DNA of 64,000 nucleotides from Gimesia fumaroli. Its GTDB lineage: Bacteria; Planctomycetota; Planctomycetia; Planctomycetales; Planctomycetaceae. The position numbers were made by a program, and so were the translations under genes. The stretch is taken from contig NZ_CP037452.1 of assembly GCF_007754425.1 (NCBI RefSeq), forward strand, positions 2,120,664 to 2,184,663, written 5' to 3'. Each line of letters opens with the position of its first letter. The stretch's first letter is position 1. Under the pieces are notes generated by a model. It made no database searches and was not told where the DNA came from. It saw only the letters and a program-made list of their open reading frames with translations. This document shows, one piece after another, positions 1 through 64,000 of the stretch.

Positions 1-369
1 TGTTTCTTTTCACTGAAAAGGGAACATTTTTAAAACCGCTGGCTGAGGAGATGTTCTGGTGCGTCAGGTTTACGTAATCTGACTCAGCCGCAAAATCGGG
101 AGTTTGTTTAGAGAGTTAAAAAAATGTCTGCGATCCATTTGCTGCAAGTCTGGTATTTTCTGAGTAGGAACTGGCGAAAACTGCTTAAAAGTTGCCTGAA
201 TTTAGTTCATAGATCGGCGTTGATGCATTATACTGGACGATGATGGAAATTCAGACCAGATCAGTGTTTTTGATTCCCTCCCGGCCTGAAATGCAAACTC
301 GAAGAGTTCGCTTTCCCAAAGCGACTTGATTGCGTTCATTTTTGAAAAGCTTCGAGAAGGAGAACTGCC
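1..369. other. Intergenic region before the first gene
   Basis: No convincing gene is visible. A 40-codon open frame begins with ATG near 124, but its ribosome-binding site is poor and its composition is not clearly coding, so I did not call it. The stretch just before 370 carries the AGAAGGAGA ribosome-binding site of the next gene. Any gene to the left must end outside the window. Confidence 0.5.
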
Positions 370-3354
370 TTGCGTCCTTTCCTGAAATTATCTTGCCTGA
401 TGTTGCTGATGACTGCGTTGAATGGTTTCAATGGACCGTCGGCTGATGCTCAGGTTCAGGCTCCGAAAGTCGCTCCGCAAAACGAGCAGGCGGGGATTGA
501 GTTCTTCGAAAATAAGATTCGTCCGGTCCTGGTCGAGCATTGTTACGACTGTCATTCGGGCGCTCCCGATCCGGAAAATGCTTCGTTTGTATTGGACACG
601 CGCGCGGGAATTCAACAGGGGGGCGATTCGGGAAAAGCGGTCGTGCCGGGGAATCTGAAACAGAGTCTGATTCTGCAGGCGCTCGAACACGATCCCGATT
701 TTTATGCGATGCCGCCAGATGAGAAATTGCCCGCGCAGGTGATCGCCGATTTTCGCAAGTGGATTCAGATGGGCGCTCCTGATCCTCGGAAAGGAAACGT
801 GCCGAGCAGTCCGAAGAAGAAAACGGAACTCGCGATTGATTTTGATAAAGAACGCGAGTTCTGGTCGTTCCGACCTTTGACCACGCCAGAGGTTCCCGAA
901 GTAAAAAGTGAAGCCTGGTCAGGTAGTGCGATTGACCGATTTATCAAAGCAAAGCTGGATGAGAAAAAACTGACTCCGGTCAAGACGGCGGATCGGCGGA
1001 CGCTGGTGCGTCGCGTTTATTTTGATTTGACCGGATTGCCGCCGAGCGCGGAGGAGATAGAGAAGTTTGTGAACGATCCTTCTCCCCAAGCGTACGAGCA
1101 TCTGATTGATCGCTTACTCAATTCGCCACAGTATGGTGAAACGTGGGGACGGCACTGGCTGGACCTGGCCCGCTATGCGGATTCGAACGGCCTGGATATC
1201 AACCTGACGTTTTACAATGCCTGGCGGTATCGCGATTATGTGATCCAGGTGTTTAACGAAGATAAGCCTTACAACGAGTTTATCCGCGAGCAGATTGCCG
1301 GCGACCTGCTGCCTTACGAAAACGATGATGAGCGGACGCGGAATATTGTCGCCACCGGGTTTCTGGTGATGGGCGCGAAAATGCTCAGCGAGCGGGATAA
1401 AGAAAAACTGCGGATGGACGTGGTTGATGAGCAGATTGATGTGACGGGTCGGGCGTTTATGGGAATGACGCTGGGTTGTGCCCGCTGTCACGATCATAAA
1501 TTCGATCCGATTCCAATGACCGACTATTATGCACTGGCCGGGATCTTTCGCAGCACGGAGACCGTGCATGGAAATCGTCTGGGAAATCAGTTCGTTTCGG
1601 GCTGGATGACGCGTCCTTTGCCGATCAAACCCGAACATGCGGCGGCGCTGGAGAAACATGCAGCCGAGCTGAAAACGCTGGAAGAGAAGCTGAAAGACGA
1701 TTCGGATCAGTTAAAACAATTGAATGGCGATACCAAACAGCAGCAACACTTGAAAAGACTGGCGGGGATTGTGGTCGATGATACCCAGGCAGTGAAAACG
1801 GGTGCGTGGAAAGAGTCGGTCTATTCGAAAAATTATCTGGGCGTGGGTTACGTGCATGATATGAACGAAGAGCAGGGGAAGAAGACGATTCGCTTTACCC
1901 CGGATCTGCCCGCCGCCGGCAAGTACGAAGTGCGTTTTGCGTTTCCAGGGAGCAGAGGTCGTGCCGATCGCGTGCCTGTGACGATTCATTCGCTGCAGGG
2001 AGCAAAAACCATTTATGTCGATCAGACAAAGCCGGGACCGATTGATGGTGTCTTGACATCGCTTGGTAATTTTGAATTTGCCGCGGGTAAAGCGGGAGCC
2101 GTTGAAGTTTCGAACAAGGTAGCTTCGGGTTATGTGGTTGTCGATGCGATGCAGTTCATTCCACAATTTAAGTTGCCAAAGCAGAATGGCGTGCTGGTCG
2201 CGAAAAAGCCGACGGTTGACTCTGCAGCAGACGTTCGTGCAGTGAAAATCAAAACGCTGGAAGCGAGTGTGAAAACGCTGACGGCTCAGATTAAAAAATT
2301 GAAAGCGAATGCCCCGCCTCCGGCACCGGTCGCGCTGGCCGTGGGTGAGCAGCCTGATCCTGCCGACTATCGAATTGCCCGGCGGGGAAATATTCACCAA
2401 CTGGGTGATAAAGTGGATCGCGGCTTTCTGACGATTGCTTCGATTCAGGAGCCGCCTGAGGTTAGTCCCAAACAGAGTGGGCGGTTGGAACTGGCGAACT
2501 GGTTGAGCCAGCCACAGAATCCGTTGACGAGTCGTGTGATTGTGAATCGGGTCTGGAAGCATCTGTTTGGAAACGGGCTGGTACGAAGCGTTGATAATTT
2601 TGGTCACCTGGGAGAACAGCCAACGCATCCGGAGCTGCTCGATTATCTGGCGCAGCGGTTTGTTTCTGAAGGCTGGTCGATTAAGACATTGATTCGCGAA
2701 ATCATGGTGAGCCGAACGTATCAATTGAGTTCGAAGTTTGAGGCGGATCAATATCAACAGGACCCCGGGAATCATTTCCTGTGGCGGATGAATCGCCGGC
2801 GTCTGTCTGCGGAAAGTATTCGCGATGCGGTGCTGTCGATCTCCGGCAAGATTGATTTGAAGCAGGGAGGTTCGTCGGTGGCGCATTATCCCGAGCAAGC
2901 CATCAGTCCGAACAAGAATGAAAAATTGAAGCAGAACCCGTCTGAGTTTCGCCGGAGTGTCTATTTACCGATCGTGCGGGGTAATGTGCCGGCTTCTTTG
3001 ACGGTGTTTGATTTTCCTGCTCCTGAAATGCTGGTGGGGAATCGCCCTGTCACGACGGTGCCCGCTCAGGCGCTATTTATGATGAATAGTCCGTTTGTCA
3101 TCGGGCAGGCACAGGCGACGGCAGAGCGACTTTTGAATGATAAACAACAGAGCGATTCTGAATGCGTTTCGAAATTGTATCTAGCCTGTCTGGGTCGTGA
3201 TGCGAACCAGGCAGAACAGGCGGAAGCATTACAGTATATCGAGTCTCTGATGAAAGCAGATGCGAATTCGGACAAAGAGGCTGCACGGGTGAAGGCCTGG
3301 ACCTCTTATTGTCAGATTCTGTTTGCTTCGACCGAATTTCGATTCTTGAATTGA
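370..3354 (+). CDS. PSCyt1/DUF1549/DUF1553 domain protein (planctomycete cytochrome C)
   Basis: Exported planctomycete protein of 994 residues. The start is TTG, chosen because a strong AGAAGGAGA site lies just upstream and a signal peptide follows directly (hydrophobic stretch about residues 5-20). A c-type haem motif CYDCH is at 58-62 in the PSCyt1 domain. DUF1549 spans about 186-395 and carries a second CxxCH (C370, C373, H374). A short coiled coil near 421-450 and a carbohydrate-binding-like beta region at about 455-600 follow, then a second coiled coil near 630-655. DUF1553 is at about 703-970. The DUF1501 gene follows after 54 bases, the usual pairing. The family is thought to act in periplasmic polysaccharide breakdown or electron transfer, but no reaction is established. 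The function is inferred; the family call is firm. Confidence 0.95.
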   Translation: MRPFLKLSCLMLLMTALNGFNGPSADAQVQAPKVAPQNEQAGIEFFENKIRPVLVEHCYDCHSGAPDPENASFVLDTRAGIQQGGDSGKAVVPGNLKQSLILQALEHDPDFYAMPPDEKLPAQVIADFRKWIQMGAPDPRKGNVPSSPKKKTELAIDFDKEREFWSFRPLTTPEVPEVKSEAWSGSAIDRFIKAKLDEKKLTPVKTADRRTLVRRVYFDLTGLPPSAEEIEKFVNDPSPQAYEHLIDRLLNSPQYGETWGRHWLDLARYADSNGLDINLTFYNAWRYRDYVIQVFNEDKPYNEFIREQIAGDLLPYENDDERTRNIVATGFLVMGAKMLSERDKEKLRMDVVDEQIDVTGRAFMGMTLGCARCHDHKFDPIPMTDYYALAGIFRSTETVHGNRLGNQFVSGWMTRPLPIKPEHAAALEKHAAELKTLEEKLKDDSDQLKQLNGDTKQQQHLKRLAGIVVDDTQAVKTGAWKESVYSKNYLGVGYVHDMNEEQGKKTIRFTPDLPAAGKYEVRFAFPGSRGRADRVPVTIHSLQGAKTIYVDQTKPGPIDGVLTSLGNFEFAAGKAGAVEVSNKVASGYVVVDAMQFIPQFKLPKQNGVLVAKKPTVDSAADVRAVKIKTLEASVKTLTAQIKKLKANAPPPAPVALAVGEQPDPADYRIARRGNIHQLGDKVDRGFLTIASIQEPPEVSPKQSGRLELANWLSQPQNPLTSRVIVNRVWKHLFGNGLVRSVDNFGHLGEQPTHPELLDYLAQRFVSEGWSIKTLIREIMVSRTYQLSSKFEADQYQQDPGNHFLWRMNRRRLSAESIRDAVLSISGKIDLKQGGSSVAHYPEQAISPNKNEKLKQNPSEFRRSVYLPIVRGNVPASLTVFDFPAPEMLVGNRPVTTVPAQALFMMNSPFVIGQAQATAERLLNDKQQSDSECVSKLYLACLGRDANQAEQAEALQYIESLMKADANSDKEAARVKAWTSYCQILFASTEFRFLN

Positions 3355-3408
3355 TGTCCGATTACGATTTTTAAACAGCAGTGAGTACTCACTTTTTAAT
3401 AAGAATGA

Positions 3409-4824
3409 ATGGCTATGCAACCACTCAATTTATCCCGTCGGCAAATGTTGAAGTCATCGGCTTGTGGATTTGGTTATCTGGCGATGGCGGGCTTAAGCTC
3501 TGAAGCGGCTTTGAAATCTCAGTCTCCGCTCCAGTCCAAAACGCCGCACTTCGAGCCTCGCGCCAAGCGTGTGATTTTCCTGTTCATGCATGGCGGTCCG
3601 AGTCAGGTGGATACGTTTGATTATAAGCCCCGTTTAGCGAAAGAGGACGGACAGCGACTCCCTTTCAAAGCAGCGAAGAATATCGAGAAATCGTCGCAGG
3701 AGAACCTGCGTCTGATGAAATCTCCCTGGAAGTTCAAGCAGCGGGGGGAAAGCGGGCTCTGGATTTCCGAGTTGTTTGATAACGTGGCCGAACACGCGGA
3801 CGATTTGTGTGTGATTAATTCGATGCACACCAACGGCCAGTCGCACGGGCAGGCGGTGATGAAACTGCATACGGGGTCGGACAGTCTGGTACGGCCTTCG
3901 GTCGGTTCGTGGATGGTGTACGGCTTGGGCACGGAAAATAATAACCTGCCCGGTTTCATTTCGATCTGCCCCTCACGCGGTCATGGTGGCGTGAGGAATT
4001 TTGGCAGCGCGTTTCTGCCTGCCGTCTATCAGGGAACAGCCATCGGCGATGCCGACACTGCTGCCAGGGAAGCGCAGATTCGATTCCTGGCGAACAATGC
4101 ATCTTCGGAGACACAGCAACGAAAACAGCTGGGGCTGTTACAGGCGATGAACGAGCGGCATCTAAAGCAGGTCAAAGTCGACCAGGAAATTGAAGGCGTG
4201 ATCAATTCGTACGAGTTGGCGTTTCGGATGCAGTCGGAAGTTCCCACGCTGATGGATCTGACGGTGGAGACGAAAGAGACGCATGAATTATACGGGATCA
4301 ATGACAAGACGACGGAGAATTTTGGGCGTCAATGTCTGATGGCCCGCCGTTTTGCTGAAGCGGGGGTGCGTTATATTGAAGTCGCGCTGGGAAATAATCG
4401 CTGGGATCAACACAGCGGCTTGAAGAGCGGGCACGAACGGAATTCACGGATGGTGGATAAGCCGATCGCCGGTTTGCTGGCCGATTTGAAACAACGCGGA
4501 TTGCTGGAAGATACCCTGGTAGTCTGGGGCGGCGAATTCGGACGGACGCCGATCGCACAGGGGACCAATGGTCGGGATCACAATCCGCAAGGTTATTCGA
4601 TGTGGCTGGCGGGAGCGGGTGTGAAACGGGGACACGTGCATGGTGCCACCGATGAGTACGGTTATTATGCGACCCGCGATAAAGTTCACATTCACGATTT
4701 ACATGCCACGCTGCTGCATCTGATGGGCATGGATCATAAGCGGCTGACGTATCGTTATGCCGGCCGCGATTTCCGTCTGACGGATATTTATGGAGAAGTG
4801 GTGCACGAGATTCTCGCAGGTTAA
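3409..4824 (+). CDS. DUF1501 domain protein, Tat-exported
   Basis: A 471-residue DUF1501 protein, distantly related to the alkaline phosphatase/sulfatase fold. The N-terminus has a twin-arginine signal (SRRQML near residues 9-14) followed by a hydrophobic Gly/Ala-rich stretch, so export in folded form is likely. Family motifs are present: [11 protein letters not shown] near 62-72, the GGEFGRTP motif around 376, GRDHNPQG around 388, and a C-terminal region ending in a [12 protein letters not shown]-type motif. The gene lies 54 bases after the PSCyt1/DUF1549/DUF1553 gene on the same strand and is probably co-transcribed. This pairing recurs twice more in the window. The enzymatic activity of DUF1501 proteins is not established; a hydrolase acting on sulfate or phosphate esters is one possibility. 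Confidence 0.94.
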
Positions 4825-5139
4825 TCATGGGCCTCTTTCGGGGGACTTGTGAAGGAGAACCAGAGGCCGGCATTTTCTGTCCTTATATTATAGTGTCTGG
4901 TCCCCGCTGATGCGGCGAAGGCAGGGGGGCGTTAAGCACTGCGATACTCAGGGCTTCTGATGAATGGCGACTTCCCGATTTTGGGGGTGGTTGCAGAATT
5001 TCATCGGAATAGTTACAATCCCGAACTTAGGGTGGGCTTTGCGCGCAACTCGTTATCTCTTCATGAGATATGAGCGAGATTGTGATTCGTAAAGTACGGA
5101 ATCTACTAACAGAGAAATTCAAGAACCTGAAGAATTATA
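4825..5139. other. Intergenic region before pheS
   Basis: No gene seen. A weak inverted repeat (GGCCTCT at 4830-4836, AGAGGCC at 4862-4868, loop about 25 bases) might end the upstream DUF1501 transcript but lacks a strong T run. I looked for a phenylalanine-rich leader peptide and for T-box features ahead of pheS and found neither. Confidence 0.4.
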
Positions 5140-6123
5140 ATGTCTGACAACAATGACGCGCTGGTAGAAGCGGCGATGGAAAGCATCGCAGCCGCACAAT
5201 CTCTTTCGGAACTGGATGAAGTGCGCGTCCAATACCTGGGGAAGAAGGGGAAACTCAAGGACCTGCAAGCCCAGCTGAAATCGTTGTCGCCCGAAGAAAA
5301 ACGTGAATTCGGCAAGACGCTCAATACGATTAAGCAGAGCATTCAGACCGGGCTGGCTGAAAAGAAAACTCAGCTTGAAGAGAAAGAAAAGTCGGGTCCT
5401 GATCTCGAATCCATCGATGTGACGCTGCCTGGTGTACGTGCTTTACCCGGCTATCGGCATCCCCTGATGACGACGATGGATGAAGTCAAATCGATCCTAA
5501 TCGGCTTGGGCTTCCGCTACGATGATTATCCCGAGGTGGAAACAGAATTCTTTAACTTCGATGCATTGAATACGCCCGACTGGCATCCGGCGCGGGATAT
5601 GCACGATTCATTTTATACGACCAAAGGGAATGTATTACGGACCCATACTTCGGCCTTCCAAACGCGGGCGATGAAGAATTTCGGGCCGCCTCCGTTGCGG
5701 GCGATGACTTCGGGTCGCTGTTATCGGAGGGATGAAATTGATGCTTCTCACTTCCCGATCTTTCATCAACTGGATGTGATCGCCATTGATGAAAATATCA
5801 GTTTTGCAGATCTGAAATGGGTTTTGTATCAATTAGCCAGTAGCTTGTTTGGCAAAGATGTTCAACTCCGTTTCCGCCCCAGTTATTTTCCCTTCACCAC
5901 GCCGAGTGCAGAAGTGGATGTGATGTTTAACGGCAAATGGCTGGAGATTCTGGGAGCCGGAATGATTCGTCCCGAAGTTCTGGAAGCCGGCGGGGTCGAC
6001 TCGGAAAAATGGCAGGGATTTGCCTTCGGCCTGGGGCTAGATCGGATGGCGATGATTCGACATGGGATCACTGATATCCGGCTGATGTATGAAAATGAAG
6101 AAGCGTTTTTGCGTCAGTTTTAA
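5140..6123 (+). CDS. pheS: Phenylalanine--tRNA ligase alpha subunit
   Basis: Catalytic alpha subunit of the heterotetrameric cytoplasmic enzyme that charges tRNA-Phe. The length of 327 residues is typical of the bacterial family. Residues 1-100 form the N-terminal coiled coil that contacts tRNA. The class II synthetase core follows: motif 2 around the LRAMTSGRCYRRDEID segment near 185-205, and motif 3 in GFAFGLGLDRMAM near 292-304. The start ATG follows a GAAGAA purine stretch. pheT lies 53 bases downstream on the same strand, giving the usual pheST operon. Confidence 0.98.
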   Translation: MSDNNDALVEAAMESIAAAQSLSELDEVRVQYLGKKGKLKDLQAQLKSLSPEEKREFGKTLNTIKQSIQTGLAEKKTQLEEKEKSGPDLESIDVTLPGVRALPGYRHPLMTTMDEVKSILIGLGFRYDDYPEVETEFFNFDALNTPDWHPARDMHDSFYTTKGNVLRTHTSAFQTRAMKNFGPPPLRAMTSGRCYRRDEIDASHFPIFHQLDVIAIDENISFADLKWVLYQLASSLFGKDVQLRFRPSYFPFTTPSAEVDVMFNGKWLEILGAGMIRPEVLEAGGVDSEKWQGFAFGLGLDRMAMIRHGITDIRLMYENEEAFLRQF

Positions 6124-6176
6124 TGAACGTTTCCTGGTAAAAGCTGGCACGATATTTCTGGCATAGAGAGAGTACG

Positions 6177-8633
6177 ATGCGAATAAATACTGGTTGGTTG
6201 CGCGATTATCTGTCTGAAGACTGCAAAGAGAGCGAACTGCTTGATGCCTTCATGACGGTGGGCCTGGAAGTCGAAGAAGAACATGATCTTGCGCAAGCGT
6301 TAGAGTCGATCCGGGTTGGTTTTATTCGGGAGAAGAAACCGGTTGGTGATGACGGCCAATATTTCGAATGTCTGGTCGAAATTGAAAAAGGCAAGCTGGT
6401 AACGATTCTCTGCGCCTCCGCGCATCCGGTCGAGATCGGCTGGGGAGTCCCTGTAGCAATTCCCGGCACAAAGCTTCCCAGCGGTGCTTTGATTTCCGAA
6501 GGAAAATTCAAAGGAATTCGCTCTGAAGGAATGATTTGCCTGGATGGTGAATTGGGAATGATTGCCAAGTCAACCGGTTTACAGGTTTTCAAAGATGAAG
6601 CAGCGCTCGGCGAGAGTCTGCCTTCCGTGTCTCCGTTTCAGGAATCACTGGTCGAAGTATCGGTCCTACCGAACCGTCCTGACTGTCTGGGAATGATTGG
6701 GATCGCCCGTGAAGTTGCGGCTGTATTGGACATGCAGTTAAAGTATCCTAGTCAGCGGGTGATTCAACCTGCCGCTGGTCAGAGTGAGTCTGTTGCGGTT
6801 GAAATCGATGATGCATCTCTGTGTTCGCGTTATGCCTGTCAGGTGTTTGACGGAGTTCAAGTTCGCAGTTCACCTCACTGGCTTCAGAGCCGCCTGCAAA
6901 CAGCGGGCTTGCGTCCGATTAATAACGTGGTGGATATCACGAACTTTGTAATGCTGGAATGGGGACAGCCGTTACACGCATTCGATTTCGATTCACTAAA
7001 AGGAAATCGGATCGAAGTCCGCCGTATTCGCCAAGATGAAAAACTGAAATTGCTGGATGAAACTGAAGTGGATGGCGCGGAGCAACCGTTGGTGATTGCC
7101 GATGCCGAGAAACCAATTGCCCTGGCAGGAATCATGGGGGGCTGGAACTCCCAGACTACAGCTGGCTCAAAACGCATTTTGCTGGAAGCCGCCTGCTTTG
7201 ATCCGGTTTGCATTCGAACCTCTTCCCGAAAGCTGCGAATCAGCACGGATTCCTCTTATCGCTTTGAACGGGGGACTGACCCGAATGACATGTTGAGCGG
7301 TGCTTTCAACCGAGCGGCGGAACTGCTTCAGGATGCAGAACTGTCCGCGGCAAAGCCAGCTTCTGCGATTACAGACAGCTATCCGAACGTACGCGAACGG
7401 ACGAAATTCTCGCTGGATTCCGGCCGGTTTTCAAAGTTATTAGGAGCAGAAATCAGCGATGAGCAGATCAAAGACTGCCTTTCCAAACTGGAAATGACAG
7501 CGGATGCGGATCTGACGATTTCCGTGCCGACCTGGCGCGTGGATGTGAATAATGAAGTCGTGCTTGCCGAAGATGTGGCGCGGCTTCTGCGATATGACAG
7601 TATTGTCATGAAGCCGATGGTAGCAACGACGACCAAAGGTCGTGTTTCCGAAACGGATAGTCTCCGAACCAATGTCGCGACATTTCTGACGAGTAATGGT
7701 TTTCTGGAATGCCGTACGCCTCCGCTGACGACAGAGCAGGTTGCTTTATCGTTCAGTCAATGGCCCGGTGATTCGATCCAGGTGCAAAACCCAATTTCTA
7801 AAGAAATGACGACGCTCCGTCAGAGTCTGGTGGGGAGTCTGGTGGAAGTGACTGAGCGGAACGCGCGACGTGGTGCCAGCAGTTTTCGGTTTTTCGAGAT
7901 AGATCGTACCTTCCGTCAGAATGACGACGTGATTGATGAACGCTGGATGATTGGCGGCGTGCTGGGAGGTTATGTCAATGACTCTGCCTGGATTGCCTCC
8001 GAGAAAGAATTTGATTTTCTACATGCCAAGGGACTGGTTGAAAATCTGTTTGCTCATATCAGTGTGGATGACATCACATTTGAAAAGGATACACCTGCTA
8101 AGGGATACCGTGGTGAAGAGTTCGCCGCGCTAAAGCACGGGGATCAACGGATTGGTGCACTGGGAAGAATTGATCTGAACGAACTCGGGATTAAGGACCG
8201 TGCACGCGTGCCTTTGTATGGATTCGAATTGGATCTCTCGGCCTTGGTTCAGGTAAAATCGCCCGCTCGAATGTTTAGCGGCCTGGCCCGGACTCAGGTG
8301 ATTGCCCGTGATATTTCGATTCTGGTTCCGATTGATTTACGTTACGCTGAGATTGAGACGTCTCTGGAAAAAGCATTTGCTTCTGCGGTCGAAAATTTGC
8401 AGGTGGAACCTCGCAAAGAAAGTGATGTGGCCGTTGTTCTTCAGCCTAAACTGGAGAATGTCATTTGTGTCGATACTTTTACGGGTGAAAGTATCGGGGC
8501 TGATGCGATGAGTTTGACGATTCGCATGATGTTTCGCGACGAGGCACATACCCTGACCTCGGGTGAGGCACAGCAATTGATGGACTATGTCGTGAAGCAG
8601 CTCAACGCGGAGCACGGTGCGGTTCAGCGGTAG
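6177..8633 (+). CDS. pheT: Phenylalanine--tRNA ligase beta subunit
   Basis: Beta subunit of phenylalanyl-tRNA synthetase, 818 residues, close to the family norm of about 800. The N-terminus MRINTGWLRDYL is characteristic. The tRNA-binding OB fold is at about 39-150, the B3/B4 editing region at about 210-385 (including the PINNVVDITN motif), the B5 domain at about 400-480, the core class II-like domain at about 490-690, and the FDX-ACB anticodon-binding domain at about 715-815. The ATG is preceded by GAGAGAG. The protein pairs with the pheS product in an alpha2beta2 enzyme. A rho-independent terminator follows at about 8705-8738. Confidence 0.98.
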   Translation: MRINTGWLRDYLSEDCKESELLDAFMTVGLEVEEEHDLAQALESIRVGFIREKKPVGDDGQYFECLVEIEKGKLVTILCASAHPVEIGWGVPVAIPGTKLPSGALISEGKFKGIRSEGMICLDGELGMIAKSTGLQVFKDEAALGESLPSVSPFQESLVEVSVLPNRPDCLGMIGIAREVAAVLDMQLKYPSQRVIQPAAGQSESVAVEIDDASLCSRYACQVFDGVQVRSSPHWLQSRLQTAGLRPINNVVDITNFVMLEWGQPLHAFDFDSLKGNRIEVRRIRQDEKLKLLDETEVDGAEQPLVIADAEKPIALAGIMGGWNSQTTAGSKRILLEAACFDPVCIRTSSRKLRISTDSSYRFERGTDPNDMLSGAFNRAAELLQDAELSAAKPASAITDSYPNVRERTKFSLDSGRFSKLLGAEISDEQIKDCLSKLEMTADADLTISVPTWRVDVNNEVVLAEDVARLLRYDSIVMKPMVATTTKGRVSETDSLRTNVATFLTSNGFLECRTPPLTTEQVALSFSQWPGDSIQVQNPISKEMTTLRQSLVGSLVEVTERNARRGASSFRFFEIDRTFRQNDDVIDERWMIGGVLGGYVNDSAWIASEKEFDFLHAKGLVENLFAHISVDDITFEKDTPAKGYRGEEFAALKHGDQRIGALGRIDLNELGIKDRARVPLYGFELDLSALVQVKSPARMFSGLARTQVIARDISILVPIDLRYAEIETSLEKAFASAVENLQVEPRKESDVAVVLQPKLENVICVDTFTGESIGADAMSLTIRMMFRDEAHTLTSGEAQQLMDYVVKQLNAEHGAVQR

Positions 8634-8704
8634 ACTTTGAACGGATTGGGTCAGACCACCCGAAAGGGAAACGGCTTTCATCCGTACTATCAAATCATTC
8701 AACC

Positions 8705-8738
8705 AACACGCCTCATTTTGAGGTGTGTTTTCTTTTTT
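8705..8738 (+). terminator. Rho-independent terminator after pheT
   Basis: Arms AACACGCCTC (8705-8714) and GAGGTGTGTT (8720-8729) pair with one G-U, with a 5-base loop, and are followed by a T-rich run to 8738. It lies 72 bases after the pheT stop, so it fits termination of the pheST transcript. Confidence 0.8.
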
Positions 8739-8947
8739 GTACTGCAATTTTCGCGACTTGGGAAGCTGATCATAGTGATCTATGCCGGGAGGCGCCTTCT
8801 GTTATAACTTTCAGATACTTCCCCCCAGGGCAGATCGGCGGCGTTTCTGATCTGAGTTGTTTGAGTCAGCGATTTCTCAATTCAATCTGCTCATTTCTAA
8901 AAAGTACAAAAGACTGTAAGTTTTGCAGTTGATATTGTTTGTCGTTT

Positions 8948-8972
8948 ATGATTATATATAATATATAATCAT
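8948..8972. promoter_or_regulatory. AT-rich inverted repeat, candidate regulator site
   Basis: Perfect 11-base arms ATGATTATATA and TATATAATCAT are separated by three bases. The repeat ends 23 bases before a TATAAT box at 8996-9001, a position usual for an activator or operator. There is no T run, so it is not a terminator for either strand. The binding protein is unknown. Confidence 0.4.
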
Positions 8973-8995
8973 GGCGTTTCGGTGCAGGCTTGCGC

Positions 8996-9001
8996 TATAA
9001 T
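8996..9001 (+). promoter_or_regulatory. Candidate -10 box
   Basis: An exact TATAAT lies 89 bases before the ATG of the PSCyt1 gene. No good TTGACA-like box sits 17 bases upstream; that space is next to the inverted repeat at 8948-8972. This would suit an activator-dependent promoter. It is a single-motif call. Confidence 0.35.
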
Positions 9002-9089
9002 GGAGGTGCATGTTTTGTAATTTGAGAAGAGAGCTGTTGCGTCTAAGTAGTTGATTACAAAAAACAAACGTGCTTTTGGATATATTGCG

Positions 9090-12000
9090 ATGAAACGACG
9101 ACTTCTGCTGATTTTGGGATTATGCATTTTTGTCATGATACCCCTGAGCCGTCCACTTCTGGCAGCGGATGCCGATTTGAAAAAAGAAGTTTTTTTCGAG
9201 AAACGAATCCGCCCGTTATTAGTCAACCAGTGTTATGACTGTCACAGTGAGGATTCCGTTGAGAGTGGATTACGTGTCGATTCCCTGTCGGCATTAGTCC
9301 AGGGGGGAGAGCGGGGGCCTTCTGTTATCGTTGGGAAACCCGAGCAAAGTCTGTTGATTAGTGCGGTGAACCACAGCGGTCAATTACACATGCCGCCTAA
9401 AGATAAGTTGTCACAAAAAGAGATCAGCGATTTGACCGAATGGATTCGACTGGGAGCCTACTGGCCGAATTCAAAACCGATTGTGCAATCGAACGAGGGA
9501 AAACCTGAGGGACCGCTTTTTACTGAGCAGGAAAAAGCATTCTGGGCCTTTCAGCCGCCTCAAAAACCAAGTCTACCGCAGGTTAAACAATCTGAGTGGG
9601 TTCAGAATCCAATCGACACTTTCGTTTTATCGAGGTTGGAACAGAAAGGCTATGCGCCAGCTCTTCCTGCCGAGAAGCAGGACCTGATTCGTCGGGCGAC
9701 TTTTGATCTGATTGGTTTGTCGCCTACTCGAAAAGAAGTCGATGACTTTGTCAAAGATGATTCGCCGGATGCCTTTGCGCGGGTCATTGATCGGCTTTTG
9801 GAATCTCCCCGTTACGGTGAACGCTGGGGACGACACTGGCTGGATGTGGCACGCTATGCCGATTCAAACGGCCTGGACGAAAATCTGTCTTATGCGAATG
9901 CGTTTCGCTTCCGCGATTATGTGATAGCGGCATTCAATCAAGATAAGCCTTTCGATCAGTTTGTCCAGGAACAACTGGCGGGCGATATTCTGGCGGAACA
10001 GGTCAATGATGACAGCCGCATTGAGAAAATTACCGCGACCGGTTTTCTGTCCATCGGCGCCAAGATGCTGGCAGAAGATGACCAAACCAAGATGCAGATG
10101 GATATCATCGACGAGCAACTGGATACCGTCGGTCGTACATTCATGGGACTCACACTGGGGTGTGCTCGCTGTCATTCCCATAAATTCGATCCGATTCCAA
10201 TTGAAGATTATTACTCGCTGGCGGGGATTTTCAAAAGTACGAAAACGATGGAAAACTTCAAGGTGGTTGCTCGCTGGCAGGAACGAACTCTGGCCAGCCC
10301 TGAAGAGATTCAAAAACTGGAACAACATAAAAAACAGATTGCAGACCTCGACTCTCAAATTCAAACCGTTTTGAATCAGGCCGATGAACAGTTTTTGAGA
10401 GAAGAGCGAAAACGTGTGTCCGATTATTTACTCGCGGCTGAAATTAAAAAACACGCTGATGAATTGATGAAGGGGACAAAACCGATCGGCGAAACACTGC
10501 AGGCCGATTCATCGGATTCTATCCTGATCGTGGAGGCGGAAAACTATCAGACGGGGAATGTGAAAAAGTCCCTGACCGGTTACGGCGAGGGAATTGGCGT
10601 CATTTATAACAACGGGATGCTGCCAAATATCGCGGAGTATGAAATTGAACTGCCGAAAGCAGGGCGATATCAATTTGAAATTCGCTATGCAGCCGCATCT
10701 GCACGGCCGGTTCAACTATTGATTAATGATCAACTCGTCAAAAACAATGCGGCTGGAGATGTCACCGGGAGCTGGTATCCCAAGTCGCAGGAATGGAAAG
10801 TCGAAGGGCTTTATCAGTTCACTCAGGGGAAAAATATAATACGTCTGGAAAGTAAAATTCCGTTTCCGCATATCGATAAGTTGTTGATTGCAGCACCGCG
10901 GGAGCTTTCTGATAAAGAGCGGAACTTTATCGCCGATGTCGCGGCTCCTGAAAGTAAACTCATTGGCAGTCTGACAGCACAGTGGTCTGACTATCTGAGG
11001 AAAAATTTGAACGAGAAGACGTCTCCCTTGTTTGTCTGGAGCGAACTGGTACGCACGGGTAAGACACCAGAAACACTCGGACCTTTATATCAGAGGTTTC
11101 AAAGTCTGAATGATCTGCCTGAAGCAGAACGGCTGCCGCGGGCGGCTTCACTTTATGGAAATTTATTTAAAGAAGTCGAACAAGAGTGGCAGGCTTATCT
11201 GAAAACCGACGAGGGGAAAAATGCGAAAAGTCTGCCGAATGCGGAGAGCGAAGCCATTCGGCAAGTGCTGTATGATCCGAAAGGACCGTTCGCGTTACCT
11301 GCGGACCGTGAAGCGTTTTATGCTGCTGCAGTGAAAACCAAACTGACGGAAAAAAGAGCCGCCCGGAAAGAGCTGGAAAAAACACTTCCTCAATATCCGA
11401 CGGCCATGGCGGTTTCAGAACAAAAGCCGGAAAACGTGAAGGTGCATCTGAGGGGAAGTCACTTCACGCTGGGCAAAGAAGTTCCTCGTCAGTTCCTGCG
11501 AATTATTGAGGGAGAGCATCAGACTCCCATCAATGATCAGCAGAGCGGTCGTTTGCAGTTAGCCCAGTGGTTGACCAGCGGTCAGCATCCTCTGACGGCT
11601 CGTGTCATGGTGAATCGACTCTGGCGCTGGCATTTCGGAAAGGGGCTGGTGAGAACGCCCGATAACTTTGGAAAACTGGGAGAGCGTCCGACGCATCCAG
11701 AACTGCTCGACTGGCTGGCGGTTCAATTTGTAGAACAGGGCTGGTCGATTAAGTCGATGCATCGTTTGATCATGTTGTCTTCAACCTATCAGATGAGTAC
11801 GAACTATAATGCAGAGCTGGCAGCCGTCGATCCTGAAAATCGATTGCTCTGGCGGATGAATCGCAGACGCCTGGAAGCAGAAGCGATTCGTGATTCGATT
11901 TTAGCCGTGTGTGGAAAGCTCGACTATGAAATGGGCGGATCATTGTTGGGGGTTGCGAACCGGAAGTATGTAACAAGCACCAGCAACGTGAATCCGGTAG

Positions 12001-12425
12001 TTTATCAGACCAATCGTCGTTCCGTGTATTTGCCGATTGTGAGAAGTGCTTTATATGAAGTGTTGCAGGCATTTGATTTTGCCGATCCCAGTGTTCTCTC
12101 TGGTGATCGAACTCATACGACCGTGGCACCACAGGCATTGTTCATGATGAATAGTGATTTCGTCATGCAGAATACAATGGATCTGGCCGAACAGATAATG
12201 CATGAGACACAATTAGATCAGCGTGCCAGGGTCAATCGGATTTATGAGAAAATATTCAGCCGTCCTGCGACTGCGATGGAAACATCTCGGGCGCTGGACT
12301 ACATCAAAATATACCGACAGGAATTGAAGTCGTTAGAGATGCCAGAAGAAGAAAAAGAGCAGCGAACCTGGCAGAGTTTATGTCGGGTCCTGATTTCCTC
12401 CAATGAATTTTTGTTTGTTGATTAA
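9090..12425 (+). CDS. PSCyt1/DUF1549/DUF1553 domain protein
   Basis: Exported protein of 1111 residues, a paralogue of the gene at 370. I chose the ATG at 9090 rather than an in-frame TTG at 9051 because a clean signal peptide starts there (basic MKRR, hydrophobic 5-24, Ala-Ala-Asp cleavage region). The PSCyt1 haem motif CYDCH is at 48-52. DUF1549 is at about 175-385 with its own CARCH motif. A charged helical region and a sugar-binding-like beta module occupy the middle (about 400-620). A further helical insert follows, and DUF1553 is at about 810-1085. It is longer than the first paralogue because of the middle insert. The DUF1501 gene follows after 49 bases. The role in polysaccharide catabolism is an inference from the family. 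Confidence 0.94.
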   Translation: MKRRLLLILGLCIFVMIPLSRPLLAADADLKKEVFFEKRIRPLLVNQCYDCHSEDSVESGLRVDSLSALVQGGERGPSVIVGKPEQSLLISAVNHSGQLHMPPKDKLSQKEISDLTEWIRLGAYWPNSKPIVQSNEGKPEGPLFTEQEKAFWAFQPPQKPSLPQVKQSEWVQNPIDTFVLSRLEQKGYAPALPAEKQDLIRRATFDLIGLSPTRKEVDDFVKDDSPDAFARVIDRLLESPRYGERWGRHWLDVARYADSNGLDENLSYANAFRFRDYVIAAFNQDKPFDQFVQEQLAGDILAEQVNDDSRIEKITATGFLSIGAKMLAEDDQTKMQMDIIDEQLDTVGRTFMGLTLGCARCHSHKFDPIPIEDYYSLAGIFKSTKTMENFKVVARWQERTLASPEEIQKLEQHKKQIADLDSQIQTVLNQADEQFLREERKRVSDYLLAAEIKKHADELMKGTKPIGETLQADSSDSILIVEAENYQTGNVKKSLTGYGEGIGVIYNNGMLPNIAEYEIELPKAGRYQFEIRYAAASARPVQLLINDQLVKNNAAGDVTGSWYPKSQEWKVEGLYQFTQGKNIIRLESKIPFPHIDKLLIAAPRELSDKERNFIADVAAPESKLIGSLTAQWSDYLRKNLNEKTSPLFVWSELVRTGKTPETLGPLYQRFQSLNDLPEAERLPRAASLYGNLFKEVEQEWQAYLKTDEGKNAKSLPNAESEAIRQVLYDPKGPFALPADREAFYAAAVKTKLTEKRAARKELEKTLPQYPTAMAVSEQKPENVKVHLRGSHFTLGKEVPRQFLRIIEGEHQTPINDQQSGRLQLAQWLTSGQHPLTARVMVNRLWRWHFGKGLVRTPDNFGKLGERPTHPELLDWLAVQFVEQGWSIKSMHRLIMLSSTYQMSTNYNAELAAVDPENRLLWRMNRRRLEAEAIRDSILAVCGKLDYEMGGSLLGVANRKYVTSTSNVNPVVYQTNRRSVYLPIVRSALYEVLQAFDFADPSVLSGDRTHTTVAPQALFMMNSDFVMQNTMDLAEQIMHETQLDQRARVNRIYEKIFSRPATAMETSRALDYIKIYRQELKSLEMPEEEKEQRTWQSLCRVLISSNEFLFVD

Positions 12426-12474
12426 AGACTGCGAGAACGAGTAGTTTAAGAAGTTGTTTTGAATTGGAATTCAG

Positions 12475-13890
12475 ATGAATCGATGGAAGACAAATAACGG
12501 AAGCACATTGATCTCGCGACGGGAAATGTTGCGCAGAAGTTCTGCCGGTTTTGGCAGTCTAGCTTTAGCTGCCTTACTGGGAAGTGACTGTCAGGCTGCG
12601 CAGCAGAAAGTCGTTCAGCAGCCGCATTTCACTCCGAAGGCCAAGCGTGTGATCTTTCTGTTTATGCACGGCGGCCCTTCGCACATGGATACGTTCGATT
12701 ACAAGCCCCAGTTGCAGAAAGACAGTGGCAAGCCGCTTCCGTTTGACAAGCCTCGTGTTTTCTCAGCCACGACCGGAAATTTACTGGGTTCACCGTGGAA
12801 GTTCAAACAACATGGCGAGAGTGGTGCCTGGGTGAGTGAGGTCTTTCCCCATGTCGCGGGTTGCGTTGATGACTTATGTATCATCAATTCGATGTATGGT
12901 TCCAATTCCCGGCATGGTGGTGCATTATTAGAATTACATACGGGAAGTGACACGTTTGTTCGCCCCAGCATGGGGTCTTGGATTACCTACGGTTTGGGAT
13001 CCGAGAATCGGGACTTGCCCGGGTTTATTACCGTCTGTCCCACGTTGACTCACGGGGGCGTGAACGCTTACAGTTCCTCCTTCCTACCAGCAGATTATCA
13101 GGGCACCCCCATTGGAAATGCCAGTATTCCGGCTGACCGTGCTTTGATCCCTTTTATCAAAAATAAGAGCGGCATTCCCTTGGATGTTCAGCGTCAGGAA
13201 TTGGATTTCCTGCAGCAGATGAATCGGGAGCATTTGGAAAATTCCGGACCCGATGCGGCATTGGAAGGTCGGATCAATTCGTTTGAGCTGGCCTATCGGA
13301 TGCAGACAGCGGCTCCCGAACTGCAGGATATCAGTGATGAATCTGAGACGACGCAAAAAATGTATGGTCTGGATAATGATGTCACAAAGAACTTTGGACG
13401 CCAGTGTCTGATGGCACGTCGGTTTGCAGAACGGGGAGTGCGTTTTGTTCAAATTACACACAGTTATAAATGGGATCAACATTCCGGATTGAAAACAGCG
13501 ATTCCCCGAAATGCGAAGGAAGTCGATCAGCCAATTGCTGCCTTACTTAAGGATTTGAAGTCGCGCGGTTTGCTGGAAGACACACTCGTTCTTTGGGGGG
13601 GCGAATTTGGTCGGACACCAGTCAGTCAGGGTGATGACGGCCGCGATCATAATCCTCAAGGGTATACGATGTGGATGGCCGGAGGTGGCGTTAAGGGAGG
13701 ATTGCAGTATGGTGCCACTGACGACTATGGCTATTATGCTGTTAAAAATAAGGTCCACATCCATGACCTGCACGCCAGCATTTTACATTTACTCGGGCTT
13801 GATCATAAAAAGTTAACTTATCAGTTTGCCGGCCGTGATTTCCGATTAACGGACGTGCATGGCGAAGTGATGTATGACCTGTTTGCCTGA
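12475..13890 (+). CDS. DUF1501 domain protein, Tat-exported
   Basis: A 471-residue DUF1501 protein, the same length as and clearly paralogous to the one at 3409. The N-terminus carries a twin-arginine motif (SRREMLRRSSAGFG region, about 14-27) and a short hydrophobic stretch. Conserved motifs include FMHGGPSHMDTFDYKP near 61-76, GGEFGRTP near 376, and GRDHNPQG near 388. It pairs with the preceding PSCyt1/DUF1549/DUF1553 gene. The next gene, an Ldh2-type dehydrogenase, starts 40 bases downstream, so transcription may continue. The precise activity is unknown. Confidence 0.94.
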   Translation: MNRWKTNNGSTLISRREMLRRSSAGFGSLALAALLGSDCQAAQQKVVQQPHFTPKAKRVIFLFMHGGPSHMDTFDYKPQLQKDSGKPLPFDKPRVFSATTGNLLGSPWKFKQHGESGAWVSEVFPHVAGCVDDLCIINSMYGSNSRHGGALLELHTGSDTFVRPSMGSWITYGLGSENRDLPGFITVCPTLTHGGVNAYSSSFLPADYQGTPIGNASIPADRALIPFIKNKSGIPLDVQRQELDFLQQMNREHLENSGPDAALEGRINSFELAYRMQTAAPELQDISDESETTQKMYGLDNDVTKNFGRQCLMARRFAERGVRFVQITHSYKWDQHSGLKTAIPRNAKEVDQPIAALLKDLKSRGLLEDTLVLWGGEFGRTPVSQGDDGRDHNPQGYTMWMAGGGVKGGLQYGATDDYGYYAVKNKVHIHDLHASILHLLGLDHKKLTYQFAGRDFRLTDVHGEVMYDLFA

Positions 13891-13929
13891 TTATTTTCTG
13901 TTAATAAGAAGATTTACTAGAGGTGCCTT

Positions 13930-15051
13930 TTGCCACAAATTCAAGTGAAGAGTGCTTTGATCGAAGCCGATGACCTGCGGGAGTTCTGTTTTCAGCTACT
14001 CACTCATGCCGATCTAAGACAAGAAGATGCAGAGCTGGTTGCTGACTCTCTGGTTGAATCAAACCTGCGCGGCATTGACTCGCATGGCGTGGCTCGCTTG
14101 CCACATTATCTGGAGCGTATTCGTCAGCAAAGCATCAGTGCCCGACCTGAAATGCGGTGGGAACAACTGGGGACGGCTGCGGGCCGCGTTGACGGGGATC
14201 ACGGACTCGGTCAACTGGCGATGGTCAAGGCGGCGGATCATGCGATTGAACTGGCACACGATTCCGGTGCGGGCTGGGTTTCGATCTGTAACTCTTCGCA
14301 CTGTGGTGCACTGGCTTATTATGGGTTAAGGATGGCTCAGGCGGGCATGATCGGTTTTGCTTTTACGCACGTTGATCCAATGGTCACACCACACGGAGCA
14401 CGAGAACCGTTTTGTGGAACGAATCCGATTTGCATTACCGCACCGGGAAAGCACGGGAAGTCGCTTTGTCTGGATATGGCGACGAGCATTACTCCCTGGA
14501 ATACGATTGCCAATGCGGCGACCGAAGGGGTTTCGATTCCGGGGGACTGGGCATTGGATGCGAATGGGCAGGGGACCACTGATCCGAATGAAGTCGTTGC
14601 CTTATTTCCGTTTGGTGGTTTCAAAGGCTCGGGGCTGGGCTTGATGATTGATGTATTGTGCGCGTTACTCGGAGGGGCCCCGATTGGTCCTGATATCCCT
14701 AAAATGTACGGCGATCTTTCAGAGAGACGATTGCTGGGAGGCATGGTCGGGGCAATCGATATCAGCCGTTTCACATCAGTCGAATCATTCCAGGAACGGA
14801 TAGTCGAGATCATTCAGCGCTGGGGTGCGTTACAGCCGCTTCACGAGGGCGGGCAAGTCTATTATCCGGGTGAGCCGGAAGAGGTGACGCGCGTGGAGCG
14901 AATGAAAACCGGAATTCCCGTCGGTTGTCAATTGATTAAGCAATTCAATCAAATGGCTCTGCAGCGTGGGCTGTCTCCTCTTGACGTTTCTGAATTGCCG
15001 CATGATGTGGACAATGCCCTGGAAACTTCTCCTACCGAATCTCTGACTTGA
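13930..15051 (+). CDS. Ldh2/MDH-type NAD(P)-dependent 2-hydroxyacid dehydrogenase
   Basis: Cytoplasmic oxidoreductase of the malate/L-lactate dehydrogenase (Ldh2, type 2 malate/ureidoglycolate/sugar-acid) family, 373 residues. The start is TTG with a good AGAGGTG site. Family motifs are present: DSHGVARLPHY near 48-58, the SSHCGALAYYG segment near 122-132 holding the likely catalytic histidine, and the GTNPICITAPG segment near 160-170. The GDWALDANGQGTTDPNE and FGGFKGSGLGLMID segments match the dinucleotide-binding part of the family. No signal peptide is visible. A sodium:solute symporter gene starts 10 bases downstream, so the pair probably imports and oxidises a sugar acid or hydroxyacid. 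The substrate cannot be told from sequence. Confidence 0.93.
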   Translation: MPQIQVKSALIEADDLREFCFQLLTHADLRQEDAELVADSLVESNLRGIDSHGVARLPHYLERIRQQSISARPEMRWEQLGTAAGRVDGDHGLGQLAMVKAADHAIELAHDSGAGWVSICNSSHCGALAYYGLRMAQAGMIGFAFTHVDPMVTPHGAREPFCGTNPICITAPGKHGKSLCLDMATSITPWNTIANAATEGVSIPGDWALDANGQGTTDPNEVVALFPFGGFKGSGLGLMIDVLCALLGGAPIGPDIPKMYGDLSERRLLGGMVGAIDISRFTSVESFQERIVEIIQRWGALQPLHEGGQVYYPGEPEEVTRVERMKTGIPVGCQLIKQFNQMALQRGLSPLDVSELPHDVDNALETSPTESLT

Positions 15052-15061
15052 TTGAACATCT

Positions 15062-16687
15062 ATGAACGGGCCATTCCTGCTGGCTGCCACTCAACTGAAT
15101 ATTTCCTTACTCGATTCTGCAATCATTCTGGCGTATCTGATTTTGATCACCGGGATGGGGCTGTACGTCAGTCGTAAGCAAAAGCAGACGGTCGACAGCT
15201 ATTTCCTCGCGGGGCGTTCTCTTAAATGGCCTACGATTGGGTTGTCTTTGTTTGCAACCAATATCTCGACCGTACACTTGATTGGTCTCGCTGCGGATGG
15301 ATATCGAGTGGGCTTAGTTGTGGGGAACTTCGAATGCCTGGCAGCGTTCACACTGATTATTCTTGGTCTGGTTTTTGCGCCGATTTATCATCGCAGTGGT
15401 GTCGTAACGCTGCCTGATTTTCTGGAACAGCGTTTTAGCGCGGGGTCTCGGATTGTATTAGCGATTATGGGGGTCGTCGCGGCGTTGTTTATTCATATCG
15501 GCATGACGCTGTATGCCGGCTCTACCATCATGCATGAGTTCTTCGGAATTGATGTTTTCACTTCGGTAATTGTGATTTCTGCCATTACCACCTTATATAC
15601 AGTGATGGGGGGATTGAAGGCGGTTGTGATTACGGAATCGATTCAGACGGTGCTGCTAATCATTGGCTCGTTTGCCATCACCTGGTTTGCAGCGGGAGCA
15701 TTGAATGAGCAGGGGATCGATTCCTTTACAAAGCTCCGGGCCGCACTTCCGGAAAAGCACATGAGCATGTTGCATGAGAGCGGGGGATTTTCCTGGTTTG
15801 CTTTCGTTCTGGGGTATCCGGTGCTGGGAATCTGGTACTGGTGTGCCGACCAGACCATCGTGCAGCGAGTTCTGGGAGGTGAGACCGAAAAAGACGCCCA
15901 GGTTGGGCCGTTATTTGCAGGATTCATCAAAGTCCTGCCGTTATTGATTATGGTCTTTCCGGGAGTCCTTGCCTATGTGCTATTTCGAGATCAAATTGGA
16001 GATAATCCGAATAGCGCGCTCCCTGTTTTAATCAGTCAACTGATCCCTGAAGGCCTGAAAGGCATGATTGCAGCCGGCTTGCTGGCGGCGCTGATGAGTA
16101 CGATTGCCGGTGCTTTGAATAGTACGGCGACGTTAATCAGTATTGACGTTGTGAAAAAACTGAAACCGGAAACCAGTGATGCGCGGCTGGTGGTGGTGGG
16201 GCGAATTACAGCAGTGGTCGTGATGATTCTGGCGATTGGCTGGTCAACGATGGGGAGTAAATTCGAGAGCATCTTTTCGGGATTAAACAGTATGATTGCC
16301 TGCCTGGCTCCTCCCATTACGGTGGTGTTTATCTGGGGTGTGCTCTGGAAACGGGGGACGGCAAAAGCGTCGCTGATCACGTTAATCGTTGGTTCAATCT
16401 TAGGCGGGCTGACATTCGTGTTAGACTTTGGTTTTGGAATAATCACCAACGATTTGGGGATTCCCTTCATGCTTCAGGCTTGGTGGTTGTTTGTGATTTG
16501 TTCGGTCGTCTTTGTCGTCATCAGCCTGCTGACACCACCGCCAACTGCTGATCAGATCGAAATGATGTGCTGGAAACATCCCTTGAAAGAGATTGTTTTT
16601 CGCAAACTATCGGGGGTGACCGACCCGCGGCTGATTGCGTTATTGCTGGCGGGGATCATGTCTTCGATCTATATCACGTTTGCTTAA
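15062..16687 (+). CDS. Sodium:solute symporter (SSS family)
   Basis: Inner-membrane transporter of 541 residues with about 13-14 hydrophobic segments, typical of the SSS (SGLT-like) family. The family signature region YFLAGRSLKWPTIGLSLFA is near 47-65. A sugar-transporter-like stretch follows with the ATNIS motif (about 65-69) that lies in the unwound first core helix of vSGLT-type proteins. The long conserved segment GLLAALMSTIAGALNSTATL near 340-360 supports the call. It is translationally close to the upstream dehydrogenase (10-base gap), suggesting joint uptake and oxidation. Its 3' end converges on the TlpA-like gene with only 18 bases between stops. The substrate is unknown; a sugar, sugar acid or carboxylate is plausible. 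Confidence 0.94.
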   Translation: MNGPFLLAATQLNISLLDSAIILAYLILITGMGLYVSRKQKQTVDSYFLAGRSLKWPTIGLSLFATNISTVHLIGLAADGYRVGLVVGNFECLAAFTLIILGLVFAPIYHRSGVVTLPDFLEQRFSAGSRIVLAIMGVVAALFIHIGMTLYAGSTIMHEFFGIDVFTSVIVISAITTLYTVMGGLKAVVITESIQTVLLIIGSFAITWFAAGALNEQGIDSFTKLRAALPEKHMSMLHESGGFSWFAFVLGYPVLGIWYWCADQTIVQRVLGGETEKDAQVGPLFAGFIKVLPLLIMVFPGVLAYVLFRDQIGDNPNSALPVLISQLIPEGLKGMIAAGLLAALMSTIAGALNSTATLISIDVVKKLKPETSDARLVVVGRITAVVVMILAIGWSTMGSKFESIFSGLNSMIACLAPPITVVFIWGVLWKRGTAKASLITLIVGSILGGLTFVLDFGFGIITNDLGIPFMLQAWWLFVICSVVFVVISLLTPPPTADQIEMMCWKHPLKEIVFRKLSGVTDPRLIALLLAGIMSSIYITFA

Positions 16688-16705
16688 GCAAGTCTCGCCG
16701 GGCGG

Positions 16706-17362
16706 TTACTTTTCTGGTTTTGGAGTCGACTTAAGCATTTTATCAATCGTAGGTACGATATGTTTCTCGTACGTAAAACCTTCTTCTCCGTATTCCTGCT
16801 TTTCATTGTCGAATCGTTTTTTCAGCTTTCCATCAGGACCGTAGACATAGGCTGCCGGGATCGCTGCCAGATTCAGACTTTCATACAGCTCTTCATCGGG
16901 CGTACTGGAAATGAGGTTGATGATATCTGCTTTCTGTTTGGAATAGAATTCCATGAGTTCTTCACTGTTCGACTCGGGGGGAGAGTCTTTACTCCCGATA
17001 TAGTTCAGATTGAATGAGACGCAGACCACTTTTTCCGGATACTTCTTTTGTAACGCGACCAGCTGAGGGAATTCTCGTAGACAAGGTTCACACCAGGTCG
17101 ACCACAAATCAACGACGACAATTTTCCCCTTTTGCTTTTTGATGAATTCCTGTGCTTCTTCCCAGTTGGCAATTTCTGCCGTGACGCCATCTTTTTCAAA
17201 TGTTTTTGCGCCGGGAATGGCAGGTTCCTTTTTCTCGACCGTTGCCGGAGCAGTCTCTGGAGCCGCTTCTGTTTCAGGTGAAGTCGTGGGGGCAGGTGTG
17301 TTTTGATTGCAGCCGTGCAGCAGTATTAAACAGCATACAAAACAGAGCGATTTTGCTGACAT
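16706..17362 (-). CDS. TlpA-like thioredoxin-fold lipoprotein
   Basis: Membrane-anchored extracytoplasmic thiol-disulfide protein, 218 residues from the ATG at 17362. I prefer this start over an upstream GTG at 17401 because it gives a compact lipoprotein signal with lipobox LLHGC (Cys18). A Pro/Thr/Glu-rich linker (about 22-48) precedes the thioredoxin fold (about 60-215). The active site is WSTWCEPC (C91, C94), followed by LREFPQL, as in TlpA/ResA proteins that reduce apocytochrome cysteines or other periplasmic disulfides. The di-haem beta-propeller gene ends 50 bases upstream on the same strand, so the two are likely co-transcribed and this protein may help that cytochrome mature. That link is an inference. 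Confidence 0.9.
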   Translation of the reverse strand: MSAKSLCFVCCLILLHGCNQNTPAPTTSPETEAAPETAPATVEKKEPAIPGAKTFEKDGVTAEIANWEEAQEFIKKQKGKIVVVDLWSTWCEPCLREFPQLVALQKKYPEKVVCVSFNLNYIGSKDSPPESNSEELMEFYSKQKADIINLISSTPDEELYESLNLAAIPAAYVYGPDGKLKKRFDNEKQEYGEEGFTYEKHIVPTIDKMLKSTPKPEK

Positions 17363-17412
17363 AAGTAAAGTCTTTCTGGAAGTCGTCTTTTGGGGAAACA
17401 CGTGTTGGTTGA

Positions 17413-19278
17413 TTACTTCGACACTTTAACCATTCCAGCCGCTTTTGCCTGGGGGACTGGATCTTCATAGGGAAGTGCTTTCAGAAATTCGATGAGGTCG
17501 GCGAGTTCCTGTTTTGAAAGCTGGCTTGTGTTTCCATGTTGATCGTCGTGATTATAGATGGTGAATACTTCTTCGAGTGTGTTTGCTTTGCCGTGATGCA
17601 GGTAGGGAGCCGTCCGGTAGATTCCCAGCAATGTCGGCGTATCATAAGCAGGTCCCATCTTTTCACCTGGGTTATCAACAGAGGTACCCACGTCATGCCG
17701 AACAATTTTCGCGCTGGGAACTGAGTCTGTTAGGAAAGGACCGCTATGGCATGAGGCACATTTTGTTTGTTTGGAAAAGAAGAGTTCGCGACCCCGTTTG
17801 GCAGCCGGGCTGAGTCCCTTTTTAGCATAAGGGCTTAGCGTGAATTCATGTGTATTGGAATAAGCGGCCATCGCATCCAGTGCCCGCGATAAACCTTTGT
17901 TGGGCGCATCCAGAGAAGGATTGATTTTCCCTCTGACCAGCCCGCTACCCTGCATCAAAGGACCGCGGATCGTATGCTCGAAGTCCTGCACTTCATCGCG
18001 GTCTGCAGACCAGTGAATCGGATGCGTCCAGGCCATACCAGCTAGAGATTGGGTGTTTCTTAAGCCTTCCGGATTATGCCAGGTTCTTCCATCAGATTGC
18101 CCATCGGGATGACAGCTTGCGCAGGAAATCCACAAACGGCTCGTCATAGGTTGGAGTGCCGTGTAGAACAGGCGTTTTCCCAGAAGGATTTCTTCATCCA
18201 GTGGGTTCTCTGTTACATCAATGATCGCCCGAGGACGCAGACTATCTGTGTCATAAGCGACGACATTGAAGTCCAATGCATTGTAAACGTAAAACGTGTT
18301 TCCATCGGGAGCGACTCGGACCGCGCGGGGATTATGTCCCAGTCTGAGTGAAGAACGAAACGTCAATTCGCGGTAATCATCATCGATAACGTTACAGACG
18401 TAGAGCTCATCAGTCCCGGCGAATACCACAAAGAACGTTTTTCCATCAGGGGTAATTGCGGTGTCCCACGGGTTACAAGTCACACGGGCTCCCCGAAAGG
18501 AATCCATGGGGATTTTTCGTCGGCGTTTTCCTTCACCTGGTTTTGTATCAACAATCGAAACAATCGGGAAGATCGAACCAGCACCATGGGCTACGGTAAT
18601 GCGGGAGCGAATATGAGGCAGGTATGCTTTAGCGCGACGGGGGTGCAGGGTGATCTGACGCGAAAGATTGTCCGTGCTTCCTCCGGGCCACTCGTCGGTA
18701 GTTTTACCACTGGCGACATCAATCTGCCGAACCAGGGCGGTGTAGTATTCGGTTGTGAACAGGCTTTGATCGTCGTTAGAAATTGCAATGCCACGCAGAT
18801 GGCTTCCCGAAGAAAATTCCCGATCGATTTTGTATGTTTGCGTATCGATTTCCACAATCCGTCCCGGATAATCGAGGGTTACGAAAACCTTTGAACCATC
18901 ACTTGTAGAGACAATGCCGTACGGTTCATCAAAGACTTCTGTCTGTCCCGTGATTTTGCCAGTATCCGCGTCAAGAAAAATAACAATGTCTTCGTCGTAG
19001 ACGGCGGTTGCCAGTTGGTGGCTGTTTCCCAGAAATGTTACGCCTTCCGGGTGTTTTCCAACTTTGATTTCGCTCTGTTTTTTATGGGATACCAGATCGA
19101 CTATCGTGATTGTGCCACTGTCACGGTTCGAACAGGCAAGCAGTTTGCCGTCTGCGGAAATATCCATCAGGCTGTTGGATTGACCGGCGTCTGCACGCTG
19201 TGGGCCCATCAACAGGCAAAGTAGGCAGAGAGTTGTCAGAGGCAGGAATAATCGAACGGACCTTGCAATGAGATACAT
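17413..19278 (-). CDS. Beta-propeller plus di-haem cytochrome c (CCP/MauG-like) protein
   Basis: Exported protein of 621 residues from the ATG at 19278, chosen over an upstream in-frame start at 19374 because AAAGGGG lies 5 bases upstream and a signal peptide begins there (hydrophobic about 8-25). Residues about 35-350 form a YVTN/lactonase-type beta-propeller with repeated blade motifs such as HPEGVTFL and SNDDQSLFTTEYY. The C-terminal part resembles the di-haem cytochrome c peroxidase/MauG fold, with CASCH motifs near 386 and 501 and a late YLHHGKANTLEEVF segment typical of such proteins. It probably transfers electrons in the periplasm; a peroxidase or a dehydrogenase role is possible. It is co-directional with the TlpA-like gene downstream. 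Confidence 0.88.
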   Translation of the reverse strand: MYLIARSVRLFLPLTTLCLLCLLMGPQRADAGQSNSLMDISADGKLLACSNRDSGTITIVDLVSHKKQSEIKVGKHPEGVTFLGNSHQLATAVYDEDIVIFLDADTGKITGQTEVFDEPYGIVSTSDGSKVFVTLDYPGRIVEIDTQTYKIDREFSSGSHLRGIAISNDDQSLFTTEYYTALVRQIDVASGKTTDEWPGGSTDNLSRQITLHPRRAKAYLPHIRSRITVAHGAGSIFPIVSIVDTKPGEGKRRRKIPMDSFRGARVTCNPWDTAITPDGKTFFVVFAGTDELYVCNVIDDDYRELTFRSSLRLGHNPRAVRVAPDGNTFYVYNALDFNVVAYDTDSLRPRAIIDVTENPLDEEILLGKRLFYTALQPMTSRLWISCASCHPDGQSDGRTWHNPEGLRNTQSLAGMAWTHPIHWSADRDEVQDFEHTIRGPLMQGSGLVRGKINPSLDAPNKGLSRALDAMAAYSNTHEFTLSPYAKKGLSPAAKRGRELFFSKQTKCASCHSGPFLTDSVPSAKIVRHDVGTSVDNPGEKMGPAYDTPTLLGIYRTAPYLHHGKANTLEEVFTIYNHDDQHGNTSQLSKQELADLIEFLKALPYEDPVPQAKAAGMVKVSK

Positions 19279-19336
19279 TGAAACCCCTTTACGAAATGTG
19301 AAGATTCGTATTGGTTTAACGAGGCAGGAAGTAGAA

Positions 19337-19366
19337 ACCCCGCTAACCGGTTCAGGAAAGCGGGGT
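19337..19366 (-). terminator. Hairpin terminator after the redoxin-like gene
   Basis: ACCCCGCT (19337-19344) and AGCGGGGT (19359-19366) are perfect arms around a 14-base loop. Read on the minus strand, the hairpin is followed by TTTCT. It sits 33 bases after the end of the gene at 19399-19953 and before the beta-propeller gene, so it probably separates the two transcripts. Confidence 0.6.
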
Positions 19367-19398
19367 CTACTCATTTGATAAATGATCGTCTCAAATCG

Positions 19399-19953
19399 TT
19401 AGTTCAAGATTTTGGAAGTATCTTTAACGATTTTGTTGATCTTGTCTTTAGACAGATCACTCTTCTTCAAAGCGTGATTGACTTTCACTTTTCCTCCGAC
19501 CCACATCAAAACGGTGACGTCAGCGTCTTTGGAAATTTTGTAAGCAGAGGGACCAGCTTCACCTTCGAAGTTTGTCAAAGGTGTGTTCTTGATTTTCTTG
19601 CTGTTAGCAATCTTCTTGAGCTGTGAGCTGGATTTGTCAGCATCGTCAGTCAGATGAACGACAAACGCTGCCATTTTCTGATCTCGGTTTGCGCCAACTT
19701 TGGCATCGATCTGTGCGATCAGATCCTGAACATCACCATTCATTTCGCGAGCGAAGATGTTAACTACAGGACGACCACCATAGCTGCAACGATAGCAGAG
19801 TGACTTACCAGCGTTAGGGCCCGTACAATCATTGACTGTATATGCGCCGGGTCTTCCGCCTACTTCGATACCAGATTTCAATTCTGCTGCAGAACTGAGC
19901 GAACTGGCTGCTACGAACATTAACGCGACTGAGAGTGTAAGCAGTCTTTTCAT
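19399..19953 (-). CDS. Secreted redoxin-like protein with CxxC
   Basis: Small exported protein of 184 residues. The ATG at 19953 is chosen over an in-frame start seven codons upstream because a near-perfect AAGGAGAAA site precedes it and the signal peptide starts there (MKRLLTLSVALMFVAASSLS, cleavage after Ala-Ala near 23). The mature part has a CYRC motif at C53-C56, with another Cys at 43, directly before a hydrophobic beta strand RPVVNIFAR. The C-terminal half has strand patterns such as AAFVVHL and VTVLMWVGGKVKVNHA, which recall thioredoxin or peroxiredoxin folds. I do not recognise a named family. A 22-bp perfect palindrome lies about 50 bases upstream, so it is probably under dedicated control. 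Confidence 0.8.
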   Translation of the reverse strand: MKRLLTLSVALMFVAASSLSSAAELKSGIEVGGRPGAYTVNDCTGPNAGKSLCYRCSYGGRPVVNIFAREMNGDVQDLIAQIDAKVGANRDQKMAAFVVHLTDDADKSSSQLKKIANSKKIKNTPLTNFEGEAGPSAYKISKDADVTVLMWVGGKVKVNHALKKSDLSKDKINKIVKDTSKILN

Positions 19954-20004
19954 GTATTTCTCCTTAATTTCCAATGCTTGACAAAAAATCCTGCAGGTGC
20001 AGGG

Positions 20005-20026
20005 GATACGTTAGTACTAACGTATC
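20005..20026. promoter_or_regulatory. 22-bp perfect palindrome, candidate operator
   Basis: GATACGTTAGT and its exact complement ACTAACGTATC form an uninterrupted 22-base palindrome with no spacer. It begins 52 bases upstream of the ATG of the redoxin-like gene (minus strand). A second imperfect repeat, CCTGCA and TGCAGG with two bases between, lies at 19990-20003. There is no T run, so termination is unlikely. A dimeric repressor is the simplest reader; none is encoded next to it. Confidence 0.6.
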
Positions 20027-20153
20027 GGTGAATTTTAATGTGAGTGAATCGGGAGTGCAAACGATTTAGCACTTTTTCTTTTGGTTGCAGGAATCATAAA
20101 TTCATGCATTCTTCATCCGTCTACGGAAGTTCCTCGAAGTAAGATCGTATACA

Positions 20154-22835
20154 TCAAGGCCTTTCCCAGATAGCGGGCAATTTCTTGGAATCCTCTCCAA
20201 ACGTCTGGGAGACTACAAAACCACTGGCTTGGGATGTGTAAAAAATTCGTCCATTTGAAACAACCGCTCCTAGACACTCCCGAGAATCAATGGCGGGCCC
20301 TGTAGAAACCAGTTTGCCGTTGTCAGACAGATCAATCATATCCATATTCGCTCCAAGAACGTAAGGCTCAGAGAGCGTAAACCGACAGCAGGCATAGTTG
20401 TGGCCGATACTGCTGACGACCTTGCCTGTCTGATGATCGAACACGTTGCCTTTTCCTCGTAATGCATTGGAAAAGATGAAATCTTTACCGACGGTCACCA
20501 CATTCAGGGCCGACGTGACGGCATCGGATTGCCAGACTAACGATCCGTCCTTCGCATCCAGACACCAGACAAATCGGTCCTGAGTATTTTCATTCGCACG
20601 GTTGTAACCGCCAATATAAATCCGGCCATCACGGGCACTCAACGTACATTTGGAGGTAACGTAATACTTGTTTGTCAGCCAGACGACCTTACCTGTTTTG
20701 GGATCGAGGCAGGCGGTAATGCCATTATTCTCGACGGGCAATCCACGCCGCCTGCGCTGGCTGCTGGCGTATCCAAAAAAGGTCGAGTAATACAGTTTGC
20801 CATCCAGAATGGCGATGCCACAATCGTTTCCGCCGCGTCCATACTCAGAAAAATCCTTTTCCCAGACAACTTTGCCCGTATCCAGATCCCAGGCCCAGAT
20901 TCGAGGACGGTGATCTTTCGGGTAATAAGGATTGTCATTCGAATAAATCCAGCTCATCACTTCACGTCCATCTGGTTTGACCGCGGGTTTGCCGCCAAAC
21001 GTGAATGCTTTTTCGGTTCCCTGGGCAGCATACTCGCCGGAACCGGAAGCATAGATCGCGATATTACCATGTACAACCGGGGGAAACTGACGGCTCCAAC
21101 TGGGCGATCCGGTAAATGGTGCCTCCCAGAGCAATTTTCCAGTGGCAGCATCTAGACATCGCATGCGCGACTTTTTGATGCCCGCTTGTGGAATTAGAAG
21201 TTTCCCGTTGATATAAAGTGGCGAGGTGAATGACAGATACACATCAGGCCAATAACGTCTCCATAACAGTCGCCCCGTGTCCTGCTCGACCGCGATAATC
21301 TGTCCTTCCGCGGTATGAGTATAGAGTCGGCCGCCGCCACAGACGGGCAGATGTTTCACAGTCCCCTCCAGTCGGCGTGCCCAGCGCATTCGCAACGGGG
21401 GCTTCAGTCCCTGGGCATTCGCATTGGTCCCACCGAAGTCACCGTAGTTGGTATACCAGTCGTATTTCGCATCCGCCAGAGGACCCGTGAGTGGGCTGCG
21501 AATTTTCCAGATCTCTAAATCCCGTTCCGGCAAAGCGACTGCAGGTTTGGGAACCGTGCCGTCTGCATTCAAAACATAAAGATAACCATCCTCGCACGGG
21601 ACATAAATCTTACCGTTGGCAATCGCGACCGGCGCCGTAATCGCTGCATCGAAGGCCGTCTTGAACGTGGTTGGCTTGCCTCCCGTCAGGGGGACGACAT
21701 AGAGCTTCCCATCGAGGCTGCCGTAAATCGCATGATCACGCGTTATTATCGGCGGACATACCGAAGCCGCTTCACAGAGCACTTCTGTCTTCTCTTCTCC
21801 CATCGCGTGCCGACATAATCCGAGTCCGGCTTCGGGGCGGACCCGATAGACATCGTTCCCACGAATACTGACCGAGGCGAAACTGAGCAACCCCGGATCC
21901 CGGATCGATGTTTGAGTTCCTTTAACGTAGTCTGCTTTAATTTGATCGCCTTCCAGCCGCATCACTTCCACGCGACCGGCGTTATCCCGACGATGCCATT
22001 GTACATAGACATTGCCCGCGTCATCAGCACTCTGGCCGAATGTTGCCGGATATTCTGAGCCGGCATATTTCGGGATCTCTCCCACCGCACTTAGTCGGGG
22101 TTCCTTACCGGCATCCTCCAAGAATACAGTGCGGCCTCCAGCAGGAATGACGATGTTGTTCCCCGCCAGGCAGATATCACGCGAGCAGACAAAATGGTCT
22201 CGCCACGTCACTCGATCTTTGCGGTGAGCCAACCAGTCTGCGCCGCTCCAGCGGTTGCCATCGAACTCGACGACTTCTTTCACAAAGTCCCACGTCCAGG
22301 CAACTTCGCCGTTCGGCTCCACTGCATATACCTGAGCCCCGAGAGTCGCAAAGTAGACGCGGTTATTATTAACAGCGGGAGCCGAAAAAATGGGCTCGCG
22401 GCAATCAATTTCTTTGACTACCGAGCCGTCTTTGAGTGAGAGCACATAATAGTAACCGGCGGTCGTCCCGACATGCAGATACTGATCAATGATCGCCGGT
22501 GAAGCGACATTGCTGCAGTTTCCAGCGCCGCCTTTCGTAGCAAACTTCCAGAGAACCTGGTTTGTTTTCCCGTCAATTGCGAAGATCACTCCCGATCCAT
22601 CCACGACGAAGATTTTTCCGTCGCTGATGACGGGAGAAGTATAGATACCGTCTGTCAGGGGAATTGCTGCTGCCAGTGACAACGGTGGCTGAAGTGATAT
22701 CGATGCTACGTTTCCGGATCGCTGTCCGTTCCCTTTCAATTGAAGCCAGTCCTCGTCTGCCCGGGCGATGGAGCAGTACACAACAAGACTCATCAGTATT
22801 TGAAACAATACAGAACGCAGTCTAACTTTCTTCAT
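20154..22835 (-). CDS. PQQ-like beta-propeller repeat protein
   Basis: Exported protein of 893 residues from the ATG at 22835. A longer in-frame start at 22988 exists, but the ATG at 22835 begins a clear signal peptide (basic MKKVRLRS, hydrophobic to about 23, cleavage near ARA). The mature protein is two sets of PQQ/pyrrolo-quinoline-type blades: about 28-440 and about 480-890. Repeated blade elements such as GKLLWEAPF, GKVVWEKDF, GKVVWLTNKYY and GSLVWQSD mark each turn. No haem CxxCH or clear catalytic PQQ-dehydrogenase domain was seen. It may be a scaffold or a PQQ-dependent enzyme with a reduced core. It stands alone, separated from the DUF1501 pair upstream by a strong terminator. Confidence 0.88.
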   Translation of the reverse strand: MKKVRLRSVLFQILMSLVVYCSIARADEDWLQLKGNGQRSGNVASISLQPPLSLAAAIPLTDGIYTSPVISDGKIFVVDGSGVIFAIDGKTNQVLWKFATKGGAGNCSNVASPAIIDQYLHVGTTAGYYYVLSLKDGSVVKEIDCREPIFSAPAVNNNRVYFATLGAQVYAVEPNGEVAWTWDFVKEVVEFDGNRWSGADWLAHRKDRVTWRDHFVCSRDICLAGNNIVIPAGGRTVFLEDAGKEPRLSAVGEIPKYAGSEYPATFGQSADDAGNVYVQWHRRDNAGRVEVMRLEGDQIKADYVKGTQTSIRDPGLLSFASVSIRGNDVYRVRPEAGLGLCRHAMGEEKTEVLCEAASVCPPIITRDHAIYGSLDGKLYVVPLTGGKPTTFKTAFDAAITAPVAIANGKIYVPCEDGYLYVLNADGTVPKPAVALPERDLEIWKIRSPLTGPLADAKYDWYTNYGDFGGTNANAQGLKPPLRMRWARRLEGTVKHLPVCGGGRLYTHTAEGQIIAVEQDTGRLLWRRYWPDVYLSFTSPLYINGKLLIPQAGIKKSRMRCLDAATGKLLWEAPFTGSPSWSRQFPPVVHGNIAIYASGSGEYAAQGTEKAFTFGGKPAVKPDGREVMSWIYSNDNPYYPKDHRPRIWAWDLDTGKVVWEKDFSEYGRGGNDCGIAILDGKLYYSTFFGYASSQRRRRGLPVENNGITACLDPKTGKVVWLTNKYYVTSKCTLSARDGRIYIGGYNRANENTQDRFVWCLDAKDGSLVWQSDAVTSALNVVTVGKDFIFSNALRGKGNVFDHQTGKVVSSIGHNYACCRFTLSEPYVLGANMDMIDLSDNGKLVSTGPAIDSRECLGAVVSNGRIFYTSQASGFVVSQTFGEDSKKLPAIWERP

Positions 22836-23073
22836 CGGAATGAACTTTCTCAAGTTGCAGTTTTGAGGAACTACAGGAGGGCAACTTTTGTTACAAACAG
22901 ACAATGATTCTGACTTTGACTCAACTGTTCGAAGTTGTCTGGTCAGTTCGGCAGGACTCATTTCAGGGGGAGCCAACACCTCGATCATAAACTGGAAAAT
23001 TCTGAGAAGCTACTATTTTAACGTTATTTCGAAAATATCGCCGAAATTATTTTGTGCTGAAGATGCTACAAAA

Positions 23074-23102
23074 AAAACGGCTTCCTCTCTGGAAGCCGTT
23101 TT
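23074..23102 (-). terminator. Rho-independent terminator after the third DUF1501 gene
   Basis: Twelve-base arms AAAACGGCTTCC (23074-23085) and GGAAGCCGTTTT (23091-23102) enclose a 5-base loop. On the minus strand the stem is followed by the complement of the A run at 23071-23077, giving a T tract. It lies 26 bases after the end of the DUF1501 gene at 23128. Confidence 0.88.
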
Positions 23103-23127
23103 GAATTTTGTGAAGTCTCAACCGTTC

Positions 23128-24417
23128 TTACAACAGCTTGGTGACAGCTTCTCCATCGTGGGCTACTTTGAAGGGGCGACCGTCGGGTGAGAAGATTTCT
23201 TTATCGAGTGGCAGGTTGAGTGCCGTCGCAATCGTCGCATTGAAGTCGGCAGGTAAGACGCCGTTTTCATCAACACTCTGACCACCCTCATCAGATTTAC
23301 CATAGAACTGGCCTCCTTTAATTCCGCCACCCATTAAGGCGGCAGAGAAGACACCGGGGTGATGGTCTCGGCCTGCGTTCTGGTTGATCACAGGAGTACG
23401 ACCGAATTCGGTCGTGAGGACGACAAGTGTCTCATCCAATAGGCCCAGCGCCGCTAAGTCTTTCAGCAGATTGCCTAATGCCTTATCCAGGATTCCTGCC
23501 CGTGTGGGAAGGGTGCGATCTTCATAAATATCACGATGCATATCCCAGCCGCCAAACGTGACTTCCACGCAGCGCACATCATTCTCCACCAGACGGCGTG
23601 CCAGCATACAACCCTGGCCGAAGGAGTTTCGACCATACTTATCGCGGTCTTCCGGTTTCTCTTCATTCAAGTCAAAAGCTTTAAGCTCTTCACTGGAGAG
23701 CAGGCTGGTGGCTTGTGAATAGAAGTCCGTGTAAGCCAGGACATCTTTCGTCTTGAATTTGTTCTGAAACTTTCGATCAAATTTATTGATCAGATCAATT
23801 CGCTTTTCGAATGACGTGTCAGACATGTAAGCGGGAGACTTGGTATTCTCCAGACCGCGATTGGGGTCGCCAATCGGCAGCGGACTGAAAGAAGGATCCA
23901 GGAATCCGGCACTCGGGTGTCGGGCGGGCGCACTAATAAGAACGGTGTCGGGCAGGTTTTGATTCTGACGTCCTTTGAAACGTTGAATCCAGGGGCCCAT
24001 AGATGGATGACGGGTGGTTGCGATTTTCTTATAGCTGGTTCGCATCATGTATTCACCCGGGCCATGAGCGCCGGTTTCTGTATACATGGAGTTGATCACC
24101 GCCATCTTGTCGAATTCTTCTGCCAGTGTCGGCAGGAATTCACTGATTTTCGCACCAGGCACACTGGTTTTGATGGCCTTGGTTTCCCCCTGATTTTTAT
24201 GGCCCGGCTTCAGGTCAAACGTATCCAGGTGTGACATTGCACCGGCCATATACAGGTAGATCAGCCGTTTGGCTTTGCCACCTTTGGCTTTCGTAGGCGC
24301 CGCTTCTACCATTTGGTTGAAGGTCGGAAGCACACTGACTCCCAACGCTGATTTCGCGGCATATTCAAGAAACTGTCGCCGACCCACTCCGTCGAGTTTT
24401 GAAAGGAGATCTCGCAT
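23128..24417 (-). CDS. DUF1501 domain protein
   Basis: A 429-residue DUF1501 protein, shorter than the two others here (471). The N-terminus has a GRRQFLEYAA segment at about 12-21, typical of the Tat signal in this family, followed by a modest hydrophobic stretch. Conserved motifs include YLYMAGAMSHLDTFDLKPG near 49-67 and TTEFGRTPVINQNAGRDHHPG near 332-352. Here MAGAMSH replaces MHGGPSH, so the first motif is diverged. The start ATG at 24417 has AAAGG upstream. It follows the DUF1549/DUF1553 gene at 24502 by 84 bases on the same strand, the third such pair. The activity is unknown. Confidence 0.93.
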   Translation of the reverse strand: MRDLLSKLDGVGRRQFLEYAAKSALGVSVLPTFNQMVEAAPTKAKGGKAKRLIYLYMAGAMSHLDTFDLKPGHKNQGETKAIKTSVPGAKISEFLPTLAEEFDKMAVINSMYTETGAHGPGEYMMRTSYKKIATTRHPSMGPWIQRFKGRQNQNLPDTVLISAPARHPSAGFLDPSFSPLPIGDPNRGLENTKSPAYMSDTSFEKRIDLINKFDRKFQNKFKTKDVLAYTDFYSQATSLLSSEELKAFDLNEEKPEDRDKYGRNSFGQGCMLARRLVENDVRCVEVTFGGWDMHRDIYEDRTLPTRAGILDKALGNLLKDLAALGLLDETLVVLTTEFGRTPVINQNAGRDHHPGVFSAALMGGGIKGGQFYGKSDEGGQSVDENGVLPADFNATIATALNLPLDKEIFSPDGRPFKVAHDGEAVTKLL

Positions 24418-24464
24418 TTACTGTGCCTTTTATATTGAAATGGAATTCATTGTAATTAAATAAG

Positions 24465-24486
24465 GTCCCGGCTGGTTTGCCGGGAC
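24465..24486 (-). other. GC-rich hairpin between DUF1549 and DUF1501 genes
   Basis: Perfect arms GTCCCGGC (24465-24472) and GCCGGGAC (24479-24486) with a 6-base loop lie in the 84-base gap of the third pair. The T content after it on the minus strand is only moderate. It may attenuate or protect the transcript rather than end it. Confidence 0.5.
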
Positions 24487-24501
24487 TTCAGGTTTTGCAA
24501 A

Positions 24502-26481
24502 CTATTGAATGAACAGGAACTCGCGTGTATTTACGAGAGACCAGATCACGTTTCCGTAACCGGCCGGTCCGTTCTTTTCGATTTCATCCATGGCAATTTT
24601 GGATTCTTCGCTATCGGGACGCCGACTTAAAATCGTCATGAAAATGACATCAACGCCGTCCTTAATCGTTTTCTGTTCGATCACGTTGTTGTAAATCGTC
24701 GAGCCTTTTTCCAGCATCATGTGTGTCACTGGTCCGTTGAACATAAACAGGATTTGTGGCACCGAACCGGAATCAGAAGAAGCAGAGATCAGCTCACGAT
24801 CCGATTGACCAAACGTTCGCAGGAAGTGGCTAGGAGAGACCGGGGAAGGAAGTTCCGAAGCACGCGCCAGCAACTGGCCTTTGTACTTATATTTCTTTTC
24901 CCGTTTGTAACGCGTTTTGTCGATCTCTGCCCGCTTCTTTACATCTGCTTCCAGAACTTCTTCAGCGGTCGCCGTATTCAAGTCGACTGCGATAATTTCC
25001 GACTTGAGATCTGAAGGCAATTCCCGATATTCATCCGGATCAACCACAGCCAGGGTTAAAAACGAATCCCAGGCTTGCTCTGCCGTCATCCGACGCAGTA
25101 CCGGACCTGGAAAATGATACTGTTCGCTTAAAGAAACATCGGTTGTGGATGCTTCTCGCTGATAGGTTTTCGTATTATACAGAATTCGCAAATATTCCTT
25201 CATATCGAAATTGAGACGTTTCATCTCGGATTCGAGATACTTCATTAATTCAGGGTTTTCCGCGACAGTATGATCCATCATGTCATCGACTGGTTCAATT
25301 TGACCACGCCCGAAGACCTGTTTCCAGAGTCGATTGGAAATCGTCAAAGCAAACCGGGGATTGTCTTTGGAGACCATCCAGCGGGCAAATGCCTGGCGGG
25401 GAGCTTCCCCTTTTTTGATATCAGCCGGTTTCCCGAAAATTGTTTTCGGTTCCACGACCGATTTCGGTTTCGCATCGGTATAGGCATAGTCATGAGGCAG
25501 CCGAATCTTGCGATTTGCCTGATCGTTGACGACCATCATATTCACCCGGATCATCCGGTTGAATCGCCCCTGATTGCGGCGTCGGTCTTTTTCTTCCTGA
25601 CCCATTTCCTGATATTCTTTTCGCAGACGTCGGTTCGGGTCTTCGCCGGTATAGAAGCGTTTGTCACGACCACTGGCGCGGGTTGAGGAACCGAATGTAA
25701 ACGCTGCCATCTGGTAGAATTCTTTTTGCTTCCAGCGATCGAACGGATGATCGTGGCACTGAGCACAGCCAATCCGAGTTCCCAGGAAGATCCGCACGGT
25801 GTTGTTCATATTATCCAGTGGCATGCCGGAATCGCGTTGCAGATATCCGGTGGCAGGGTTTTCCCAGATCAGTCCTTCGGCGGTGATCATCTCTTCGACC
25901 ATTTTGTCCCACGGCTTATTTTCAGCCAGAGACTGTTTAATCCACTGTCGATAAGGGGAACCGTCCACATTGTTATTCAGGCGATCCGTGTAACGAAAGA
26001 CATCAGCCCAGTAGTTGAAGTTGTGGCTGGCATAACCATCGCTGTCGAGCAAACGGTCAATCAAACGCTTGCGTTTATCTGGATGACGCGATGCCAGGAA
26101 GTAACGCGTTTCCCGATAGGTGGGAATCGTTCCTGTGATATCGAGATAGACGCGACGCAGGAATTGTTCGTCGGTCGCCAGCGGGTTGGGTTTGACTTTG
26201 TATTTGGAATAATTGGCTTCGACCAGTTTATCGATTTTTTCGGCTGATTTGAGTGCCGTCGCAAGTTTGATGGGGCTGACCGGTTTGGATTTCACCATGA
26301 ACCGGGGAGGCAAGGGCTCTTCTTTTTTCGGTGCCGCTTTTTTCGCTGCTCTTCTGCGCGGTGCCGCTTCAGAATCGGGCAGGCTTGAAAAAATGAGAAA
26401 CGTTAAAACGACAGCACAACTTCCATACAACTTCCAGTGCCGCGTAAGTCCACCCGGGCAACTGACCTGTTTTCCTGACAT
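24502..26481 (-). CDS. DUF1549/DUF1553 domain protein without PSCyt1
   Basis: Exported protein of 659 residues. A signal segment (about 19-40, ending SEAAP) is followed by a Lys/Arg/Ala-rich linker (about 41-56) and then DUF1549 (about 85-270), whose CAQCH motif is near 238-242. DUF1553 follows from about 345 to the end. Unlike the paralogues at 370 and 9090, it lacks the N-terminal PSCyt1 haem motif and the sugar-binding-like middle module, so it belongs to the shorter subtype. The start ATG is at 26481. The DUF1501 partner is downstream on the same strand. The function is not established; the family often lies near sugar-degrading and cytochrome genes in planctomycetes. Confidence 0.93.
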   Translation of the reverse strand: MSGKQVSCPGGLTRHWKLYGSCAVVLTFLIFSSLPDSEAAPRRRAAKKAAPKKEEPLPPRFMVKSKPVSPIKLATALKSAEKIDKLVEANYSKYKVKPNPLATDEQFLRRVYLDITGTIPTYRETRYFLASRHPDKRKRLIDRLLDSDGYASHNFNYWADVFRYTDRLNNNVDGSPYRQWIKQSLAENKPWDKMVEEMITAEGLIWENPATGYLQRDSGMPLDNMNNTVRIFLGTRIGCAQCHDHPFDRWKQKEFYQMAAFTFGSSTRASGRDKRFYTGEDPNRRLRKEYQEMGQEEKDRRRNQGRFNRMIRVNMMVVNDQANRKIRLPHDYAYTDAKPKSVVEPKTIFGKPADIKKGEAPRQAFARWMVSKDNPRFALTISNRLWKQVFGRGQIEPVDDMMDHTVAENPELMKYLESEMKRLNFDMKEYLRILYNTKTYQREASTTDVSLSEQYHFPGPVLRRMTAEQAWDSFLTLAVVDPDEYRELPSDLKSEIIAVDLNTATAEEVLEADVKKRAEIDKTRYKREKKYKYKGQLLARASELPSPVSPSHFLRTFGQSDRELISASSDSGSVPQILFMFNGPVTHMMLEKGSTIYNNVIEQKTIKDGVDVIFMTILSRRPDSEESKIAMDEIEKNGPAGYGNVIWSLVNTREFLFIQ

Positions 26482-26863
26482 GCAATAACTCCCTCAGTCG
26501 TTCCTTGAGTAATCAGATATGACCGAACACCAGACTATAACAAAGATTATGATCTGGCCTCGTATCATTTATTCTACACAAAACAGATCAGGAATAACTA
26601 ATGCAAACTCGATTAATTTTTTCTTAAGAGTTTGGATTTATTGAAACAGACAGGGTACAAAAAGTAACTGTTCACAAGGGGAGTGAACTCCGTTTCAACT
26701 GATTCAAGTGCTATGAATCATTCAGAAATACCTGATACCATATAACACCTCTCTTCTTTCCTGAATCTCATTGTTTATTTGTGAATAATTTTCAGTTCTT
26801 GACACAGCCGTGATGTTTTCTAAGCTACGCCTCTTATGCGTCGCGCGCGAGAAAACACTTTCT
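26482..26863. other. Intergenic region
   Basis: About 380 bases with no gene I can support. It is AT-rich near 26560-26640, as expected for the promoter of the DUF1549 gene on the minus strand. No strong hairpin or repeat seen. Confidence 0.4.
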
Positions 26864-27157
26864 TCAGTTGATTCCTTTTTCACCTGATGATGTTATCACT
26901 ATAAAACCCTCTGGTTTGACGCAGTTCAGTATCTGGTCAGTTTGCATACATGTTGGACCTTCACTGTCAAAGTTATGTCGTTCGACACACTTCGAACGCA
27001 TATCGGCACTTGGTCGGTGCTGATTCAGCATCTGTTCGTCGCGTTTGAGCAACTGATGGCGCTTGACTGAATCACGCCGTTCGTGAAGATCAACCTCTCG
27101 CAAAGCATCGCTGAGAAAATAAATAAAACGGAACAGAATCAGCATCAGTAACCTCAT
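26864..27157 (-). CDS. Small hypothetical protein
   Basis: Possible 97-residue protein. The ATG at 27157 is preceded by a CGAGGAG ribosome-binding site, which is why I prefer it to an upstream start in the same frame at 27289. The N-terminus MRLLMLILFRFIYFL is hydrophobic (about residues 2-14) and may be a membrane anchor. A charged helical region rich in Arg, His and Glu follows (about 18-50). Two Cys in the later part (near 60 and 70) have no known motif. I do not recognise a family. The frame could be chance, so this is a tentative call. Confidence 0.45.
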   Translation of the reverse strand: MRLLMLILFRFIYFLSDALREVDLHERRDSVKRHQLLKRDEQMLNQHRPSADMRSKCVERHNFDSEGPTCMQTDQILNCVKPEGFIVITSSGEKGIN

Positions 27158-27431
27158 CAGAATTGAACTCCTCGGTTTAACTCTTGATTGCAACGAAATT
27201 GTGCACTCGCTCTTTTGAAAAAAGGCGTCATCCCGGCTCAGACATTCTACTCGATGGCCTGCTGTGCGTCCTGAATGAAAATCGGGCACCGGTGCAGAGA
27301 GAGAAGTGAATGGGGGATGTCTGTTGTCACTCTTACTTGATTCAGCCGGGCAGTCTGGTACAGTGAAGCTTCTTCAATTTCGTCAGCGTGCTCAGACTTG
27401 AAACTTCATTCAACAACCAGGAGCAGTTTTC

Positions 27432-28862
27432 GTGAATTCTTTTCCCCGCTTCATCGTGATGCAGACGCTGGTCTGGTTTTGTCTGATTTCTTTCACACCG
27501 TTGAGTTTGTCCTTCGCGAACGAGAAAACACAGCGACCCAATATCGTGGTTGTGCTGGTCGATGATCTCCGCTGGGATGAACTGGGCTGCATGGGACATC
27601 CTTTTGTCCGCACGCCCCACATCGATCGCATCGCCCGGGAAGGGGCGCGCTTTCGCAATGCGTTTTGCTCAACACCTCTCTGTTCTCCCGTCCGGGCCTG
27701 CCTGCTCACTGGCCTGTATACTCACAATCACGGCATCTTTGATAACATCAATCGCAGCCAACACAGTCATACACTGAAGACGTTCCCGCAGGATCTGCAG
27801 CGCGCCGGTTACGAAACCGGCTATGTCGGCAAGTGGCATATGGGCAACGACGATACCGCCCGTCCCGGTTTCGATTACTGGGTCAGCATGAAAGGGCAGG
27901 GGACCTCCTTTGATCCGGTCTTGAATATCAATGGCGAGCGCATCCCGCAGCAGGGACATACGACCGATGTCCTCAACCGGAAAGTCAATGAATTCGTGAA
28001 ACAGAAAAGGGACAAACCTTTCTGCCTCTATATCGCCCACAAGGCGCTGCACCCGGAATTGACCCAGCGCGACGATGGCAGCATCACCGACCCCTCTGCA
28101 GCGAAGTTCATGCCCGCCAAACGGCATGAGAACTTATACACGAACGATGCCATCCCGCGTCGATTGAATGTCGTCGATTCTCTGGAAGGCAAACGCGCAC
28201 TCAAACGCACCGTTCCCGGACTGCCTCCTCTCAGTCAGCAAACAGGCACCAGCGACGAAGTCATTCGGGATCGCCTGCGAATGCTGGCCGGCATCGACGA
28301 AGGAGTGGGCCAGTTATGTGACCTGTTGGAACAGCAAAACCAGCTCGACAACACCGTGTTTGTCTTTACCAGCGATCACGGCTACTGGTACGGCGAGCAT
28401 GGTTTGAGTGTCGAACGGCGTCTCCCTTATGAAGAAGGCATTCGTGTACCGCTGCTGGTGCGTTATCCCCCACTTGTCAAAGCGGGCACGCTGATTGATG
28501 AATTCGCCGTCAGCGTTGATCTCGCGCCGACCATTCTGGATCTGGCACACGTCAAAGCCGACCGCAAGCTGGATGGCGTCAGCCTGGTTCCGTTATTAAA
28601 GGGAGAACATCCGACAGACTGGCGGCAGTCGTTTCTGATTGAATACAACAGCGATACCGTGTTTCCCCGTCTAGTTAAGATGGGCTACAAAGCCGTCCGC
28701 ACGCCGCGCTGGAAGTACATTCAATTTAACGAGCTGGAAGGGATGGACGAGCTGTACGATGTCCAGAACGATCCTTATAAATTCGACAACGAAATCGACA
28801 ACCCCAAACGAAAGCAAACCATCAAAATGCTGCAGGCTGAGTTGAAACGATTAACGGAGTAA
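27432..28862 (+). CDS. Sulfatase (type I, formylglycine-dependent)
   Basis: Exported arylsulfatase-family hydrolase of 476 residues, cleaving sulfate esters from a polysaccharide or small molecule. The start is GTG with AGGAG upstream. A signal peptide covers about 1-30. The metal-binding DD pair is at 44-45 (VVVLVDDLRWDE). The sulfatase signature CSPVRACLLTG begins at C84, with Cys84 the residue converted to formylglycine and Arg88 in the C-x-P-x-R motif. A GKWHMG segment and the SDHGYWYGEHG motif near 314-324 hold further metal and sulfate ligands. The C-terminal subdomain ends the protein. The substrate cannot be read from sequence. No sulfatase-maturing enzyme lies nearby. Confidence 0.95.
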   Translation: MNSFPRFIVMQTLVWFCLISFTPLSLSFANEKTQRPNIVVVLVDDLRWDELGCMGHPFVRTPHIDRIAREGARFRNAFCSTPLCSPVRACLLTGLYTHNHGIFDNINRSQHSHTLKTFPQDLQRAGYETGYVGKWHMGNDDTARPGFDYWVSMKGQGTSFDPVLNINGERIPQQGHTTDVLNRKVNEFVKQKRDKPFCLYIAHKALHPELTQRDDGSITDPSAAKFMPAKRHENLYTNDAIPRRLNVVDSLEGKRALKRTVPGLPPLSQQTGTSDEVIRDRLRMLAGIDEGVGQLCDLLEQQNQLDNTVFVFTSDHGYWYGEHGLSVERRLPYEEGIRVPLLVRYPPLVKAGTLIDEFAVSVDLAPTILDLAHVKADRKLDGVSLVPLLKGEHPTDWRQSFLIEYNSDTVFPRLVKMGYKAVRTPRWKYIQFNELEGMDELYDVQNDPYKFDNEIDNPKRKQTIKMLQAELKRLTE

Positions 28863-28904
28863 ACGGCACGCCCCTTTGTAGCTTTTCTCTGCAAGGTAAA
28901 GTGA

Positions 28905-29438
28905 ATGAGAACTATTATTGGAAATCCGTCAGTATTTGCAGTTGAATACGAATTGGATTTGGAAGACTTGGCAAAACACAAGAATTCATCCCGCCGATTG
29001 GGTGGGTTACGCTTATGGTTGCATGACAAATACCTGGGGAAGATTGAAGACGTTTCTTTTTGGGGCAGCGCGATATATGTTTTAGTTTTCTTGAGAGATC
29101 GGCCTCGTGGGGCGAGTACTCTGTTTGCTGATGAGTCCAGGGTTCCAGAGTTCTGGGAGTTGGTAGATATCGATGACTGGAGTCTAAACGAGTCATTCGA
29201 CGATTTTCTATGTGTCTATTATTGTACCGAGAATACTTCGGAAGTGCATTTTAAATGGACACTGTCGCAAAATCCTCATTTCTCATATGACAATTATCCA
29301 GAAGGAATTCATCACGCACGAGTTCCTTATCAAACCTATGATGATGTCATTAATGAGTTGCTTGAAGCTGTTTATCCTGATGGGTACGAAAAGCAAAACT
29401 ATGATGATCTCCCCCCTGGATTGACACCACTCATATAA
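28905..29438 (+). CDS. Imm42-like putative immunity protein
   Basis: Cytoplasmic protein of 177 residues with no signal peptide and an acidic composition. The N-terminus (IIGNPSVFAVEYEL) resembles what I recall of the Imm42 immunity protein family from polymorphic toxin systems. The rest alternates beta strands with acidic turns. The ATG at 28905 has AAGGTAA upstream. The gene starts a small run of three orphan genes that is clearly AT-richer than the sulfatase and PVC genes on either side. Immunity proteins bind and block a cognate toxin, but no toxin gene is present here. The family call is from motif memory only and may be wrong. Confidence 0.5.
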   Translation: MRTIIGNPSVFAVEYELDLEDLAKHKNSSRRLGGLRLWLHDKYLGKIEDVSFWGSAIYVLVFLRDRPRGASTLFADESRVPEFWELVDIDDWSLNESFDDFLCVYYCTENTSEVHFKWTLSQNPHFSYDNYPEGIHHARVPYQTYDDVINELLEAVYPDGYEKQNYDDLPPGLTPLI

Positions 29439-29537
29439 ACATGCGACTGATCAGTAAAAGCGTGATAGAAAAAGGTTTAAAAAGGGCAGGACTCTGTGAG
29501 TGATGAGCCCAGCCTCTTTTCTTTAGGGAATTCTTAA

Positions 29538-29906
29538 ATGCAGTTACCACATTATTATCGCCGCGGAATTTTATCCCCAAGGAATAAAGAGGCACAATTA
29601 CAATTGAATGCCTGGTTTATCCAGCATCCAATTCTAGTTGATATTATTTCTTTGAATGACGATGCTGCATTCTATTCAATCTGGGAGTTGGGAGTATTTC
29701 GGAAAATCAACAGCTTATGTGGATGCATAATCGATGATTATGAGGAAGAAGTAATCGAACCTGAGAAATTGAACTCTATCATTTCCCTGATTGATAATGA
29801 ATTTCAGAATCTGGCAACAAGCCCTGTGAAGCAGTTCCTGAATGCATTCAGGGAATTATTAATCGGTGCCAGGGACAGAACTATGCCGGTCTACTTTATA
29901 TTATGA
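29538..29906 (+). CDS. Hypothetical protein of the orphan island
   Basis: Acidic cytoplasmic protein of 122 residues, no signal or membrane segment, with an AGGGAA site before the ATG. It is predicted mainly helical, with a conserved-looking aromatic N-terminus (PHYYRRG) and a short Cys pair near residue 61. I do not recognise a family. Its size, acidity and AT-rich coding suggest that it belongs with the Imm42-like gene upstream, possibly as another immunity-type protein. That grouping is an inference from context. Confidence 0.55.
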   Translation: MQLPHYYRRGILSPRNKEAQLQLNAWFIQHPILVDIISLNDDAAFYSIWELGVFRKINSLCGCIIDDYEEEVIEPEKLNSIISLIDNEFQNLATSPVKQFLNAFRELLIGARDRTMPVYFIL

Positions 29907-29988
29907 GGATAGAAAAAGGAGACAGATCTCTTAGGTTAACGGGACCTTTTTATTCTCAAGTAAATATACCTCGCTAAAGATAGAAAAA

Positions 29989-30660
29989 ATGTCACAAGAC
30001 GAAACTCTCTTCCATTTCGGATCTGATGTTGATACTTATCCGCTGGATCAGCCCCTCGTTCTTCGCTCTGGTATCGCAGTCTTTACAGACGATTGCGAAA
30101 AGGTGGATGAATCTGGAGATGATGTCAAATTTCTGAAAAGCTTACCTGAGATAGAGGTATGGTATGGTGCAATTACTCCCAGCGTTTCCCCTTTTCTAGC
30201 AGTTACAACTCCGGTACAGACCAGACTCCCTACAGCACGACGTGTTCTTGAGCTGCTGCGAGCGTCATGCTTTGAGAGTGAGCACATTAAATCACTTGAT
30301 GTGGTCAATATCCCATTCCCCGGCTACCATCCTCGCACGAAAAATGACGAGATCCATTCTGACCCCCAGGAGCAATGCCTCTTCGCAAAAGATGAAAAGG
30401 ATCAATATGAACTGGATGACAACATCAACGACCCAGAATGGAGACTGCGCGACGAGCAGTCTAGGGGATGTCATGCCTCTCTCCGCGCTGCTGTGCTCGA
30501 AAATCATCTCTACTACGTTCAGATACATGCCAAACCAAAGGTGTATGATGGCTCTGAGTATCGGGAGTATGTCATCGTATTTGCAGTCGGCGTTTCGCGA
30601 GCGTCTGGAAACTTAATTGGTATGGTGAGTTTCCAAGTCTGCCACAACCTCTGTGACTAG
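29989..30660 (+). CDS. Hypothetical protein of the orphan island
   Basis: Acidic cytoplasmic protein of 223 residues with no signal peptide or membrane segment. It looks like an alpha/beta protein, with a C-terminal half rich in beta strands (about 165-210, for example EYVIVFAVGVSR). I do not recognise a family. The ribosome-binding site is weak. It is the third gene of the AT-rich run after the sulfatase, with gaps of about 80-100 bases between members, so the genes may be individually transcribed. A role in immunity against a toxin is possible only by association. Confidence 0.55.
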   Translation: MSQDETLFHFGSDVDTYPLDQPLVLRSGIAVFTDDCEKVDESGDDVKFLKSLPEIEVWYGAITPSVSPFLAVTTPVQTRLPTARRVLELLRASCFESEHIKSLDVVNIPFPGYHPRTKNDEIHSDPQEQCLFAKDEKDQYELDDNINDPEWRLRDEQSRGCHASLRAAVLENHLYYVQIHAKPKVYDGSEYREYVIVFAVGVSRASGNLIGMVSFQVCHNLCD

Positions 30661-30790
30661 TTAGTGTTTCTTAATTTTTATTGATGATCAATAAGAGGGC
30701 AGAACCAATCCTGTTCAGCCTGGTTGTTACTGTCAGTCATAAAAACGGGACTTGGTATCTCGTCCCCTCTTAATGGCGATTCATGGGTAA

Positions 30791-30809
30791 GCCCGAATTG
30801 CATTCGGGC
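30791..30809. repeat. Short palindrome, copy 1 (GCCCGAAT/ATTCGGGC)
   Basis: Arms GCCCGAAT (30791-30798) and ATTCGGGC (30802-30809) with a 3-base spacer. A near-identical element lies 146 bases further on. Such paired, intergenic, GC-armed palindromes look like a REP-type dispersed element. Confidence 0.55.
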
Positions 30810-30936
30810 CGAGCGCAGCGAGCAGGATGTTCCAGTGCCAGCTTGCAATAACATGAAGGCGCCGAGTCAAAGTCCATGTCCATCAGAAATACCTTTCTCA
30901 AACGATGGTATTGTGACCTCCTGTTGTTTGCAACAA

Positions 30937-30955
30937 CCCCGAATTATATTCGGGG
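30937..30955. repeat. Short palindrome, copy 2 (CCCCGAAT/ATTCGGGG)
   Basis: Arms CCCCGAAT (30937-30944) and ATTCGGGG (30948-30955) with a 3-base spacer. The core CCCGAAT-N3-ATTCGGG is shared with copy 1; the outermost base pair differs in a compensated way (G-C against C-G), which suggests that pairing is maintained. Confidence 0.55.
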
Positions 30956-31061
30956 CCGCCTAAGGCAGATGAAATCAATCAGCACTGATGCGTCGCCGAT
31001 TTCGCTTTTTTCGATCACTTTTCCCCTCTCGTGCTTCATTCTCCCCTCAATCGATCTCTAT

Positions 31062-31082
31062 AATAAATTAAATTAATTTATT
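31062..31082. promoter_or_regulatory. AT-rich inverted repeat upstream of the PVC dehydrogenase gene
   Basis: Perfect 9-base arms AATAAATTA and TAATTTATT with three bases between, ending 57 bases before the ATG at 31140. It may be a promoter element or regulator site. AT-rich repeats arise easily by chance, so confidence is low. Confidence 0.3.
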
Positions 31083-31139
31083 CCGGCGTGCCAAATCGCC
31101 CTTTATCAATCCCACCTGAGACCTCAACAGGACCCTTTC

Positions 31140-34100
31140 ATGCCGCTGTACTCCTCTTTGAAACCGCTTCGATGGACGATCATACTCACTGCTGTTTTTT
31201 CAGTATTCCTGATCAGTCTGACAGTGAGTGCAATTTCAGCTGATAAAACGGAAGATGCGAAACCCAAGGTCGATTATTCGTCCGAGATGCCCCGCATCTT
31301 GCCACGGACGCCGGCCGAAGCACTGAAGTCGTTCAAACTGCACGATGATTTTCAGATCGAACTCGTTGCGTCGGAACCATTGGTCCGTGATCCGGTCGCC
31401 ATGTGCTTTGATGAGCGCGGGCGTGCCTACGTCATCGAAATGCCCGAGTACAACGATGCCAACAAAGAGGGCTACAGTTCGGTCAAACTCTTCGAAGATA
31501 CCAACGGCGACGGTAAGTTTGACAAGAGTTATCCCTTCCTGACCGATATGACATTGCCGACCGCCGTGATCAGTTATAAAGGGGGCGTCTTTGTCGGCGC
31601 ACCCCCTTATGTCTATTACTGCAAAGACACGGACGGCGACCGCAAAGCCGATGTCCGCGAAATCGTGATGACCGGCTTCGGACGCGATAAAGGGGACGAA
31701 GGCATGATCAATTCGTTCCGCTGGGGACTCGATAACAAGATTCATTTTTCCACAGGCACCGATGGGGGTGTGATTACTGTTGCCGCCGACAAGGAGAAAA
31801 AAACGTACAACACCCGGGGGCGCGGCGTCATTCTCGATCCCGAAACCCGTACGATTGAACTTACTACAGGCGGCGGTCAGCATGGAATGAGCCTGGGGAT
31901 CTGGAATCGCAACTTCGTTTGTTCGAACGGCGTTCCCATGCAGGTGCTGATGTACGATGACCGTTATATCGCCCGCAATCCCTATCTGGCACCGCCGGCA
32001 GCCCCGGTTTCCATTGCTCCCGGCGGCAAATTTACAAAACTGCTCCGCATCAGTCAGATTGAACCCTGGCGCATTCTGCGAACGCGATTGCGTGCCCAGA
32101 GTGCGAAAGGGGATTATGAAAAAGGGAACCCATCCGGTTACTTCACGGCGGCCACTGGGGTCACCGTTTATCGGGGCGATGCCTGGCCTTTAGAATTTCA
32201 AGGCAACATTTTTGTGGGCGAGCCCGCCAATAATCTGGTCTATCGCGCCGCGCCGAAACCCGACGGATTGTCTCTCGTCGCACCGCGTGCCGATCAGGAT
32301 GCGGAATTTCTGGCCTCGACCGATGTCTGGTTTCGACCGGTCCAGTTTGAAAACGGACCCGACGGCGCGTTGTACGTTCTCGACATGTACCGCGAGCTCA
32401 TCGAAGGCGCGCCCTTCATCCCGGAAGACATTCTGAAACACATCGATCCGATTGGCGGTCAGGAAATGGGGCGCATCTATCGCATCGTTCCCAAAGGCTT
32501 CCAACAGCCGACACTGCCCGATTTCGAAACACTTTCCTCAAAAGAACTGGTCGCGTTATTGGAAAGCGATAACGGCTGGACTCGCGATACTGCCCAGCGT
32601 CTGTTGTTCGAACGTCAGGATACCTCCGTCAGCAATGATTTAATTCAACTGGCAAGAAAATCCGGCAAGCCGATTACCCGGGCAACCGCACTCTGGTCGC
32701 TGCAAGGGACAAAATCACTCGATGAGGGGACGCTGCTCAAAGGGCTCAAGGACGAGAATTTTCAAGTCAGAAAACAGGCCTTGCAGATCGCAGAGCAGTA
32801 TGCAAACTCAGCTAATATTCAGAAACAGATGCTGGCACTGGCCAGTGATCCATCGCTGGAAGTCCAGTATCAGGCCGCTTTTTCACTGGGCGCTTTTGAA
32901 TCCTCAGCACGCAGTCAGGCACTCGCTGATCTGCTGACACGCCATGTGGATAACAAATGGATGCGCATGGCCGTTCAGAGTTCTCTGAACGAGGGAGCCG
33001 GTGAAGTCTTTGAACTCCTGGCGAAGAATCCAACGTTACTCAAGCAGAAACCGGCTCAGGCATTTCTTATCTCGTTGGCAGTGCAGATAGGAGCGCAGAA
33101 GGATTCAGAGAACGTAAAGAATCTCCTGGCGTCTCTGAAATCGTTGCCGGCAGCAGATCAGAAACTGGCCGAAATTTTATTCCGCAATTTGCTCTCTCGC
33201 GCATCGGGAACCACGAAAACGGTGATCGCCCAATCGTCCAGCGAACATACGGCGAAGCTACTCAAAGGAATGATGCAAACCGCGATTCAGCAGGCTACCA
33301 ATGCCAAACTGCCTGTAAAAGCCCGCGTGGATGCCATTCCGACATTGAGCATTGGGAAATTTGACGATACCGGGGATGTCTTCGAAGAACTGCTTACCGT
33401 TCAGCAGCCTCTGCCAATCCGCCAGCGCGCCATCACAACGCTGGGGCTGGTCAACGATCCTCGAGTTGCCGCACTGCTCATTGAGTCCTGGCCGGGCTTC
33501 AGTCCGCAGCTGAGAATGAGTGCGGTCGAAACTCTGTTTTCCCGTAAGCCCTGGATGGTGAGTTTGCTCGATTCGATCAAGGCAGGCAAGATTAACCCCG
33601 GCGATATCAGCCCCGAACGGGTCCAGTTGTTAAAGACCAATCCGGACAGCAAAATCAAAAAACGGGCCGATGCCCTGTTTCATAATCAGCGATTAACGGG
33701 GCGCTCCGATATCGTCAAAGAATATCAGGCCGCGCTCAAACTCAAGGGAGATCCCGCGAACGGCAAGCTGGTGTTTAAGAGAGCCTGCTCTGCCTGCCAC
33801 CGTCTGGAGAATGTCGGCGTGCAACTCGGTGCCGACTTGAAAGCCATCAAGGATCGCGGCACGGAAGCGGTTCTGCTCAATATTCTCGACCCGAACCGGG
33901 AAGTGAAGCCACAGTATGTGACCTATCTGCTCGTCACCACGCAAGGCAGAACGATTACGGGACTGATCAAAGAAGAAAATGCGAACAGCATCACCATCGC
34001 CCGCGCCGATGGAACACAGGATACGGTGCTCCGCATTGACATTGATGAAATGATCAGTTCGAAGCTCTCCTTCATGCCCGAAGGACTTGAAAAGCAGATC

Positions 34101-34151
34101 AACAAACAGGAAATGGCCGACCTGCTCGCTTATCTGAATGCGACTAAATAG
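31140..34151 (+). CDS. PVC-type membrane-bound dehydrogenase/HEAT/haem-binding protein
   Basis: Exported protein of 1003 residues with a signal segment at about 12-33. The PVC-type membrane-bound dehydrogenase (beta-propeller) domain lies at about 55-430, with calcium-binding-like DTNGDGKFD and DTDGDRKAD loops near 121 and 164. HEAT-type helical repeats fill about 450-850. The C-terminal haem domain of the PVC CxxCH family (about 865-1003) has its motif CSACH at C883, C886, H887 and the family ending SFMPEGLEKQINKQEMADLLAYL. The protein probably oxidises a sugar or alcohol in the periplasm and passes electrons to its own haem. The substrate is unknown. It converges with the FCD-AraC regulator gene, with 21 bases between stops. 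Confidence 0.95.
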   Translation: MPLYSSLKPLRWTIILTAVFSVFLISLTVSAISADKTEDAKPKVDYSSEMPRILPRTPAEALKSFKLHDDFQIELVASEPLVRDPVAMCFDERGRAYVIEMPEYNDANKEGYSSVKLFEDTNGDGKFDKSYPFLTDMTLPTAVISYKGGVFVGAPPYVYYCKDTDGDRKADVREIVMTGFGRDKGDEGMINSFRWGLDNKIHFSTGTDGGVITVAADKEKKTYNTRGRGVILDPETRTIELTTGGGQHGMSLGIWNRNFVCSNGVPMQVLMYDDRYIARNPYLAPPAAPVSIAPGGKFTKLLRISQIEPWRILRTRLRAQSAKGDYEKGNPSGYFTAATGVTVYRGDAWPLEFQGNIFVGEPANNLVYRAAPKPDGLSLVAPRADQDAEFLASTDVWFRPVQFENGPDGALYVLDMYRELIEGAPFIPEDILKHIDPIGGQEMGRIYRIVPKGFQQPTLPDFETLSSKELVALLESDNGWTRDTAQRLLFERQDTSVSNDLIQLARKSGKPITRATALWSLQGTKSLDEGTLLKGLKDENFQVRKQALQIAEQYANSANIQKQMLALASDPSLEVQYQAAFSLGAFESSARSQALADLLTRHVDNKWMRMAVQSSLNEGAGEVFELLAKNPTLLKQKPAQAFLISLAVQIGAQKDSENVKNLLASLKSLPAADQKLAEILFRNLLSRASGTTKTVIAQSSSEHTAKLLKGMMQTAIQQATNAKLPVKARVDAIPTLSIGKFDDTGDVFEELLTVQQPLPIRQRAITTLGLVNDPRVAALLIESWPGFSPQLRMSAVETLFSRKPWMVSLLDSIKAGKINPGDISPERVQLLKTNPDSKIKKRADALFHNQRLTGRSDIVKEYQAALKLKGDPANGKLVFKRACSACHRLENVGVQLGADLKAIKDRGTEAVLLNILDPNREVKPQYVTYLLVTTQGRTITGLIKEENANSITIARADGTQDTVLRIDIDEMISSKLSFMPEGLEKQINKQEMADLLAYLNATK

Positions 34152-34172
34152 TCGATTTTCTGAGAAAGCGAG

Positions 34173-34952
34173 TCAGGTCACAATTCGCACGAACCCTCGG
34201 CGAAATTCGCTCGGCGTCTGTCCGAAGCGGCGGCGAAAATGAATGGTAAATCGGGAAGGATCGGCATAGCCGACCCGCGCGGCAATCTCGTGGATGGGAC
34301 GATTCGATTGTCGCAGCAGATTCGCTGCTTTCTGTATACGCAGTTCAATCAGATAGTCGCTGAATCCCAGCCCCAATGTGTCGCGGAACAGACGCGCCAG
34401 ATGGCCTGGACTGCATCCGGCGATCTGCTTTGCCAGTTCCGGAAGTCGAATCGATTCATGGAAATGAAACGCCAGATACGCACAGGCGCGGGATAAGGGA
34501 TCGCGAGGCAGAGATTGGTCGTGGGTGGCATCAGCCAGCCGAAACCAGATGGCATCCAGATGAGTCAACGCTTCCTCTTCCGCTTCTTCCACACTGCCGG
34601 CGACAATCGCATCTACCAGCGGTCGATGTGATTCAAATAAAACCGAAAGATCGGGCCAGCATTCTTTGATCGTTTTAATGCGGAACGCATTCTGTGCCTC
34701 AAACGCGGCCTGCCACGACTGAGCTAAACCCGGTACATCAGCCAGTTCGATGATTGCCTGATGCAGCCCCCGGTCATCATTGGTAAAGCGGCGATAATCT
34801 CCTTTTTCGGATGCGGTTTGCAGTTTTTGAAACCGCTTGAGTAACTTCTGGGGATCGCTGCCTTGCTGTACGTTTTCTGCTGCATAACGCGCGGCAAAAC
34901 TTTCCAGCGTCGCACGCAGTCTGGTTACGGATTTCATTGGTGTCTGATTCAT
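34173..34952 (-). CDS. FCD-domain/AraC-HTH fusion transcription regulator
   Basis: DNA-binding regulator of 259 residues from the ATG at 34952. Residues about 12-150 look like an FCD ligand-binding domain, the all-helical, often metal-dependent effector domain of FadR-type GntR regulators, including the segments TLESFAARYAAEN, DDRGLHQAI and ALTHLD with likely ligand histidines. The winged-helix that normally precedes FCD is absent. Instead, the C-terminus (about 160-255) is a complete AraC double helix-turn-helix, with LPELAKQIAGCSPGHLARLF and IHEIAARVGYADPSRFTIHF as the two helix-turn-helix units. A longer frame reaches 35003 but would overlap a palindrome. It diverges from the sialidase-like gene, which it probably controls. 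A domain search should confirm the unusual combination. Confidence 0.85.
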   Translation of the reverse strand: MNQTPMKSVTRLRATLESFAARYAAENVQQGSDPQKLLKRFQKLQTASEKGDYRRFTNDDRGLHQAIIELADVPGLAQSWQAAFEAQNAFRIKTIKECWPDLSVLFESHRPLVDAIVAGSVEEAEEEALTHLDAIWFRLADATHDQSLPRDPLSRACAYLAFHFHESIRLPELAKQIAGCSPGHLARLFRDTLGLGFSDYLIELRIQKAANLLRQSNRPIHEIAARVGYADPSRFTIHFRRRFGQTPSEFRRGFVRIVT

Positions 34953-35005
34953 TGTCTCTGTTTTTCGAATACGTCCTATGTGAATTCGCGCGCCAAACTG
35001 CATCT

Positions 35006-35019
35006 ATACAATATTGTAT
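35006..35019. promoter_or_regulatory. 14-bp palindrome, candidate operator for the FCD-AraC regulator
   Basis: ATACAAT and its complement ATTGTAT form a perfect 14-base palindrome. It lies in the gap between the divergent regulator (start 34952) and the sialidase-like gene (start 35128), the usual place for a shared or autoregulatory site. The TTGTA/TACAA core matches that of the site at 39264, but the half-sites are in the opposite order. Confidence 0.5.
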
Positions 35020-35127
35020 CCGTTTGCACAGAAAGTAAAATGGATGGTTCCCGGGACTGCTTGTGAAACTGAGTTTAAGTAGAATGAGAGTCTACATCCA
35101 TTGAATGAACGCGCTAAGGAATCTCTG

Positions 35128-36927
35128 ATGAAACCGATCTTGATAATTCTCGTCTGGTTACTGATCCCGCTGACCGGATTTGCAGAGCAGAAGCTGCTCC
35201 TGCAACGTGATTTTGAAACGGAGTCCGTCGGAGAACCGCCTCAGGGCGGGACGGCATTTCTTCCCGGTTCGAAACCCGACGTCAAGGTGGTGGGATTGGG
35301 CGCGAAGCAGTCATCTCGGTGCCTCAAAGCAGTGCGTTCGGATTCCGGAAGGCTGACCGCGCTCGCGTTTGAGTTTTCTAAAACACAGCAGCGAGTTCTT
35401 ATTGAACTTTCGTTTGCGTTTTCGCCGGGCAAAGGGCGTTCGTTGAATCTCTGGTCCTTCGAGCCAAAGGGACAGGATGCCAGCCAGTTTAATCTGTGTA
35501 TTCAGAATGGTTCGTTGCAGCAGTACGACGGACGCACTAAAACCTGGCAAGTGATTTCGCGCAATGTAAAGCCATCAACCGATGCGGACCATCCCGTGTG
35601 GCATCGCCTGAAGATGGTCTTTGATGCGAAGCAACCGGGAATTGATTTCTGGTTGTCCAAACCGGGAACGCTCTCTTTACCGAAAAAGCCCACAGGCACA
35701 CTCCACACATATCGTACCAATCTGGATATCGCAGGCATCGCACTTGTGTCTGGCAAACGTTTGGCACCGGATGCCTGGTATTATGTTGATGACCTGATTA
35801 TGCAGGGGGGGCGACAGATCCCCTCGCCGGGAATGGTCAAACCGGTGCCGAAACTGGTGACGCTTTGGACCGGTCCACCGATTCCGGCTGACTTCGAAAA
35901 AATTCCCTTCGTACCCGGAATGACGCATCAGACGATTCACCGTGCTACGAAAGACGGTTATAAATTTCTGCACGGCGCCGCCATCATCGCCTACAAGGGA
36001 ACGTTATACGCGAACTGGGCCAACAGTCCGAAGAATGAGAACGGTCCAGAGGAAACACTGCAGGGACGTCGTTCGAACGATGGCGGCAAGACCTGGTCGG
36101 ATCTGGAAATAATCGGCCCGGGCTTCGAAGGCTCCGATCGCCACAGTCATGGCGTATTGCTGGTTCATCAGGGGAAACTCTGGGTCATCTGCAGTCGGTT
36201 TGGGATCGGCAAACCGGCAAAGCGATTTCCCGGCTTGCAGGCAGAAGCGTTTGTTTTGAATGAAGCCACCGATGCATGGGAGTCACAGGGTATTGTCATG
36301 CAGAACTGCTGGCCTTATGACGAACCGGTGCGCATGGAGAACGGAAATCTGATTACCGGCGGACAGGACAAAGATGGCTTGCCCGTTGTCGCCATCAGTC
36401 ACGGAGATGACCTTACTCATTGGGATACCGTGTTGATTCCGTTTCCGCCCGAGTTGAAGCCCTCCTTTGCCGAAACCACGGTGATGGCAAACGGGAAAAC
36501 CGTGCGGGCCATTATTCGCGGCGGCGCGGGCGTGGCCTGGATTGCGACCAGCGACGACTTTGGCCGGAGCTGGTCTCTCGCAGGGCAGAGTAATTTGCCC
36601 ATGCCGCGTTCCAAAGCCTACTTCGGCAAATTGAGCACGGGACAGGAATATCTGGTTTCGAATTTGAAGAACCGCGATGCATTGGTGATTTCCGTGAGCA
36701 GGCCAGGGGAAACCACGTTGAGTCGGATGTGGAAGATCCGTCACGGCAAGTCCGGGCCTCCCCGCTTTACCGGTTTCGCCAAAGGCAAGCAGTGGTCGTA
36801 TCCCTATGCCCATGAGCACGATGGAAACCTCTGCGTCGTGTATTCCATCGGCAAGGAAGATTGTGGCCTGTCGATTCTGCCCATTGAATCATTGCAGGTC
36901 CCTGCAGATTCAAACTCTGAACAGTAA
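35128..36927 (+). CDS. Sialidase-like (BNR/Asp-box) secreted hydrolase
   Basis: Exported protein of 599 residues. I start at the ATG at 35128, with AAGGA upstream and a clean signal peptide (MKPILIILVWLLIPLTGFA), rather than an in-frame TTG at 35101. Residues about 25-240 form a lectin-like beta sandwich; residues about 255-590 form a sialidase-type six-bladed propeller with Asp boxes SNDGGKTW near 315 and SDDFGRSW near 474. The fold suggests an exo-glycosidase or a sugar-binding propeller. The Arg triad of true sialidases cannot be confirmed by eye, so the activity may differ. The FCD-AraC regulator is divergent upstream. Confidence 0.85.
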   Translation: MKPILIILVWLLIPLTGFAEQKLLLQRDFETESVGEPPQGGTAFLPGSKPDVKVVGLGAKQSSRCLKAVRSDSGRLTALAFEFSKTQQRVLIELSFAFSPGKGRSLNLWSFEPKGQDASQFNLCIQNGSLQQYDGRTKTWQVISRNVKPSTDADHPVWHRLKMVFDAKQPGIDFWLSKPGTLSLPKKPTGTLHTYRTNLDIAGIALVSGKRLAPDAWYYVDDLIMQGGRQIPSPGMVKPVPKLVTLWTGPPIPADFEKIPFVPGMTHQTIHRATKDGYKFLHGAAIIAYKGTLYANWANSPKNENGPEETLQGRRSNDGGKTWSDLEIIGPGFEGSDRHSHGVLLVHQGKLWVICSRFGIGKPAKRFPGLQAEAFVLNEATDAWESQGIVMQNCWPYDEPVRMENGNLITGGQDKDGLPVVAISHGDDLTHWDTVLIPFPPELKPSFAETTVMANGKTVRAIIRGGAGVAWIATSDDFGRSWSLAGQSNLPMPRSKAYFGKLSTGQEYLVSNLKNRDALVISVSRPGETTLSRMWKIRHGKSGPPRFTGFAKGKQWSYPYAHEHDGNLCVVYSIGKEDCGLSILPIESLQVPADSNSEQ

Positions 36928-37181
36928 AAACCAGCGTTTTCTTTTTTCGGCGCTCTTCTGAAACTCCCTTAAAGTCTTTGAGATTCCCACATCGAAAGAT
37001 TCGGGATCGCAGTGCGCGAATACGGCGCAAACTGATTTCGCGAAATTTGAAAATGGTCTGCTTGTCAAAGCAGTCCGTCATTCTAAGGTTGCAACAGTAA
37101 AGAAAATTGAGTGGCCACTTCATGTTTCAAAACGTTCAAAAACTGAGTTAATAACCTCCCCTCATTGAAGGAGTTCGTTAG

Positions 37182-38363
37182 ATGAAACGCTTATTAAAGA
37201 CATCAGTGGCATTCGCGACGATATTAGCTGTTTCGTTTTCAGCCACGTTCACCCATGCCGCTGAGAAAAAAGACATTGTCGATACCGCTGTCGCCGCAGG
37301 TTCTTTCAAGACACTGGCGGCCGCATTGGGGGCCGCTGATCTCGTAGACGCCCTGAAGGGCGAAGGACCATTCACCGTTTTCGCTCCCACGGATGCGGCA
37401 TTCAAAAAGCTGCCGGCGGGTACAGTGGAAACTTTGTTGAAGCCAGAGAACAAAGACCAGCTCATCGCGATTCTCACGTACCATGTTGTACCGGGGAAAG
37501 TCGCCTCTCAGGATGTCGTAAAATTAAAAGGGGCTAAGACTCTCAATGGGCAGCGCGCCGATATTCAGACGCAGGACGGGAAGGTCAAAGTTGACGGTGC
37601 CAGTGTGGAAGCAGTTGACATCGAGTGTTCCAACGGCATCATCCATGTGATTGACAGTGTGATTCTCCCCAGTGATAAAAACATCGTCGTCACCGCCTTG
37701 GAAGCAGAAAAATTCAAAACACTCCTCGCGGCGGCAACAGCAGCCGGTCTGGCAGATGTGCTTGCGAATAAAGGGCCGTTTACGGTCTTTGCTCCCACCG
37801 ATGAAGCGTTCGCAAAACTTCCGGAAGGTACTGTCGCCAGTCTCTTGAAGCCGGAAAATAAAGAAAAGCTGGCAGCGATTCTGAAATACCATGTCGTGGC
37901 AGGACGCGTTTACTCCGAAGATGCGTTGGCTGCGGGCAAAGCGAAAACACTACAAGGCAAGAAGGTGAAAATCAGTGCTTCGAACGGTGTCGCTAAAGTA
38001 AATAGTGCGAAGTTGCTGGCAACAGACATCGATGCATCAAACGGCGTGATTCACATCATCGACACAGTGATCATGCCTCCCGATGGTAAGAAACTCAGTG
38101 CCTCTGAAGCGTGCGAGAAAATCAAGCACACAGTGGCACGCGGGGCCAATTTGTATAATCACGGTCATTATGGCGAAACAACAAAATTATACAAAAAAAC
38201 GATGCAAACCATGCTGAACAGCGTGGATAACATGCCGGAAGAAATTCGCGTCAATATGAAGCAGGCACTAACCCACTCTGAAAGGATGCACTGTGCTTCA
38301 CAGCAGGCATGGACTCTGCGACATGCCTTAGATCATGCTTACATGCAAATGTCAGCACTCTAA
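37182..38363 (+). CDS. Fasciclin (FAS1) double-domain secreted protein
   Basis: Exported adhesion-type protein of 393 residues with a GAAGGAG site and a signal peptide ([20 protein letters not shown], cleavage near 26). Two FAS1 domains (about 30-162 and 166-302) arose by internal duplication: both contain the H1 motif [15 protein letters not shown], then LLKPENK, then YHVVxGxV, and the H2 motif SNGxIHxIDxVIxP. A C-terminal helical extension (about 306-393) holds many His and Met residues and is not part of the usual fold. FAS1 proteins mediate cell adhesion and matrix binding. A terminator follows at 38387-38425. Confidence 0.94.
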
Positions 38364-38386
38364 ATGGAAAGTACTCTTCCGTTCTG

Positions 38387-38425
38387 AGCTCCCGTGGTCA
38401 TGGCGTAGACTGCGGGAGCTTTTTT
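38387..38425 (+). terminator. Rho-independent terminator after the fasciclin gene
   Basis: Arms AGCTCCCG (38387-38394) and CGGGAGCT (38413-38420) with an 18-base loop are followed by five T residues (38421-38425). It separates the fasciclin gene from the convergent GntR gene. Confidence 0.8.
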
Positions 38426-38446
38426 ATTTCCAGGTGAGTAACGCGT

Positions 38447-39067
38447 TCAGTCAATGTTTGAAACCAATGCCTGGATGGAAACTTCCAGCTTTCCAGTACG
38501 AAACATCGCCACAATCGCGACGTGCTCATAATAAATTTTCATCGGATCGTGTGGCTGCTGAAATCCTTCCAGGAAGTGACGCCGCAACCGGGAGACGAGT
38601 GTGATCCAGATCGACATCAAACCCTGTTCTGGTGATTTCGCGACAATCGACTGATGAAACTTGATGTCCAGTTCCGCGAGTTGGACATAGTCATGCGTTT
38701 CACAGGCGACTTTCATCTCATCCAGAATCGATTCCCATTCCGCGAAATCAGATTCATCCAAGTCAGAAAAAATCGATTTCAAAGCAAACGATTCGACCGT
38801 CTGCCTGAGTGGGATGACCAGCTCCTGCATCGAATCAGAAGAAGAGGGCGCCACGCGCACTCCACAGTTCGGTTTCGACTCCACCATGCCCTCGTGAGCC
38901 AGTTGTTTGAGGGCTTCTCGAATCGGCGCCCGGCTGACCTGGAACCGCTCGGCTAAACTCACTTCGCGTAACGGTGTACCGTCTTGAATTCGACCTGTTA
39001 TGATTTCCATCCGTAGCAGGTCTACAATTTCTTGCTTCTGATTCTGTGCTAGCTCGGTTTGACTCAT
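38447..39067 (-). CDS. GntR-family regulator with FCD domain
   Basis: Cytoplasmic transcription regulator of 206 residues, the usual size for the FadR subfamily. A winged helix-turn-helix covers about 10-75, with the GntR signature LREVSLAERFQVSRAPIREAL near 33-53 and the wing segment GMVESKPNCGVRVAP near 60-74. The FCD effector domain follows (about 80-200), with probable metal-binding residues in LAELDIKFHQSIV and a later His near YYEHVAIVA. A small carbohydrate acid or similar ligand is typical for the family. It is divergent from the 1730-residue gene at 39393, and two TTGTAxACAA palindromes lie in the shared upstream region, so it probably controls that gene and itself. Confidence 0.9.
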   Translation of the reverse strand: MSQTELAQNQKQEIVDLLRMEIITGRIQDGTPLREVSLAERFQVSRAPIREALKQLAHEGMVESKPNCGVRVAPSSSDSMQELVIPLRQTVESFALKSIFSDLDESDFAEWESILDEMKVACETHDYVQLAELDIKFHQSIVAKSPEQGLMSIWITLVSRLRRHFLEGFQQPHDPMKIYYEHVAIVAMFRTGKLEVSIQALVSNID

Positions 39068-39130
39068 TAGGCACCGCTTCTTTGTCTCTGGCTAAAGGGC
39101 TGAGATTCTATTGTTGATCCCATTTCAGAC

Positions 39131-39144
39131 AATTGTAAACAATA
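39131..39144. promoter_or_regulatory. GntR/FCD-type operator candidate, site 1
   Basis: AATTGTAAACAATA matches site 2 at 39264 except at the centre and last base. The half-sites ATTGT and ACAAT are complementary. It is 64 bases upstream of the GntR start. Confidence 0.55.
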
Positions 39145-39263
39145 TTGGTCTAAGAATCCAGTTCTGGTTGGGAATAATAAAGAGTGCCATTTTGGGTTAA
39201 TGTATTCTATTAATAGTGTTACATGTTTTCGTTGCTGACGGTGGTGAAAATCGCTTTTGGTTA

Positions 39264-39277
39264 AATTGTATACAATT
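39264..39277. promoter_or_regulatory. GntR/FCD-type operator candidate, site 2
   Basis: AATTGTATACAATT is a perfect 14-base palindrome with the TTGTATACAA core common to FCD-type GntR regulators. It is 115 bases upstream of the large gene at 39393. Because site 1 lies beside the regulator gene, both directions of transcription could be controlled. Confidence 0.65.
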
Positions 39278-39392
39278 AGGAATGTCTTTAGTTGACAGGC
39301 AATATTACTTCCGCCAGACTAAAAGAGATGATGTCATGTTGACTTCCGGGAAGTTGTTCGCGCTCGCCTGGTTTGGCTGTGGAGATATTTAG

Positions 39393-42300
39393 ATGACTGT
39401 TTCGTTTCCTCGATCCCCTGAAAGTAGCTCAACAAACTTTGTTTTAAAGTCGTTGGCGCTATTGTTGCTGACAGTCAGTGGCAGCTTTACTCCTTTTGCC
39501 TCGGCGGCGGAACCAAAAGCGAATTTTGGAAACCGTCTGGTCTATCTCGATCAGGATGATCCCTATTACGTCTCGCAGAAATTTCCTAAGCTCATCACCC
39601 CCCAATGGTATGGCGACAAAAATGTCAAAGCCGTCTGCGTGCTCGCCATTGATGACATGCGCGACATTAAGAAATACGAAGCCTATCTGCGACCGATTCT
39701 GGAACGACTCAAAGAAATCAATGGTCGTGCCGGCGCGAGCATTATGACGTGCCGCGTCGATCCGAACGATTCCCATTTACAGAAGTGGATCAAAGAAGGA
39801 GTGAGCATTGACGTACATACCTATGACCATCCCTGCCCGCTGTTAAAGGATCGCGACTTCGAAAAAGCCAAGGGGACCGTAGATCGTTGTATTGATCTAT
39901 TGAATGAGATTCCCAACAGCCAGCCCGTTGCCTATCGCATGCCTTGCTGTGATTCATTGAATACAGTCAGCCCGCGATTTTTTACCGAGATCTTTAACAG
40001 CCGCTCACCCCAGGGAAACTTTCTACAAATTGACACGTCGGTTTTTCATGTCTTCACGGCCAATGATCCCGAAGTACCCAAGGAATATGTGCTTGACGCC
40101 GATGGGCAGGGCAAAGTTGAAAAGTACGTTCCCACCGATCGCGGCTTTGTGAATACGATTTTTGACTATCCTTATCCATACCCCATCTCGCGACTCTGTT
40201 GGGAATTTTCCTGCGTGACCCCCAGTGACTGGTCGGCCCAGCATCGACAAAAGCCATTCAATCCGCTGACCGTGCAGGACTGGACCGCCGTCCTGGATGC
40301 AACCGTGGTCAAACAGGGCACATTCAACCTGGTCTATCATCCGCATGGCTGGATCAGCAACGAACAGATCATCAAACTGATTGACCATTCCGTAGAGAAA
40401 CATGGCTCGGCCGTCCAGTTCCTTTCGTTCAAAGATGTGCTCGAACGGATGAATCAAAATCTTCTGGCAGGCCAACCGTTACGAAGTGCCAGCGGCGCTG
40501 ATAATGGCGTACGACTTCTCGACCTGAACAACGACGGTTTTATGGACGTTGTGATCGGCAACGAACGCGTTCAGAAAACCCGCATCTGGAATCCGAAGCA
40601 GCAGGCCTGGAGTGAATCCGGTTTCCCTACACGACTGGTTTCTCAACCAGATTCCGAAGGGAATCAGGCCACACGCGGTCGCTTTGGTGTATTGGATGGG
40701 GAAGTGATTTTGTTAACACTGACGCCCGAAGAATCCTCCGCCTGGCGATTTCAAACGGGAGGTTGGGTAGAAGACAAACGGTTGCTCGCAGGCTTACCGA
40801 CAGGTAAGGCGGCTCTGTTCACACTCAAGGACGCCATTGATCAGGGAGTCCGATTGCGAGATTTGAACAATGACGGCCAATGTGAACTCATCGTTTCCAG
40901 TCCGTCTCAACAGGCCGTCTTTGCCTGGTCTGAAGCCGATTCCTGCTGGCAGAAACTTCCCCGGGCACTCCCGGCAGAATCAACCATCGTCGATGGGCAG
41001 GGCCGCGATGCAGGTTTGCGCTTCGCGGATATCAATGAAGATGGTTTTGCGGATGTTCTCTTTTCCAATGAGGATCGGTATTCGCTGCATCTCTTCACAT
41101 CATTAAAAGAGGGATGGAAAAAAGTTTTTCAGAAGCAGCGTCTGGATGGCGACGATATGCCCGCGATTTCACGAAATGGTACTAATAACGGTGCCTGGTT
41201 TCATTCAAAACATCTCTGGGTACAAAATGAAAATACAGCCAAGATGAAACATCTGGTTGCGGGTAAATCGTTTGATGAATTATTGGAAGAAGGGGGGCCA
41301 CAACCCAAGTCACCTGAAGCGGCCTTAAAATCGATTCAAGTCAAACCGGGCTTTCATGTCGAGCTGGTCGCAGCAGAACCACTGGTGCAGGACCCGGTCG
41401 CCTTTGACTGGGGTGCGGATGGAAAACTCTGGGTGGCAGAAATGGCCGACTATCCGCTGGGTGTCGATGAATCAGGGGAATTCGCCGGCCGCGTGCGTTA
41501 TCTGGAAGACACCAACGGCGATGGAAAGTACGATAAATCAACTCTGTTTATGGAAAAATTAGGCTACCCGACGGGAGTCATGGCCTGGAAGGACGGCGTG
41601 ATTGTGACCACCGCGCCGGAAGTCTTTTATGCGGAAGATACAAACGGTGATGGCAAAGCCGATCGGCACGAATCACTATATACCGGTTTCGGTGAAGGCA
41701 ATCAGCAGCATCGGGTGAATGGCCTCCGCTGGGGTCTCGATAACTGGATTTATCTGGCAAACGGAGATTCCGGCGGCGAACTGATCTCGGCAAAGACAAA
41801 AGAGAAACTGAAGCTTGGCCGTCGTGATTTGCGGATCAGACCTGATGTCGGCTTGATGGATCCGCAGTCGGGGCAAACCCAATTCGGGCGGGAACGGGAC
41901 GACTGGGGCAACTGGTTTGGCAGTAACAACAGTAACCCCGCCTTTCATTACGCACTGGCAGACCATTATCTGCGACGTAATAAGAATCTGATCGCTCCGA
42001 ATGCGAAAGTCCAGGTTTCCATTCAACCGGGGGCGGCGACGGTCTTTCCCATCAGTCGCACTCAGAAACGCTTTAATGATTTAAACAAAGTCAATCGCAT
42101 TACATCCGCCTGTGGCTTGTGTTTTTATCGCGATCAATTACTGGGACCGGAGTTTGTTGGTAATTCTTTTATCTGCGAGCCCGTTCACAATCTGGTGCAT
42201 CGGGAAGTTGTTTCACCCAAAGGAACTACTTTCACCAGCCAACGTGCAAGAGACGAACAGAGTTCCGAGTTCATGGCGTCAACGGATAACTGGTTCCGTC

Positions 42301-44585
42301 CCACCATGGCGCGCACGGGCCCTGATGGAGGCTTGTGGGTCGCTGACATGTATCGACACGTGATTGAGCATCCGCAATGGATTCCCAAAGCGATGCAGGA
42401 AAAACTCGATCTGCGGGCCGGGAAAGATCAGGGCCGGATCTACCGCATCGTCCGCGACAATACGCCGCTGCGTACGGTTTCCCGTCTGGATCAGCTGAAT
42501 AACGCCGAGTTGGTACAGGTTCTGGAAAGTCCGAATGGGACACAGCGCGACATGGCACATCAGTTGATGGTCAGCAGAAAAGATAAGGCGGTCATCCCGG
42601 AATTAAGGAAAATGGTGCATCAAGGTAAATCTGCCACCGCCCGCCTGCATGCGTTGTGTGTTTTGGAGGGGGTGGGGCAGGTTTCGAATGAAATCGTGTT
42701 AGCCGCTTTGAAAGACAAGCATCCCGGCGTGCGCCGCCATGCGATTCGGATCAGCGAATCAAAGTTGAACGAATCTCCGGAAATCGGGCAGCATTTACTG
42801 CAACTTGTCAGCGATCCAGATCCACAACTGCAAATGCAATTGGCCTATACTCTCGGCGAGTGGAACGCACCGCAGGCGGGGACGGCGTTAGCACAAATGG
42901 CGCTCGCTCATGATGACGATGCCTTTTTGCGTACCGCCATTCTGAGCTCGGTCGGTAATCATCTGGATTCATTTACGAAAGCCTTTTTTCAGGAGCTGAA
43001 CGGCAAGCAGCCGCCCACACAGATTTTCAACTCTTTGATCACGATGGCGGTTTCCGCGAATCAACAACAGGCGCTTGCACAAATCTATGAAAGGGTAGGC
43101 CAGCGTTCGGCTGGGAAACCGTTCGAATCATGGCAGTTTCAGGCAGTTGCGACATTGCTCAATTCATTGAGCCGGCGGAATCAGACGCTTCCTGAATTTT
43201 ATCAGCGAGCAAATCCACGTCTGCAGACAGCCCTGGATCAATTAAAGCTGCTGTTTCAGGAAGCCCGCGCCGTTGCCGGCAACGAAAGTACGTCTGTCGA
43301 AAACAGAAAGCAGGCATTACCATTACTTGGTCGAGGATTTGAACAGCAGGAGCAGGGTCTGGAATTACTGGCTGATATGCTTTCACCGCGCAACTCGCGA
43401 CAGCTCCAAAGTGCGGCGGTACAGTCACTCACGCAGTTTGGCAGCCAACGCACGCCTGAAATGTTGCTTGAACGCTGGAAAAGTTTTGGGCCTGGCTTAC
43501 GTGTGGAAGTGTTGAATGCGTTGTTAAGTCGTCAGGCTTGGGCCAATTCTGTGTTAACTGCTATGGAGCAGAAAACGATTCTGGCTTCCGACATTGATGC
43601 CTCCAGCCGACAAATTTTACTGAGCCACAAAGACAGTAAACTGCGTGAAAAAGCAAAGACCTTGCTCGCTTCTTCCATCGATTCCAATCGAGAAAAAGTG
43701 ATCGAAAAATATTCTTCGATTTCTTCACTTAAAGGGAATCCCAAAGCCGGACATCAGATTTTTGTCAAACGATGTTCCGTTTGTCACCAACTCAATAAGG
43801 AAGGCAAACCGATTGGTCCTGATCTGTCTGCGTTAACAGATAAATCAGAGCGGGCCTTGTTAACGGCAATTCTGGATCCGAATCGGGCCATTGAAAGTAA
43901 GTACCTCAGTTATCTCGCCGTCACCGTGGATGGTTTGACCTTCAATGGCCTGCTCGCTGCAGAAAGTGGAGAGAGCATCACGCTGATTCAGAACGATGGG
44001 AAACAGAAAACCTTGCTGCGTGATGATCTGGATGAATTGTTGAGTACGGGCAAGTCCTTGATGCCGGAGGGGCTTGAAAAAGATGTGACGCACCAGGATC
44101 TGGCCAATCTGATCGCCTATCTGAATACGGCTGAACCGCCACGAAAAACATTTGTCGGGAATGAGCCGGCGATGGTCGAAGCCGAAGCACTACGCGGCGA
44201 TTATTTTCTGATTCCGCAGCTTGCGGAGATTTACGGCAATACTCTGAAATTCGAGAACAAGTACAAAAACCTGGGATACTGGCAAAGCGAAAATGACCGC
44301 GCGGTCTGGATGTTGAATGTTCCCCAGTCCGGGAAGTACGATGTCTATCTCGAATTTGCTGTTCCCAAAGAAGCCGGCAACCGGGTGTTACTTGAAGTGG
44401 CGGGGCAGCGTCTTTCCTGGGGTGTGCCGGGAACAGGGAGTTGGGACGTCTATCAAAGCCGAAAAGTCGGCACTATCAACCTCCCCGCCGGAAAACCAAG
44501 GTTTACGATTCGCAGTGAGGGAAAGATCAACAATGCTTTATTAGACTTGAAAACGATTCGCTTGCGTGTTTCCAGTCAGAAGTAG
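39393..44585 (+). CDS. Giant deacetylase-like/VCBS/PVC dehydrogenase/HEAT/haem mosaic protein
   Basis: Exported protein of 1730 residues with five parts. After a signal peptide (to about 39), residues about 55-355 resemble the NodB polysaccharide deacetylase fold: an AIDD pair at 87-88 in the motif 1 position and HTYDH (H142, H146), matching the HSxxH-type metal motif. Three FG-GAP/VCBS repeats with DLNNDG-type loops cover about 366-575. A PVC membrane-bound dehydrogenase propeller is at about 645-1030, HEAT repeats at about 1045-1400, and the haem domain at about 1445-1585, with CSVCH at C1461, C1464, H1465. A carbohydrate-binding-like beta domain ends the protein (about 1595-1730). It probably acts on polysaccharide and oxidises a released sugar. 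A GntR gene diverges upstream. Confidence 0.92.
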   Translation: MTVSFPRSPESSSTNFVLKSLALLLLTVSGSFTPFASAAEPKANFGNRLVYLDQDDPYYVSQKFPKLITPQWYGDKNVKAVCVLAIDDMRDIKKYEAYLRPILERLKEINGRAGASIMTCRVDPNDSHLQKWIKEGVSIDVHTYDHPCPLLKDRDFEKAKGTVDRCIDLLNEIPNSQPVAYRMPCCDSLNTVSPRFFTEIFNSRSPQGNFLQIDTSVFHVFTANDPEVPKEYVLDADGQGKVEKYVPTDRGFVNTIFDYPYPYPISRLCWEFSCVTPSDWSAQHRQKPFNPLTVQDWTAVLDATVVKQGTFNLVYHPHGWISNEQIIKLIDHSVEKHGSAVQFLSFKDVLERMNQNLLAGQPLRSASGADNGVRLLDLNNDGFMDVVIGNERVQKTRIWNPKQQAWSESGFPTRLVSQPDSEGNQATRGRFGVLDGEVILLTLTPEESSAWRFQTGGWVEDKRLLAGLPTGKAALFTLKDAIDQGVRLRDLNNDGQCELIVSSPSQQAVFAWSEADSCWQKLPRALPAESTIVDGQGRDAGLRFADINEDGFADVLFSNEDRYSLHLFTSLKEGWKKVFQKQRLDGDDMPAISRNGTNNGAWFHSKHLWVQNENTAKMKHLVAGKSFDELLEEGGPQPKSPEAALKSIQVKPGFHVELVAAEPLVQDPVAFDWGADGKLWVAEMADYPLGVDESGEFAGRVRYLEDTNGDGKYDKSTLFMEKLGYPTGVMAWKDGVIVTTAPEVFYAEDTNGDGKADRHESLYTGFGEGNQQHRVNGLRWGLDNWIYLANGDSGGELISAKTKEKLKLGRRDLRIRPDVGLMDPQSGQTQFGRERDDWGNWFGSNNSNPAFHYALADHYLRRNKNLIAPNAKVQVSIQPGAATVFPISRTQKRFNDLNKVNRITSACGLCFYRDQLLGPEFVGNSFICEPVHNLVHREVVSPKGTTFTSQRARDEQSSEFMASTDNWFRPTMARTGPDGGLWVADMYRHVIEHPQWIPKAMQEKLDLRAGKDQGRIYRIVRDNTPLRTVSRLDQLNNAELVQVLESPNGTQRDMAHQLMVSRKDKAVIPELRKMVHQGKSATARLHALCVLEGVGQVSNEIVLAALKDKHPGVRRHAIRISESKLNESPEIGQHLLQLVSDPDPQLQMQLAYTLGEWNAPQAGTALAQMALAHDDDAFLRTAILSSVGNHLDSFTKAFFQELNGKQPPTQIFNSLITMAVSANQQQALAQIYERVGQRSAGKPFESWQFQAVATLLNSLSRRNQTLPEFYQRANPRLQTALDQLKLLFQEARAVAGNESTSVENRKQALPLLGRGFEQQEQGLELLADMLSPRNSRQLQSAAVQSLTQFGSQRTPEMLLERWKSFGPGLRVEVLNALLSRQAWANSVLTAMEQKTILASDIDASSRQILLSHKDSKLREKAKTLLASSIDSNREKVIEKYSSISSLKGNPKAGHQIFVKRCSVCHQLNKEGKPIGPDLSALTDKSERALLTAILDPNRAIESKYLSYLAVTVDGLTFNGLLAAESGESITLIQNDGKQKTLLRDDLDELLSTGKSLMPEGLEKDVTHQDLANLIAYLNTAEPPRKTFVGNEPAMVEAEALRGDYFLIPQLAEIYGNTLKFENKYKNLGYWQSENDRAVWMLNVPQSGKYDVYLEFAVPKEAGNRVLLEVAGQRLSWGVPGTGSWDVYQSRKVGTINLPAGKPRFTIRSEGKINNALLDLKTIRLRVSSQK

Positions 44586-45106
44586 ATCTTTCGCCCCGTA
44601 GCTGAGTTCATTCCCGTTCAGGAAACACAGCGTTTCGCTCTGAATACGTTTTTTAATGCCCGGCCTGTTGCGCAGTGATAAATTCTTGCGTTCCTGCAGG
44701 TTATACCGATTGTATGCTCAACCGATTACCTGTGATCCAAGCGAAGAAAAGTTCGATCGATCTTGGAATAATCGGTGGAAATAAGGTGTAAACGCCAACA
44801 TTCTGCCGTTATTGGGGGTAGTTAAGATGAGATCAACCTGAAGATTCAAATTATGTTTCCACTTTTCAGGGATATTACGCTGACTTTCACAAAAAACGAT
44901 TGCGTAAATTTTTTTTATACACGATGATTCTGTATATCTATAAATACCTCATTTTTTAATATCAGTAGAAATTGTGGTCAACCAGCGATTTCCAATGAGG
45001 AAAGCGATGGCCTATGAAATGGATTTCATACTCATCAGGCAGAATAGTCAGAATGTTTTGTCTCCTGTATCCCTGTGTAAGACAATCGATCTGAGGGAAG
45101 TCACAA
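44586..45106. other. Intergenic region before the receptor kinase gene
   Basis: About 520 bases without a supportable gene. It is AT-rich from about 44905 to 44965, with A/T runs that could form a promoter for the kinase gene. No hairpin terminator with a T run was found after the preceding gene. Confidence 0.4.
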
Positions 45107-47488
45107 GTGTCGGACGAAGGTTTTAATAATCGTGCCAGTGAAGAAGAAACCGTAGATGAATTTCCGCCTGTTGATATCAGCCAGGAAGAAACGGTCGACG
45201 AAATTCCGCCGATCAATATAAATGAAATCGATAAAACGATGATTGGCGCCGATAGCGGCGCGGAGAAATCAGGTAATCAGCCGGTTGGTCCTTCAGCAGA
45301 CAAAGCAGCAGCGTGGATTGGACGTCAATTAGGCAAATACCAGATCACCGGCCTGTTGGGGCAGGGAGGTATGGGAGTTGTTTATCAGGCGCATGATTCG
45401 ACGATCGAACGTGACGTCGCAATCAAGTTGCTGCCGGCAGAACTGGCTTCTGATAAAAAAATGCTGGATCGCTTTCTGGCAGAAGCAAAGGCGGCAGGCC
45501 GTTTAACTCATCCTCATGTGGTGTCGATTCATGAGATCAGCCAGGAAGGCGATGTCTATTTTATCGTGATGGAGTTGATGACCGGCGGCAGTGCCGACGA
45601 TCATCTGGAGTCAATCGGCCCTTATTCTCCCCTGGAAGCGACTCGCATTATTGCAGATGCCTGTGAAGGGCTGATGGTCGCTCATACTTCCGGCCTCGTT
45701 CATCGGGATATTAAGCCGGGGAATTTATTGCAGTCAAAACATGGGACCATCAAAGTTGCTGACTTCGGCTTAGCCAAACGGGTGATTCAGCAGTCACAGC
45801 AATTGACTCAGGACGGGCAGCTGATCGGAACGCCTTACTTCATGAGCCCCGAACAATGTGAGTCGAAAACGGTTGACAATCGAAGTGACATCTATTCGCT
45901 GGGAGCAACTTATTACACACTGCTCACCGGCGATCATCCCTATGAAGATGCCGGCAGCATTGTACAGATTATGTATGCTCACTGTCATGCCGATGTGCTT
46001 GATCCGCGGGATGTGGATTCTAAGATTCCGGATAAGTGCGCCGCGATTATTCAGAAAGCTATGGCCAAAAAACCGGATGATCGCTACCAGACAGCAGAGG
46101 AAATGCTGACAGACTTAAAAGCCGTGGAAACCCAATCCGAACGATACGGCGATACGAAAGTTCTCAATCAGGACGAACTCAAGGATGTCTCAAAACGTAA
46201 AAATGAAACGTCACACTTGCAAGGCAAAATTTTTAATGCGGTCATTTTTACAGTCACATTTCTGTTGTTAACTCTGGTTCCCTACTATTTCTGGACGAAC
46301 AGAGAACAGCATGAGACGACAGGACAACCCTCCAAAGCAAGTCCAGCGAATCAGCCCCTCGCGCAAGGCATCACTGCCGACAAAATTATTTTAGGCACAT
46401 CAACTGCCATGACAGGGGCGAATAAAGAGCTGGGCAGTAATATGGTGATGGGCATGCAGGCCTGTTTCAAATCGGTGAATGCATCGGGCGGCATTGGTGG
46501 CCGCAATCTTGAACTGATTGTCAAAGATGATGGCTATGAGCCTGATCAGGCACACAAAAATATGCACCAACTTTTTGAAGGCGATAAAGTATTTGCCGTG
46601 ATCGGAAACGTGGGAACTCCGACTGCAGAAGTAACCGTCCCTTATGCCAATGAAAATAAATACCTCTTCTTTGCGCCATTAACCGGCGCACGCAGCTTGC
46701 GACGTGATCCTCCCGATCGCTATGTGTTTAATCTGCGTGCCAGTTATGCTGACGAAACAGAGGCCATGGTGCATTATTTTGTAGAAAAGAAACGTGTGTC
46801 TCCGGACAAAATCGCAGTCTTTGCGCAAAACGATTCTTTTGGTGACGATGGTTTTGCAGGCGTTGCCAAAGCATTAGAAAAATACAAAATACAGCCAGAA
46901 AATATTCTGCGTGTCGGCTATGACCGGAATACCACACAAATTACAGAAGCCGTCAAGACCATCGAACAGAATCAAGACCGTGTTGAAGCGTTGATCATGG
47001 TGGCGACCTTCAAGCCGGCTGCGTTGATGGTTCAGCAAATCAAGGATCGCAAACTCAACATACAGGTGGCTGCTGTTTCTTTTGTCGGCAGTGAGCTGCT
47101 GGCGCAGCAGTTCAAGGAAATGGGGGCTGATTATGCTGAAGATGTGATTGTGACTCAGGTCGTACCCTATTATCTCTCCAGCGCAAGTGGTGTGTTGCGA
47201 TACCGGGCGGCTATGAAAAAGTTCTACCCCTTGTCAAAACCAGGCTTTGTTTCTCTCGAAGGCTTCCTGGCTGCGGAATGTTTTGTGGAAGGCTTGAAGA
47301 AAACGGTCTCATCCGGAGAAGCCTTGACCACGGAGAATGTCATCGATTCTCTGGAACAGATCAAAAATCTGGATCTGGGGATCGGGCCAATTATCAATTT
47401 CGGGCCGTCACGGCATCAGGCATCTAATCGCGTCTGGGGGACCATATTGGATAAGAAAGCGCAATACAAAGAGCTGGAGATGCAATAA
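45107..47488 (+). CDS. Ser/Thr kinase fused to a periplasmic-binding receptor domain
   Basis: Membrane receptor kinase of 793 residues. The start is GTG with a GAGGGAAG site. A disordered acidic N-terminus contains a repeated EETVDE element (about 13-18 and 27-32). The PKN-type kinase domain is at about 78-340 with all key residues: glycine loop GQGGMG (85-90), K107, HRD catalytic loop with D201, and DFG with D219. One membrane segment follows (about 375-396), then an extracytoplasmic domain (about 418-793) resembling Leu/Ile/Val-type periplasmic binding proteins (ABC substrate-binding, type 1), for example the ITADKIILGTSTAMTGANKE and ASGGIGGRNLELIVKDDGY segments. This looks like a one-protein sensor: an outside ligand would signal to the inside kinase. 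The ligand is unknown. Confidence 0.93.
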   Translation: MSDEGFNNRASEEETVDEFPPVDISQEETVDEIPPININEIDKTMIGADSGAEKSGNQPVGPSADKAAAWIGRQLGKYQITGLLGQGGMGVVYQAHDSTIERDVAIKLLPAELASDKKMLDRFLAEAKAAGRLTHPHVVSIHEISQEGDVYFIVMELMTGGSADDHLESIGPYSPLEATRIIADACEGLMVAHTSGLVHRDIKPGNLLQSKHGTIKVADFGLAKRVIQQSQQLTQDGQLIGTPYFMSPEQCESKTVDNRSDIYSLGATYYTLLTGDHPYEDAGSIVQIMYAHCHADVLDPRDVDSKIPDKCAAIIQKAMAKKPDDRYQTAEEMLTDLKAVETQSERYGDTKVLNQDELKDVSKRKNETSHLQGKIFNAVIFTVTFLLLTLVPYYFWTNREQHETTGQPSKASPANQPLAQGITADKIILGTSTAMTGANKELGSNMVMGMQACFKSVNASGGIGGRNLELIVKDDGYEPDQAHKNMHQLFEGDKVFAVIGNVGTPTAEVTVPYANENKYLFFAPLTGARSLRRDPPDRYVFNLRASYADETEAMVHYFVEKKRVSPDKIAVFAQNDSFGDDGFAGVAKALEKYKIQPENILRVGYDRNTTQITEAVKTIEQNQDRVEALIMVATFKPAALMVQQIKDRKLNIQVAAVSFVGSELLAQQFKEMGADYAEDVIVTQVVPYYLSSASGVLRYRAAMKKFYPLSKPGFVSLEGFLAAECFVEGLKKTVSSGEALTTENVIDSLEQIKNLDLGIGPIINFGPSRHQASNRVWGTILDKKAQYKELEMQ

Positions 47489-47803
47489 CTCCTTTACTCT
47501 TAAAGCTTTGCGGCTGATTCTCAAAAGGAGAATTGACTGACTGTGGAACGAAAAATCAGCAGTTCTGCAGTAGCAATTGTCCTCCTACACACGTTATTGA
47601 GAAGACGCTGGCTTTGTAATTCAGCGCCCCTATTTGGCTCATTTTTGCGTTTCTGCGCAGAATTGGGTGTCATGCCGCACTGTCATTGCAGTTTGCCTGT
47701 TTTGAGAGTCTGCTGTTTCTGATATGCCAGAGCGAACTTGCGTTGGACTGAAACTAAAATCATCAATGAGAACCGAGACTTCAGAATGTCGTAAAGGGCC
47801 AAC
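47489..47803. other. Intergenic region between kinase genes
   Basis: About 315 bases without a convincing gene. No strong terminator or repeat was seen. The two kinase genes flanking it may use separate promoters. Confidence 0.4.
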
Positions 47804-49030
47804 ATGAATTCTGAGAATCGAACAGAGATAATTTCAACAGATGTCGTTGCTACCGAGTGCATCACTCTGGAAGTGCTGGCGAGCCAGTTTGTCGATGAGC
47901 ATCGGCGGTGGTTAAATCCTTCTATCGAAACTTATGCCCTGACATATCCGGAATATGCTGTTGAGATTCGTGAGAGTTTCCCCGTCTTGATCGCGATGGA
48001 ACAGTGGAAGGGGAATCAGGAGTTTTCCAGTTTGCGACGGCAACTTCCTGAACCGGCCAGTATCAAACAGCTGGGGGATTGCCACATCACTCGCGAAATC
48101 AGCCGTAACCGAACTGCGATCGTATATGAAGCAGTGCAGGGGAAATGGAACCGCCGAGTATTAGTGAAACTGCTTCCCTGGAAATCAGAAATGACGCCAC
48201 GCTGGCAAGAACGGTTTGAGCGCGAAGCTCGTCTGGTTGCGCGGCTACGTCATCCGAATATCGTGTCGTTTTATAAATCGGGAGAAGATCAGGGATATTG
48301 TTATTCTGTCACGCAACAGGTCGATGGGGTTGGCCTGGATCAAATCATTGGGTACTTCGCAGATGAGACTCAGTCTTCTCAAAAGAATACCGGAAAACAG
48401 AAATGTCGTGATCAGACAGCAGCCATCGCATGCAGTTTGCAGGAAAATCGCTGGCGTGCCTTTACTGGTATCGCATTACAGGTAGCGGATGCTTTGAGAT
48501 ACGCGCACAGCCGCGAAACGTTACACAATGATCTGAAGCCGGAGAACATCTTAATTGATGCAGCAGGGCATGTCTGGGTCAATAATTTCAGTCTGGCCCA
48601 GTTTGCAGAAGGCGCACTCAAGCAGCAGTCGGCAAAGACATTGAGTTACCAGGCTCCCGAACGGTTTCAGGGACAGAATCATGAGCAAAGCGACATTTAT
48701 TCTTTGGGGATGGTGTTGTATGAACTGGCGACTCTCTCGCTGGCGTTCCCTTTTTCAAATTCAAGCGAACTCGTCGAGCAGATCTTAAATCAGGAACCGT
48801 TAAGACCACGCGCACTGAATCCTTCGATCCCCATCGATTTCGAATCCATCATTTTAAACTGCATCACAAAGTCACAGCAGCAGCGGTATCAATCCGTCGA
48901 AGCACTCAGTCTCGATCTTGTTCGATTGATTCATGGCAAATCTGTCAAGCGTCGCACAAGCTCTCCCGGCGTTTTCAACAGGAAGTGGTTTCCCTTCTGG
49001 AACCGCAATTCAGGTCAGCAGGCAAAATAG
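47804..49030 (+). CDS. Predicted pseudokinase, degenerate Ser/Thr kinase paralogue
   Basis: Cytoplasmic protein of 408 residues with a full Ser/Thr kinase fold that appears inactive. An N-terminal domain (about 20-75) matches the equivalent part of the kinase gene at 49068-51986. In the fold (about 90-395), the glycine loop GxGxxG reads SRNRTA (100-105) with no glycine. The lysine of the VAIK position remains (K122). The catalytic HRD is HND (H241, D243 kept) and the magnesium motif DFG is NFS (N261, F262, S263). Loss of the glycines and of the DFG aspartate predicts weak or no catalysis. No membrane segment was seen. It lies tail-to-tail with the active kinase, 37 bases apart. It may bind or regulate that kinase, but this is inferred. 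Confidence 0.85.
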   Translation: MNSENRTEIISTDVVATECITLEVLASQFVDEHRRWLNPSIETYALTYPEYAVEIRESFPVLIAMEQWKGNQEFSSLRRQLPEPASIKQLGDCHITREISRNRTAIVYEAVQGKWNRRVLVKLLPWKSEMTPRWQERFEREARLVARLRHPNIVSFYKSGEDQGYCYSVTQQVDGVGLDQIIGYFADETQSSQKNTGKQKCRDQTAAIACSLQENRWRAFTGIALQVADALRYAHSRETLHNDLKPENILIDAAGHVWVNNFSLAQFAEGALKQQSAKTLSYQAPERFQGQNHEQSDIYSLGMVLYELATLSLAFPFSNSSELVEQILNQEPLRPRALNPSIPIDFESIILNCITKSQQQRYQSVEALSLDLVRLIHGKSVKRRTSSPGVFNRKWFPFWNRNSGQQAK

Positions 49031-49067
49031 AGACGGCATTAATAGAGTCTACCCAAACGAATGTGTC

Positions 49068-51986
49068 TCATCTGCGGAAGGGAGGCCCGTTCCTGTCACG
49101 TGGCCGCGGTGGCTGTCTGTTGTCTCGTGGGCGTGGTGGTCCGTCACCCCGCTGGGGCCGTCGATTTTGTTTAGGCCTGTGACGTACTGCCTCTGGGAAT
49201 TTGGATTTAAATTGCGCTTCATATTGATTGTATTTATCCCACAGCAGGATGCTATTCAGTTCATCTCCTGAATATTGATAAAGCTCAGAAAGCTTCTCTG
49301 TGGCATTCAGCAGGGTCTCATAGATGTCAGCAGACTCTGATTGTGTTTTCTGCCCTGTTTCCAGAATCTTGATGGCATCTTCCATGAGTGGAATTGCTTC
49401 TGCTTCACTCCCTTTTCTTTCCAGAATATTTGCCAGCATGATTTCAAACCTGGCTAGCCAGGTTTGATGTTCTGGCACTTCCGGAAATTGGTCCGCGAGT
49501 TCTCTCTGTAATCTGATGGCAGTTCTCAACGAGCGTTCGCCTGTATCATGGCGAAGTCGTACTTTGTTTGAATCCGGACTTCCATCAGTCAAAATATCCA
49601 TTGCATGCGCCAGTTTATTATGGGCATGGATCAGCGAGATTTTGTATTCCGGGATCGTTGGATAATCGGAAACCAGGCGGCTGGCATGTTGAATCGCGTT
49701 TTGCAGACGTTTCGCAATGGTCTCTTCAATGTCCCTGGGAGTTGCATTGCGAAGCTCGATTCGCTCATAGGTTTTCACCACAGCCTGTCGATAGTCGGCA
49801 ACATGCGGATATTCTCGAACCAGGTTCTCCAGAATTTGAAGCACGCGCGCCTGTTTTTCTGTATCCGCCTGAGATTGCGGATATTGATTTGAGATTTGTT
49901 CCTGCAGACAGAGGGCCAGTAAGTAGCGATACTCCGGTTTCGCATGATCGGAATTCACTAGCGGCTCCAGGATATCAATGGCCTTCTGCGAGAGAGCCTG
50001 ATTCGCCTCTGATTCGTCTTCCGTTGCAGGGAAGCGAGGCGCCTGATGAGGAACAGAGTGTAGTTTCACTTGACCGGGACGTACTTTATGCGACATCAGA
50101 AAATAGGAACGTGCCAGTTCAAACCGGAGCGCAGGTTGATCCGGGTTTATAGCGAGTTCCTGTTTCAGCAACTGCTCCGCTTTCTGATAGGAATCCTTGG
50201 CAGCCGTCAGTTGATTCAGGTACCAGTGAATTCGACCGATTTCATTGAAGAGTGTGGCAATCGTGAGCGGATCTGCTTCAACCGAGTTTTGATTGTACAT
50301 TTCGAGCGATTTTTGATACGCGGCAAGTGCTGATTGATAATCTCCCAGTCGGCGATGAATGTCGCCGACCTTGTGCTGTGCATTGGCCGCTTTGATTTGA
50401 AATTCGCGTTGTGATCCTGTTGATTCGGCCAATTGTTCATAGAACTGAATCATTCCTGCCAGCAAATCAGCTGATTCCCGGGACAAGACCGGTTCTGAAT
50501 AGTCGGCTGCCGACGCGTTGCTTTCTGTTGACTGGGCACGGCTGGGGACAAATCGATTGAATACGCGATCCAGGGCTGCAGTCGCAAGTTGAGCTGATGC
50601 TTCTGCTCGCTTTCGCTCCCGTCGTTCATTTTCAAATCCGACTGCCAGTGAGATTCCCAGCAGTAGCAGCAGGCTTAATGCAATTCCGGATAAGCTGGCA
50701 ATCGCCGGGTTACGACGGCTCCAGCGCCACAACTGCTCGAAGAGGGTCACGCGTCTGGCACGGATCGGCCGATTTTCGAGAAATCGATTCAGGTCATCTG
50801 CCAGGTCGCTGGCCTTTTGGTAACGATGCTTCGTATCTGCTGCAATGGCCTTCTGGATGATCGTTTCCAGATCGCGGGGAATTTCGGGATTGATCCGTCT
50901 GAGCGGTGGAATCGCCCCCCGCGTAATCAGTTCGATCATTGCATGGCGGCTGGTGCGTTCAATTGCGGGACGTTTAGTTAACAGTTCGTAAAGTGTAATT
51001 CCGAGACCATAGATATCACTCTGGCGGCAGGTTTCGCCTCGAAACATTTCGGGCGCCATATAACCGAGTGTGCCTGCCATGTCGGTGGATTTACTCAGAT
51101 CGCTCTGTTCAGCCGCACGTGCCAGTCCAAAGTCCGTGATGCAGAGCAGACCATCGCGGTCTAAAAGTAAATTTCCAGGCTTGATGTCACGATGTAAAAT
51201 ACCGCGATCATGTGCATGTTGGAGCGCATTCGCGGCCTGAATGCCGAGCGCTGCAATATTTTGAGGAGAGCCGACATACTTATCAAATTCTGGACCAATG
51301 TTATGGGGATGCTTCGGTTCGTTTGGCAGATTCACTTGCGAGTCATCGCTGTGAGAAAGTGAAGTGTCACTGCCGGCCTGTGTCAGAGAATTATTTCCTG
51401 CTGCGATCTGTTTCAACTCGCTGTCGACAGCAGTGACCACGATTTTCTGTGTCAGTTCATCCAGACCAACGCCTTCAATCAATTGCATCACATAGTAGTG
51501 AAAACCGCTATTCTCGCCGACACCGAAGACCGGTACGATGTTGGTGTGATGTAGTGAAGCCGTCAATTCGGCTTCCCGGCGAAAACGCCTCAGTTGTTTC
51601 TCATCCATCAGCGAATGACGCGGTAACAGTTTCAATGCGACCCGCCGATTGAGTGATTCCTGGATGGCTTCATAGACCACACCCATGCCACCTCGCCCAA
51701 TTTCCCGGACGATTTTAAAGTCACCCAGCTGCTGTGGTGTGCTGGCGCCTAAGGAGACTTTTCCATGAGACTGGTCGGCATGTTTTCCACCTTCCAAAGC
51801 AGCAATAGCAGGAAAGAATTCTGCAATCTCACTGGCAAAATCAGGGTGGCGTTTTGCGTATTCAGAAACCTCAGGCTTCTCGCCGTTCCGAATCTGACTG
51901 ATAAATTCATCAGCGATTTGTTCCAGATCAGGCTGATCCGGAGGCGTCAGATTCTTCGTGGCATGATTTGAATCGGGAGATAACAC
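49068..51986 (-). CDS. Ser/Thr protein kinase with TPR receptor-like C-terminus
   Basis: Membrane kinase of 972 residues (GTG start with AGGACAG upstream). An N-terminal region (about 20-68) is shared with the pseudokinase gene. The kinase domain (about 88-405) has intact motifs: GRGGMG (97-102), K119, HRD with D267, and DFG with D285. An insert of about 50 residues lies between the lobes (about 185-235). One membrane segment is at about 430-450. The outside part is TPR-like helical repeats (about 500-900), then a Pro/Arg-rich tail with PRPRDR-type repeats (about 935-972), which probably binds partners or nucleic acid. An ECF sigma gene lies upstream on the same strand, 56 bases away. This is the common planctomycete arrangement of ECF sigma followed by kinase, where the kinase may control sigma activity. 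Confidence 0.94.
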   Translation of the reverse strand: MLSPDSNHATKNLTPPDQPDLEQIADEFISQIRNGEKPEVSEYAKRHPDFASEIAEFFPAIAALEGGKHADQSHGKVSLGASTPQQLGDFKIVREIGRGGMGVVYEAIQESLNRRVALKLLPRHSLMDEKQLRRFRREAELTASLHHTNIVPVFGVGENSGFHYYVMQLIEGVGLDELTQKIVVTAVDSELKQIAAGNNSLTQAGSDTSLSHSDDSQVNLPNEPKHPHNIGPEFDKYVGSPQNIAALGIQAANALQHAHDRGILHRDIKPGNLLLDRDGLLCITDFGLARAAEQSDLSKSTDMAGTLGYMAPEMFRGETCRQSDIYGLGITLYELLTKRPAIERTSRHAMIELITRGAIPPLRRINPEIPRDLETIIQKAIAADTKHRYQKASDLADDLNRFLENRPIRARRVTLFEQLWRWSRRNPAIASLSGIALSLLLLLGISLAVGFENERRERKRAEASAQLATAALDRVFNRFVPSRAQSTESNASAADYSEPVLSRESADLLAGMIQFYEQLAESTGSQREFQIKAANAQHKVGDIHRRLGDYQSALAAYQKSLEMYNQNSVEADPLTIATLFNEIGRIHWYLNQLTAAKDSYQKAEQLLKQELAINPDQPALRFELARSYFLMSHKVRPGQVKLHSVPHQAPRFPATEDESEANQALSQKAIDILEPLVNSDHAKPEYRYLLALCLQEQISNQYPQSQADTEKQARVLQILENLVREYPHVADYRQAVVKTYERIELRNATPRDIEETIAKRLQNAIQHASRLVSDYPTIPEYKISLIHAHNKLAHAMDILTDGSPDSNKVRLRHDTGERSLRTAIRLQRELADQFPEVPEHQTWLARFEIMLANILERKGSEAEAIPLMEDAIKILETGQKTQSESADIYETLLNATEKLSELYQYSGDELNSILLWDKYNQYEAQFKSKFPEAVRHRPKQNRRPQRGDGPPRPRDNRQPPRPRDRNGPPFRR

Positions 51987-52042
51987 TGACTGCTGTCCTG
52001 TAGATATGGTTCTGCAATTCTATTTGCTACATTGACGGCTGA

Positions 52043-52675
52043 TTACTCTATGATACCGGGAATTTGTACCAGTATGGAGCGTAATCTGGTTAAGGCGCGG
52101 AAATATCTCATACTTGCTGTTTTGGGTTCGATTTCAAGTACTTCCGATGCTTCCAGGTTTGATAATTCTTCAAAATGACGCAGCACTAAAATCTCGCGAT
52201 CAATTTCATTCAGGCTTTCCAGAGCCTCATGTAATTGTGCGGCCAGTTCTTCTTTGAGCGCGGCCTGACTCGGAGACGTCATGTCGCCCAGCAAGACATC
52301 GGCGATTTGAAACGAAGTGGATGCGGAAAACACTCTCCGCTTCGCTTTGACTTCTCGTCTGACATCTCGTTTTTGCGCTCCCAGATGACGGCGGTGTACG
52401 TCGATCAAAGTTTGTCCGATGATGGTTCGCAGCCAGATGAAAAATGTGGTCGCCGGGTCATTCAGATAATGTTCAATCCGTGTGGCCGCATCGAGATACG
52501 CTTCTTGCAGAATATCATCCGCATCAACTCGACCGAGCAGACGCCGATCAAGCCGAAAATTAACAATTCGCCACAGACGGTCTCGGTACTGGTTATATTC
52601 TTCCGCAAGCACGCCTTCCGGGTCCTGCCGTAACCGGTTCAGAAAATTCTCTTGATCTTCGTGCTCATCCAACAA
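52043..52675 (-). CDS. ECF-type RNA polymerase sigma factor
   Basis: Sigma-70-family ECF sigma factor of 210 residues. The start is TTG, supported by GGGAG just upstream. Region 2 is at about 24-95, including the RLWRIVNFRLDRRL and DADDILQEAYLDA segments that contact core polymerase and the -10. Region 4 is at about 145-205, with the helix-turn-helix NLEASEVLEIEPKTASMRYFRALTRLR. A lysine/arginine-rich linker lies between. It is followed 56 bases downstream on the same strand by the TPR kinase gene and is almost certainly co-transcribed. No anti-sigma gene is present, which fits a kinase-linked control mode. The target promoters are unknown. Confidence 0.94.
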   Translation of the reverse strand: MLDEHEDQENFLNRLRQDPEGVLAEEYNQYRDRLWRIVNFRLDRRLLGRVDADDILQEAYLDAATRIEHYLNDPATTFFIWLRTIIGQTLIDVHRRHLGAQKRDVRREVKAKRRVFSASTSFQIADVLLGDMTSPSQAALKEELAAQLHEALESLNEIDREILVLRHFEELSNLEASEVLEIEPKTASMRYFRALTRLRSILVQIPGIIE

Positions 52676-52872
52676 TTAACGTATCTCCCGAACGGTATCT
52701 AAATCATTGACGGTAATGATTCTAACCGATTGCTTCCATAGGCGACAAGGCGGATCATTGTGGCTCAATTACAGGGGTTATAAGGCTTTTGCGACCCCTT
52801 GAGGTGAAACGTACAATGGTTGAGGCTACCAGAGTTTACTACGTGAGATACCGTGAATCTGACGGATGAGGA

Positions 52873-54522
52873 TTAGAATTTAGCTAGAAATTCAATCCGC
52901 GCCCCCGAGGCAACGCCCCGTGACTCCTGCTTGGCTACAAAACTGTCGAGTAGCATGATCCAATGTTGGCCGATCGCTTTTTGATAGCGGATGGCGCCCC
53001 CGATGGCACCATCGTTGACGTCGTTGGTATCTTTGCGGCCACCAATTTCGAAAATGAGCTGCTGGCGGGTCTTATCATAGAAGAGCTGATAACCCAGACT
53101 GGCACCCGCGACATCGGTTGCCTGGTTACTCAAGGGAGCACCATATTGTCCCAGGCCAGAGGCGGCAAACAGCAGGCCAACCTGTCCCAGAGGTCCGCCG
53201 GCCAGCGTTCCTCGTGCGGGCGATGTAAACTGGTCGATGGCCCAGAATGCATTGAAGTAGACCAGGTCATTCGAATGATGTGGCGTTAAGGAGATCTGAC
53301 TGAAGAGCAGTTCTCCCTGTCCGGATGCTGCGGTTTCGCCATCGTGAGGAAACGATCCCAACACCTGGAACGAAGTGTTATAGGTATTGTGGAATCCGTG
53401 CAGACGCTGAATCGCACTCAATCCAAAAGCGGTCATGCTGCCGAATTGTGGATTGCTGGAGTTGACAGTCGCCACATCGGCGTTGACCGTACTGACGTCA
53501 AAGTCCGTCTCCGAGAAGATACCGTACATGGTGGAATCAGGATCATGAACGTTATTGTTTCGATTGATATCACCTTCTACATAGACGCCGGTCACGCGCA
53601 TATTCAGAACACCACCACCGTTGATTGTGTTCCGCGTGACGGTGACCGCATCCACCATGTCTTCGTTGATTAACAATCCCTGTTGAAACGACATCGGCTG
53701 TCGACCAACGGAAAACCCAATATCGTATCGATGCACGTCATAGGGATCCAGGTTCGGAAACAGTTCGCCAAAATCACCTTCAAAAAACAGAGTTTGAATG
53801 TCGGCGTTGAGTCCATCAAGCCATTCTCCATCGTGGAACTCATAGCTTGTAAACAGCCGCGAGGCAGTCAGTTCTTTATCCAATGAACGCAGCCCGACAA
53901 GAATGCGTTCTGTTCCGGAAAGGTTGAGCTGTCCAAACAGGTCAAGGCGGTTGGCCCATTCGGTGACGTTAGTCCCGGCACGGTTATCAAAGTAGTTCAA
54001 CCCGGTTCGGTATGTACCAAATACCCAGAAGGAAGGCCGCCAGACAGCGCCTGTGGGTATAACGATTCCCTGGTTCAGGAATCCAACTCCCAGAAATTTT
54101 TCGTTGGTCTCAATCAGCAGATCAGGGCGTTCGGGAATGGGTTGTATGCCGATGGGAAAGTCATCCAAAGGTGTTTCCGGGGCATAATGCTCAGAGCACA
54201 AGAGCCATTGACCGAAATGGGCCAGGGGTTCAGCTGGCGATGCTAACGCGTCCATTGCCATCTCGCCCAGCTTCCAATAGAGGGGCTCGGAATCATGATA
54301 CACGTTCGGATCATATTCCACGCGATCGGCGTAGGGGTTAATATAGTATTCGTCAAATTCATCATACTCATCAGCCAACTGTGTTTCTTCTGCCATTTCC
54401 GGAGAAGGAGGCAGGCTGGCGACGCCCGGGGCATCCGGTGCTTGCGCATGAATAATTCCCGAGTACATCAGAATTGAACTCGCTAGAATCAGGAACAGGA
54501 ATTGTTGTTTCAATCTTCTCAT
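52873..54522 (-). CDS. Predicted outer-membrane beta-barrel protein
   Basis: Exported protein of 549 residues with a signal peptide (MRRLKQQFLFLILASSILMY, cleavage near 27). An acidic Tyr-rich segment (about 45-85) precedes a long region of alternating polar and hydrophobic residues, Gly and aromatic residues (about 140-549), ending in a phenylalanine (ARIEFLAKF), a typical C-terminal signature of outer-membrane barrels. Segments such as ERILVGLRSL and RQQLIFEIGGRKDT look like strands. I do not recognise a named porin family. It follows the pentahaem cytochrome gene by 15 bases on the same strand, so it could be the outer-membrane partner of an electron-transfer conduit. That role is only inferred. 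Confidence 0.75.
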   Translation of the reverse strand: MRRLKQQFLFLILASSILMYSGIIHAQAPDAPGVASLPPSPEMAEETQLADEYDEFDEYYINPYADRVEYDPNVYHDSEPLYWKLGEMAMDALASPAEPLAHFGQWLLCSEHYAPETPLDDFPIGIQPIPERPDLLIETNEKFLGVGFLNQGIVIPTGAVWRPSFWVFGTYRTGLNYFDNRAGTNVTEWANRLDLFGQLNLSGTERILVGLRSLDKELTASRLFTSYEFHDGEWLDGLNADIQTLFFEGDFGELFPNLDPYDVHRYDIGFSVGRQPMSFQQGLLINEDMVDAVTVTRNTINGGGVLNMRVTGVYVEGDINRNNNVHDPDSTMYGIFSETDFDVSTVNADVATVNSSNPQFGSMTAFGLSAIQRLHGFHNTYNTSFQVLGSFPHDGETAASGQGELLFSQISLTPHHSNDLVYFNAFWAIDQFTSPARGTLAGGPLGQVGLLFAASGLGQYGAPLSNQATDVAGASLGYQLFYDKTRQQLIFEIGGRKDTNDVNDGAIGGAIRYQKAIGQHWIMLLDSFVAKQESRGVASGARIEFLAKF

Positions 54523-54537
54523 TAAGCTGATTCAATA

Positions 54538-56463
54538 TTAGGGAATACAGACGGTATCCACTTTTTCATATAACACCATGTGGCCGTCGACAACGCCATC
54601 CGCAACATCGCGGGCAGACATGCCATAGTCAAACCCGACGTCCGAGATTTCATGTACTAAATTCACAGGCACCATGCCTGCAATCAGTTGCACGCGAATC
54701 GTATAGTTTCCCGGTCCCGTGAGTTGTTTTCGGGAAACATGATAGTTCGCCAGTCGATTGCTTCTGGGGGGAATGTTTTGTTTTTGCTTGCGTGCTCCAA
54801 TGGGACGACCCAAAACAGTAAACGGGCGCGTAGCCGGTCGGAAGTAAGGCAGTGGGTCGAGAGAGTAGGGCACATTCAAAACCTGCTCACGTTCGCCCCC
54901 CCGAATGTTTCGGGTAATGAACCGTGATTGCAGAGTGAATAATTGTCGGTCAATCGGGATTTTTCCGTTGTGCACATAGAGAGAGTGAGAGTCGCGAATA
55001 TCGCCGTTCGGGTCGAGGTCACCTGATTGGAAAACAAGTTGCCCATTTTGATCCCAGACCATGGTTCGTAAAAATACAACGCGTTCCGCATCAAATCCGG
55101 TGGGAACGCCATGGCCCAGTGTGATATTGGAAACGGGAACTGAAAAATCCAGTCCATACCATTTTGCTTTTTCAACTTGAATTTCGCCCAGGTGATAGCC
55201 GGCTCTTAACAGCTGTAATCTCTGAGTCGCCGCTTCTCCCAGCAATTCGTATTGATCATTTAGAATAAGCCGTGCCTTGATTCGTGTGACTTGATTGTCC
55301 CAGGGAGGTGGAAAGTAAGTCTCTTTCATCACGTGTTTTTCAAATTCAGGCGTACCCCAGCCGGCGGCATCATCGAAGTAAAGCCATTCCCGCATCGTGG
55401 CGAGCCCCTGATCGGGAGAGGGCTGCGAATTTTCTTCTTTGATCGCTTGGGGGTTATGCGGAAAAAGGCCACGATGAATAATCGGATAGTCAGGGCCAAT
55501 CATCATATGATTTGTATGTTTACGAACCGGTGTCGGCACATTCCCCACAATGGCAGCAGGAGAGAAGGTGTATCCCGAGGGGATGCCTGGAACGGCACCC
55601 ATATGACAATCCTGACAGTTTTCTTTGCACTGCTTGGCGGATGGTGAGTGTTTAAATTCACTGAAGGCGTCCTCCAGTCGGAAGCCGTTCGGCGCAAACA
55701 CATCATGACAACTGCCGCAGAATCCTGGCGTCGTTAATTGGAAAAATTCATAGGCTTCCGCATGGATGGCACGACCTCGAATTGAAGGATCTTTGGACGT
55801 TTTCAGAACACCATATTTATCCGGATTTGCCAGAACTTCTGCCAGAATTTCTCCACCCGACGGCCCAAAGACTGCCTGGTTAATATCTCCACTCACCAGA
55901 GCCTGTCGACCTGCGATTCCTTTCCCCCACGCCTGATTGATGCGATGGCAGGTCACACAGGTTACACCTTCACGTGAGGAAGGGGGGCGGTCCAGATTAC
56001 TCATGTTGATCGGCTCAGATAAAGCCATGCCGACGGGAGTATGGCAGCGAATGCAAAAATCACCCAGTGTGCCATTATTTAGTTTGATCAGTTTGTTCGA
56101 CATTGCGTTAAACACAGGACTTAACTGTGCGTAAGCATGCGGTGATACCGACCATTCACGATAATGCTGAGGATGACATTTGCCACATTTAGAGGCGGAA
56201 GGGAAGGGATCATCTTCATAACACTCAGCATGGGCCTGATCAACGGCAGATTGCATGAGTTGCTCAAGCTTGGTGGTCGTTGAGGTCCTGGTACTGCTCA
56301 CTGTGGCTGAAGCGGTTTGCGAACTGGCCTGCCTGATCTGATTTTTATTCTCGGCTTGTGCGTACTGGAAATAGATGTTCGGGAGAAGAATGATCATAAC
56401 CACGACCATAAACGCTAGAAAGCGCCAGACACTATTTTGGCTCCTGCGAGGAGAGGACTCCAT
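54538..56463 (-). CDS. Pentahaem c-type cytochrome
   Basis: Membrane-anchored or exported multihaem cytochrome of 641 residues. A hydrophobic segment at about 12-30 is an uncleaved anchor or signal. Five CxxCH haem motifs are visible: C93/C96/H97, C137/C140/H141, C169/C172/H173, C249/C252/H253 and C283/C286/H287. The haem region spans about 90-290; the remaining 350 residues have no haem motif and include a beta-rich C-terminal part, a structure also seen in planctomycete cytochromes of unknown role. A His-rich span (about 313-322) may provide sixth ligands. The following gene, 15 bases away, encodes the barrel-like protein, and co-transcription is likely. Confidence 0.92.
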   Translation of the reverse strand: MESSPRRSQNSVWRFLAFMVVVMIILLPNIYFQYAQAENKNQIRQASSQTASATVSSTRTSTTTKLEQLMQSAVDQAHAECYEDDPFPSASKCGKCHPQHYREWSVSPHAYAQLSPVFNAMSNKLIKLNNGTLGDFCIRCHTPVGMALSEPINMSNLDRPPSSREGVTCVTCHRINQAWGKGIAGRQALVSGDINQAVFGPSGGEILAEVLANPDKYGVLKTSKDPSIRGRAIHAEAYEFFQLTTPGFCGSCHDVFAPNGFRLEDAFSEFKHSPSAKQCKENCQDCHMGAVPGIPSGYTFSPAAIVGNVPTPVRKHTNHMMIGPDYPIIHRGLFPHNPQAIKEENSQPSPDQGLATMREWLYFDDAAGWGTPEFEKHVMKETYFPPPWDNQVTRIKARLILNDQYELLGEAATQRLQLLRAGYHLGEIQVEKAKWYGLDFSVPVSNITLGHGVPTGFDAERVVFLRTMVWDQNGQLVFQSGDLDPNGDIRDSHSLYVHNGKIPIDRQLFTLQSRFITRNIRGGEREQVLNVPYSLDPLPYFRPATRPFTVLGRPIGARKQKQNIPPRSNRLANYHVSRKQLTGPGNYTIRVQLIAGMVPVNLVHEISDVGFDYGMSARDVADGVVDGHMVLYEKVDTVCIP

Positions 56464-56715
56464 TCCTATACTCCCGATCTACAATGCGTAGAATAAGCAA
56501 AGTATGACTATTGAAATTGATTGATGCGCAGCATTTCTGTCGCAGGCCTAATACTCATAATCGGTATAATCGGAATATCTGTTGAATATTAAACCAGAGA
56601 ACTGGCTATAATGAAGGGAAAATACATATTCGTATAAACATGTATTTTTTGGGTTTCGCATTGTTCCGCCTGCTCAAGGACGTATTCTGAGTGCGGTTGC
56701 AGGCTTAAACGCATG

Positions 56716-58458
56716 TCATTTCTTGAGTGTGACCACGCCATCCCAGTCAAAGGGCGCTTTGTAATTTTGACTGGCAATCTGGAGCAGTAGAAAGTCTCTT
56801 GCACGATCTTTGGGGGGCAAATGTCCTAACAGATCAAGCGAACTGTCCCAGTCTCCATCAATGAATGCATCGACGGCTGCTTCAAAGTCTTTAATATTCT
56901 GATTCGAAATCGAACTTTTCCCTTCTGAGGGTAATAATTCGTAAACCGAAAGCGGGGCTTCTAATCCAGGGGGACGAAATAAACCGAGGTGCCGACAACG
57001 CCCTTCAGACTCGGGAAGCAGATTTCGTACATCAGCAGCAGTCGCTTCATCAATCAGAATTGGAACCCCCAATTGCTTTGTCATTCCCTCCAGGCGAGAG
57101 GCCAGGTTGACTACAGGGCCAAAAACCCCTACTTTCGCCTGTTCTCGGGTTCCAATTTTCCCGGCAATCGCATTTCCACGTGTGATGCCGATTCCGACTT
57201 CGAAGCCACTCAACTCATTAAAATGAGTACTGTTCGAAATCTTGAACATCTGGTGAATCTGCAACGCCGCCCGGCACGCTGGAAGGGCTCCTTTTGAAAG
57301 TGGCAAAGGCCACCCCCAGAAACCAAGAGCACTATCTCCCTGAAAGTCTGCGATGACCCCATTCTGACTACTGATACTTTGAGTCATGACTCCCAGAGCA
57401 TTCTTCAAGCGGTCCAGAAACAATTGCAGATTTTTCCCTGCCTGTTCTGTCATATGAGAGAAGCGCCGCAGGTCGCAAAATAAGACGGCTGTTTCTGTTT
57501 CCGTCGGTTCCAGTGTATGTTTTGCATTTTCCTCTGAGACGACTTTGATAATTGCCGGAGAGAAAAACTGTTCTATTCCGGAAAATCGGTCTTCCAGTTT
57601 CCGTACACGACGAATGGCAGACAACATATGCGCCAGCAATTCAACAAGATTCAAATCATCCTGCAAATCATTCGTAGATAAATAGGCCTGTGAAGGCGAT
57701 TCTTCACCAAAACGACCACAGATGTAAAGGCACCATTTCTGATTTCCCTCCGTTTTGACTGGTGTGCAGAATGCCCACCGGCCATTGGCGAGCGGTGTCC
57801 CTTTGCGACTGCTTTCCACTTCGATGGCAGTCTCGCCTTTTCGGATGGTGTCACGAACCAGCGATCTGATGATCGTAACGCGCCGAAAACCGGGAACGGG
57901 TTGTTCCCAATGGGCGACATTCCACTTTTTCGGACCATCGCTTTGGATGACAGCCACGACGTCTGCATGTGGCATCACATCCTTAAGTAGCAAAGCCGCC
58001 TGTTTTGCAAGGTTTCCTTCATCTTTACAAAGCCATAAGCTGGGGACGGCTTTGGTGACCGTTTCGATTCGAAGATCAGTAACCCGTAGACTGGCCTCAG
58101 TTAAAATTCCAGAGTCGGTATCCAGATCCTCCAAAATCTCCAAAACGCCAGAATTGGATGATCGTTCTATCGACTGAAACTGAGTCTCACCAATCTGGAA
58201 TGTATCTCCCACTGATATCGTCAGCTCAGTATGAAATTGCTCGTCAAACTTGATTTGATTCAGTACACTTGGAAAGCAGCGAATATTCAGTTGATCTTCG
58301 TTGCGTTGGAATTCAGCATGCATACGAGAAATGGTAGAATCCCAGGGGATGGCACAATCGTTGTCAGCGCTCCGACCTAACAACATTTTTTGCGATTCAG
58401 GAATATGCCATTCAATTTTTTCGCCCGGCCTTGGTCCTTTTGCAATGAGATGTATCAT
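56716..58458 (-). CDS. FHA domain/class III nucleotide cyclase
   Basis: Cytoplasmic signalling protein of 580 residues from the ATG at 58458 (AGGACC upstream); a longer start at 58506 lacks a site. An N-terminal FHA phosphothreonine-binding domain (about 1-100) has the GRS and SRMHAEF motifs. A GAF-like sensor domain covers about 140-285. A helix leads to the class III cyclase domain (about 320-500): metal aspartates D329 (FCDLRRF) and D375 (QGD), and the VNLASR segment with N451 and R455. The lysine that usually selects adenine just before the GD motif is replaced by Asp (ADFQGD), so the product, cAMP or cGMP or neither, is uncertain. FHA suggests input from nearby Ser/Thr kinases. It is divergent from the redox operon. 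Confidence 0.9.
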   Translation of the reverse strand: MIHLIAKGPRPGEKIEWHIPESQKMLLGRSADNDCAIPWDSTISRMHAEFQRNEDQLNIRCFPSVLNQIKFDEQFHTELTISVGDTFQIGETQFQSIERSSNSGVLEILEDLDTDSGILTEASLRVTDLRIETVTKAVPSLWLCKDEGNLAKQAALLLKDVMPHADVVAVIQSDGPKKWNVAHWEQPVPGFRRVTIIRSLVRDTIRKGETAIEVESSRKGTPLANGRWAFCTPVKTEGNQKWCLYICGRFGEESPSQAYLSTNDLQDDLNLVELLAHMLSAIRRVRKLEDRFSGIEQFFSPAIIKVVSEENAKHTLEPTETETAVLFCDLRRFSHMTEQAGKNLQLFLDRLKNALGVMTQSISSQNGVIADFQGDSALGFWGWPLPLSKGALPACRAALQIHQMFKISNSTHFNELSGFEVGIGITRGNAIAGKIGTREQAKVGVFGPVVNLASRLEGMTKQLGVPILIDEATAADVRNLLPESEGRCRHLGLFRPPGLEAPLSVYELLPSEGKSSISNQNIKDFEAAVDAFIDGDWDSSLDLLGHLPPKDRARDFLLLQIASQNYKAPFDWDGVVTLKK

Positions 58459-58788
58459 TGGGTAGGTCCTGTTAATCGTCTGTCTCTCGGAGGTTGTGCT
58501 TTGCATAGGATTGACAATGAGGGTTCGGACATGTTTGAATTAATAAAGATCACAGGGCCCTACCTTTTAAACGGATATTCTGACGGGCGGTAACCGCTCT
58601 TCATCCAATTAGTCAGAAAATCTTCAAACTAGTCACCAGAATCGCGTAGTAATACAAGTAGTCTATTCGTTAATTTATCAGAGTCGTCTTGTTTTCGCAT
58701 GGTACTCTAAGGCGTGATTTTAAGAGACTTTTGGCTTATTAACGACCATTACAATCCTTAAAATTACTCTAGCTCATCTCCCATTCAC

Positions 58789-60000
58789 ATGCAAAGAAAG
58801 TTTCACAGAATGAATCTCGCCGATCGCAGATTTCGCTCTCTCAAACCAGCTAATTGCCTGTTCACTCTGATGGTGGTTTGCCTGATCCTGCAAGCCGTTG
58901 TTTCCGTCTGTTCTGAGAAGATGTACGCCACCGAACCTGCGGCTTCTGCCACCTCATTTGTGTCGACCGACGCCAAGTCAAAAGCAGAACAAACAAAAAA
59001 AACGATGGGGGTTGTCGCAGCAGATTGTAAGAAGTGTCATCCTTCTGAAGTCGCAGCCTGGATGAAAACAGTCCACTTTCAATCTCCAGATGAACGTCTC
59101 TATAAATTTGAAGGGAACACAAAGAAATACGCAACCGCAATGGGACTGACCAGTGCTGACTTACAAGGGGATTCCATGTGCGCGGACTGTCATGGCACCA
59201 AGGCAGTTCGAGACGGAAAGGTTAAAGTGATTTCTGGAGTTTCGTGTGAAAAGTGCCATGGTGCTGCCGGCGGAGAGGATGGCTGGCTCAATCGTCATCA
59301 GTCGTATCATGAGAATATGCCGATCACCCGTGCAGAAGAAACTCCGGAACATAGGGCAGAGCGGCTCAAGTTTTGTGACCAGGCTGGCATGAAACGGTCG
59401 TCCGATATTTATGGTTTGTCCAAATCCTGTTTTAAATGTCATATCGTTGGAAATGAAAAACTGATCGCCGCAGGACATAAGGCTGCAAGTGCCTTCGATT
59501 TTGTTTCCTGGACGGGGGGAGAAGTAAAACATAATTTCCTCGTTGACAAAACCAAAAATGCCGATGCTCCTTCATTGTGGATGGAGCGAACCGGAGGGAC
59601 TGCAGAAAATCGTCGGCGAATGAAGTTTGTTGTTGGTACTCTGGTGCAATTAGAAACCGCACTCCGAGCACGGGCCAATGCAACAAACCCCGCTGTGATT
59701 CCTCAAATTAGTGGTATTATCGCGGCTGCAAACGGTAAGCTGTCTCAGATCAATGCCGCTGCTCCCACGCCGGAAGTACAAGCAGTAATCAATCTCATCA
59801 CACCTATGTTCGGAACCCTGTTCGCGCCACTGCCCACGGATAAAGAGACTTATACGAAAGCAGCCGATGAAGTCGCAGAACAGGCCAAACTGTTTTCCAG
59901 GAAATATGATGGCGCAGACTTTCCCAAGCTCGATTCTGTGATCAAGCGATATCCACCACATTATTCTCAGCAGTTCCAGGATAAGTATCTGAATAAATAA
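58789..60000 (+). CDS. Tetrahaem c-type cytochrome (cytochrome c-554-like)
   Basis: Exported cytochrome of 403 residues, the first gene of the redox operon. A signal or anchor segment lies at about 22-40. Four CxxCH motifs occur: C80/C83/H84, C131/C134/H135, C153/C156/H157 and C214/C217/H218. The spacing and the HPSEVAAWMKTVH segment resemble cytochrome c-554-type proteins, which pass electrons in the periplasm. The C-terminal part (about 260-400) is helical and has no haem. The next gene, a cyclic-nucleotide-binding/ferredoxin protein, starts 43 bases downstream, so they form an operon. Confidence 0.93.
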   Translation: MQRKFHRMNLADRRFRSLKPANCLFTLMVVCLILQAVVSVCSEKMYATEPAASATSFVSTDAKSKAEQTKKTMGVVAADCKKCHPSEVAAWMKTVHFQSPDERLYKFEGNTKKYATAMGLTSADLQGDSMCADCHGTKAVRDGKVKVISGVSCEKCHGAAGGEDGWLNRHQSYHENMPITRAEETPEHRAERLKFCDQAGMKRSSDIYGLSKSCFKCHIVGNEKLIAAGHKAASAFDFVSWTGGEVKHNFLVDKTKNADAPSLWMERTGGTAENRRRMKFVVGTLVQLETALRARANATNPAVIPQISGIIAAANGKLSQINAAAPTPEVQAVINLITPMFGTLFAPLPTDKETYTKAADEVAEQAKLFSRKYDGADFPKLDSVIKRYPPHYSQQFQDKYLNK

Positions 60001-60042
60001 GAAGTTTCAACCAGTTCCACGCAAGCAACAAGTTGTACTCCA

Positions 60043-61782
60043 ATGTCAGAACCTTCTATTTCACGTCCGCGGCGCTGGGATAAACCTTTCTCGCTCGAAC
60101 CAGGCAGCGAGGATGAAATGACCGATACCGCTGTGGAAATTCTGCTGGGAAAACCACCTTTTTCAGAGATTGATCCTGCAGGATTTAAACGATCTCTGCC
60201 ACTGCATGACATCATTAAGAACGATGCGCGGATTATTGGATTTGACGATGGAGACATCGTTGTACGGCGGGGAGACTGGGGAAATTCAGCTTTCTTTATT
60301 TTGTCTGGAAATGTGCGTGTCGGGCTGGAAAGAGGAAAACCAACTCTTCCTGATGAAATCCTGGGGCGGCACGATAATAAGGTCAAAACCCTGTGGGAAT
60401 CTTTCGCACAACTCTGGCGAAATCATAGTGTACCTGAAGTTCGTAAACTTGATTCGGTGTTCTCTAAGTCTGAATTGAAAACACGTCACGCACATAACAG
60501 CACTCGAATCTATCTTCAGGAAGTTTCGGCCGTTCTCGATAAATACCACACGGCACGGCTTGATGCCGGCCATTGGTTTGGTGAACTTGCAGCGCTGGGG
60601 CGAACCAGTCGTGTTGCCACAGTATTTTCGGAAGGAGTTTCACAGCTCCTTGAAATTCGCTGGCAAGGGATTCGGGATATTCTGCGTCATGATCAGAACG
60701 GAAAACTGAAACAATATATAGAGGATGCTTTCCGCGAACGGGCTCTGGCTGCCTTCCTGCGAACAACTCCCTTGTTTCATGATTGCCAGCCAGAATTGAT
60801 GCAACGGATTGTAGATCAGGTTGAATTTCATACATTTGGTAACTACGACTCTCCGAAACCGTTTAAGGACTTAATCGAGAATCAGGATCATACGACCGAG
60901 GGCGGGGAACCAGTGATAATTCGCGAAGGCGATTATCCCAGTGGCATCGTGATGATTCGTAGCGGCTTAGCCCGCATCAGTCAGCGGCACTATAACGGCC
61001 GACGTACGGTTGGTTATTTATCTCCCGGTCAAATCTTTGGCCTGGATGAAATTCGAGCTGAAGTACAATCGCTGACTCCAGTTGGTTGCAGCACACAACT
61101 GAGTGCGATTGGGCATTTGAACGCGGTACTTGTACCGACGGCACTTGTTGAGGAATTACTCAAACAAAACGGCTCTGTTGGGGCCGCAGATCTGCATGAA
61201 GTTAAAACGCACGTTTCTGATTCAGGTAGTAACTCGGTTAAGATCAACGATGATACACTGCTTAGTCAGCTGGTCGATCAGAATTTTGTACAAGGAACAT
61301 CGCTGATGGTGATCGACCTTGAACGTTGTACACGCTGTGATGATTGTGTCCGCGCCTGCTCAACCGCTCATGACAATAATCCCCGGTTTATTCGTCATGG
61401 GCCCATTCTTAATCAATATATGGTCCCCAATTCCTGCCTGCATTGTGTGGATCCCATCTGCATGATTGAATGCCCTACAGGTGCAATCTTTCGCGATTTT
61501 GCTCAAGGTGATATCATCATCAACGAACAAACCTGTATTGGTTGTGCCCAGTGTGCCAGCAACTGTCCATTTGATGCGATTCGTATGGTTGATATCCGAG
61601 ATTCCAAAGGAAATATTATCGTTGATTCCAAAACGCGTTCACCGCTGACTCAAGCTACAAAGTGCGATTTATGTATCGACCAGAAAGGCGGACCAGCCTG
61701 CGAACGTGCTTGCCCTCATGACGCACTCTTTCGTGTGGACATGCAAGATGCGGCCCAGGTGGGAGAGGCGTTTTCGCGATGA
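60043..61782 (+). CDS. Cyclic-nucleotide-binding/4x[4Fe-4S] ferredoxin fusion protein
   Basis: Soluble protein of 579 residues joining signalling and redox parts. Two cyclic-nucleotide-binding (CAP-type) domains are visible: the first at about 40-230, with segments such as DGDIVVRRGDWGNSAFFILSG and a roughly 50-residue insert; the second at about 245-385, with EPVIIREGDYPSGIVMIRSG and GYLSPGQIFGLDEI. The C-terminus (about 420-565) has four cysteine clusters typical of four [4Fe-4S] ferredoxins, like DmsB/NrfC subunits: C429/C432/C435/C439, then CLHCVDPICMIECP, CIGCAQCASNCP and CDLCIDQKGGPACERACP. The next gene overlaps by 4 bases (ATGA), so translation is coupled. It should carry electrons and could be gated by a cyclic nucleotide. 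No catalytic subunit lies in the window. Confidence 0.93.
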   Translation: MSEPSISRPRRWDKPFSLEPGSEDEMTDTAVEILLGKPPFSEIDPAGFKRSLPLHDIIKNDARIIGFDDGDIVVRRGDWGNSAFFILSGNVRVGLERGKPTLPDEILGRHDNKVKTLWESFAQLWRNHSVPEVRKLDSVFSKSELKTRHAHNSTRIYLQEVSAVLDKYHTARLDAGHWFGELAALGRTSRVATVFSEGVSQLLEIRWQGIRDILRHDQNGKLKQYIEDAFRERALAAFLRTTPLFHDCQPELMQRIVDQVEFHTFGNYDSPKPFKDLIENQDHTTEGGEPVIIREGDYPSGIVMIRSGLARISQRHYNGRRTVGYLSPGQIFGLDEIRAEVQSLTPVGCSTQLSAIGHLNAVLVPTALVEELLKQNGSVGAADLHEVKTHVSDSGSNSVKINDDTLLSQLVDQNFVQGTSLMVIDLERCTRCDDCVRACSTAHDNNPRFIRHGPILNQYMVPNSCLHCVDPICMIECPTGAIFRDFAQGDIIINEQTCIGCAQCASNCPFDAIRMVDIRDSKGNIIVDSKTRSPLTQATKCDLCIDQKGGPACERACPHDALFRVDMQDAAQVGEAFSR

Positions 61783-62603
61783 AACACTTTTGGGTGCAAC
61801 AAAGAATCACTTTTTTGGTATTCACGGTGATTTCTCTGCTGATTCTCGCGGGGTGCTATTTATTTTCGATTACTCTTTCGAAGACTTCATTCGCCAGTGG
61901 AACAATTTTGCTGCTTTGTATTTTCTTTCTGGCCAGTTATCAGCTGCGAAAAAAAATATCATTTCTGCCATTGGGAAGCAGTGCTGCCTGGCTGCGTTTC
62001 CACATTTTTATTGGTTTCCTGTCGTTTGTCGTCTTTGCATTACATAGCAGACTGCAGATTCCAAATGGTCTATTGGAAGTTATTCTTTTTCTCACGTATT
62101 ACATCGTGTTTTTAAGTGGTATCTTTGGTTGGTTTCTGTCTCGTACGATTCCCTACCGACTCCTCTCGCGTGGTGAAGAAGTGCTGTTTGAACGAATTCC
62201 GATGCACCGAAACAAAATTCATGATCGAGTCAAGACGCTGATATTTGACGATGCGCAGCCAGAGCAAGGGGCCGCACTCCCTGATTTCTATCACAAACAC
62301 TTACAGGAATTCTTTGAAGGGCCTCGTCACCAGATCAGTCATATTCTGCATTCGGAACGACATCTGCATCAACTCAAACAGAAAATTTCTGCACTACAAC
62401 CGTTTCTTGATGAACAGGAGCAGGTGAGGCTACAACAAATCGCAGAGCAGATTCAGTTGAAAGATGATCTCGATTACCAGTATATTTTTCAGGCCATTAT
62501 CAAATTGTGGCTCTTCGTGCATGTGCCTTTAACCTATTCCCTGATCATTTTTTCTTTATATCACGCGCTTGCTGCCTGTGCGTTTGCGAGTACCAGTGGA
62601 TGA
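61779..62603 (+). CDS. Di-haem b-type membrane protein (quinone-reacting candidate)
   Basis: Integral membrane protein of 274 residues with about five hydrophobic segments (about 9-30, 40-55, 70-88, 97-120 and 243-268). Two histidine pairs look like b-haem ligands: H75 and H89 (14 apart), and the two histidines of HVPLTYSLIIFSLYH near 248 and 262 (14 apart). This is the spacing of bis-His b-type cytochromes such as ferric-reductase-like or DmsC/NrfD-like subunits. A soluble helical loop with charged residues (about 140-240) separates the segments. The 4-base overlaps with genes on both sides show translational coupling. A quinone or quinol site is plausible. The haem assignment is by motif only. 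Confidence 0.75.
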   Translation: MKHFWVQQRITFLVFTVISLLILAGCYLFSITLSKTSFASGTILLLCIFFLASYQLRKKISFLPLGSSAAWLRFHIFIGFLSFVVFALHSRLQIPNGLLEVILFLTYYIVFLSGIFGWFLSRTIPYRLLSRGEEVLFERIPMHRNKIHDRVKTLIFDDAQPEQGAALPDFYHKHLQEFFEGPRHQISHILHSERHLHQLKQKISALQPFLDEQEQVRLQQIAEQIQLKDDLDYQYIFQAIIKLWLFVHVPLTYSLIIFSLYHALAACAFASTSG

Positions 62604-64000
62604 CCGAACCGTTGCAACCCTTCGACTGGAAGAACAGTAATTACGAACGACCAGCAAACACCTGGGTTTGTGGTCGGTTGTGCGAGGAAGGTTTGCCTTG
62701 TCGGCTGGGGCCGAGCAACAAGGGAGAATGCCAGCTTCAAAGCCAGTGCGAGCCTGCTGAGAAAGGCGGGAAATATCAGTGTACCCGTTCCGTGTTAAAT
62801 GGGGGGAAGTGTAAGGAAGGCCCGGCACCCGATGGAACCTGCTGTCAGCCTGATACCAGTTGTCAGCCTCGTCGCAGTCTCTTAGCCAGGCGACGGTTTC
62901 TGGGTGGACTTGCCGCGTTCATTGCCGCTTCGTTTTGTCTCATTGTTTTCAGCGGTGACTCTCCCTCCTCGCTTCTCTCACCAGGAGAAGTTTCCCAATC
63001 GCACGCCAATATTGAATCGAGCTGTAGTGCCTGCCATACTGCCGCCGAAGGAGGCCTTGATACCTGGATTCATCTGACGATGAATGGTGATGTTGCCCTC
63101 GATGATTCAGCACGGTGCTTGAAATGTCATACAGAACTGGGAGAAAAAGCACTGTTTGCCCACAGCGTGTCTATTGAGCGATTACACAAAATAACCAGTC
63201 AAATTCAGGCAAAGAAGGAATCAGCGTCGGCCCCCATTGCGCTGCAGCTGGCATCACTCACAGGACACCCTGCTACGAACGGAAAACTTGCCTGTTCAAC
63301 CTGTCACCAGGAGCATCATGGACGAAAGACCAATCTCACACAATTAACAGACTTACAATGCCAGTCCTGTCATACCAGTCCGTTTTTAAGTTTCCAGCAT
63401 GGCCATCCTGCGTTAGGAGACTATCCTTACCAACGTCGCTCGCGGATTTATTTCGATCATAACGCGCACATGAGTCGTTATTTCAAAAATGGAGATTTCA
63501 AACGGACCATGCCCAAGGGGCACAAACCGGAATCCTGCAATTCTTGTCATACACCTGATGCCACAGGCCGTTTGATGTTGACTGCTGGCTTTGAAAAGAC
63601 CTGCGCCAGTTGTCATGAGCCGCAAATTGAAGATGTCGATTTTCCAGGCGTTCCTTTTTTTGCACTGCCAGTCATTGCTCCCACATTAATGAAGTCACAG
63701 GGAGTCTGGCCCAATACCGAGGGATCTTTCGCCACAGCCAGATTACCTCGACTGATGGAACTCTTGCTGGAACATGATTCCGACTATCAAAGAGCCATCA
63801 AACAACTGGGAGAGATTGATTACCGCAATCTGAATAATTTTGATCCAGAAAAAGCAGCAGCTGTTGCAGAAATTGCCTGGGCCATTAAACGATTACTCTA
63901 CGATATTTCCACATCAGGGGAAGCGGCGTTAACTGCACGTCTGGGGAAAAACAGTGCGCTCTATCTGCATCTTAAGCCGTCTATCGTTCCTACATTATCA
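62600..64000 (+). CDS. Multihaem cytochrome c with Cys-rich N-terminus (partial, cut at window end)
   Basis: Start ATG at 62600 overlaps the stop of the previous gene (ATGA); the frame stays open for 467 codons to the window edge, so the 3' end is missing. Residues about 20-90 hold ten cysteines (24, 28, 34, 44, 50, 61, 71, 81, 82, 88) before a basic RR-rich stretch and a membrane segment (about 98-117). By the positive-inside rule they face the cytoplasm. Six CxxCH motifs follow on the outside: C142/145/H146, C173/176/H177, C232/235/H236, C254/257/H258, C313/316/H317 and C335/338/H339. This architecture could pass electrons across the membrane. The N-terminal cysteines could bind an Fe-S or metal cluster, but no standard motif is visible. 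Confidence 0.88.
   Translation, partial: MTEPLQPFDWKNSNYERPANTWVCGRLCEEGLPCRLGPSNKGECQLQSQCEPAEKGGKYQCTRSVLNGGKCKEGPAPDGTCCQPDTSCQPRRSLLARRRFLGGLAAFIAASFCLIVFSGDSPSSLLSPGEVSQSHANIESSCSACHTAAEGGLDTWIHLTMNGDVALDDSARCLKCHTELGEKALFAHSVSIERLHKITSQIQAKKESASAPIALQLASLTGHPATNGKLACSTCHQEHHGRKTNLTQLTDLQCQSCHTSPFLSFQHGHPALGDYPYQRRSRIYFDHNAHMSRYFKNGDFKRTMPKGHKPESCNSCHTPDATGRLMLTAGFEKTCASCHEPQIEDVDFPGVPFFALPVIAPTLMKSQGVWPNTEGSFATARLPRLMELLLEHDSDYQRAIKQLGEIDYRNLNNFDPEKAAAVAEIAWAIKRLLYDISTSGEAALTARLGKNSALYLHLKPSIVPTLS

Follow-up and report, generated by a model that had tools for sequence, protein, structure and literature searches.

Gene content and layout of the Gimesia fumaroli locus

The gene cluster lies in Gimesia fumaroli NZ_CP037452.1, within a window of 64,000 nt (positions 2,120,664 to 2,184,663), the whole stretch of DNA analysed and the one to which the coordinates in Table 1 refer. 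In agreement with the original prediction, a cyclase with an FHA domain (Pfam E 7e-9 for PF00211 and 3e-6 for FHA) stands back to back with an operon encoding a tetrahaem cytochrome (TetraC), a ferredoxin with two CNB domains and four clusters (CNBFd), a membrane protein (Memb) and a multihaem cytochrome (MHC), and the whole operon content was confirmed by Pfam matches, CXXCH counts and alignments. The 4-base overlaps said to chain three genes are also present, at positions 61779-61782 (CNBFd/Memb) and 62600-62603 (Memb/MHC), the second of them with the MHC start at ATG 62600, which is common to relatives; the mechanically called open reading frame starts at GTG 62507. TetraC and CNBFd are separated by a 42-base gap. 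Behind the cyclase and on the same strand lie two further genes, absent from the original prediction but often part of the cluster, which encode a pentahaem cytochrome (MHC2) and a barrel protein.

Table 1. Features of the cluster in window coordinates.
Feature	Position	Strand	Evidence or remark
Barrel protein, predicted outer-membrane, porin-like	52873..54522	-	N-terminal signal-like segment; usually adjoins pentahaem cytochrome gene
MHC2, pentahaem c-type cytochrome, Cytochrome_C554-like	54538..56463	-	5 CXXCH; PF13435 E 6e-8
Class III nucleotidyl cyclase, N-terminal FHA domain, divergent from operon	56716..58506	-	PF00211; PF00498
Cyclase catalytic domain, residues 320-530 (stretch searched)	56917..57549	-	Pfam, residue alignment, structure match
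FHA domain of cyclase, residues 42-106	58189..58383	-	Pfam
Divergent intergenic region, cyclase/operon	58507..58788	.	Scanned for E. coli-type CRP sites
TetraC, tetrahaem c-type cytochrome, probably exported	58789..60000	+	4 CXXCH; PF13435 E 8e-11; hydrophobic segment 23-41
CNBFd, CNB-CNB-ferredoxin fusion, 4 x [4Fe-4S], predicted cytoplasmic	60043..61782	+	Pfam, alignments, hydropathy
CNB1 phosphate-binding cassette, residues 179-193, FGELAALGRTSRVAT	60577..60621	+	G180, E181, R190 invariant
CNB2 region, residues 291-355, degenerate cassette in window protein	60913..61107	+	Pfam, alignment
DmsB/HydN-like ferredoxin domain, 16 cluster Cys, residues 423-570	61309..61752	+	Pfam, NCBIfam, alignment
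Memb, putative dihaem b-type membrane protein	61779..62603	+	Five membrane helices and helical soluble insert
MHC, membrane-anchored decahaem cytochrome, cut by window end	62600..64000, full gene to 64726	+	Ten CXXCH

A ferredoxin fused to cyclic-nucleotide-binding domains

The predicted fusion of CNB folds to a four-cluster, DmsB/NrfC-like ferredoxin was upheld: PF00027 matched CNBFd in three stretches (E 4e-21), several Fer4 families were also matched in Pfam, and each of the 16 cluster cysteines recurs in 132 or more of the 134 homologues. In NCBIfam, the ferredoxin domain gave below-cut-off matches to HydN, DsrO, DmsB and NrfC. Membership in a molybdoenzyme or NrfD complex was rejected, as neither a molybdopterin catalytic subunit nor an NrfD-type membrane partner was found among the seven cluster proteins scanned (Pfam, NCBIfam).

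Of the two domains predicted to bind a cyclic nucleotide, CNB1 has the residues of a phosphate-binding cassette, with G180, E181 and R190 present in 134/134 homologues (and in 59/59 sequences of an earlier alignment), whereas CNB2 of the window protein is degenerate, reading FGLDEIRAE...STQLSAIG in place of FGE...R.A; the CNB2 cassette looks intact in most members of the distant clade. A regular expression for the CNB1 cassette missed 8 of the 134 homologues, but these misses come from the expression, since in the alignment itself none of the 134 lacks the G, E or R. Thus, the predicted cytoplasmic CNBFd appears to carry an intact-looking cyclic-nucleotide receptor.

The residue after the cassette Arg is Thr or Ser in 112/134 homologues and Val in the window protein. 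Thr or Ser at this place resembles cGMP-type cassettes, a likeness to which we give little weight.

A putative dihaem membrane protein, multihaem cytochromes and a predicted barrel

The b-haem-like nature attributed to Memb would fit histidines 75, 89, 248 and 262 (codons 62001-62003, 62043-62045, 62520-62522 and 62562-62564), which are invariant in 46/46 aligned sequences and form two pairs, each spaced by 14 residues, on two membrane helices, a dihaem-type pattern. A Foldseek search of the PDB with the structure model of Memb (pLDDT 92) returned nothing at E ≤ 1e-3. VIA-align matched the protein to sensor helical bundles (TorS, McpS) with Z up to 11.1 and an rmsd of 7-9 Angstrom; the matches are at the level of helical bundles, and we read them as a common helical arrangement. 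No cytochrome fold was in the VIA-align list, which proves nothing, and Pfam yielded a weak hint to cytochrome b561 (E 0.25) and nothing below E 0.06. We regard Memb as a putative b protein without a recognised solved relative.

MHC combines a Cys-rich N-terminal segment, one hydrophobic segment and ten CXXCH motifs; ten motifs were counted in 65 of 71 MHC sequences (our own and 70 named) and six in 3 of the 71, among which may be contig ends. In MHC2, the hydropathy segment 12-30 would be an N-terminal anchor or signal. The barrel protein had no match in Pfam at E ≤ 1 or in NCBIfam at E ≤ 0.1, and its AlphaFold model (pLDDT 78) has 19 strands of at least 7 residues. The barrel gene adjoins a multihaem cytochrome gene, as in Mtr-type porin-cytochrome conduits.

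These proteins could alternatively form a terminal periplasmic or surface reductase of the C554, nitrite or tetrathionate type that acts on a soluble acceptor, with the barrel as substrate pore; the cluster would then be a respiratory enzyme and not an extracellular conduit. Consistent with this possibility, TetraC and MHC2 match Cytochrome_C554 in Pfam (PF13435), the cytochromes have weak below-cut-off NCBIfam matches to NrfH, NrfB and cytochrome c-550 CycA, and Foldseek PDB matches of the barrel model are MOMP/OprD/AlgE barrels (best E 1.5e-12), which it appears to resemble more than the large MtrB barrel. A barrel of MtrB size has 26 strands and holds a decahaem cytochrome. Furthermore, neither MHC2 nor the barrel was found at any of the 25 distant-clade loci. 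However, no reductase model reached its cut-off for the cytochromes, and the haem counts are counts of CXXCH motifs. We consider such a reductase possible, if somewhat unlikely.

Distribution of the cluster and apparently exchangeable input enzymes

CNBFd was found in 62/392 genomes of the planctomycete phylum and, outside the phylum, in MAGs whose titles name Verrucomicrobia, Alphaproteobacteria, Nitrospina or SAR324, among others. The search for the same gene order elsewhere was positive, in that the order is conserved where the ferredoxin occurs. The set of phylum loci leaves out 3 of the 62 genomes (G013, G154 and G173) as well as second places in several genomes; L072 and L192 have no usable ferredoxin ORF, and L101, with a ferredoxin-region match of 237 aa only, is too short for the tree, yet is counted among the 54 non-genus loci and is one of the seven of these with a linked cyclase. 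The named set consists of the best 80 of 530 relatives and therefore leans to close relatives; four named loci duplicating phylum loci were dropped from the tree, and one of these, L118, was kept in the 80.

The core of the cluster, as judged from gene content, is formed by its last three genes, CNBFd, Memb and MHC. At the best 80 of 530 named loci, counted with any ORF allowed and contig ends included, Memb was present in 77, MHC in 74, TetraC in 73, a reductase of the FAD/2Fe-2S family (FNR) in 66, MHC2 in 33 and the barrel in 32. FNR occurs at 20/34 and a barrel homologue at 23/34 close-clade phylum loci, and the distant clade has Memb at 18/25, MHC at 16/25 and NuoE-NuoF fusions at 8/25 loci. 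MHC2 and the barrel do not adjoin the operon in one of the seven genus members (L045). No virus-borne copies were confirmed among the viral contigs scanned.

Thus, two unrelated types of NAD(P)H dehydrogenase are found at the cluster, FNR and, in the distant clade, NuoEF-like proteins, and one or the other is present at 28 of the 59 phylum loci on the tree; in Gimesia, neither is present at the operon locus. The earlier statement that a catalytic subunit is missing therefore holds here for a molybdopterin subunit, but not for the many relatives with an NAD(P)H dehydrogenase. With these, the cluster looks less like an oxidoreductase on its own than like a conduit whose input can be exchanged. 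A route from NAD(P)H to multihaem cytochromes, open to either of two input enzymes, would be an apparently undescribed one.

Electrons might also run inwards: the multihaem chain would be fed from outside, by reduced iron, sulfur or a partner cell, and the flavoprotein would reduce NAD(P)+, the cyclic nucleotide limiting a costly reverse flow. FNR- and NuoEF-type flavoproteins can work in either direction, and MAGs titled Nitrospina and Alphaproteobacteria contain these parts as well, both of which would fit this direction. However, many of the carrier groups are generally held to be heterotrophs, and among the loci inspected, where most neighbours are unannotated, we recognised no oxidase dedicated to such a donor. 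We regard inward flow as decidedly unlikely.

The neighbouring cyclase and its likely product

The window cyclase has both metal-binding Asp residues and the Asn-Arg transition-state pair, as befits class III. The GAF domain that had also been predicted is left unconfirmed: Pfam gave no match at E ≤ 1, and the segment in question aligns weakly (P 0.016) with five other linked cyclases, of which two have GAF matches (L126, and L087 below cut-off). The adenylyl cyclase pair (Lys plus Asp/Thr) is absent and the base-recognition pair is Asp-Gly, so that cAMP cannot be assumed as the product. The best PDB match of the catalytic domain is Cya2 (2w01, E 3.3e-13), and compared with the Glu-Gly pair of the Cya2 type, Gly is present and Asp replaces Glu; Asp at the first base position is also found in an unlinked paralogue.

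Among 39 linked cyclases (rows from 38 loci, related rows and L118 included), the first metal Asp is present in 38 and the second in all 39; in L097, the closest-packed linked cyclase, the first is replaced by Glu. The second base position is Gly in 31/39 linked cyclases, leaving 8 without this signature, versus 1/20 control cyclases, which were hand-picked, skewed to high-scoring and taken as unlinked by contig and coordinates, with the surroundings read for L215 alone. The mostly Cya2-like acid/His-Gly pair of the linked cyclases hints at cGMP as their product.

Linkage of cyclase and operon

In 36/134 tree rows, a class III cyclase gene is found no more than about 8 kb away, a pattern that needs at least 13 changes on a quick tree, 9 of them forced by well-supported branches. 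A cyclase is linked at 7/54 phylum loci outside the genus versus 0.74 expected from the genome-wide density, and at 24/80 named loci (best 80 of 530; three of the 24 Gimesia) versus about 1.1 expected, an excess of roughly tenfold or more over what density predicts. Linked cyclases differ in architecture between loci, with a CHASE2 cyclase at L149. As regards a cyclase occurring without the operon, the orthologue of the window cyclase (78-100% identity) tracks the operon in the genus, being present in 7/7 members with the operon and 0/2 without, whereas more distant relatives do occur elsewhere without it: a paralogue of 39-40% identity is present in all nine genus members, and some relative in 27/27 family genomes searched, operon present or not. 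This ubiquity would fit a cyclase and operon adjacent by chance or through hitch-hiking in the genus, as would the eight linked cyclases lacking Gly, and L070, L101 and L185 may be chance neighbours. Chance neighbourhood is nevertheless disfavoured, and in our view very unlikely, given the excess over expectation in both sets, the several architectures and the joint presence and absence within the genus.

In 98/134 rows, the stretch read yielded no cyclase. These include all rows of Alphaproteobacteria, Nitrospina and Opitutaceae and the 12 of family f20, so the operon need not have a cyclase nearby. Control of transcription by way of an E. coli-type CRP site was rejected, as the divergent intergenic region contains none at ≤2 mismatches. 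Across the window, such matches are at chance level (33 vs 31), and an alignment of the intergenic region from seven genus members showed no conserved palindrome by eye.

The conduit may be real and the CNB pair structural or oligomerising only, the cyclase acting globally or through CRP-type transcription, as for Shewanella mtr. The rows without a cyclase, the degenerate CNB2 in the window's clade and five further CNB places in the same genome, besides the three in the CNBFd gene, speak for this, as does the control of an electron-transfer pathway by cAMP-CRP in Shewanella, according to the available text of PMC4417206. However, a cassette invariant in 134/134 homologues is hard to explain without ligand binding, and the lack of an E. 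coli-type CRP match in the intergenic region argues against the transcriptional route by such a site; overall, we regard a structural role as unlikely.

A proposed conduit with a built-in receptor

Given its parts, their conservation, the gene linkage and the binding-site and catalytic residues, all present in the sequence, the cluster is best read as an NAD(P)H- or ferredoxin-to-multihaem conduit, for which we infer how the haems pair, that a complex forms, which way the electrons run, what the ligand is and that it gates the flow. A cytoplasmic reductant would reduce the four [4Fe-4S] clusters of CNBFd. In many relatives this would be NAD(P)H, acting by way of a flavoprotein of its own; in Gimesia, where that flavoprotein is not encoded at the locus, it would be ferredoxin or another donor. 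Memb would then take the electrons over the membrane on two b haems, one bound by H75/H248 and the other by H89/H262, to the anchored decahaem MHC, and from there they would pass by TetraC and MHC2 towards the outer-membrane barrel. The FHA-cyclase would make a cyclic nucleotide, plausibly cGMP, which would bind CNB1 and change the docking or activity of CNBFd, so that flow would be switched directly and not at the level of transcription; Ser/Thr kinases would be able to adjust the cyclase by way of its FHA domain.

To the reading that the cluster specifies a transmembrane electron conduit containing its own cyclic-nucleotide receptor and switched by the neighbouring cyclase's product, we give slightly better than even confidence. 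Direct gating by the nucleotide appears to be the likeliest form of control: with an intact-looking receptor on CNBFd and a neighbouring enzyme probably making its ligand, respiration may be switched directly. More tentative, and doubtful as it stands, is the fuller proposal of a widespread conduit in which cGMP from a co-inherited Cya2-like guanylyl cyclase would bind the CNB domains and so open or close a path on which electrons of NAD(P)H or ferredoxin reach a decahaem chain by way of a new dihaem b protein.

No published description of a CNB-ferredoxin/multihaem cluster was found in the literature searched, a limited collection. In what was available of PMC6295460, one row of a survey table gives two CbcL/MtoC/MtrH homologues for Planctomycetes. 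If the proposal is true, a redox protein bearing its own receptor, across several phyla, would represent a new direct respiratory regulation, and one of the planctomycetes' FHA-cyclases would gain a role.

Comparison with known systems

In Rnf-MmcA of Methanosarcina, as proposed here, ferredoxin-linked membrane electron transfer leads to a multihaem cytochrome; no Rnf model was matched by the seven cluster proteins (Pfam, E ≤ 1), and the present cluster differs in containing a cyclic-nucleotide receptor. The Hmc and Tmc complexes of Desulfovibrio share an outside multihaem cytochrome and membrane subunits, and are proposed to exchange electrons with the cytoplasm although they have no catalytic subunit themselves; Hmc contains a subunit with 16 haems and another that is NrfD-like, and the available portion of the source mentions neither a CNB domain nor a cyclase (PMC4215793). 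By contrast, the ferredoxin of our cluster carries CNB domains, Memb has no Pfam match below E 0.06, and a Pfam scan of the seven cluster proteins gave no NrfD match at E ≤ 1.

Shewanella MtrAB and the verrucomicrobial porin-multihaem clusters, as far as the accessible text of PMC5615132 goes, likewise have multihaem cytochromes beside a barrel and a decahaem cytochrome. However, the verrucomicrobial porin-side cytochromes have eight haem sites (PMC5615132) versus five here, our barrel model is OprD/AlgE/MOMP-like, and the input here would be by a cytoplasmic CNB-ferredoxin and a putative dihaem b protein.

The closest solved catalytic domain, that of the Synechocystis guanylyl cyclase Cya2 (2w01), has Gly at the second base position in common with the window cyclase. 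Its base pair is given as E-G in the part of PMC4215837 at hand, and it has a CHASE2 domain according to the excerpted text of PMC5995499, whereas the window cyclase has FHA, and Asp rather than Glu at the first position.

In Shewanella, as proposed for our cluster, a cyclic nucleotide controls an electron-transfer pathway, but the cAMP-CRP control of the mtr genes is transcriptional in the available text (PMC4417206), and the published cyclic-nucleotide control of extracellular electron transfer that we found acts through this kind of transcription factor, whereas in our cluster it is the redox protein that bears the receptor domain. Were the flow gated directly by the second messenger, the cluster would be the electron counterpart of a cyclic-nucleotide-gated channel.

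Gene organization and conservation of the cluster

The original prediction had three of the four operon genes overlapping by 4 bases; given the MHC start common to relatives, such overlaps are found at two junctions. MHC is cut by the window end (window, bases 2120664-2184663 of the single-contig, 7.70-Mb genome), and its remainder was read from the genome. Of the FHA and GAF domains originally assigned to the cyclase, FHA was recovered, whereas no GAF was detected by Pfam.

Genes of the predicted conduit cluster and the adjoining cyclase
Gene product	Position	Strand or orientation	Features
Barrel protein	52873-54522	-	
MHC2, pentahaem cytochrome	54538-56463	-	5 CXXCH
Cyclase	56716-58506	-	FHA and class III catalytic domains
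TetraC, tetrahaem cytochrome	58789-60000	divergent from cyclase	4 CXXCH
CNBFd, CNB-CNB-ferredoxin fusion	60043-61782	divergent from cyclase	
Memb, putative dihaem b-type membrane protein	61779-62603	divergent from cyclase	
MHC, decahaem cytochrome	62600-64726	divergent from cyclase	10 CXXCH

A protein search (E<=1e-30) recovered CNBFd relatives in 62 of 392 genomes of the phylum; most genomes lack them, and a scan of viral contigs yielded no confirmed copy. Neighbourhoods were read in 59 of the 62 genomes and at 80 named loci (the best 80 of 530 relatives), nearly all from metagenome bins and labelled as Planctomycetota, Verrucomicrobiota, Alphaproteobacteria, Nitrospinota, SAR324, Omnitrophota, Elusimicrobiota and others. 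At these best 80 of 530, with any ORF allowed, Memb (77/80), MHC (74/80), TetraC (73/80) and the FAD/NAD(P)/2Fe-2S reductase FNR (66/80) accompany CNBFd, as do MHC2 (33/80) and the barrel (32/80). Within the phylum, loci of the close clade carry Memb and MHC (32/34 each), TetraC (31/34), MHC2 and the barrel (23/34 each), and those of the distant clade Memb (18/25), MHC (16/25) and TetraC (11/25). Just downstream of the operon at one locus (L009:10505-19861, minus strand) lies a very large ORF whose translation exceeds 3100 aa, is repetitive, looks secreted and ends in the metalloprotease-like motif HELGHTLGYDD.

MHC2 and the barrel were found at 0/25 distant-clade loci and therefore look like an add-on to the cluster. 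Of the seven operon-bearing members of the genus Gimesia, six have them adjoining the cyclase (the exception is L045). The barrel protein has no Pfam match at E<=1, and its model (pLDDT 78) matches barrels, namely MOMP, OprD and AlgE, the best at E 1.5e-12. Translations of 52043-52675, 49068-51986 and 47804-49030, beside MHC2 and the barrel, read as a sigma-factor-like gene and two protein kinase-like genes; the cyclase FHA domain could read kinases encoded here. In the translation of a single 793-aa ORF at 45107-47488, a Ser/Thr protein kinase precedes a membrane segment and a periplasmic amino-acid-receptor-like domain.

A predicted transmembrane electron path

The reading that covers most of these observations is a conduit whose cytoplasmic entry protein is predicted to be a cyclic-nucleotide receptor: electrons would enter from NAD(P)H or ferredoxin via CNBFd and exit to the multihaem cytochromes. 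We regard such a conduit as probable; towards the conduit and direct gating by a cyclic nucleotide, taken jointly, we lean only slightly.

CNBFd matches many Fer4 families as well as cNMP_binding, the latter over three stretches (E 4e-21), and its ferredoxin part resembles HydN, DsrO, DmsB and NrfC; the 25 NCBIfam models listed, of 74, all stay below their cut-offs. Because CNBFd has no hydrophobic segment, it should be cytoplasmic. A phosphate-binding cassette, as implied by the original prediction, is intact in CNB1, where G180, E181 and R190 are kept in 134/134 homologues; in CNB2 it has degenerated within the window's clade, but FGE...R stands there in most distant-clade members. The CNB1 conservation favours a ligand that carries a cyclic phosphate.

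For Memb, Pfam gives nothing below E 0.06 and Foldseek no solved structure at E<=1e-3. An alignment of 46 Memb proteins shows no variation at H75, H89, H248 or H262; these make two pairs with a spacing of 14 residues, as seen in dihaem b cytochromes. In the model (pLDDT 92), H75 and H89 lie on one helix and H248 and H262 on another, and a helical soluble insert (residues 121-240) separates the two; we infer the cytoplasmic side from R57-K59. A single hydrophobic segment is present in MHC (residues 102-120, numbered in a 710-residue reading starting two residues before the ATG), and the sidedness of MHC is likewise suggested by the arginines ahead of this segment. A Cys-rich stretch, matched by an ad hoc pattern in 58/71 sequences, precedes this anchor; in the window (62600-62920) it repeats C..GP...G.C, has no Pfam match and could bind a metal or cluster on the cytoplasmic side.

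In other lineages, for example in the Fuerstiella and ZRK34 clusters, the cluster includes FNR, with a hydrophobic segment at its N-terminus (20/34 close-clade and 0/25 distant-clade phylum loci), and at 8/25 distant-clade loci a NuoE-NuoF-like gene adjoins CNBFd (two assigned by Pfam, the rest by similarity to those two). That NAD(P)H dehydrogenases of two unrelated kinds occur at this cluster is an argument for electron exchange between CNBFd and NAD(P)H. Neither was found in the stretch read at 31/59 phylum loci, nor at the locus in Gimesia, where the best off-locus FNR-like matches are weak or common to genomes without the operon. The FNR of L050 (12375-13991, minus strand) has an FHA domain inserted after the N-terminal anchor and ahead of the NAD-binding part, and the gene at the matching position in Candidatus Uabimicrobium amorphum (L051, the same locus as L133) is of equal length. 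This FHA domain is a second meeting of phospho-peptide recognition with the conduit system.

Linkage of cyclases to the cluster

Only two PF00211 matches occur in the genome, one of them at this locus. Within the genus, the cyclase orthologue (78-100% identity) adjoins the operon in 7/7 operon-bearing genomes and is missing from both operon-less ones (G238 and G385); all nine also carry a paralogue with 39-40% identity. Since some cyclase relative occurs in 27/27 family genomes searched, the cyclase family as a whole is not bound to this operon. The proposed pairing of cyclase and operon survives for the orthologue within the genus, but not for relatives family-wide, which exist regardless of the operon.

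Outside the genus, a Pfam-confirmed PF00211 gene is present at each of 7/54 loci, where the density in the genomes themselves predicts 0.74 (Poisson tail near 1e-5, calculated by hand and ignoring kinship). Among the named loci (best 80 of 530), a cyclase is found at 24/80 versus ~1.1 expected at the same assumed density, or at 21/77 without three Gimesia. In a quick 134-row CNBFd tree, which has some long branches, 36 rows carry a cyclase; this distribution needs 13 or more gains or losses, 9 of them forced by well-supported branches. No cyclase was found in the stretch read for 98/134 rows, including all Alphaproteobacteria, Nitrospina and Opitutaceae rows and all 12 rows of family f20.

Linked architectures vary, comprising FHA-cyclase, GAF-cyclase (L126), CHASE2-cyclase (L149, a bin nesting among Verrucomicrobiota), 7TMR-DISM-cyclase (L169, a SAR324 bin) and, at L097, a same-strand cyclase-FHA 34 bases upstream. 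At a verrucomicrobial locus, L186, two class III cyclases flank the cluster (5430-7439 and 16282-18390), one with a His-Gly base pair and the other with Asn-Thr.

A possible identity of the cyclic nucleotide

The linked cyclases were compared as 39 rows from 38 loci (one row a duplicate; ten from Gimesia), leaving out the unlinked paralogue. The first metal Asp is present in 38/39 (Glu in L097), the second in 39/39, the Asn in 35/39 and the Arg in 38/39. In the window cyclase, Asp replaces the base-recognition Lys and Gly occupies the second position; this Gly is shared by 31/39 linked cyclases versus 1/20 hand-picked controls. The closest solved catalytic domain is that of Synechocystis Cya2 (2w01), described as a guanylyl cyclase whose pair is E-G (PMC4215837, PMC5995499). 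The window cyclase shares the Gly of Cya2 but has Asp in place of its Glu. Gly signature and Cya2 likeness point to GTP, an argument weakened because the first residue is Asp rather than Glu and because Asp also occurs in family-wide paralogues, there followed by Thr or Ser. These residues give a hint that the window cyclase uses GTP and produces cGMP.

Comparison with known systems

A literature search found no description of a system combining conduit and receptor. To our knowledge, Rnf-MmcA, among the closest systems, has no redox subunit that carries a fused cyclic-nucleotide receptor. Nor do we know of such a fused receptor in the Hmc/Tmc-type transmembrane complexes (PMC4215793) or in the porin-cytochrome systems (PMC5615132), both of which are also among the closest to the predicted conduit.
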